DNA from: a virus
Virus record (IMG/VR): IMGVR_UViG_3300008108_001216
Location: 1 to 23,773 of that record
Length of the DNA stretch: 23,773 nt
Direction: 5' to 3' (one strand)
This document shows, piece by piece, positions 1 to 23,773 of this stretch (position 1 is its first letter; the number at the start of each line of letters is the position of its first letter). The translations under genes and the position numbers were made by a program. Under the pieces are notes generated by a model. The model made no database searches, was not told where the DNA came from, and saw nothing but the letters and a program-made list of their open reading frames with translations.

Positions 1-239
1 TTCTGGTACACTCGCACCGGACTATACTTGTTGATTCGATCCTTCGTGGTGCTGGTACGCCAGCCGCCGCTGTTTAGCATCACGCTATCGTCGGGATAAA
101 TCACCACCACGTTAGTACCGTGGAGTTCGATTGCAACGCTACCATCGGCCTGAATGTAGGCGTAGGTGTTGTTGCCAATCTTACGCTGGCCCCGGTTACG
201 CTTGCCCAAAACCATCTTCGTTGCTTCGGCGTGAGTCAT
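1..239 (-). CDS. Conserved hypothetical phage protein (3' end cut by window edge)
   Basis: An open frame of 79 residues starts at the ATG at 239 and runs off the left edge without a stop. It begins MTHAEATKMV and contains KIGNNTYAYIQ, a segment with histidine (ELHGTNVVVIYPDD) and the motif LNSGGWRTSTTKDRIN. I recognise the SGGWRT-TTKDRIN pattern, from memory, as a widespread family of uncharacterised small phage and bacterial proteins; no function is known to me. Its ATG overlaps the TGA of the upstream 37-residue gene, so translation is probably coupled. It is the last visible gene of a three-gene unit driven by the promoter at 462-489. Confidence 0.85.
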   Translation of the reverse strand, partial: MTHAEATKMVLGKRNRGQRKIGNNTYAYIQADGSVAIELHGTNVVVIYPDDSVMLNSGGWRTSTTKDRINKYSPVRVYQ

Positions 240-349
240 GACCAATCTCCCGTGATGATGCTATAGACCAAAAAACTGTAGAGCATGATCGTGGAAAGCA
301 CAACGCTACCAGCGACCAGTAAACCAACGTATGCCAAATCACGATTCAT
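236..349 (-). CDS. Small membrane protein (37 aa)
   Basis: The frame runs from the ATG at 349 to the TGA at 236-238, which overlaps the start of the next gene. The product begins MNRDLAYVGLLVAGSVV and is almost entirely one hydrophobic helix, residues about 5-33, so it is probably a single-pass inner-membrane protein. No close Shine-Dalgarno is visible. The start overlaps the stop of the preceding 31-residue gene, which suggests coupled translation. Function unknown. Confidence 0.6.
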   Translation of the reverse strand: MNRDLAYVGLLVAGSVVLSTIMLYSFLVYSIITGDWS

Positions 350-441
350 TGGGCAGCCTTTCCAGCCAGAAATCCAAGGCAAAACACAATGTTCAGAATC
401 GGCAGAATGAACACGAAAAAGATGAAACCAGCACGATACAT
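346..441 (-). CDS. Small membrane protein (31 aa)
   Basis: The first gene of a three-gene unit starts at the ATG at 441, preceded by a purine-rich leader (GGAAAAGAAA) and the promoter at 462-489. The product begins MYRAGFIFFVFILPIL and is one hydrophobic segment, residues 5-26, ending GKAAQ. It is too short for homology recognition. The case for it rests on promoter and leader spacing and on the ATGA overlap with the next gene. Function unknown. Confidence 0.6.
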   Translation of the reverse strand: MYRAGFIFFVFILPILNIVFCLGFLAGKAAQ

Positions 442-461
442 TTTCTTTTCCTTATATCGAC

Positions 462-489
462 ATTCTACAGGATGAATCTTGAAAGTCAA
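462..489 (-). promoter_or_regulatory. Sigma70-type promoter, class A (TTGACT-16-TAGAAT)
   Basis: On the minus strand TTGACT is followed after 16 nt by TAGAAT. Right after the -10 box comes GTCGATATAAG, a leader shared by seven promoters here (class A). The TGA of the gene at 486-656 lies inside the -35 box. It should drive the small membrane genes at 441-236 and the gene at 239-1. Confidence 0.8.
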
Positions 490-656
490 ATGCTAATCTG
501 TCGCATTTGCGGATCGAAAATCACGAACTCGACGATGCTCTTGTTGATGCTCTTGAAAAAGTTAGCCCTGTTGATAGCGTCATCCCTGCTATCGGCCAAC
601 AGGTGACCAAAGCGATTATCGCTGAAAATGAATCTGATCGTGAACTGGTTTTCCAT
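486..656 (-). CDS. Hypothetical small protein (56 aa)
   Basis: The ATG at 656 is preceded by the purine leader GAAAGAGAGACAAAGT and the class B promoter at 680-708. The product begins MENQFTIRFIFSDNRFG and ends FDPQMRQISI. It looks soluble, with a beta-alpha pattern, and I recognise no family. Its TGA (486-488) is part of the TTGACT -35 box of the next unit. An opposite-strand frame over the same bases has no leader or promoter and looks like a shadow. Confidence 0.75.
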   Translation of the reverse strand: MENQFTIRFIFSDNRFGHLLADSRDDAINRANFFKSINKSIVEFVIFDPQMRQISI

Positions 657-679
657 ACTTTGTCTCTCTTTCTCTCACT

Positions 680-708
680 ATTCTACACTCTATTTATCGG
701 TCTGTCAA
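680..708 (-). promoter_or_regulatory. Sigma70-type promoter, class B (TTGACA-17-TAGAAT)
   Basis: The minus strand has TTGACA, a 17-nt spacer containing CGATAAATAGAG, and TAGAAT. Four promoters share this CGATAAT-type spacer (680, 1424, 2136, 4428), and all four lie just downstream of a paired-palindrome element. It drives the gene at 486-656. Confidence 0.85.
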
Positions 709-737
709 TAGGTTTTTCTTGAAAAAATCTTTTTTGA

Positions 738-819
738 CGCAAGTGCTTGTGCTGTAAGAGTTTGCGAAAAATGCGGCCGCCCCGCCTCGATGTAAAGTCT
801 TATACATCAAGGCTTTGGG
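738..819 (-). repeat. Paired-palindrome element, copy 1 of 10
   Basis: Read on the minus strand directly after the stop of the gene at 820-1011, this is three hairpins. H1 (813-784) has an 11-bp stem (GCCTTGATGTA with TACATCGAGGC, one G-T pair) and the loop TAAGACTT. H2 (785-773) is a GC-rich palindrome, GCGG/CCGC. H3 (766-738) has outer stem CGCAA/TTGCG, a 3x3 internal loop and inner stem CTT/AAG. H1 and H3 are versions of the same ~32-bp unit. No T-run follows the stems directly. A module CAAAAAAGATTTTTT sits between H3 and the next promoter, as in copies 2 and 3. Confidence 0.85.
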
Positions 820-1011
820 TCAACTCTCCACATAATCGGTGAGTTCGTTCTGATTGAAAAGTCCGAACTGGCCATTCTCATCCTTAACGAAAAACATAAT
901 CAGCGGCTTTCCGTTTTCGATGATAACGTCGAAACTGTTAACCACAACCTTAGTACCCGAAAGAGTCTTTGCGGTCATGGTCACTACGTTGGTGATATCG
1001 TTGGTAATCAT
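820..1011 (-). CDS. Hypothetical small protein (63 aa)
   Basis: The frame runs from the ATG at 1011 to the TGA at 820-822. The product begins MITNDITNVVTMTAKTL and reads as a short beta-rich domain (VVVNSFDVIIENGKPLIMFFV). It is probably coupled to the membrane gene just upstream, whose TAA is directly followed by this ATG, since no separate ribosome site is visible. It ends right at paired-palindrome copy 1. Function unknown. Confidence 0.7.
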   Translation of the reverse strand: MITNDITNVVTMTAKTLSGTKVVVNSFDVIIENGKPLIMFFVKDENGQFGLFNQNELTDYVES

Positions 1012-1107
1012 TTAGCACCAGAAAACAAGAGGAATATAGATAAAAAGATACGCCCAACAGCCGAGCAAAAAACACACGATAAGATTGCTAGCAAAGTCGT
1101 TATACAT
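1012..1107 (-). CDS. Small membrane protein (31 aa)
   Basis: The ATG at 1107 is preceded by GAAAGAGAAAACA and the class A promoter at 1131-1158. The product begins MYNDFASNLIVCFLLG and is one hydrophobic helix with several aromatic residues. Its TAA abuts the ATG of the 63-residue gene, giving a two-gene unit. Only context supports it; function unknown. Confidence 0.6.
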   Translation of the reverse strand: MYNDFASNLIVCFLLGCWAYLFIYIPLVFWC

Positions 1108-1130
1108 TGTTTTCTCTTTCTTATATCGAC

Positions 1131-1158
1131 AGTTTACAGGCTAAACTTTAGTTGTCAA
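1131..1158 (-). promoter_or_regulatory. Sigma70-type promoter, class A (TTGACA-16-TAAACT)
   Basis: TTGACA is followed after 16 nt by TAAACT and then the class A leader GTCGATATAAG. The TGA of the gene at 1155-1394 is bases 2-4 after the first T of the -35 box. It drives the genes at 1012-1107 and 820-1011. Confidence 0.78.
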
Positions 1159-1394
1159 GCCTTGCGACGACGAAAAAATAGTTGAACGTATCCGACAACA
1201 TCAAAGAACACGCCCCAGATAGCCCACGGGGCAACGCTACAGAAAAAGAGCATAGACCACCAAGCGACGTAACTTTCACCGGCTTCGGGGATCACGTTAG
1301 GCTCTCCCCAACCCAGCATGAAAGTGATCTTCATGATCAGACAGAAAACAACGGCCCAAGCGATACCAAAAATCGTAGCACAGATGGTATTCAT
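1155..1394 (-). CDS. Membrane protein with two predicted helices (79 aa)
   Basis: The ATG at 1394 has a good Shine-Dalgarno (AAAGGAGAGGTT). The product begins MNTICATIFGIAWAVVF. Hydrophobic segments at about residues 3-27 and 44-73 flank a short polar loop (GEPNVIPEAGES), and the C-terminus is basic (FFRRRKA), as expected for a cytoplasmic tail. The TGA is inside the next -35 box. Function unknown. Confidence 0.75.
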   Translation of the reverse strand: MNTICATIFGIAWAVVFCLIMKITFMLGWGEPNVIPEAGESYVAWWSMLFFCSVAPWAIWGVFFDVVGYVQLFFRRRKA

Positions 1395-1423
1395 AACCTC
1401 TCCTTTGTGGTGGTGATACGAGT

Positions 1424-1451
1424 ATTCTATCTTCTATTATCGACCTGTCAA
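1424..1451 (-). promoter_or_regulatory. Sigma70-type promoter, class B (TTGACA-16-TAGAAT)
   Basis: The minus strand shows TTGACA, a 16-nt spacer GGTCGATAATAGAAGA and TAGAAT. It lies downstream of paired-palindrome copy 2 and drives the membrane gene at 1155-1394. Confidence 0.85.
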
Positions 1452-1480
1452 CAGGTTTTTCTTGAAAAAATCTTTTTTGC

Positions 1481-1562
1481 TGTAAGTCATTAGTAGATAA
1501 GAGTTTACAAGAAACGCGGGCGGCCCGCCTCGCCGCAAAGTCTTATACGGCAAGGCTTTAGG
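1481..1562 (-). repeat. Paired-palindrome element, copy 2 of 10
   Basis: H1 (1556-1527) has an 11-bp stem, GCCTTGCCGTA with TGCGGCGAGGC, around the same TAAGACTT loop as copy 1. The stem bases differ from copy 1 by paired changes (GATGTA/TACATC against GCCGTA/TGCGGC), which is covariation. H2 is GCGGG-CCG-CCCGC. H3 has outer stem TGTAA/TTACA. It starts within 2 nt of the stop of the gene at 1564-1842. Confidence 0.85.
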
Positions 1563-1563
1563 C

Positions 1564-1842
1564 TCAATCGTCATAACTTCCGTAGCCGTCATCGCTATGG
1601 AAATCCTCACGATCATCATCTCCATAGTAACCGTAGTCCTCGTCGGTTCCCCAGCCGCAAGAACTCATGGCACTATCATGATCGCCATCCATACTATCGT
1701 CGTAGTTATCATCCCACTGGTCGATCAGTTTATCACCGTCCAGATCATCGCCGTAGAAATCGTCATGGTCATCGTAGTTATAGTCCACGTTATCATCCTC
1801 ATAAGAGTTTTCGGGATCGAACAGGGGATCAGGGTGACTCAT
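1564..1842 (-). CDS. Highly acidic Asp/Tyr-rich protein (92 aa)
   Basis: The frame runs from the ATG at 1842 to the TGA at 1564-1566. By my count it has 31 Asp and 4 Glu against one Lys and one Arg, with many Tyr and Gly, in runs such as YNYDDHDDFYGDDLDGD. No fold or family is recognised. Strongly acidic small early phage proteins are sometimes DNA mimics (T7 Ocr, phage Arn), so inhibition of a DNA-binding host or defence protein is possible, but this is inference. It has its own promoter at 1901-1929 and a leader of about 50 nt. Codon use matches its neighbours. Confidence 0.8.
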   Translation of the reverse strand: MSHPDPLFDPENSYEDDNVDYNYDDHDDFYGDDLDGDKLIDQWDDNYDDSMDGDHDSAMSSCGWGTDEDYGYYGDDDREDFHSDDGYGSYDD

Positions 1843-1900
1843 CTTTCAGTCCTTCACGGTTACACAGATATAAAACAAACCAATATAGCACACAACAAAC

Positions 1901-1929
1901 AGAATAGCATCGATCATGGTTTTTGTCAA
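1901..1929 (-). promoter_or_regulatory. Sigma70-type promoter (TTGACA-17-TATTCT)
   Basis: The minus strand has TTGACA, 17 nt and TATTCT. It fits none of the three repeated spacer classes. The TGA of the gene at 1926-2105 lies inside the -35 box. It drives the acidic-protein gene. Confidence 0.65.
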
Positions 1930-2105
1930 GCCCCCACGCTTTCGGGGTAGATATCTTCAAGCAGCACATCGGCCAGACCCGTGACTTCCGCCCAATCCAT
2001 TGGGTGGCACGTCGGCTCGTCAATCGGCTCGACCATCGGCTCCAGAATACCCTGCTCCGCAAGGTCGGCCAGAATCGCGTTCACATCGTCGAAGTCGTTG
2101 AACAT
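1926..2105 (-). CDS. Hypothetical acidic small protein (59 aa)
   Basis: Two ATGs are possible, at 2111 and 2105. The Shine-Dalgarno GGAG (2117-2114) is 8 nt from the ATG at 2105 but only 2 nt from the one at 2111, so I chose 2105. The product begins MFNDFDDVNAILADLAEQ and is acidic and mainly helical at the N-terminus, ending EDIYPESVGA. Its TGA forms part of the next -35 box. Function unknown. Confidence 0.72.
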   Translation of the reverse strand: MFNDFDDVNAILADLAEQGILEPMVEPIDEPTCHPMDWAEVTGLADVLLEDIYPESVGA

Positions 2106-2135
2106 CGTCATTTCTCCGTTGAGGGTGATGCAGTG

Positions 2136-2163
2136 ATTCTACATACTATTATCGGCCTGTCAA
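2136..2163 (-). promoter_or_regulatory. Sigma70-type promoter, class B (TTGACA-16-TAGAAT)
   Basis: TTGACA, the 16-nt spacer GGCCGATAATAGTATG and TAGAAT are seen on the minus strand. It drives the gene at 1926-2105 and lies downstream of paired-palindrome copy 3. Confidence 0.85.
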
Positions 2164-2192
2164 TAGCCTTTTCTTCAGAAAATCTTTTTTGT

Positions 2193-2274
2193 CGCAAGTC
2201 CTTATACAATAAGGGTTTGGCACAAATCGTGCGGGCCGCGTTCGTCGTAAAGTCTTACGGCGTAACGCTTTGCG
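2193..2274 (-). repeat. Paired-palindrome element, copy 3 of 10
   Basis: H1 pairs GCGTT with AACGC and CGTA with TACG around the loop AGACTT. H2 is the GC-rich palindrome GCGGGCCGCG region. H3 pairs CGCAAGTCCTTAT with ATAAGGGTTTGG imperfectly. It lies 26 nt after the stop of the 35-residue gene at 2301-2408 and is followed by the CAAAAAAGATTTT module also seen after copies 1 and 2. Confidence 0.75.
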
Positions 2275-2300
2275 TCTAGTCTGCGATTAGTGTACGGATG

Positions 2301-2408
2301 TCACCCCTCTGCGAAGGGGGAGACTTCCTCGCCGCAGGCGAGAATCGCCGCGTACTGTTCGGCCAGAGCCGCCTTGCGTTCGGGCGAACCCGGCTTGCCA
2401 ACCTTCAC
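2301..2408 (-). CDS. Possible small protein (35 aa, GTG start)
   Basis: A frame from the GTG at 2408 to the TGA at 2301-2303 begins 2 nt after the stop of the 72-residue gene, so it could be translated by re-initiation. The product reads MKVGKPGSPERKAALAEQ (GTG read as Met) and is helical and charged. The frame continues upstream without an ATG. Without it, 137 nt here would be non-coding, unlike the dense packing elsewhere. Support is modest. Confidence 0.45.
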   Translation of the reverse strand: MKVGKPGSPERKAALAEQYAAILACGEEVSPFAEG

Positions 2409-2410
2409 GA

Positions 2411-2629
2411 TCAGCAGATCGTCACCCCCTTGTAGCGGGGATCGGCTTTCTCGGCCTTCACGCTACCGGCACGACGCAGTGCCTTGCGATTGAACTTCAA
2501 CACCTTTTCGCTACGGATCGGGCCGTACACGCCATCGGCCAGCGAGGGCTGGTGGCGGATTGCGATTCCCAGAAAGCACATGCGAGCCTGACGCTTGGCA
2601 TCTTCGATGATCTTGAACTTGGTAGCCAT
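2411..2629 (-). CDS. Hypothetical basic small protein (72 aa)
   Basis: The ATG at 2629 follows the leader AGAGAGAAAAAGAAA and the class C promoter at 2665-2693. The product begins MATKFKIIEDAKRQARM and is rich in Lys and Arg (KFNRKALRRAGSVKAEK), so nucleic-acid binding is plausible but not shown. I recognise no family. A different frame on the same strand (2511-2693) lacks a leader and is a shadow. Confidence 0.75.
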   Translation of the reverse strand: MATKFKIIEDAKRQARMCFLGIAIRHQPSLADGVYGPIRSEKVLKFNRKALRRAGSVKAEKADPRYKGVTIC

Positions 2630-2664
2630 TTTCTTTTTCTCTCTTGGTTGGTGATACTGGTACG

Positions 2665-2693
2665 ATTCTAGAAACTTTTTCCCGTCGCGTCAA
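2665..2693 (-). promoter_or_regulatory. Sigma70-type promoter, class C (TTGACG-17-TAGAAT)
   Basis: The class C spacer is CGACGGGAAAAAGTTTC. The TGA of the gene at 2690-2857 sits inside the -35 box. It drives the genes at 2411-2629 and, if real, 2301-2408. Confidence 0.8.
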
Positions 2694-2857
2694 CCCCTAT
2701 TTTCGGGGGTCAACTCGTCCTCGCTACAATCCCAATGGTTTCCGCCATCGGTCAGCACGAAGTAGACGATTCCCTCGTCGTAAAACTGGTTGAGTATCAC
2801 GCCGTGAATCGGCCTGTCGAAACCTTTCACAATCACCCTATCGCCAACTTGAAACAT
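2690..2857 (-). CDS. SH3/KOW-like small protein (55 aa)
   Basis: The ATG at 2857 is preceded by AGAGAGAAAAA. The product begins MFQVGDRVIVKGFDRPIHG and ends DELTPENRG. The start M-x-x-x-GD-x-V with a glycine near residue 12 and a following beta pattern resembles the other small genes here at 3949, 4215 and 5089, suggesting a duplicated SH3-barrel or KOW-like family. The fold call is inference from pattern. Its TGA is part of the next -35 box. Confidence 0.75.
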   Translation of the reverse strand: MFQVGDRVIVKGFDRPIHGVILNQFYDEGIVYFVLTDGGNHWDCSEDELTPENRG

Positions 2858-2878
2858 TTTTTCTCTCTTTCTCTAACT

Positions 2879-2907
2879 AATCTACCAAACTTTTCCCGCC
2901 GTTTCAA
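2879..2907 (-). promoter_or_regulatory. Sigma70-type promoter, class C (TTGAAA-17-TAGATT)
   Basis: TTGAAA, the spacer CGGCGGGAAAAGTTTGG and TAGATT are on the minus strand. The TGA of the gene at 2904-3092 lies in the -35 box. It drives the SH3-like gene at 2690-2857. Confidence 0.7.
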
Positions 2908-3092
2908 CCCCCCACAGAGGAGGGAAACAACTTATCCCCCACACTCTGGATCATATCAAGTTCGATCCTGTTTTCCTCACGGGATTCGGGCGATACGAAC
3001 GGGTTATCGGCCAGACTCTGGATTTCCGCCTTGCGACGAGCCAGACTAACGTAGACCAGAACGATTTCGGAAGGGGTGAGTTCGATTGGCAT
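2904..3092 (-). CDS. Hypothetical helical small protein (62 aa)
   Basis: The ATG at 3092 follows AGAAAGAGAGAAAGCAA and a class A promoter. The product begins MPIELTPSEIVLVYVSLA and looks like two helices joined at PFVSPES (residues 31-37). I recognise no family. The TGA is embedded in the next -35 box. Confidence 0.75.
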   Translation of the reverse strand: MPIELTPSEIVLVYVSLARRKAEIQSLADNPFVSPESREENRIELDMIQSVGDKLFPSSVGG

Positions 3093-3125
3093 TTGCTTTC
3101 TCTCTTTCTTACTTCTTATATCGAC

Positions 3126-3153
3126 ATTATACAGGCTATTCTTTAGGTTTCAA
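3126..3153 (-). promoter_or_regulatory. Sigma70-type promoter, class A (TTGAAA-16-TATAAT)
   Basis: TTGAAA, 16 nt and a consensus TATAAT are followed by the class A leader GTCGATATAAG. It drives the gene at 2904-3092. Confidence 0.85.
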
Positions 3154-3285
3154 GCAAAAAATCTGGATTTTTATGTCAAGAGATTTTGACACGAAATGAT
3201 ACGATTTTCTTTACGTTTGGCATACTGTTTGCTAGGGCAAAAACTGTGCCAAAACTTTTGATATGCGATTCACACATCCACTGAT
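3154..3285. other. Gene-free spacer with two inverted repeats
   Basis: The stretch between the promoter at 3126 and paired-palindrome copy 4 holds no supported gene. It contains TGTCAAGAGATTTTGACA-type dyad 3175-3192, repeated at 8118-8135, and a long inverted repeat at about 3213-3255 (TTTGGCA to TGCCAAA, inner GTTTGC/GCAAAaAC). Parts of the second recur at about 4492-4525, 6298-6328 and 8830-8854. An open frame at 3176-3358 covers only these repeats and is not accepted. Confidence 0.7.
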
Positions 3286-3367
3286 CGTAAACCCTTATCA
3301 CATAACGATTTACATCAAATCGGCCGCCGCCTATTTTCCATAAGTTCTTATATATCAAGGACTTACG
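3286..3367 (-). repeat. Paired-palindrome element, copy 4 of 10
   Basis: H1 on the minus strand pairs AAGTCCTT with AAGAACTT (one mismatch) around GATATAT. The centre is GGCGGCGGCC. H3 pairs GTAAATCGTTAT with ATAAGGGTTTAC, a stem interrupted by mismatches. It lies about 50 nt after the stop of the gene at 3420-3671; that gap contains another small dyad (TGTACC to GGTACA, 3376-3414). Confidence 0.75.
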
Positions 3368-3419
3368 CTGGCTGTACCCATCTTACCGAACCGACAGGTT
3401 AGGCTGGTACAACCCCCTC

Positions 3420-3671
3420 TCAGTAGGGGTGTCCGTATGCGTCCATAGTTCGCGGATACCGGCGGTTGTAATCCTCAACCCGTACGCAGTAGTCGTTCAG
3501 TTTCTGGTAGAACGTGTCAGCAGAACGGAGCAGCACGTTTTCGGGATGATTGTCAAGCCTCACGAACCATCCGCCACCACCAGAACCCACAATGGCAACG
3601 ATGGTATCATCTGGCATCATCTCGTTGATAGCGTCGAGAATCTCGTCAGCGGTAACGATTCGGCCAAGCAT
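3420..3671 (-). CDS. Hypothetical protein (83 aa)
   Basis: I chose the ATG at 3671, which follows AAAAGG by about 9 nt and starts 1 nt after the upstream stop. A longer frame (to 3776) would overlap the 74-residue gene heavily. The product begins MLGRIVTADEILDAINEM and contains IVAIVGSGGGGWFVRL, then a helical segment with Tyr and Arg (DTFYQKLNDYCVRVEDYN). No family recognised. It shares the transcript from the promoter at 3925-3952. Confidence 0.7.
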   Translation of the reverse strand: MLGRIVTADEILDAINEMMPDDTIVAIVGSGGGGWFVRLDNHPENVLLRSADTFYQKLNDYCVRVEDYNRRYPRTMDAYGHPY

Positions 3672-3672
3672 T

Positions 3673-3897
3673 TCAGAGAACCTTTTCAACTGAGGGAATC
3701 GGACCAAAAGCCGCACGAAGAGCAGCATACGATACTGCGTCCTCAAAGTCAACCCACAGATTTTCTCCACCGTCAACGGGGATCACATAGTATGCGATCA
3801 CTTCGCCGTCGTTGGTGCGAGCGACGCTGTCCACCTTACCATAAGCATAGGTGTCACCCATGCGAAACTGAATCATGTCACCCTTGTGAATATCCAT
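3673..3897 (-). CDS. SH3/KOW-like small protein (74 aa)
   Basis: The ATG at 3897 follows AAGAGAGAAAACAAAA. The product begins MDIHKGDMIQFRMGDTY, with KGD near the start, a glycine (YGKVDSVA) and further strands, the pattern of a small beta-barrel as in the neighbouring genes. It is the first gene of a two-gene unit. The family assignment is inference. Confidence 0.75.
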   Translation of the reverse strand: MDIHKGDMIQFRMGDTYAYGKVDSVARTNDGEVIAYYVIPVDGGENLWVDFEDAVSYAALRAAFGPIPSVEKVL

Positions 3898-3924
3898 TTT
3901 TGTTTTCTCTCTTGTGTTGAATGG

Positions 3925-3952
3925 ATTGTAGATGATTTTTTTGGCCTGTCAA
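3925..3952 (-). promoter_or_regulatory. Sigma70-type promoter, class C (TTGACA-16-TACAAT)
   Basis: TTGACA, the spacer GGCCAAAAAAATCATC and TACAAT are on the minus strand. The TGA of the gene at 3949-4161 is inside the -35 box. It drives the genes at 3673-3897 and 3420-3671. Confidence 0.8.
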
Positions 3953-4161
3953 CCCGAATAACTGTTCGTCAAATCCGGCCAGACGAGCGGAGCATCGATC
4001 CAAAACTCCACAGGGTTGGTATTGTTCTCATCTGCCGGAAAACGAACACGATACATAGCATCGCCGTATTCGTTAGCGGGAATGATTTTGACCACAATGG
4101 CTTTCTGGGTAGGAATGCCGATCCGCGAACCAACCATCACCGTGTCACCGACGTTGATCAT
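3949..4161 (-). CDS. SH3/KOW-like small protein (70 aa)
   Basis: The frame is open to 4287, but the ATG at 4161 has the leader AAGAGAAAGGGCAAAAC and correct promoter spacing, so I use it. The product begins MINVGDTVMVGSRIGIPTQ and contains DAMYRVRFPADENN. This closely parallels VAMYRVQFDSDASQ in the gene at 5089-5280, so the two are paralogues. Its TGA lies in the next -35 box. Function unknown. Confidence 0.8.
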   Translation of the reverse strand: MINVGDTVMVGSRIGIPTQKAIVVKIIPANEYGDAMYRVRFPADENNTNPVEFWIDAPLVWPDLTNSYSG

Positions 4162-4189
4162 GTTTTGCCCTTTCTCTTGTGTTGGATGG

Positions 4190-4218
4190 ATTGTAGAAGA
4201 TTTTTTCTGGCCTGTCAA
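4190..4218 (-). promoter_or_regulatory. Sigma70-type promoter, class C (TTGACA-17-TACAAT)
   Basis: TTGACA, 17 nt and TACAAT. It is nearly identical to the promoter at 3925-3952, including the flanking bases, and shows the same stop-in-box overlap. It drives the gene at 3949-4161. Confidence 0.8.
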
Positions 4219-4400
4219 CCCCCACTTCCGCAGGATGCTTCCCATTCGTGCGGTATATAGCCGTTGAGAATCTCTTGGGTCGAACACTCACATCGAACAC
4301 CAGCCAGATCGACCACCCATACATCACCCTCATCGAAATACCATCCGACGATCTTGCCAGAGATACCACCCATCCGAACCTTATCGCCAATCTCGAACAT
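4215..4400 (-). CDS. SH3/KOW-like small protein (61 aa)
   Basis: The ATG at 4400 follows AAAGAGAGGCTAGG. The product begins MFEIGDKVRMGGISGKIVG, followed by YFDEGDVWVVDLAGV, a beta-barrel-like pattern matching the genes at 2690, 3949 and 5089. The TGA is part of the next -35 box. Function unknown. Confidence 0.78.
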   Translation of the reverse strand: MFEIGDKVRMGGISGKIVGWYFDEGDVWVVDLAGVRCECSTQEILNGYIPHEWEASCGSGG

Positions 4401-4427
4401 CCTAGCCTCTCTTTCTTCTGTACCACT

Positions 4428-4455
4428 ATTCTACCATATATTATCGTCCTGTCAA
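4428..4455 (-). promoter_or_regulatory. Sigma70-type promoter, class B (TTGACA-16-TAGAAT)
   Basis: TTGACA, the spacer GGACGATAATATATGG and TAGAAT. It drives the gene at 4215-4400 and lies downstream of paired-palindrome copy 5. Confidence 0.85.
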
Positions 4456-4533
4456 TAGGCTTTCCTACAATATTTTTCCTTAAAAAATCGTAAGGTTTGC
4501 TAGAGCAAATACCATGCCAAAAGCCTATTTGTT

Positions 4534-4614
4534 CTAAGTCGTTATGCTGAAAGAGTTTGCGTCAAACTTGGGCGCCCGCGTTCGCCGTAAAGTATTACGG
4601 CTATGGGGTTTACG
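4534..4614 (-). repeat. Paired-palindrome element, copy 5 of 10
   Basis: H1 (4601-4584) is a perfect 6-bp stem, GCCGTA/TACGGC, around ATACTT. H2 is the palindrome GGGCGCCC. H3 runs from CGCAAACTCTTT to AACGACTTAG with weak pairing. The stop codon of the gene at 4610-4825 lies inside the element. To its left (4486-4527) is a related repeat, GTTTGCTAGAGCAAAT followed by ATGCCAAAA. Confidence 0.75.
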
Positions 4615-4825
4615 TTGCGTGGATGAACACGCGTTCACTGGTGGTCTTATTCGTGATGGTCACGATCCAGTTTCGGCCGCTACCATCCTCACGCATGATT
4701 CCGTTGACAAGGCCAGCATATACCCGGCCCTTCGGGTCGATCACACTAGTATACTTACCAGCGATCATGGACGCGAAGATAGTATTGAGGCTGTTCTTTC
4801 GGTTAGCGTAAGCAGTGCCAAACAT
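4610..4825 (-). CDS. Hypothetical small protein (71 aa)
   Basis: The ATG at 4825 lies 12 nt after the stop of the 66-residue gene, with AAAGA upstream. The product begins MFGTAYANRKNSLNTIFA and contains YTSVIDPKGRVYAGLVNG and WIVTITNKTTSERVF, a beta-rich pattern. No family recognised. It is the second gene of a unit and ends within paired-palindrome copy 5. Confidence 0.72.
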   Translation of the reverse strand: MFGTAYANRKNSLNTIFASMIAGKYTSVIDPKGRVYAGLVNGIMREDGSGRNWIVTITNKTTSERVFIHAT

Positions 4826-4837
4826 TTTAGTATTCTT

Positions 4838-5038
4838 TCAGAGATTGTGAGTGTGATAGGTCTTACCGCGAGCATCCTTGACGGTCAACACCAAGTCGCC
4901 GTACATTTTCTTTTCCATTTGGATATCGATCACGGCATTCACAAAAAAGTTAGCCTCCAACAACGTGCTGAAGTGACGATCCTTATTCCGCTCGTCGTTC
5001 TCACCGTAGAATGCCGAAACAATCCAAAAGTTTTCCAT
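4838..5038 (-). CDS. Hypothetical small protein (66 aa)
   Basis: The ATG at 5038 follows AAGAGAAAGAGAATC. The frame is open further upstream, but across the promoter, so a start there is rejected. The product begins MENFWIVSAFYGENDERN and ends ARGKTYHTHNL. No family recognised. It is the first gene of the unit from the promoter at 5065-5092. Confidence 0.75.
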   Translation of the reverse strand: MENFWIVSAFYGENDERNKDRHFSTLLEANFFVNAVIDIQMEKKMYGDLVLTVKDARGKTYHTHNL

Positions 5039-5064
5039 GATTCTCTTTCTCTTGTGTTGTGATG

Positions 5065-5092
5065 ATGATAGCAGATTTTTTCGGCTTGTCAA
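5065..5092 (-). promoter_or_regulatory. Sigma70-type promoter, class C (TTGACA-16-TATCAT)
   Basis: TTGACA, the spacer AGCCGAAAAAATCTGC and TATCAT. The TGA of the gene at 5089-5280 lies in the -35 box. It drives the genes at 4838-5038 and 4610-4825. Confidence 0.75.
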
Positions 5093-5280
5093 TCCCACCC
5101 GTAAGGCTGATCAACAAACGGACCATAGATCATGCCCTCGTCAAGCCAACGCTGGCTAGCATCGGAGTCAAACTGCACCCGATACATAGCGACACGATCA
5201 CCGATAGAGGGCAGAATGTCCGTCACCGTGGCCCATGCCAAATCCGAACCAATCTGCACCCGGTCACCAATCTGAATCAT
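5089..5280 (-). CDS. SH3/KOW-like small protein (63 aa)
   Basis: The ATG at 5280 follows a good ribosome site, AAAGGGAAAGC. The product begins MIQIGDRVQIGSDLAWATV and contains VAMYRVQFDSDASQRW and YGPFVDQ. It matches the gene at 3949-4161 in start, spacing and the AMYRV motif, so they are paralogues. The TGA is part of the next -35 box. Confidence 0.8.
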   Translation of the reverse strand: MIQIGDRVQIGSDLAWATVTDILPSIGDRVAMYRVQFDSDASQRWLDEGMIYGPFVDQPYGWD

Positions 5281-5303
5281 GCTTTCCCTTTCGTGTTGAG
5301 ATT

Positions 5304-5331
5304 ATTTTACCAGACTTTTTCGCCCCGTCAA
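5304..5331 (-). promoter_or_regulatory. Sigma70-type promoter, class C (TTGACG-16-TAAAAT)
   Basis: TTGACG, the spacer GGGCGAAAAAGTCTGG and TAAAAT. The upstream stop is 7 nt before the -35 box. It drives the gene at 5089-5280. Confidence 0.75.
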
Positions 5332-5338
5332 TCCCCTC

Positions 5339-5572
5339 TCATCGGGGGATCGTAATCAGTCCGTTGTAGTGCGAGAACGTCAGTGTGAGAACCTTGCCAG
5401 GATACTTCTCGTCGATATACCGCTGTGCGGTACTCTTGCTGTTGTCCGTAGCAGCAACGTGCTGAACAACTGTTCCATCGGTATCGGTCACCTTCCACAC
5501 TTTCTTCTGCACGATCCGAGGAAGGCTGTTGATGAAACCGTTGACGCTAGTGGACTTCTGAATACCGTACAT
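5339..5572 (-). CDS. Hypothetical protein, paralogue of the gene at 6882-7085 (77 aa)
   Basis: The ATG at 5572 follows GAGAGTTGAGA. The product contains SVNGFINSLPRI, KVWKVTDTDGTVVQ and ATDNSKSTAQRYIDEKYP. The gene at 6882-7085 has SVNGFIASLPKI, KIWNVVIDGKVVQ and ATDNRQSTAEAYIAQKYP in the same order, so these are duplicated copies. The fold may be a small beta-beta-alpha domain; function unknown. Confidence 0.82.
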   Translation of the reverse strand: MYGIQKSTSVNGFINSLPRIVQKKVWKVTDTDGTVVQHVAATDNSKSTAQRYIDEKYPGKVLTLTFSHYNGLITIPR

Positions 5573-5611
5573 TCTCAACTCTCTTTCTTTCTCTCTTACT
5601 CTTATATCGAC

Positions 5612-5639
5612 ATTATAGCAGGCAAATCTTGAATGTCAA
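5612..5639 (-). promoter_or_regulatory. Sigma70-type promoter, class A (TTGACA-16-TATAAT)
   Basis: Consensus TTGACA and TATAAT with a 16-nt spacer, followed by the class A leader GTCGATATAAG. It drives the gene at 5339-5572 and lies downstream of paired-palindrome copy 6. Confidence 0.9.
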
Positions 5640-5670
5640 TAAAAAACTTTCCTTAAAACTTCGTAATGTT

Positions 5671-5752
5671 CGTAAGTCTTTATTGGATAAGACTTTGGTA
5701 CGAATCGTGCCGCCCCGGCTTGACGTAAAGTCAATAGCCTAAAGGGTTTAGA
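5671..5752 (-). repeat. Paired-palindrome element, copy 6 of 10
   Basis: H1 pairs GGC with GCC and TTGAC with GTCAA with a 2-nt bulge. The centre is GCCGGGGCGGC. H3 pairs AAGTCTT with AAGACTT, seven perfect pairs. It directly follows the stop of the HU-like gene. Confidence 0.8.
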
Positions 5753-6031
5753 TCAGCCGATCCGCTCGGCCATAGCCTTGCCAGCCTTGAACCGCACCAC
5801 CCGACGCTCACCGATCATCACGCTCTCCCCCGTTCGGGGGTTGCGAGCCTTGCGAGGAGCGGTCACCTTCACGGTGAACACGCCGAAGTTTCGCAGTTCG
5901 ATCCGGCCGGTCGTGGCGAGCGTTTCGATCATGCTGTCGAGCGTAGCCTGCACGATTTCGCGGGCCTGCTCACCCGTCACGCCAACCTTCTCCGCGATAC
6001 CCTCAACCATGCTTCGCTTCGTTCCAACCAT
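5753..6031 (-). CDS. HU/IHF-family DNA-binding protein
   Basis: A histone-like protein of 92 residues, the usual HU length. The N-terminal helices (residues 1-40) are followed by GRIELRNFGVF (42-52) and the arm motif RNPRTGE (63-69), which inserts in the DNA minor groove in this family. It then ends VRFKAGKAMAERIG. HU proteins dimerise and bend DNA; in phage they may shape the genome or act in replication or recombination. Two ATGs fit: GGAG lies 9 nt from the ATG at 6031 but only 3 nt from the one at 6037, so I chose 6031. It is transcribed from the promoter at 6060-6088. Confidence 0.95.
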   Translation of the reverse strand: MVGTKRSMVEGIAEKVGVTGEQAREIVQATLDSMIETLATTGRIELRNFGVFTVKVTAPRKARNPRTGESVMIGERRVVRFKAGKAMAERIG

Positions 6032-6059
6032 TTTCATCGTCTCCAGTGGTGATGTCGCT

Positions 6060-6088
6060 ATTCTACCGAAAGTTTTTCAGCCTGTCAA
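6060..6088 (-). promoter_or_regulatory. Sigma70-type promoter, class C (TTGACA-17-TAGAAT)
   Basis: TTGACA, the spacer GGCTGAAAAACTTTCGG and TAGAAT. The TGA of the 42-residue gene is inside the -35 box. It drives the HU-like gene. Confidence 0.82.
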
Positions 6089-6213
6089 TCCCCCCTACCC
6101 GTAAAATCACACTCCGCGAACATCCGACCGTCCGGCGTATGCACCAACACCACACGATACGTCTCGCTACCCCAGATAGCCTTGAGAACGTCGTTCACCT
6201 TTTGCTTGTTCAT
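6085..6213 (-). CDS. Hypothetical small protein (42 aa)
   Basis: The ATG at 6213 follows AAAGAGAGGATACG and the class A promoter at 6245-6273. The product begins MNKQKVNDVLKAIWGSE and contains RVVLVHTPDGRMFAE. It is short but has the same leader and promoter as its neighbours, and its TGA falls in the next -35 box. Function unknown. Confidence 0.68.
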   Translation of the reverse strand: MNKQKVNDVLKAIWGSETYRVVLVHTPDGRMFAECDFTGRGD

Positions 6214-6244
6214 CGTATCCTCTCTTTCTTTCTCTTATATCGAC

Positions 6245-6273
6245 ATTATACCATGCTTTTCTTTAGGATGCAA
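6245..6273 (-). promoter_or_regulatory. Sigma70-type promoter, class A (TTGCAT-17-TATAAT)
   Basis: TTGCAT, 17 nt and TATAAT, followed by the class A leader. The -35 box is weaker than in the other class A members. It drives the 42-residue gene. Confidence 0.78.
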
Positions 6274-6338
6274 ATGGATTTTTGCTTAAAACTTCGTAAG
6301 GTTTCCTACAGCAAATTCCGTGCCAAAGCCTTGTTCGT

Positions 6339-6420
6339 CCTAAGTCGTTATGCAGTAATGGTTTGCGTCAAATCGGGTCGCCCCGGCTCGACGTAAAGTC
6401 TTTAGCCGTAAGGGTTTGCG
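6339..6420 (-). repeat. Paired-palindrome element, copy 7 of 10
   Basis: H1 pairs CGGCT with AGCCG and GAC with GTC. The centre is GGGGCGACCCG. H1 and H3 are visibly the same unit: CGCAAACCCTTACGG against CGCAAACCATTACTG. It directly follows the stop of the gene at 6421-6603. The module at 6293-6328 (CGTAAGGTTTCCTACAGCAAAT, then GTGCCAAA) lies between it and the next promoter. Confidence 0.8.
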
Positions 6421-6603
6421 TCAGGCCACGGCGTCCATCGCGGCCATTTTTTCCACAGCCCCACGATAGAGGGGGTAGAACTCGTCCAGTGGACAGTTGT
6501 TCACGACGAGCGAGCCGTCGATATACAGGCAGTACGTATTCGGTACTTCGACCGAAACGGTCCAGACGAGCGGGCGAGAATCGTTGATGTTCTTCGGGTT
6601 CAT
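6421..6603 (-). CDS. Hypothetical small protein (60 aa)
   Basis: The ATG at 6603 follows AAAGAGAGAACAGA; the frame extends upstream through the promoter, so that start is rejected. The product begins MNPKNINDSRPLVWTVSV and contains CLYIDGSLVVNNCPLDEF. No family recognised. It ends exactly at paired-palindrome copy 7. Confidence 0.75.
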   Translation of the reverse strand: MNPKNINDSRPLVWTVSVEVPNTYCLYIDGSLVVNNCPLDEFYPLYRGAVEKMAAMDAVA

Positions 6604-6628
6604 TCTGTTCTCTCTTTCTTGTGATGCT

Positions 6629-6657
6629 ATTCTATAGAAACTTTTTCGCCGTGTCAA
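6629..6657 (-). promoter_or_regulatory. Sigma70-type promoter, class C (TTGACA-17-TAGAAT)
   Basis: TTGACA, the spacer CGGCGAAAAAGTTTCTA and TAGAAT. The upstream stop is 5 nt before the -35 box. It drives the 60-residue gene. Confidence 0.85.
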
Positions 6658-6662
6658 CCCCC

Positions 6663-6809
6663 TCAAGTGGCGGAGGCGTTCATAAACCTTTCGGCCTCAT
6701 AGGAACTCTTGAAGGTTGCAAGCAGTTGACGGGAATACCCGTTAGGATACTTCCTCTCACGATAAACCTTATACTTACCCTTCACGACGATCAGAACCAG
6801 CATTTCCAT
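6663..6809 (-). CDS. Hypothetical small protein, paralogue of the gene at 7906-8034 (48 aa)
   Basis: The ATG at 6809 follows AGAGAGAAAGAA; an in-frame ATG at 6803 is an alternative. The product begins MEMLVLIVVKGKYKVYR and ends LATFKSSYEAERFMNASAT. The gene at 7906-8034 ends LGTFKTSDAGIRCMNAYAS, the same pattern, so the two are related. Function unknown. Confidence 0.72.
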   Translation of the reverse strand: MEMLVLIVVKGKYKVYRERKYPNGYSRQLLATFKSSYEAERFMNASAT

Positions 6810-6834
6810 TTCTTTCTCTCTTTCTTGTGAATAT

Positions 6835-6863
6835 ATTCTAGTGACTTTTTTCCGTCGTGTAAA
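6835..6863 (-). promoter_or_regulatory. Sigma70-type promoter, class C (TTTACA-17-TAGAAT)
   Basis: TTTACA, the spacer CGACGGAAAAAAGTCAC and TAGAAT. The upstream stop is 18 nt before the -35 box. It drives the 48-residue gene. Confidence 0.75.
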
Positions 6864-6881
6864 CCCCCATGTTGGGGGGTC

Positions 6882-7085
6882 TCAGATTTTCCATCCTTTG
6901 AAGATCAGCGTAAACTGCGTATTCGGATACTTTTGTGCAATATACGCTTCTGCCGTAGATTGCCTATTGTCCGTAGCACTCACACCTTGCACAACCTTAC
7001 CATCTATTACAACATTCCAAATCTTACGCTTGCGAATCTTGGGAAGACTTGCGATGAAACCATTGACACTCATAACCTTTTCCAT
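6882..7085 (-). CDS. Hypothetical protein, paralogue of the gene at 5339-5572 (67 aa)
   Basis: The ATG at 7085 follows GAGAGAGTTGAGA, nearly the same leader as in its paralogue at 5572. The product begins MEKVMSVNGFIASLPKI and shares three blocks with the paralogue. The two copies differ enough that the duplication is not recent. Function unknown. Confidence 0.8.
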   Translation of the reverse strand: MEKVMSVNGFIASLPKIRKRKIWNVVIDGKVVQGVSATDNRQSTAEAYIAQKYPNTQFTLIFKGWKI

Positions 7086-7106
7086 TCTCAACTCTCTCTT
7101 TCTTAT

Positions 7107-7135
7107 ACCATATATAAGAGCAATCGGTGTGCCAA
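7107..7135 (-). promoter_or_regulatory. Weak or degenerate promoter (TTGGCA-17-TATGGT)
   Basis: This is the only left-arm gene whose upstream region lacks a clear promoter. TTGGCA with TATGGT at 17 nt is the best pairing I see, and TATAAG lies just downstream. The flank resembles a worn class A leader. It would drive the gene at 6882-7085. Confidence 0.4.
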
Positions 7136-7388
7136 ACATAGATTATTTTTTATTGCGTATTTCTCGGAAAAAACACTATGACATTTTTTGTGCCCACATA
7201 TTGAGCGTAGCATTTTGCAACACCCTGTAGCATTTTGCGTTAGTGGTTTTGGCCGCAAAACTGAGTCAGTGTAGCATTTTGCAACACATTACCTATCTTA
7301 TCGTGCTCATTATTTGTGCAGAGAATTATTTATTCTTTGGCATGAGATTTGCTCTTAAACAGAAGATCGTGTCGATCAGCAGATTAGT
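7136..7388. other. Gene-free spacer with three direct repeats (iteron-like)
   Basis: I see no supported gene here. GTAGCATTTTGC occurs three times, at 7207, 7227 and 7271; the first and third copies extend to GTAGCATTTTGCAACAC. Further right are TTTGGCA with GATTTGCTC (about 7336-7352) and AAACAGAAGATCGTG with TCGATC (7356-7380), both recurring upstream of copies 9 and 10 of the paired-palindrome element. Iterated sites like these can bind a replication initiator or repressor; that role is inference. Confidence 0.75.
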
Positions 7389-7470
7389 CGTAAGTGCTTA
7401 TCCAGAAAGGATTTACGTCAAATCGGGCCGCCCCAATTCGTCCTAAACCCTTATGAGCAAAGGATTTATG
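7389..7470 (-). repeat. Paired-palindrome element, copy 8 of 10
   Basis: H1 has a 9-bp stem, TAAATCCTT with AAGGGTTTA (one G-T pair), loop TGCTCAT. H2 pairs AATTGGG with CCCGATT around GCGG. H3 pairs CGTAA with TTACG and CTT with AAG around TCTGGAT. It lies 1 nt after the stop of the 38-residue gene. Confidence 0.85.
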
Positions 7471-7471
7471 A

Positions 7472-7588
7472 TCAACGGGTGAGCATCACTGCAATGGCCA
7501 ACGCCTTGCGCTCGTAGCATCCGTAGATACCGCCATCGATAAGGATCGTCCAGTGTCCGGGTCGGATTGGGTGTGGGATAACTTTCAT
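7472..7588 (-). CDS. Hypothetical small protein, possibly leaderless mRNA (38 aa)
   Basis: The frame runs from the ATG at 7588 to the TGA at 7472-7474. The product begins MKVIPHPIRPGHWTILID and ends ALAIAVMLTR. The ATG is only 6 nt downstream of the TAGAAT -10 box, so transcription would start at or beside the start codon, and no ribosome site exists. Either the mRNA is leaderless or the true promoter lies elsewhere. Function unknown. Confidence 0.62.
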   Translation of the reverse strand: MKVIPHPIRPGHWTILIDGGIYGCYERKALAIAVMLTR

Positions 7589-7594
7589 GGCTGT

Positions 7595-7623
7595 ATTCTA
7601 TCGAAACTTTTTCGTCGCGTCAA
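7595..7623 (-). promoter_or_regulatory. Sigma70-type promoter, class C (TTGACG-17-TAGAAT)
   Basis: TTGACG, the spacer CGACGAAAAAGTTTCGA and TAGAAT. The upstream stop is 5 nt before the -35 box. It drives the 38-residue gene with almost no leader. Confidence 0.82.
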
Positions 7624-7628
7624 CCCCC

Positions 7629-7847
7629 TCATTTGAGGGATCGATTTTTCGTGTCGTTGCTCATCGAAAGAGAATCGTAGATTGTTCGCACCACCCATTC
7701 CATATCCACATTGGTGAAAACGTTGTACCCGATCACGAGATCGAACAGGTTGTACGTTCCATCGTAGTTACGATCTACGCGAAGGCCAACCTTCGCGGCA
7801 TACTTGGCAACGTTCTTGCGAATGGTGTCGAACTTGGGGTTGTTCAT
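7629..7847 (-). CDS. Hypothetical protein (72 aa)
   Basis: The ATG at 7847 follows AGAAAGAGAGAAAAGC. The product begins MNNPKFDTIRKNVAKYAA, continues with VDRNYDGTYNLFDLVIG, then a helical part, and ends SNDTKNRSLK. The pattern suggests a small alpha-beta domain. No family recognised. Confidence 0.78.
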   Translation of the reverse strand: MNNPKFDTIRKNVAKYAAKVGLRVDRNYDGTYNLFDLVIGYNVFTNVDMEWVVRTIYDSLSMSNDTKNRSLK

Positions 7848-7871
7848 GCTTTTCTCTCTTTCTGTATCTGT

Positions 7872-7900
7872 ATTCTATCGAAACTTTTCCGCCGTGTCAA
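7872..7900 (-). promoter_or_regulatory. Sigma70-type promoter, class C (TTGACA-17-TAGAAT)
   Basis: TTGACA, the spacer CGGCGGAAAAGTTTCGA and TAGAAT. The upstream stop is 5 nt before the -35 box. It drives the 72-residue gene at 7629-7847. Confidence 0.85.
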
Positions 7901-7905
7901 CCCCC

Positions 7906-8034
7906 TCAACTGGCGTATGCGTTCATGCAACGGATGCCAGCGTCGGAAGTCTTAAACGTACCGAGCAGAACCTTTCGGCCATTCTTGTAGCCGTAAACCT
8001 TGAACACCTTGCCAACCTGAATCATCGTAGTCAT
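7906..8034 (-). CDS. Hypothetical small protein, paralogue of the gene at 6663-6809 (42 aa)
   Basis: The ATG at 8034 follows AAAGAGAGAAAGAC; a longer frame through the promoter is rejected. The product begins MTTMIQVGKVFKVYGYKNG and ends FKTSDAGIRCMNAYAS. The start MIQVGK resembles the SH3-like genes, while the end matches the gene at 6663-6809. Function unknown. Confidence 0.72.
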   Translation of the reverse strand: MTTMIQVGKVFKVYGYKNGRKVLLGTFKTSDAGIRCMNAYAS

Positions 8035-8067
8035 GTCTTTCTCTCTTTCCTTTTCTCTTATATCGAC

Positions 8068-8096
8068 ATTATACCATGACAATCTTGAGTTTGCAA
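8068..8096 (-). promoter_or_regulatory. Sigma70-type promoter, class A (TTGCAA-17-TATAAT)
   Basis: TTGCAA, 17 nt and TATAAT, followed by the class A leader GTCGATATAAG. It drives the 42-residue gene at 7906-8034. Confidence 0.82.
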
Positions 8097-8215
8097 GAAA
8101 AAAATCCATATTTTTGTGTCAAGAGATTTTGACAAAACTTTTTACGATTTTCTATCTCTTTGGCACAGCGTTTGCTGTTTGCTAAACAGAAGATCGTGTC
8201 GATCATCGTATTAGT

Positions 8216-8297
8216 CGTAAGTGCCTGCACACAAAGGATTTACGTCAAATCGGGCCGCCCCGATTCGCTCTAAACCCTTACGGGCAAAGATTTTACG
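8216..8297 (-). repeat. Paired-palindrome element, copy 9 of 10
   Basis: H2 is a perfect 7-bp stem, AATCGGG/CCCGATT, around GCGG. H3 pairs CGTAA with TTACG. H1 runs CGTAAAATCTTT to AAGGGTTTAGAG. Just left, at 8187-8205, is AGAAGATCGTG with a GATCG/CGATC dyad. It ends 1 nt from the stop of the 49-residue gene. Confidence 0.82.
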
Positions 8298-8298
8298 C

Positions 8299-8448
8299 TC
8301 AGAGAATCGTACCATCACCACGGATGCGGTACATGATTCCGCCGATACTGTACAGATATATACCCTCGCCCATGTTCTGAACGAACGTGGCCGAATATCC
8401 ATGGCGAGCAACCAACCGGCGAATCGTATTTTGGATTTGGCTTGTCAT
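8299..8448 (-). CDS. Hypothetical small protein (49 aa)
   Basis: The frame runs from the ATG at 8448 to the TGA at 8299-8301. The ribosome site is AAAGGGAATAGA, and the upstream promoter is a perfect consensus. The product begins MTSQIQNTIRRLVARHG and contains YLYSIGGIMYRIRGDG. The larger opposite-strand frame over this region lacks any such signals. Function unknown. Confidence 0.72.
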   Translation of the reverse strand: MTSQIQNTIRRLVARHGYSATFVQNMGEGIYLYSIGGIMYRIRGDGTIL

Positions 8449-8466
8449 TCTATTCCCTTTCGCTGC

Positions 8467-8495
8467 ATTATACCTATCGTCTTTTATCGTGTCAA
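8467..8495 (-). promoter_or_regulatory. Perfect sigma70 consensus promoter (TTGACA-17-TATAAT)
   Basis: Both hexamers match the consensus exactly with the ideal 17-nt spacer. Its spacer (CGATAAAAGACGATAGG) and short leader fit none of the three classes. It drives the 49-residue gene. Confidence 0.9.
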
Positions 8496-8511
8496 GCCTC
8501 TAGGAATATTT

Positions 8512-8742
8512 TTAGCAGATTGCGAAATCGTTCACAACGTAGCCCATCTCGTCGATCTGAATGAATCCGCCATCATCGCAGAATCCCAGATCTTCGTCGA
8601 TTGCGATTTCGTTGTCATTCGCACGAACACGCTCCAGCAGATCGCCAGCGAACGCAACACGATTCACGAACGTGTCCATCGTCGTGTTGTTGATCAGGTC
8701 ACGAAGTTCGGAAACGGTGTTGATGACGATCATGTTTTCCAT
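8512..8742 (-). CDS. Hypothetical acidic protein (76 aa)
   Basis: The ATG at 8742 follows AGAGAGAAAGAAA and a class A promoter; an in-frame Met at residue 4 is an alternative. The product begins MENMIVINTVSELRDLIN, a helical N-terminal half followed by an acidic segment, EIAIDEDLGFCDDGGF, and ends YVVNDFAIC. No family recognised. It is the outermost gene of the cassette array. Confidence 0.78.
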   Translation of the reverse strand: MENMIVINTVSELRDLINNTTMDTFVNRVAFAGDLLERVRANDNEIAIDEDLGFCDDGGFIQIDEMGYVVNDFAIC

Positions 8743-8774
8743 TTTCTTTCTCTCTTTCTCTTTCTTATATCGAC

Positions 8775-8802
8775 ATTATACCATAGATTTCTTGAGTGTC
8801 AA
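8775..8802 (-). promoter_or_regulatory. Sigma70-type promoter, class A (TTGACA-16-TATAAT)
   Basis: Consensus TTGACA and TATAAT at 16 nt, followed by the class A leader GTCGATATAAG. It drives the gene at 8512-8742. Confidence 0.9.
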
Positions 8803-8906
8803 CAAAAAACTTTCCTTACAATACCGAAAGATTGCCTACAGCAAATGCTATGCCATAAAATATCTTATTTTTTTAAACAGAAGATCGTTTCGATCATCAT
8901 ATTAGC

Positions 8907-8988
8907 CCTAAGTCATTGTCACATAAGCATTTAGGTCAAAAAATGACGAGCATATTCGACGTAAACTCTTATACCACAACAGGTTAGG
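8907..8988 (-). repeat. Paired-palindrome element, copy 10 of 10 (divergent)
   Basis: This last copy keeps the CCTAAATGCTTATGTGA half and the TAAGAGTTTACGTCGA half, but its centre (ATATGCTCGTCATTTTTT) has lost the GC-rich palindrome. AACAGAAGATCG with a GATCG/CGATC dyad precedes it at 8877-8895, and a related repeat with TTGCCTACAGCAAATG lies at 8831-8847. It follows no recognisable gene. It marks the right end of the array and of the GC-rich region. Confidence 0.7.
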
Positions 8989-9013
8989 GGGATTTTATGT
9001 TTTTTGCTGTCAA

Positions 9014-9043
9014 CTCCGTATTTTTCCGTAAAAATGCCCGGAG
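9014..9043 (-). other. Hairpin between the array and the HNH gene
   Basis: On the plus strand CTCC pairs with GGAG, then GTATTTTT with AAAAATGC (one wobble), loop CCGT, with a 2-nt bulge. It lies 41 nt past the stop of the HNH gene and could act as a terminator, but no clean T-run follows on the minus strand. Confidence 0.4.
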
Positions 9044-9083
9044 GTTCATATGCGATAGGCACACTAAAATACAAATGTATCAC

Positions 9084-9497
9084 CTAAACATTCGTATTAA
9101 GCCTTCGATTCTTATTTCTCTTTAGAATCTCAGGATACTTTTCTCTTAAACCCAGTTTCCTTTCCCAACTATAGATCATATAAGATACTTTTTCCCCACC
9201 CAATTCACAGTTTCTATTCCATCGTGATTCATAGTGTTCGCTTAGTTTAATTATATCAGCGCCACACTCTTTCCACTTATCCTCAAATTCCTTTGGAAAA
9301 TCGCCCCTTTTATCCAGAGCATTGTCCTGATAGGTTCCTTCTGCTAAATGATCCGCATTATAGCATCGCGGGTTATTACATTTGTGTCGTATTAACTCAG
9401 GATATGTTCCGTATTTTTCCCAAAAGGCCACCCTGTGCTTATAAAAATATTTACCATCTCCATTTTTTCTACGTAATGATTTAATAATCACCTTCAT
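9084..9497 (-). CDS. HNH homing-type endonuclease
   Basis: A free-standing nuclease of 137 residues. The motif RHKCNNPRCYNADHLAEGT (residues 37-55) followed by DNALDK is the HNH beta-beta-alpha metal site of phage HNH_3-type homing enzymes, with C40, C45 and H50 visible. The C-terminal half is basic and helical (SWERKLGLREKYPEILK) and may recognise DNA. Its ATG overlaps the TGA of the GIY-YIG gene (ATGA), so the two are co-translated. Such enzymes normally cut an allele lacking them and spread by repair. It is AT-rich, unlike the cassette array to its left. Confidence 0.88.
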   Translation of the reverse strand: MKVIIKSLRRKNGDGKYFYKHRVAFWEKYGTYPELIRHKCNNPRCYNADHLAEGTYQDNALDKRGDFPKEFEDKWKECGADIIKLSEHYESRWNRNCELGGEKVSYMIYSWERKLGLREKYPEILKRNKNRRLNTNV

Positions 9498-10081
9498 TCG
9501 AGCATATCCGCTTTTATGGACATTACAGCTTTCTTTGCATCCCGTATTTTCATTGTTTTTATATGATCAGTCTCTTTCTGCATTATTTCATTAGATTCAC
9601 AACGCTCTATGATAGCACACCTAATAGAGTAATTATCTTTATCATACCATTCCTGCATATTCTTAGAGCGATGACTCTTTTTTCCTAAGTGATACATATG
9701 GTCCTGTAGTCTTTTTTTAATATTTATACTTGCACCAATATATACTTTAATATTATTGACTTTTATATTTCTTTCAGGATCATTCTTATCATAGTTCCAT
9801 AAGAAATAGATAACATAAATTCCACAAATATTTGAATCTAAATTATCTATATTTTCTATATGCTCCCACGACTTAACAACTGATTGGTCTATTCTTGACT
9901 TTATGCCCCTATTTTTAAACATCAAGGACATATAAGACTTGGTGACATTATATTTATCTAGTAATATTTTTGTAGAATATCCATCCTCATAATCCTTTAT
10001 TAAATCTCTTTCATCAACTCCATTTAATATAGTTTTTACTTTTCTCTTCTTCTTGTCCTTTGATCCTTTTGGTCGCCCCAC
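9494..10081 (-). CDS. GIY-YIG endonuclease with N-terminal DNA-binding segment
   Basis: A 195-residue protein. It begins MGRPKGSKDKKKRKVK, an AT-hook-like basic start, followed by a probable helix-turn-helix (about 33-60, GYSTKILLDKYNVTKSYMS). The catalytic domain has GIY at 87-89, YIG at 114-116, R124 in NIKKRLQDH, and E170, in the family order, so it should be active. Placing the DNA-binding part at the N-terminus differs from I-TevI, where it is C-terminal. It shares a transcript with the overlapping HNH gene. The adjacent exported-protein gene is only 2 nt upstream. Confidence 0.9.
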   Translation of the reverse strand: MGRPKGSKDKKKRKVKTILNGVDERDLIKDYEDGYSTKILLDKYNVTKSYMSLMFKNRGIKSRIDQSVVKSWEHIENIDNLDSNICGIYVIYFLWNYDKNDPERNIKVNNIKVYIGASINIKKRLQDHMYHLGKKSHRSKNMQEWYDKDNYSIRCAIIERCESNEIMQKETDHIKTMKIRDAKKAVMSIKADMLE

Positions 10082-10083
10082 AA

Positions 10084-10380
10084 TTAATACCTATAATGAT
10101 AGTATGGAATATAATAGTTACTGTTAAAACAGCATCTGTGATAGTTCACAGGAACAGCAACAGGATAATACGTATTATACTGAGGAACCACCACTACCGG
10201 TACCGGAACAATTTTTACCACAGGAACCCAAACTGTTTGATTTACAACTGTTGTTACAGGAACCAATGATGTTGTAGCATACTGAACATTTTGAGGCTGA
10301 TACTCTACCACTACATTTTGACCGTAAACCCCACAACAAAATAACATAACCATCAGACCAACCACACTCTTGCATAACAT
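10084..10380 (-). CDS. Small exported Val/Pro/Tyr-rich protein (98 aa)
   Basis: I chose the ATG at 10380, because AAGGAG lies 7 nt upstream; the frame is open further but through non-coding sequence. It begins MLCKSVVGLMVMLFCCGVYGQ, a typical signal peptide with likely cleavage near VYG-Q. The mature part is repetitive and rich in Val, Pro, Gln and Tyr (VVKIVPVPVVVVPQYN) and ends in a Tyr/His run. It looks like a secreted or surface-attached protein of unknown role. The following GIY-YIG gene starts almost at its stop. Confidence 0.8.
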   Translation of the reverse strand: MLCKSVVGLMVMLFCCGVYGQNVVVEYQPQNVQYATTSLVPVTTVVNQTVWVPVVKIVPVPVVVVPQYNTYYPVAVPVNYHRCCFNSNYYIPYYHYRY

Positions 10381-10410
10381 ATAAAGTCTCCTTTTTAAAT
10401 AAAGTATAAA

Positions 10411-10438
10411 TAAAAATAGCAAGCATTTCTGCTTGCTA
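10411..10438 (-). terminator. Intrinsic terminator
   Basis: A perfect 9-bp stem, TAGCAAGCA/TGCTTGCTA (10417-10438), with a 4-nt loop. On the minus strand it is followed by TTTTTA. It lies after the small DNA-binding gene and before the exported-protein gene, separating the two minus-strand units. Confidence 0.82.
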
Positions 10439-10466
10439 CTTCTACATAAAAATCACACAATAAATA

Positions 10467-10694
10467 TCATACAGTAACTGACTCTCCGCTATTTTCCACA
10501 GGCTTATTCTTGCAAGGACGCCCCCTTGGCTTTTTTAGTGTTAGCTTTCGCCTCTGACGACGCACCATTGCTGTACTAATATTTTGTCCTGTAATTTGAC
10601 TTAGTTTAACTGCTATAGTTTCATCAGGCATAGACAAATGGTTATCTTTGATGAAACTGATTTCCGAATCGTTCCATTTCTTATAAGTGGCCAT
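10467..10694 (-). CDS. Small DNA-binding protein, SANT/Myb-like with AT-hook
   Basis: A 75-residue protein. It begins MATYKKWNDSEISFIKDN, a W-x-x-x-E-x-x-F-I-K pattern typical of SANT/Myb-like or MADF-like helical domains, continues DETIAVKLSQITGQ and MVRRQRRKLTLKKPRGRP. The GRP core flanked by basic residues is an AT-hook. It is probably a regulator or nucleoid protein. The start has GAGGA 7 nt upstream. It is divergent from the late operon, so it could regulate the 10.7-kb promoters; that is inference. Confidence 0.75.
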   Translation of the reverse strand: MATYKKWNDSEISFIKDNHLSMPDETIAVKLSQITGQNISTAMVRRQRRKLTLKKPRGRPCKNKPVENSGESVTV

Positions 10695-10711
10695 AAATAT
10701 CCTCGTTAAAG

Positions 10712-10739
10712 TTGACTAATGTGTACCTAACAGTATTAT
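10712..10739 (+). promoter_or_regulatory. Rightward promoter (TTGACT-16-TATTAT)
   Basis: On the plus strand TTGACT and TATTAT are 16 nt apart, in the divergent gap, 36 nt before the first rightward start codon. It should initiate the rightward block beginning with the 52-residue gene and the sigma-like gene. Confidence 0.6.
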
Positions 10740-10765
10740 AGTAATAGTTGACCTCTTTTGTGCAA
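10735..10765 (-). promoter_or_regulatory. Possible leftward promoter (TTGCAC-19-TATAAT)
   Basis: The minus strand has a consensus TATAAT, overlapping the rightward -10 box, but the nearest -35-like hexamer, TTGCAC, is 19 nt away. It would drive the small DNA-binding gene. The overlap of the two -10 boxes suggests mutual interference. Confidence 0.4.
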
Positions 10766-10774
10766 GGAGAAAAA

Positions 10775-10933
10775 ATGACTAATATAGAATTAAATTTAGC
10801 CAATTCTGAGTTGGTGGTAAAAGCATCAGGAAGTTTTGATTGCAGCAAAGATCTAGAATTACCACAAGGAAAAAGTATAGCTGAATTATTATATGACCAA
10901 AAAAAAGAACACAAAGAAAATACCCCCAAATAA
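10775..10933 (+). CDS. Hypothetical small protein (52 aa)
   Basis: The ATG at 10775 has a strong ribosome site, AAGGAGAAAAA. The product begins MTNIELNLANSELVVKAS and contains GSFDCSKDLELPQGKS and a charged C-terminus (YDQKKEHKEN). It overlaps the sigma-like gene by 41 nt, so that gene may depend on its translation. No family recognised. Confidence 0.7.
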   Translation: MTNIELNLANSELVVKASGSFDCSKDLELPQGKSIAELLYDQKKEHKENTPK

Positions 10934-11558
10934 ATCATCTTCTTTACCCAATGGAGTAACCGAAGAAGAATTCCTCAAAGTCTTAGATGACATTAGCAAA
11001 AGATTAGGCCACAAATTTAAATTTGGCTATCATGACTTTGATGATATGAAACAACAGGCCGCTATTTTCGCATTAGAAGGTTTGGAAAAATACGACAACA
11101 GTCGCCCCCTTGAAAACTTCCTATGGACCCACGTTCGTAATCGTTTATTCAATTACAAAAGAGACAATTACCAACGCCCCGATAAACCATGCTTGAGTTG
11201 TCCACTTTACGACCCCCACTGCAAAAAATCCCTAAGTGGATGTCTTGATTTTCAGAACAAAAGCGACTGTGAGCTATATGCTGCTTGGGAAAATAGAAAT
11301 AATAGCAAGAAAAATATTATGAAACCCATTGGCATAGAAGATAGTGAAGACTACGGATCCAAACATCATACCAAAGGGGATATTAGTGATTTAGCCTTAA
11401 ATAAAGAGATAATTAACCTATTAGATGAAAAAATGCCAGCAGCCCATAGAGAATCATATCTCAAATTAAAATATGGCGAAAAATTAAATAAGAGTGATCT
11501 TAACAGATTAATTTTAATCATTAAGGAAATAATCAATGACTCAAATCTCTCAGAATAA
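10893..11558 (+). CDS. Sigma-70 region-2-like factor (probable late sigma)
   Basis: A 221-residue protein. Residues about 46-95 (HDFDDMKQQAAIFALEGLEKYDNSR as split motifs HDFDDMKQQA, LEGLEKYD, FLWTHVRNRLFNYKR) match the sigma region 2 pattern of core binding and -10 recognition. Next comes a Cys-rich insert with Cys at 100, 103, 110, 117 and 126, possibly a zinc site. The C-terminus (ALNKEIINLLDEKMP...YLKLKYGEKL) may be a reduced region 4. It resembles the divergent late sigma factors of T4-like phages (gp55 analogues). It probably directs transcription of the virion genes to its right. No good ribosome site precedes the ATG, which overlaps the upstream gene. Confidence 0.75.
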   Translation: MTKKKNTKKIPPNKSSSLPNGVTEEEFLKVLDDISKRLGHKFKFGYHDFDDMKQQAAIFALEGLEKYDNSRPLENFLWTHVRNRLFNYKRDNYQRPDKPCLSCPLYDPHCKKSLSGCLDFQNKSDCELYAAWENRNNSKKNIMKPIGIEDSEDYGSKHHTKGDISDLALNKEIINLLDEKMPAAHRESYLKLKYGEKLNKSDLNRLILIIKEIINDSNLSE

Positions 11559-11667
11559 CAAAGGCCCCAAAAAGAGAGGCCAGCTAAGTTTGGAAGAAGA
11601 GAAATATATCAGAGAACACATATCTTCACTGACAATTGACCAAATTTCCACAAACCTTAACCGTTGA
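11536..11667 (+). pseudogene. 5' fragment of a small-terminase-like gene, ended by in-frame TGA
   Basis: The ATG at 11536 overlaps the end of the sigma-like gene. The fragment begins MTQISQNNKGPKKRGQL and contains LTIDQISTNLNR, which looks like the start of a helix-turn-helix. It stops at the TGA at 11665, but the same frame continues open without interruption to 12288. In the +1 frame the bases right after the break read TVET, which would extend the helix-turn-helix as LNR-TVET. This suggests that one or two small indels broke a single gene. Confidence 0.55.
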
Positions 11668-11751
11668 AACAAATTACACAAAAAGAATTTTTGGACCGAA
11701 ATTGAACGTCAGTTTGATAGTGATAGCGGCGAATTAGAATACTTTGAAAAT

Positions 11752-12288
11752 GTGTGGATAAATTTAATCAAACAATACCGAGAAGATGTTCTTCCTGCTG
11801 AAGAATTACAGATAAAGCAATTTATCACTATTGATATTCTTATTAACCGAAGCATGAAAGAGCGAAAACGCCATATTGCAGAAACAGACAAATTACAAAA
11901 GTTGGTGGACAAAGAGTATGAAAAGCCAGAAGACACACGAGACATTCCAAAACTTGCTAATTTAGAAACTCAATTAAGTTTTGCACGAAACAGCATAGCA
12001 AATTACACCAATGAATATACTAAATTACTTAATGAACAGCAAAAGATCAGTAAAGATCTAAAGGCCACGCGCGAACAGCGTATCAAAAGAATAGAAGACG
12101 GCAAAAGTAGCTGGACAGGACTAATACGAATGTTAGAAGACGAAGAGATAAGAGAAAAAGAAGGAAAAGAAATGGAAATACTAGCATTAGCCACTGAAAA
12201 GATAAAAGAAAAACTACACAGTTATCATAATTATGCTGATAATACTGTGGATCAGCCATTTTTAACACCAGATAGTATTAAGGAATAA
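11752..12288 (+). CDS. Coiled-coil protein, probable small terminase subunit, 3' part
   Basis: The longest usable start after the TGA is the GTG at 11752, but the frame is open back to 11668 and that part (FWTEIERQFDSDSG) looks coding. The product is mostly a long charged coiled coil (about residues 30-135), with KDLKATREQRIKRIEDGKSSW, and ends DNTVDQPFLTPDSIKE. From memory, similar proteins sit just before TerL in related phages and are sometimes called small terminase subunits. Together with the 5' fragment it would be about 250 residues. A possible internal ribosome site is not evident. Confidence 0.6.
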   Translation: MWINLIKQYREDVLPAEELQIKQFITIDILINRSMKERKRHIAETDKLQKLVDKEYEKPEDTRDIPKLANLETQLSFARNSIANYTNEYTKLLNEQQKISKDLKATREQRIKRIEDGKSSWTGLIRMLEDEEIREKEGKEMEILALATEKIKEKLHSYHNYADNTVDQPFLTPDSIKE

Positions 12289-12290
12289 GT

Positions 12291-13268
12291 ATGAAAACAG
12301 CACTAGTAACAGGAGTAACAGGTCAAGACGGAAGTTATTTGTGTGATCTGCTACTAGACAAAGAATACTCTGTGGTGGGATTATACAGACGCTCCAGCAA
12401 CAATAACTTTGAGCGAATCAAACATCTTTTAGATCATCCGCGTTTATCCCTAGAAGAATTTGATTTAACCGATCCTAACGGAATTAATACCACTTTACGC
12501 AAACATCAACCTGATGAATTTTATAATCTGGCTGCTCAGAGTCATGTTGGCACCAGTTTCAAACAGCCAACAACAACTTTCGAAATTGATGCTGTGGGAG
12601 TAATTAATTTACTAGAAGCTATCAAAAATTATAGTCCATTAACCAGATTCTATCAGGCTGGTACTAGCGAAATGTTTGGGCGAAACTTTGATACCAAGGA
12701 CGGACACAAATACCAGAGTGAGATGACCAAGATGCTTCCTCAGAGTCCATACGGGGTGGCTAAATTAGCAGCTTATCATATGGTACAAATTTATCGATCA
12801 GCATATAATTTATACTGTTGCTGTGGAATACTTTTTAATCACGAAAGTCCACGAAGAGGAGAATGTTTTGTAACACGAAAAATTACGAAATATATTGGGG
12901 ATTTAATTAAGAATAAAAATAAAGGACTTCTTGAACTAGGTAATCTTGATGCTCATAGAGACTGGGGACATGCTAAAGATTATGTTTATGGAATGTATTT
13001 AATGTTGCAACAAGCTAATGCTGATGACTATGTTTTGTCAACAGGAGAGACACATAGCGTAAAAGAATTTTTAATAGCAGCATTTAATTCTGTAGATCTA
13101 GATTATAATAAGTATACTGTTATTAATGAAAACTTATTTAGACCAGCAGAAGTAGATTATTTGAGAGGAGATTCGTCAAAAGCTAGAGAAAAATTAGGAT
13201 GGGCTCCTACCTACACATTCGATACTCTAGTAAAAGACATGATAAATAGTGATTGTTATGGTTCGTAA
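12291..13268 (+). CDS. gmd: GDP-mannose 4,6-dehydratase
   Basis: An extended short-chain dehydrogenase of 325 residues, close to the family's usual 320-370. It converts GDP-mannose to GDP-4-keto-6-deoxymannose, the precursor of GDP-fucose and related sugars. Residues 8-14 (GVTGQDG) are the NADP-binding loop. NLAAQSHV (79-86), T125-S126-E127 in TSEMFG, and Y154-xxx-K158 (SPYGVAK) form the active site, and NHESPRRGE fits the substrate/NADP region. All key residues are present. AAGGAATAAGT gives the ribosome site, 2 nt after the upstream stop. It is an auxiliary metabolic gene placed inside the packaging module and may alter host surface glycans or glycosylate phage components. Confidence 0.95.
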   Translation: MKTALVTGVTGQDGSYLCDLLLDKEYSVVGLYRRSSNNNFERIKHLLDHPRLSLEEFDLTDPNGINTTLRKHQPDEFYNLAAQSHVGTSFKQPTTTFEIDAVGVINLLEAIKNYSPLTRFYQAGTSEMFGRNFDTKDGHKYQSEMTKMLPQSPYGVAKLAAYHMVQIYRSAYNLYCCCGILFNHESPRRGECFVTRKITKYIGDLIKNKNKGLLELGNLDAHRDWGHAKDYVYGMYLMLQQANADDYVLSTGETHSVKEFLIAAFNSVDLDYNKYTVINENLFRPAEVDYLRGDSSKAREKLGWAPTYTFDTLVKDMINSDCYGS

Positions 13269-13533
13269 TTTTGATGATCCCTTATACAAGAAGTGGAGAA
13301 AAGAAGTATATAAAAGAGATAACTTTAAATGCCAATGGCCAGGATGTAATGTTGGTAAAAAATTGAATGCTCATCATATTAAAACTTGGAGCGAATATCC
13401 TGGACTTCGATTTTGTGTAGAGAATGGTATAACTCTATGCTATTATCATCATAAAATGATCAAGAACTTAGAGCATTTATACGAAGCAGTATTTTTGAAA
13501 ATCATAGCTAATAAAAGGTCTTCAAATGAGTAA
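13258..13533 (+). CDS. HNH endonuclease (91 aa)
   Basis: The ATG at 13258 overlaps the end of the dehydratase gene; a GTG at 13249 is also in frame. The metal site is visible: C25 and C30 (CQWPGC), AHH at 38-40, N56 in ENGITLC, C61 and HH at 64-65, the classic short HNH pattern. Small HNH proteins beside terminases often assist packaging or act as homing nucleases. The ERCC4-type gene overlaps its end. Confidence 0.9.
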   Translation: MVRNFDDPLYKKWRKEVYKRDNFKCQWPGCNVGKKLNAHHIKTWSEYPGLRFCVENGITLCYYHHKMIKNLEHLYEAVFLKIIANKRSSNE

Positions 13534-13999
13534 TTACGATGATTTTGTAATAATTGTTGATACCAGAGAACAACAACCATGGTCTTTTGATCATTATACA
13601 AAAGCTAACAAAAAATTAGATACTGGAGACTACAGCATAGAGGGACTAGAAACAATTTTAGCTATAGAGAGAAAAAAGAGCGCTAGCGAATTTGCCAATA
13701 ACATAACAGAAAGTCGTTTCAAAGATGTTGTTGAGCGATTAAGTCATGTCAAATATGCATTTTTACTATTAGAATTTGATTTAGAAGATATCTTAATTTA
13801 TCCTGTTGGCAGTAATGTACCTAAAAGACTATGGGATAAAATTAAAATTAGTCCAGCATTTATTATGAAACATATTTTAGAACTGCAAATTAATCATAAT
13901 ATAAAAATAGTATTTTGTGGAGATAGTAGTAATGCCGAAAAAATGGCAGAATATATTCTAAAAAAGGTAAATTACATTGAGCGAATCCAGAAAAAATAA
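13526..13999 (+). CDS. ERCC4/XPF-type nuclease
   Basis: A 157-residue single-domain nuclease. The active site reads DTREQ (12-16), GDYS (34-37) and ERK (48-50), the order found in the XPF/ERCC4 fold (GDx...ERKxxxD; the usual last Asp is Glu here, SASEF). It probably cleaves branched DNA and may resolve junctions before packaging. Its start overlaps the HNH stop by 8 nt and its end overlaps the TerL start by 23 nt, so all three are translated together. Confidence 0.87.
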   Translation: MSNYDDFVIIVDTREQQPWSFDHYTKANKKLDTGDYSIEGLETILAIERKKSASEFANNITESRFKDVVERLSHVKYAFLLLEFDLEDILIYPVGSNVPKRLWDKIKISPAFIMKHILELQINHNIKIVFCGDSSNAEKMAEYILKKVNYIERIQKK

Positions 14000-15341
14000 T
14001 TTTGATGATGCATGGCTGGGTCTAGGAGACTTAGATTCTGTAACCATCTCCCGTAATCCTATGATTCATAGGTCAGAGGTAGATATCGAAAATCCTGACT
14101 TGCATCTTGTTAGGCTATTCAAAGATCCAAGATATATTGGTAGTATGGTAAAGATGTTATTCAACATAGAATTGCATCCTATACAAATTGCTATTCTTCA
14201 AGAATTTTGGATACGAGCTTTTCCTATGTATATTGCTAGCCGTGGTTGGGGCAAAAGTTTTCTATTAGCGCTATATTGTATTATTAAATGTACATTTTGT
14301 CCGGGAACTAAAATAGTCGTGGTAGGAGCCGCATTTCGTCAGAGTAAAATCATTTTTGAATATATGGAAACTATTTGGAGGAATAGTCCTATATTGCGAA
14401 GCATATTTAATGGCAATGATGATGGTCCACGACGAGATGTTGACAGATGCACGATGAGACTAGGAGACAGTTGGACTATAGCCATTCCAATGGGCGACGG
14501 TAGTAAAATTAGAGGATTACGTGCCCATATTATTATTGCTGACGAATTTGCGTCTATATCACCAGATATCTACGAAACAGTAGTATCAGGATTCGCTGCT
14601 GTAAGTGCTAGTCCTATTCAGAATGTTAAAGAAGAAGCTAAAAAACAAGCAATGATTGAGGCGGGCATTTGGAACGATGAACTTGAAGCTTTAGAATATA
14701 AAATGGGTAATCAGGCTATTATTAGTGGTACAGCAGATTATGATTTCAAACATTTTGCTAGTTATTGGAAACGATATAAAGCTATAATAGAAAGCAAAGG
14801 AAACAGAAATAAACTAGAAGAAATTTTTAAAGGCGAAGTTCCTGATAATTTTAATTGGAAAGATTATAGTATTATTCGTATTCCTTATGAACTTATTCCA
14901 AAAGGATTCATGGACGACAAGCAAGTAAGTAGAGCTAAAGCTACTATTCATACTGGAATATATAATATGGAATATGCCGCATGTTTCGTAAAAGATAGCG
15001 AAGGTTTCTTTAGGCGTAGCCTAATAGAAAATTGTGTAACATCAGATCAAAATCCCATAACCGTTAATGACAAAGTTATAACATTTGATGCTGCAACCAG
15101 AGGCAATGCAAATTCTCAATATGTATATGGTATAGACCCTGCTAGTGAACAGGATAATTTTAGTATAGTTATATTAGAAGTATTTCCTGACCATAGAAGA
15201 ATAGTATATTGCTGGACTACTAACCGTAATAATTTTAAAGAAAGACTAAAGACTGGCCTTGTGCAGGACCATGATTTCTATGGTTTTTGTGCAAGAAAAT
15301 TGCTAAAGCAGATTGGACAAGTCAGGCTAATCATGGACTAA
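13977..15341 (+). CDS. Large terminase subunit, ATPase part (frame-disrupted)
   Basis: The start is the TTG at 13977, overlapping the previous gene; the sequence WLGLGDLDSVTISRNPM supports this long form. Walker A is SRGWGKS (88-94), Walker B IIIADE (185-190) with catalytic E190, and the coupling motif SGTA (250-253). The nuclease domain starts with VYGIDPASEQDNFSIV, containing the first metal aspartate (D387). After FYGFCARK (434-441) the frame runs into unrelated residues and stops at 15341. In relatives I recall, about 60-80 residues with a second acidic motif (ID-QGGG) follow here. That block is not in the window, and the protein resumes in another frame at 15287. Confidence 0.92.
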   Translation: MSESRKNNFDDAWLGLGDLDSVTISRNPMIHRSEVDIENPDLHLVRLFKDPRYIGSMVKMLFNIELHPIQIAILQEFWIRAFPMYIASRGWGKSFLLALYCIIKCTFCPGTKIVVVGAAFRQSKIIFEYMETIWRNSPILRSIFNGNDDGPRRDVDRCTMRLGDSWTIAIPMGDGSKIRGLRAHIIIADEFASISPDIYETVVSGFAAVSASPIQNVKEEAKKQAMIEAGIWNDELEALEYKMGNQAIISGTADYDFKHFASYWKRYKAIIESKGNRNKLEEIFKGEVPDNFNWKDYSIIRIPYELIPKGFMDDKQVSRAKATIHTGIYNMEYAACFVKDSEGFFRRSLIENCVTSDQNPITVNDKVITFDAATRGNANSQYVYGIDPASEQDNFSIVILEVFPDHRRIVYCWTTNRNNFKERLKTGLVQDHDFYGFCARKLLKQIGQVRLIMD

Positions 15342-15805
15342 GAAAAGATCTAGAAGATAAAATCTTATTATTTCCTCGTTTTGATAATTTAACTCTAGGT
15401 TTAGCACTAGACAAAGAAGGTAAAGATATTTTAACAGGAGATTTAAATCCTATTTATGATAGTTTAAGTGAATGTATACTAGAGATAGAAGAATTAAAAA
15501 ATGAATTAACAACCATAGTAATGACACAAACAAGCACAGGATCAGGAGCCAGAGATCGCTGGGATACTCCAGAAGTTAAATTACAAAATGGTAAAAAGGG
15601 AAGATTAAGAAAAGACCGATATAGCTCATTAGTAATAGCAAATATGTTAGCAAGACAAATGACTAGAACATTACAGCCAATAGAGTATGATGTAGTAGGG
15701 GATAATCGAATTAATGTTGTCAAACATGAGGGAGCCTTATATAAAGGGCCAGAATGGTTTACTGCTGGGGCAAATGACTCTGATTATCTAGGCATTTACA
15801 AGTAA
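15287..15805 (+). CDS. Large terminase subunit, nuclease C-terminal part
   Basis: This frame, one base behind the ATPase part, opens with KKIAKADWTSQANHGLRK and continues LLFPRFDNLTLGLALD, RDRWDTPEVK and GRLRKDRYSSLVIANMLAR, the conserved end of the TerL nuclease. The predicted start is a TTG with no ribosome site. A -1 shift on the AAGAAAATT sequence at about 15292-15300 would give FCARK-IAKADW. The simplest reading is an internal deletion with frameshift, but recoding or an assembly error is possible. If the gene is really like this, cleavage activity is probably lost. Confidence 0.85.
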   Translation: MCKKIAKADWTSQANHGLRKDLEDKILLFPRFDNLTLGLALDKEGKDILTGDLNPIYDSLSECILEIEELKNELTTIVMTQTSTGSGARDRWDTPEVKLQNGKKGRLRKDRYSSLVIANMLARQMTRTLQPIEYDVVGDNRINVVKHEGALYKGPEWFTAGANDSDYLGIYK

Positions 15806-15863
15806 AATGTGTATAAAATTTAACAATTGTATTATAATAGCATTGTAATTATATTAAAAAAAT
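15806..15863 (+). promoter_or_regulatory. AT-rich gap with possible late promoter before portal
   Basis: The 58-nt gap holds TATAAAAT (15812-15819), close to the T4-type late box TATAAATA, and a TATAAT at 15833-15838 with no good -35 box. Either could drive the portal gene, and the first would fit a phage-encoded late sigma. Evidence is weak. Confidence 0.3.
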
Positions 15864-18059
15864 ATGGCTAAAAAATATCCAAAAAGCGAAGCGATATCTG
15901 ACGCAGCTCTAGAAAATTCAGAAATTTATATTGCATGGGGTGATGATTTAGCCAGTAAAGAAAAAGCACTTAAAACTAGTGCTGATTCTCTTGGCGAATT
16001 TACCGGAATAGAACACTCTACAGCCATGAGAAGATACGGATTAGACTATTCTAATCTTGATAAAAATACATCTGGTCGCCCAGGCTTAACCAGATCTGAT
16101 TATGATTTTTTCCGTCCAGACGAAGCTGTTCCTCGTACTTTTAAGGTTATACTAAAAAAAGCAGAAGATATTTATCAAAGAGTTGGTTTGGTAAAAAATG
16201 TTATAGATCTTATGGGTGATTTTGCTAGCCAAGGAATAAGACCAGTTCACAGAAATAAGAGAATAGAACGCTTTTATAGAAAATGGTTTAAAAAAGTTAG
16301 AGGCAAGGAACGCAGCGAAAGATTTCTTAACAATCTCTATAAAACAGGAAATGTTGTTGTTAATAGACAAACAGGTAAATTAAGTCTTAAAGCAACAGAA
16401 ACACTATATCAGGCAGTAGCATCTCCAGATTTTCAGGTTCAAGATATCGAAGAAATCAAACTAGAAAAAAGAGAGATTCCTTGGAAGTATACATTTATTG
16501 ATCCTTCTTTCGTTGATGTCGCAGCGGGCGCATTATCTTCATTTGTCCAGGATAAAAGATATGAATTAATTCTTCCTCCCATGTTGAGGAAAATGGTTAT
16601 CAATCCAAAAACAGAAGCAGAAAAAGAAGTAGTATCAGGACTACCGCAAGCAATATTAGAAGCAGCCAAAACAAAAAAGCCATATCCACTTGATCCAGAA
16701 AAAACATTAGTATTTCACTATAAAAAAGATGATTGGCAAACATGGGCATATCCTATGATATATGCTATTATGGATGATATTACTATTATTGAAAAGCTTA
16801 AATTAGCTGATATGGCAGCGCTTGATGGTGCCATAAGCAATATTCGTATTTTTAAACTTGGTAGTCTTGAGCATAAAATTGCTCCTACAAAAGCAGCCAC
16901 AGCTAAATTAGCAGCTATTTTAGGAAATAATGTTGGTGGTGGGACTATGGATTTGATTTGGGGTCCAGATATAGAACTAATAGAAAGTAAAACTGGTGTT
17001 CATCAGTTCTTAGGAGAAGCTAAATATATACCACACTTAAACAGCGTCTACGCTGGACTTGGTATTCCTCCTACACTAACCGGAACTTTCGGAGCGGCCG
17101 GAACAACGAATAACTTTATTTCATTAAAGACTCTTACTCAAAGACTACAATATGGTAGAGATGTTCTGATGGAATTTTGGGAAAGAGAATTTGCTTTGGT
17201 TCAAAAAGCTATGGGTTTCAAATACAGTGCCAAAGTAGAATTTGATAGAATGGACCTTAGTAATGAAGATTCAGAAAAAGCGCTATTGATTCAATTAGCT
17301 GATCGTAATCTAATTAGTGATGAACTATTGCAAACAAGATTCGGTTTTGATCCTGATATGGAAAAGACAAGACTCAACAGAGAAATAAGAGAGAGAAAGA
17401 GCGATAGAATGATCAAAAAAGCTGGACCATGGCATGATCCTACTCCGGAGCAATCTCTTAAGAAGATAGCTCTACAGACAGGAATTGTTTCTCCCAGTCA
17501 AGTTGGATTAGATTTAGAAAATAAGAAAAAGGGAGAGCAAGCAGCTCTAGAAATGAAAACACCAGCACAGCCTTCCCCAACGAAGTTGGCAAAGGATTCG
17601 CCAGAATCCTTGCCAAAAGAACCCGGCCAAGGTCGCCCAAAAAACTCTAAAGACACACAAACCAGAAAAGACAGAAAGTTTGCCCCACAAACTGGAGCAA
17701 AAATTATGTTTTGGGCAGCTGACGCCCAAGATAAGATTAGTAAGATAATTAATCCAATACTACTAGATTTTTATCAAAAGAAAAACTTAAGAAGTTTATC
17801 TAATGAAGAAGTTACAGAACTAGACAATGTAAAAACGAAAATTCTATTCTCAATAGAGCCTTTAACGGACATAACCGACGCAGAAGTAGTAGAAAAACTT
17901 AAATCATCACCTGCATCATCAAATGTCTTATTGTCCGAATATCACAAATGGGTAAATGATCTTAGATCGATTTTAAGCAAAGAACTTACTGTTGATGAAC
18001 AAAAACAGGCTAAGGCTTCTTTTTATTCTACGGTGTACACTAATCTAGCACAGGAGTAA
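15864..18059 (+). CDS. Portal protein
   Basis: The dodecameric channel at the special vertex through which DNA is packaged; it also joins head to tail. The 731 residues include a typical portal core: FFRPDEAVPRTFKVIL, LVKNVIDLMGDFASQGI, then a wing and stem region (PMIYAIMDDITIIEKLKLAD) and GLGIPPTLTG with the following loop. The C-terminal 220 residues are Lys/Pro-rich (GRPKNSKDTQTRKDRKF) and helical, longer than a minimal portal. The position after TerL and before the protease is the standard head order. The ribosome site is poor (AAAAAAAT). Confidence 0.92.
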   Translation: MAKKYPKSEAISDAALENSEIYIAWGDDLASKEKALKTSADSLGEFTGIEHSTAMRRYGLDYSNLDKNTSGRPGLTRSDYDFFRPDEAVPRTFKVILKKAEDIYQRVGLVKNVIDLMGDFASQGIRPVHRNKRIERFYRKWFKKVRGKERSERFLNNLYKTGNVVVNRQTGKLSLKATETLYQAVASPDFQVQDIEEIKLEKREIPWKYTFIDPSFVDVAAGALSSFVQDKRYELILPPMLRKMVINPKTEAEKEVVSGLPQAILEAAKTKKPYPLDPEKTLVFHYKKDDWQTWAYPMIYAIMDDITIIEKLKLADMAALDGAISNIRIFKLGSLEHKIAPTKAATAKLAAILGNNVGGGTMDLIWGPDIELIESKTGVHQFLGEAKYIPHLNSVYAGLGIPPTLTGTFGAAGTTNNFISLKTLTQRLQYGRDVLMEFWEREFALVQKAMGFKYSAKVEFDRMDLSNEDSEKALLIQLADRNLISDELLQTRFGFDPDMEKTRLNREIRERKSDRMIKKAGPWHDPTPEQSLKKIALQTGIVSPSQVGLDLENKKKGEQAALEMKTPAQPSPTKLAKDSPESLPKEPGQGRPKNSKDTQTRKDRKFAPQTGAKIMFWAADAQDKISKIINPILLDFYQKKNLRSLSNEEVTELDNVKTKILFSIEPLTDITDAEVVEKLKSSPASSNVLLSEYHKWVNDLRSILSKELTVDEQKQAKASFYSTVYTNLAQE

Positions 18060-18065
18060 AAAATA

Positions 18066-19565
18066 ATGCAAATATTTAAAGCAGAAATTGAAGATGGGCT
18101 AGAACATAAAATTCAGTCATCAGCCTCATTTTCTTATGCAGCCTCTGTTGAGCCATGCGATAGCACATACAAAGTTAAAAAATTAAAAAGCTTAGCTTCT
18201 TATGATGATTCTGATTTATATTATGTACAATCTATATTAGTTAGTTCAAATTGGAATAAAAATGATGATATTTTTGATTCCAAAGAAGTATGGATTGCTA
18301 GAAATACGCCAGAAGATAAACCAACGAATCTTGAGCATGACGAAGGAACCATAATAGGTCATATAACATCAAATTGGCCAATAACCGAAGATGGTATATT
18401 GATCGATGAAAATACTCCTATAGAAAATTTACCAGAAAAATACCATATATTAACTGGCTCTGTAATTTATAAAGCATTTAGTAATCCTGAGCTTAGAGAT
18501 CGTGCTGAAAAATTAATAGCAGAGATCGAGTCTGGTACAAAATTTGTTAGTATGGAGTGTTTCTTTAATGGATTTGATTATGGATTAATCAATACTGCAA
18601 ATGGCGAATACAAAGTACTTGCTCGTAATGACAATACAGCATATCTAACTAAGTACCTAAGAGCATACGGCGGAAATGGTCAGCATGAGTCATATAAAAT
18701 AGGTAGAGTACTTAGAAATATTACATTTTCCGGCAAAGGTTTTGTTGATAAACCAGCAAATCCTGAGAGTATAATCTTTACTAAGGAAAACTTTAATAAA
18801 TTATTAAGCGAAAAAAAAGACGATTTTATCGAACCAGGTGTATCTAAAAGTACGTTAACCTTTAACGCGGAGAATACTATTATGAGTTTAGATCTTGATC
18901 CAGTAATAAAAGAAGTAGCAGAAATCAAAAGTAAGATTGAAGCTATGGAAGTCAAAACAGCAGAATCTGCCACAGAAGCTATTGCAGCTTTAGAAACACA
19001 GAATACCGAACTCAAAAACAAAATTGCTGAATTAACAGTTGCTCTAGAGCAGATCACTCTTGAAAAAGAAGAAGCTGCCAAAAAAATGAGCGAAGAAGAT
19101 AAGATGAAAGAAGAAGAAATGAAAAAAGCCAAATCTGAACTTGAAGCAGCAAACGAAGTTATTGCTGGCTACAAGATGAAAGAAGAAGAAATGGCTAAAA
19201 AAGAAAAGAAAATGAAAAGAATGGCATCACTTGTCGAAGCAGGCTTTGATTCAGAGTCAGCTTCTGCCACAGTTGATAAATTCGATTCATTAGACGACGA
19301 CGCCTTTGCAGCAATGACAAGTCTTTTTGCTGGCAAAATGCCACCTTGGCTCAATAAAAAAGATGACAAGGAAGAAGACACAAAAGAAAAGAAAAAGGCT
19401 TCAGAAAATACAGTAGACGCTAGTGCTCTTGATAATGTAGAAACAGAAGAGAGTGTTAGCCTCAGTGTGGGTGGTGAAACAGTTTCACAAGAAGAAACCA
19501 CTCGTGCAGAATTAGTTGAATTTGTTTGTGCTAGACTAGGCAAAAAACTTAATAAGGGAGAATAA
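18066..19565 (+). CDS. Prohead protease with C-terminal scaffold domain
   Basis: A 499-residue fusion. The N-terminal 240 residues form a herpesvirus-assemblin-type serine protease: LEHDEG with H91 and KFVSMECFF with S162 are the likely catalytic pair, and FSGKGFVDKPANPES marks the end of the domain. Residues 273-420 are a long Glu/Lys-rich coiled coil with KMKEEEM repeats, typical of scaffold, followed by a short C-terminal domain that may bind the capsid shell. The protease would cleave scaffold, itself and perhaps capsid during maturation. AGGAG precedes the ATG. Confidence 0.88.
   Translation: MQIFKAEIEDGLEHKIQSSASFSYAASVEPCDSTYKVKKLKSLASYDDSDLYYVQSILVSSNWNKNDDIFDSKEVWIARNTPEDKPTNLEHDEGTIIGHITSNWPITEDGILIDENTPIENLPEKYHILTGSVIYKAFSNPELRDRAEKLIAEIESGTKFVSMECFFNGFDYGLINTANGEYKVLARNDNTAYLTKYLRAYGGNGQHESYKIGRVLRNITFSGKGFVDKPANPESIIFTKENFNKLLSEKKDDFIEPGVSKSTLTFNAENTIMSLDLDPVIKEVAEIKSKIEAMEVKTAESATEAIAALETQNTELKNKIAELTVALEQITLEKEEAAKKMSEEDKMKEEEMKKAKSELEAANEVIAGYKMKEEEMAKKEKKMKRMASLVEAGFDSESASATVDKFDSLDDDAFAAMTSLFAGKMPPWLNKKDDKEEDTKEKKKASENTVDASALDNVETEESVSLSVGGETVSQEETTRAELVEFVCARLGKKLNKGE
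18882..19565 (+). CDS. Probable nested scaffold protein, internal start (227 aa)
   Basis: An in-frame ATG (MSLDLDPVIKEVAEIKS) lies exactly at the start of the scaffold region and is preceded by GGAG with a 9-nt gap (18869-18872), a strong ribosome site that would be unexpected inside a gene. Separate scaffold made from an internal start is known for lambda C/Nu3 and herpes UL26/UL26.5. Here it is inferred from sequence only. Confidence 0.7.
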   Translation: MSLDLDPVIKEVAEIKSKIEAMEVKTAESATEAIAALETQNTELKNKIAELTVALEQITLEKEEAAKKMSEEDKMKEEEMKKAKSELEAANEVIAGYKMKEEEMAKKEKKMKRMASLVEAGFDSESASATVDKFDSLDDDAFAAMTSLFAGKMPPWLNKKDDKEEDTKEKKKASENTVDASALDNVETEESVSLSVGGETVSQEETTRAELVEFVCARLGKKLNKGE

Positions 19566-19566
19566 C

Positions 19567-20022
19567 ATGGCTCTTAAAGCAGATCGTATCGAATTACTCA
19601 CAGATGTATCATTCTTCATGAACACAGTAGCCGAAAGAGGCGGTGTTGCTAGTGTAAGTACAGGCGGATCTGGCGTATCTATGGATGATGCCAGTGCTGT
19701 TGTTGCTTATGCTGGTGCTGTTAGTGGAGCAAAACCAGTAGGTGTCCTTCTCACCGACGTGGTAAATCTTGATCTCACAAGACAGCACATCAACTGGCAC
19801 AAAGATGAAGTTCAGGTTGGTGGCAAAGTTACACTACTTCGTAACGGCCAAGTAACAACCAACATGATCGTATCTGGTGCCACACCAACTGCTGGTGCTG
19901 ATGCCTATGTCGGCGCTGACGGTAAGATCGGTACATCAAGTACAAATGCTGTAAAAATCGGTCAGTTCTTGAGAAGTAAAGACGCCGACGGTTACGCAAA
20001 AGTCTCTGTAAACATTGCTTAA
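19567..20022 (+). CDS. Head decoration (cement) protein
   Basis: A 151-residue protein between scaffold and capsid. It begins MALKADRIELLTDVSFFM and then contains AYAGAVSGAKPVGVLL, VQVGGKVTLLRNGQVTT and NAVKIGQFLRSKDADGYAKV, the Gly/Ala-rich beta pattern of phage head-stabilising proteins. The gene starts 1 nt after the previous stop, with AAGGGAGA as ribosome site. It probably binds the outside of the expanded capsid. Assignment is from position and composition. Confidence 0.75.
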   Translation: MALKADRIELLTDVSFFMNTVAERGGVASVSTGGSGVSMDDASAVVAYAGAVSGAKPVGVLLTDVVNLDLTRQHINWHKDEVQVGGKVTLLRNGQVTTNMIVSGATPTAGADAYVGADGKIGTSSTNAVKIGQFLRSKDADGYAKVSVNIA

Positions 20023-20049
20023 GCTTAAACTTATTTAAGGGAGAAAAAA

Positions 20050-21063
20050 ATGTCAGGTAATACTAAAGCATTTCAACCAACACCAGAACTAACTGATCTC
20101 TTAGTTCGCTCTGGTTCACAGAAAAGAGAAGTAGCTCTAGCTGCTAATGCAGAGTTTGCAAAGGCTCTTGAACTACCACTTCGTCAAGGATTACTCAGTG
20201 GAGATATCCTAGACGGCATTTTCGAACCAATTCAATTGGCTCAAAGTGCAACTCCAGAATTTCCACTCGACTTCCTAGCTCCTGGTACAGAGAAGGACTT
20301 CGTTGCCTATACCGTTCCAAATCATGGATATATTCCAGAGCGTCACGTTGAAGGCGATTACGTCATGGTTCCAACCTATGACATCGGCGCCTCAATCGAC
20401 TATCTCTTAAAGTATGCTCGTGATGCTCGCTGGGATGTTGTTGGTCGTGCTATGGAAGTTCTAGAAGGTTCATTTGTCAAGAAGATGAATGATGACGGAT
20501 GGCACACACTACTTGCCGCTGGCGTTGATCGTAACATTGTAGTTTACGATAGCGATGCTAGCACTGGTCAATTTACCAAGAGATTGGTAAGTTTGATGAA
20601 GACAGTTATGCGTAGAAACGGTGGTGGTAACTCGGCTAGCAATAACCGTGGACTACTTACAGACCTATACGTCTCTCCAGAGTCAATGGAAGACATTCGT
20701 AACTGGGGTCTTGATCAAGTTGATGAAGTAACACGCAGAGAGATTTACACTGCCGCAGACGGCACAATCAATCGCATCTTCGGTGTTAACCTTCATGACC
20801 TAGACGAACTTGGCGAAGGCCAAGAGTATCAACTATTCTATAGCAATACTCTAAGTGGCAGTCTACCAAGTGATCATGATTCTGAGCTAGTTGTAGGTCT
20901 TGACCTACGCAAGAGAGACAGTTTCATAATGCCAATTCGTGAACAAGTTCAGATTTTTGAAGACGATACACTACATCGTCAAAAGAGAGCTGGCTTCTAT
21001 GGTTGGGCTGAACAGGGCTTTGCTGTTCTTGACAACCGTAGAGTTCTTCTCGGCTCTCTATGA
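20050..21063 (+). CDS. Major capsid protein (HK97 fold)
   Basis: The 337 residues show the HK97-type order: an N-terminal arm (1-60), the E-loop region around EFPLDFLAPGTEKDFVAY, the long spine helix near YDIGASIDYLLKYARDARWD, and a C-terminal P-domain strand (REQVQIFEDDTLHRQKRAGFYGWAEQGFAVLD). The ribosome site AAGGGAG is excellent, codon choice is more GC-rich than in nearby genes, and a strong terminator follows, all fitting high expression. An N-terminal cleavage by the protease is possible but cannot be seen. Confidence 0.92.
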   Translation: MSGNTKAFQPTPELTDLLVRSGSQKREVALAANAEFAKALELPLRQGLLSGDILDGIFEPIQLAQSATPEFPLDFLAPGTEKDFVAYTVPNHGYIPERHVEGDYVMVPTYDIGASIDYLLKYARDARWDVVGRAMEVLEGSFVKKMNDDGWHTLLAAGVDRNIVVYDSDASTGQFTKRLVSLMKTVMRRNGGGNSASNNRGLLTDLYVSPESMEDIRNWGLDQVDEVTRREIYTAADGTINRIFGVNLHDLDELGEGQEYQLFYSNTLSGSLPSDHDSELVVGLDLRKRDSFIMPIREQVQIFEDDTLHRQKRAGFYGWAEQGFAVLDNRRVLLGSL

Positions 21064-21072
21064 TTTTGATGT

Positions 21073-21127
21073 TCAAAAATAACTTTTGAAAATAAGTAGG
21101 GCTGGGAAACCAGCCCTTCTTTTTTTT
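21073..21127 (+). terminator. Strong intrinsic terminator after the capsid gene
   Basis: GGGCTGG (21099-21105) pairs perfectly with CCAGCCC (21110-21116) over a GAAA tetraloop, followed by TTCTTTTTTTT. A second, AT-rich hairpin (TTCAAAA/TTTTGAA) precedes it. It ends the head operon. Confidence 0.95.
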
Positions 21128-21184
21128 ATACGTATAGTGTATTTACTAGTACAGCTTCAAAAATCTAACTAACGCGAGTGAATT

Positions 21185-21589
21185 ATGGCCGCAAGCAAAT
21201 ATGACTTTGCCATAGAACAAGGTACCTCCTTTAAAATATCCTTAATTTATAAGGATCAAAATAGTACTCCTATTAATTTGACTGGTTGGTGCGCCAGAAT
21301 AGTATGGAAGACCAACACAGGATCGACCCAAATTTTTAGTAGTGACAATATAGACTATAGTGTATATAAGTTTGTTATTGATGAAGCAAATGGAAAATTA
21401 ACTCTAATGTTTCCGGCATCAACAACAAATAGTTTTAATTTTAATACCGCAAAATATGATTTGGAATTACAGTCTCCAGATGACATATATTCTGGAGGAG
21501 GTAAATATACAACTAGATTATTGTTTGGCACTATTAATATAGTGAAACGATTCAGTCAATCTAGCACAGCATTGGATTGTGTACAATGA
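21185..21589 (+). CDS. Hypothetical structural protein with beta-sandwich pattern (134 aa)
   Basis: The product begins MAASKYDFAIEQGTSFKIS and contains LTGWCARIVWKTNTG, ANGKLTLMFPAS, YDLELQSPDD and TRLLFGTINIVKRFS. This pattern recalls the N-terminal domains of baseplate or receptor-binding proteins (BppU-like), seen beside tail genes in T4-like and cyanophage genomes; assignment is tentative. It starts a new unit after the terminator. The next gene's ATG overlaps its TGA. Confidence 0.7.
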   Translation: MAASKYDFAIEQGTSFKISLIYKDQNSTPINLTGWCARIVWKTNTGSTQIFSSDNIDYSVYKFVIDEANGKLTLMFPASTTNSFNFNTAKYDLELQSPDDIYSGGGKYTTRLLFGTINIVKRFSQSSTALDCVQ

Positions 21590-21903
21590 GCGAGTTCATA
21601 ATTGAAATTTTGGATCCTCAAACAAACATTATAGAGATTGAAACTAGTTTCATAGAGAATCTTAATAATGTCGAAATTGAGAGATATGAGACATTTAATT
21701 TAGAAGTTGTTAATACTGAAAAAATATTAGCAAGTGATTTACCAGATGACATACCAATGAGCAAAATTATTGGAAATTTGGATGTTAGTAGAATAGATGG
21801 ATTGAATGAATATATAAGCGATTTTGCACAAGTAAATGTGAATAATGTAATTGGTTTGGACGATTATTTAAACTCATATGAATTTGACTGTGGTAGTCCT
21901 TAA
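21586..21903 (+). CDS. Hypothetical acidic protein (105 aa)
   Basis: The ATG at 21586 overlaps the previous TGA (ATGA), so I use it rather than the upstream TTG. The product begins MSEFIIEILDPQTNIIEI and contains LASDLPDDIPMSKIIGN and SRIDGLNEYISDFAQVN. It is acidic and lies directly before the tail fibre, so it may be a fibre-attachment or chaperone protein. I do not recognise the family. Confidence 0.7.
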   Translation: MSEFIIEILDPQTNIIEIETSFIENLNNVEIERYETFNLEVVNTEKILASDLPDDIPMSKIIGNLDVSRIDGLNEYISDFAQVNVNNVIGLDDYLNSYEFDCGSP

Positions 21904-21929
21904 ACAAAACAAAATAACAGGGGTCTAAA

Positions 21930-23773
21930 ATGCCAGTTAACACAAAAATTCAGGTACGTAGAGGAACAGCCTCTCAGTGGAGTTCACAAGTATTAGCACA
22001 AGGTGAAATAGGATTTGAAACTGATAGCGGTCTTTTCAAAATAGGAGACGGATCCACTGCTTGGAGTAGTCTGCCATATGCAGCTATAAAATCGGTTGCA
22101 GCAGGAGGAGGAATATCTGTAAATACAGTTAGTGGTGTTGCTACAGTAAGCTTAAGCGATCCATCCATTCAAACCACAGATATAACTGACTTTTTAGAGG
22201 GCGTACAAGATGTTATAGGAAATAGCGGAGTAATTTCCGGTTTCGGCACAAGTAAATCATACGATGATGCTGGAACAGGTTTTACAACAGTTTCCGTTAC
22301 GGGTATGACCAACAGTCTTAGCGCCGGTTCTGGTGGTATTTATTTAACCAGTTCGGCTGTTTCAAGCAATACACAGTATACTGTTCATCTTACGGGCATA
22401 CAGCCATCAACAATAGTTGGTGTTACATCGACCGCTAGTGAATTAAATTATGTTGATATTACAACACTTGGCACAGCAGAAGCCAGTAAAGCTCTAGTAA
22501 CAGACAGTTCAAAAAATATCTATGGGATAAATAATCTTTCTGCTAGTGGCACAACCAATCTTGGAACACTACAAGTAGGAAGTAATGCTACTGTTACAGG
22601 CAATTTAGTAGTTAATGGAACAATTAGCTCAACAGGAAATCTTACAGTAGGAGGAAATCTATTAGTTAATGGTAATACTGTTACTGTTAATAGTACAACT
22701 GTTACTATTGATGACCCTATCTTTACTCTTGGTGGGGATACTGCTGGAATAAATGATAATAAAGATCGCGGTATAGAATTTAAATATAATAACGGCACAG
22801 CAGCAACAGGATTTTTCGGATATTCTGATAGCAATGACGCATTCGTATTTATTACTGGTGCAACTAATAGTAGCGAAGTATTCACAGGTCCTTTTGGACC
22901 AATTAAAGTTGGGTCAGCTAACGTAACCGGTACCATGACAGCCAACGCTATTGCTGTTACATCAACAACTGTTGTTACTAATCTTAATGCTGATAAGTTA
23001 GACGGTCAAGATGGTAGTTATTATCTAAGCTGGGATAATCAGACAAATGTTCCTGCTCCGATCACAAAAGTTATATTAACAGGAGATGTGGCTGGTACAG
23101 GGTCTGTTTCTGCTAGTGTTGGAGCTGATGTAACAGTCAGTGTCGCTGCAACAGTACAGCCCTCCAGTGTGGTTTTAGGAACAGATACTACTGGACAATA
23201 TGCTAGTACTATCTCTACTGCAGGTTCTGGATTAACAGGAACATCTGCTAATGCCAATGGAGCAACAGCATATACAATATCAAGTAATGCTAGCGCTTCT
23301 AGTGGTAACGGTACGATTGTTCTAAGAGACTCTACTGGATCATTTTCTGCTGGCAATGTTACTGCTAATAGTTTTATTAAGGCTGGTGGTACTAGTAGTC
23401 AGTTCTTAAAAGGTGATGGTAGTGTCGATACCAATACTTATATTACTAGCGCAAGTATCGGTAATGGCACACTAACATTAGCTGTTTCTGGATCTGGCTT
23501 GAGCGGATCAGCATCATTTACCGCTAATCAGAGCGGAGGAAGTACCTTTACTGTAACAAGTAATGCTACTGCTTCTTCTGGCGCAGGCACGTTGGTTCTT
23601 CGTAATTCTCTTGGTGGATTTGAGGCTGGAGCTATTGTTGCTGATTCGTTCTCTGGTAATGGGTCTAGTTTGACAAGTCTTAATGCTAGCAATCTTTCTA
23701 CTGGCACTGTGTCTAATAGTAGATTAAATGTTGCATCTACTTCTGGTCTTGGAATTTCAACATTTAGCAGCAG
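21930..23773 (+). CDS. Tail fibre protein with Mtd-type N-terminal domain (3' end outside window)
   Basis: An open frame of 614 codons starts at the ATG at 21930 (AGGGGTCTAAA upstream) and reaches the window end without a stop. The N-terminus, MPVNTKIQVRRGTASQW, then AQGEIGFETDSGLFKIGDGS and AWSSLPYA, is the pattern of the major-tropism-determinant N-terminal (virion-attachment) domain. The rest is Ser/Thr/Gly/Asn-rich beta repeats, such as GNLTVGGNLLVNGNTVTVNS followed by IDDPIFTLGG. A unit SNA-ASSG-GT-VLR-S-G-F-AG appears twice (near 23280-23370 and 23560-23650). It probably binds the host surface. Confidence 0.9.
   Translation, partial: MPVNTKIQVRRGTASQWSSQVLAQGEIGFETDSGLFKIGDGSTAWSSLPYAAIKSVAAGGGISVNTVSGVATVSLSDPSIQTTDITDFLEGVQDVIGNSGVISGFGTSKSYDDAGTGFTTVSVTGMTNSLSAGSGGIYLTSSAVSSNTQYTVHLTGIQPSTIVGVTSTASELNYVDITTLGTAEASKALVTDSSKNIYGINNLSASGTTNLGTLQVGSNATVTGNLVVNGTISSTGNLTVGGNLLVNGNTVTVNSTTVTIDDPIFTLGGDTAGINDNKDRGIEFKYNNGTAATGFFGYSDSNDAFVFITGATNSSEVFTGPFGPIKVGSANVTGTMTANAIAVTSTTVVTNLNADKLDGQDGSYYLSWDNQTNVPAPITKVILTGDVAGTGSVSASVGADVTVSVAATVQPSSVVLGTDTTGQYASTISTAGSGLTGTSANANGATAYTISSNASASSGNGTIVLRDSTGSFSAGNVTANSFIKAGGTSSQFLKGDGSVDTNTYITSASIGNGTLTLAVSGSGLSGSASFTANQSGGSTFTVTSNATASSGAGTLVLRNSLGGFEAGAIVADSFSGNGSSLTSLNASNLSTGTVSNSRLNVASTSGLGISTFSS

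Follow-up and report, generated by a model that had tools for sequence, protein, structure and literature searches.

What are the repeated palindromic elements that punctuate the small-gene array of this phage, and what do they do there? The window, by which we mean the whole 23.8-kb stretch of DNA analysed, is a fragment of a tailed phage. Small leftward genes form an array over 1-8990, many of them with a strong sigma70-type promoter of their own, and beyond it lie further leftward genes and then a rightward late module (terminase, portal, tail) that also includes a gene related to a major capsid protein. The capsid protein had no PHROG match and only Bacillus phage G as a distant match, the terminase matched at 27% to Bacillus phages Slash/Stahl, and a tRNA search found no tRNA genes.

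An earlier note on this DNA had described ten copies of one repeat in the array. All ten were recovered, each 83 bp long and alignable without gaps, and they are given here with the neighbouring promoters and one large palindrome:

680..708, minus strand: sigma70-type promoter TTGACA-17-TAGAAT, downstream of copy 1
738..820, minus strand: type-A copy 1 (profile, alignment and pattern), with an 11-bp H1 hairpin, loop TAAGACTT
1451-1424: similar sigma70-type promoter, copy 2
1481..1563, minus strand: type-A copy 2 (alignment, pattern, profile)
2163-2136: similar sigma70-type promoter, copy 3
2193..2275, minus strand: type-A copy 3 (profile)
3215..3256, unstranded: large palindrome TTTGGCATACTGTTTGC...GCAAAAACTGTGCCAAA beside copy 4, its halves resembling a sigma54 -24/-12 site
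3286..3368, minus strand: type-A copy 4 (alignment, pattern, profile)
4455-4428: similar sigma70-type promoter, copy 5
4533..4615, minus strand: type-A copy 5, overlapping the stop of gene 4610-4825
5639-5612: similar sigma70-type promoter, copy 6
5671..5753, minus strand: type-A copy 6 (alignment, pattern, profile)
6339..6421, minus strand: type-A copy 7 (alignment, pattern, profile)
7389..7471, minus strand: type-A copy 8, adjoining the stop of the 38-codon ORF 7474-7587
8216..8298, minus strand: type-A copy 9 (alignment, pattern, profile)
8802-8775: similar sigma70-type promoter, copy 10
8907..8989, minus strand: type-A copy 10, upstream of the array's first promoter

An 81-column degenerate pattern gave 18 matches in the window, all accounted for by these ten copies, and none in 100 dinucleotide shuffles; most copies, being near-palindromic, are matched on either strand. 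As had been described, the copies nearly always lie just after a gene, nine of the ten starting about 0-51 nt past a leftward stop codon. Copy 10, 95 nt from an HNH gene, is the exception, and its equivalent in the relative L063 lies at about 603-685. Positions 9084-10081, which separate copy 10 from the conserved leftward genes, encode an HNH endonuclease and what may be another endonuclease or a DNA-binding protein, for which PHROG gave no match; this insertion is absent from L063. The array also contains an HU-family DNA-binding gene (PF00216; 5753-6031) with homologues in 12 other fetched loci, and an HTH-like DNA-binding protein is encoded at 10467-10694.

The element, designated type A, consists of two 29-bp dyads, 53 bp apart, flanking a GC-rich core. 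In model positions, an outer arm (1-11), a 7-bp variable spacer and an inner arm (19-29) lead into the core (30-53), which is followed by a second inner arm (54-64), a spacer and an outer arm (72-82). The initial picture, with a palindrome on either side of a GC-rich centre, was sound and can be refined to a nested palindrome, with the dyads centred at 15.0 and 68.0 and the whole element at 41.5 (frequency-profile r 0.85, 0.90 and 0.90, respectively). All four half-sites are similar, each resembling CGTAANNNCTT, and the shift-53 profile correlation was 0.92. The length is rigid, with no net indel in 556 of 573 full-length type-A hits, and the mean identity between copies is only about 58%.

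Scanning IMG/VR with the 81-column pattern yielded 66 stretches, and searching every fetched locus with a profile brought the family to 427 unique type-A copies, carried by large uncultured phages of mostly 50-240 kb; the element is therefore present in related phages. Five long type-A records (150-238 kb) carry 7-19 copies each, confined to one 12-20 kb region. Type A had no match in bacterial genomes, and cultured phages gave no real match. The suggestion that it belongs to no named family agrees with an Rfam search, which gave no match, and with a literature search of incomplete coverage, which found no account of it. Judged by these comparisons, it would appear to be a previously undescribed boundary element and a phage-specific family.

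Using a codon-trained gene caller for the context counts, we found that 337 of 350 copies sit between same-direction genes, at a median of 10 nt past the stop codon (quartiles 0-69) and a median of 98 nt before the next start. A sigma70 promoter with at least 10 of 12 matches preceded the next gene at 244 of 327 elements, compared with 259 of 661 element-free junctions, and for a second form of the element, type B, a promoter adjoined it in 200 of 237 cases. That the element divides the array into groups of genes was upheld as a placement at transcription-unit boundaries: it adjoins a stop codon and is usually followed by the promoter of the next unit. Preferred distances from element to -35 were about 18 and 28 bp for type A and about 14 and 25 bp for type B. 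The type-A clusters (about 18 and 28 bp) persisted after strict removal of related sequences, in a jitter test that ignores descent. Stop-to--35 distances were clustered as well at control junctions lacking the element, so part of this preference may reflect shared descent. At element-free junctions (e.g. 2690-2712, 5330-5350, 6858-6880, 7620-7640), a short CCCCC/GGGGG hairpin is frequent between the stop codon and the -35.

The claim of a constant strand is true of the window (10 of 10 on the minus strand) but not of the five long type-A relatives, where 52 run with the genes and 17 against them; for type B, 50 of 50 tandem cases in nine records run along the genes. Such directional placement of a near-palindrome counts against an operator model and needs an extra explanation. 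An RNA element, the transcript of which folds past the stop codon into a terminator, an RNase site or a 3'-end stabiliser, would account for the start at the stop codon and for the wholly gene-oriented type B, and the element RNA does fold more stably than dinucleotide-shuffled sequences (z about -3). The hairpin noticed earlier (H1, i+j=43) is also real, but distinct from the dyad: the spacer of the left dyad pairs with sequence just past that dyad. The paired stem changes reported for copies 1, 2 and 5 are genuine, and within genomes, on the stop-codon side only, H1 shows covariation (Zcomb +5.9), with 68 double-change cells where shuffled data gave 44.3 +/- 6.7. At least 9 of its 11 pairs are formed in only 16% of copies, against 10% expected.

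The main palindromes behave otherwise than the stems of a structured RNA family, for which covariation would be expected beyond H1 in a subset of copies. The inner half-sites covary between genomes (z 10-13.5), and as a sign of base pairing this signal was strong at first and vanished under within-genome permutation. Pairing across the whole-element dyad fell below expectation within genomes (Zcomb -7.8), and the two 29-bp dyads showed no within-genome covariation. Covariation between but not within genomes is the pattern expected if recognition specificity differs among clades, and we attribute the inner-arm signal to clade-specific recognition together with avoidance of perfect palindromes rather than to base pairing. 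In both types, A.C mismatches on the gene strand are as common as or commoner than G.U, unlike in an RNA stem, and the length is fixed to the base while loops and core vary. A T-run, noted as absent from the window, is indeed rare (at least 5 T in the 7 bases past the core in 11% of cases on the gene strand and 4% on the other strand), and among the window copies only copy 2 drew a terminator-like call. With the negative Rfam result also against it, an RNA element is in our view unlikely. The claim that pairing itself is selected stands for the H1 helix in a subset of copies and fails as a general rule. Based on these data, we concluded that recognition is in general at the DNA level; an added hairpin is possible in some copies, where the H1 covariation may indicate an additional RNA role.

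Type B is built on TGCCA-AAA-TGGCA dyads. In the close relative L153, type A is absent and the same array carries type-B dyads reading TGCCA[A/T]TTTGGCA, placed 29 bp apart around a GC-rich core. A type-B pattern scan returned 79 stretches and 238 unique copies; the 29-bp dyad spacing occurred 381 times and any other spacing at most 17 times. The only bacterial candidate for type B, an AT-rich Clostridia repeat, has no GC core and was judged unrelated. Among 306 loci, 116 had A only, 82 had B only and none had both, and none of ten long records (five A, five B) contained complete copies of the other type. Type does not track genome relatedness, as within-type identity exceeds between-type identity by only 0.9 points. 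The two types occupy matching junctions: for genes ending at an A element, homologues in B phages end at a B element in 224 of 415 cases (54%), compared with 265 of 748 (35%) for control genes. The homologues of gene 2411-2629, which ends beside copy 3, are followed in B phages by a type-B element in 33 of 40 matches.

The exclusion of A and B is strong, but not absolute, and a few genomes mix modules. Because L204, L207 and L162 combine different palindromes around one core, a single factor per genome is not the whole story. Together with L153, these three show naturally occurring hybrids and other kinds of dyad flanking the GC core, and further types may turn up there. In L204, L162 and L215, CCCCC/GGGGG hairpins replace a dyad beside the GC-rich core. 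A gene for a SpoU-like RNA methyltransferase was present in four of the five B records (G025, G026, G027 and G028) and in none of the five A records.

The earlier note had also raised cassette exchange at the element. We called a junction switched when a pair of copies shared one flank (at least 200 bp at 80% identity or more) and differed in the other, and found 115 switched pairs against 320 with both flanks related. Flanking genes are therefore swapped, but estimated breakpoints were spread evenly over the whole element, which ruled out a fixed crossover point, and the tyrosine integrase domain PF00589 was found in none of 36 records (51-238 kb), with all controls positive. With breakpoints spread and no recombinase found, the elements are frequent sites of exchange, for which general recombination is the simplest explanation.

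These results bear on two readings in which exchange is the primary function. The first is that an integrase exchanges cassettes at a site-specific recombination site resembling attC or dif. The arm-spacer-arm-core-arm-spacer-arm layout with its 7-bp spacer, the near palindrome, the position past stop codons and the switched pairs all recall attC, and attC clusters without an integrase are described in virulent phages (PMC9892861). However, the AAC/GTT triplet of the RYYYAAC / GTTRRRY boxes is absent (column frequencies of 4% for the C of AAC and 11% for the G of GTT), the length is fixed, and the units often contain several genes with their own promoters. The box sequence, integrase and breakpoint tests exclude identity with attC, and we regard a site of this general kind as very improbable.

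The second reading takes its model from the promoter early stem-loop (PeSL) of T4-like phages (Arbiol 2010; Comeau 2014, as cited in PMC4503421, PMC3950731), a unit of which the like has been reported for the haloarchaeal virus HGTV-1 (PMC4503421, PMC3950731). As outlined there, a PeSL joins a host-type early promoter to a palindrome between small genes and is tied to gene shuffling. Our elements share both features, the sigma70-type promoter beside a palindrome (A 244/327; B 200/237) and the shuffling of gene modules (115 switched and 320 conserved pairs), and it could be supposed that their main selected role is to supply the short stretches of homology that shuffling needs, a promoter and a terminator coming with them. 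However, about 58% mean identity makes them a poor substrate for homology, and the exact spacing and half-site conservation go beyond what homology alone would need. Relative to the PeSL as far as those sources describe it, the element also differs in being a nested double dyad of rigid length, 83 bp (or 42 bp), with a GC core and interchangeable dyad types, and in lacking the T-run of an intrinsic terminator (the tail is T-rich in 11% of cases and, on the other strand, in 4%). We consider this reading quite unlikely.

On balance, the element is probably a directional site, read as double-stranded DNA, that controls and delimits the early expression cassettes of a group of large tailed phages, a reading we hold with limited confidence. 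Two operator-like dyads stand at an exact distance from each other around the GC-rich core, the next unit's strong sigma70 promoter usually follows within a few tens of bases, and the dyad sequence can be replaced by type B at corresponding junctions in related phages. Both dyads would be bound by one or more sequence-specific dimeric or tetrameric DNA-binding factors of host or phage origin. The bound factor would control or insulate the next early promoter by activation, by shut-off or by blocking read-through in a polar manner, as stoperators do. Being repeated and placed between units, the element is also a site where phages trade whole cassettes by recombination. Of the roles suggested in the earlier note, a protein-binding dyad fits best, and a recombination site survives only as a place of exchange.

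No candidate factor gene was present in all five A records and in none of the B records, and the few genes shared by all B records were largely ORFs reading through the elements themselves. The host may supply the factor, or a conserved phage protein may have changed its specificity. Motifs of the sigma54-like form TTGGCAY-N4/5-TTGC occur eight times in the window, against 0.2 expected, mostly beside elements (3218, 3251, 4519, 6325, 7134, 7338, 8161, 8855). They lie in both orientations, often as half of a palindrome TTTGGCAY...TTGC...GCAA...RTGCCAAA, and Sigma54_activat matches were weak and partial, which speaks against a sigma54 enhancer; the palindrome at 3215..3256 is possibly part of the regulatory module. 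Clustering of many dyads in one region per genome might instead suggest a multicopy replication origin, a centromere or a packaging site. The clusters span about 7-22 kb in the records read and lie strictly between genes, with the elements oriented with those genes and adjoining promoters, which makes such a site most unlikely.

A control and boundary site of this kind would seem closest in its working to PeSLs and to the stoperators of cluster A mycobacteriophages, which are numerous, lie in short intergenic spaces, are oriented with transcription and vary in specificity among phages (PMC9283540). The intergenic position and orientation are common to both. In contrast, stoperators are single asymmetric 13-mers distributed genome-wide, whereas the element is a composite double dyad in one early array. 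Stoperators are bound by a phage repressor; among the element phages, element-spanning ORFs apart, no type-specific gene was common to all five records of a type, and no integrase was found.

More tentatively, the elements may form a new class of cis-element in which palindromic 'address' modules, interchangeable and of type A, B or rarer kinds, lie on either side of a GC-rich core common to all. As a rule, every copy in a genome would bear the same module, with the whole set changing together from one related phage to another; only phages with the same address would then recognise, control and exchange early cassettes. Large phages carry long arrays of small early genes, and the element bears on how such arrays are controlled and reshuffled, since it marks their unit boundaries in many uncultured large phages and has an easily searched signature. 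Intermixed lineages that bear one or the other dyad type at corresponding junctions amount to a natural experiment. Once found, the binding factor would reveal whether host or phage sets the type, and it may explain which phages trade early genes with one another.
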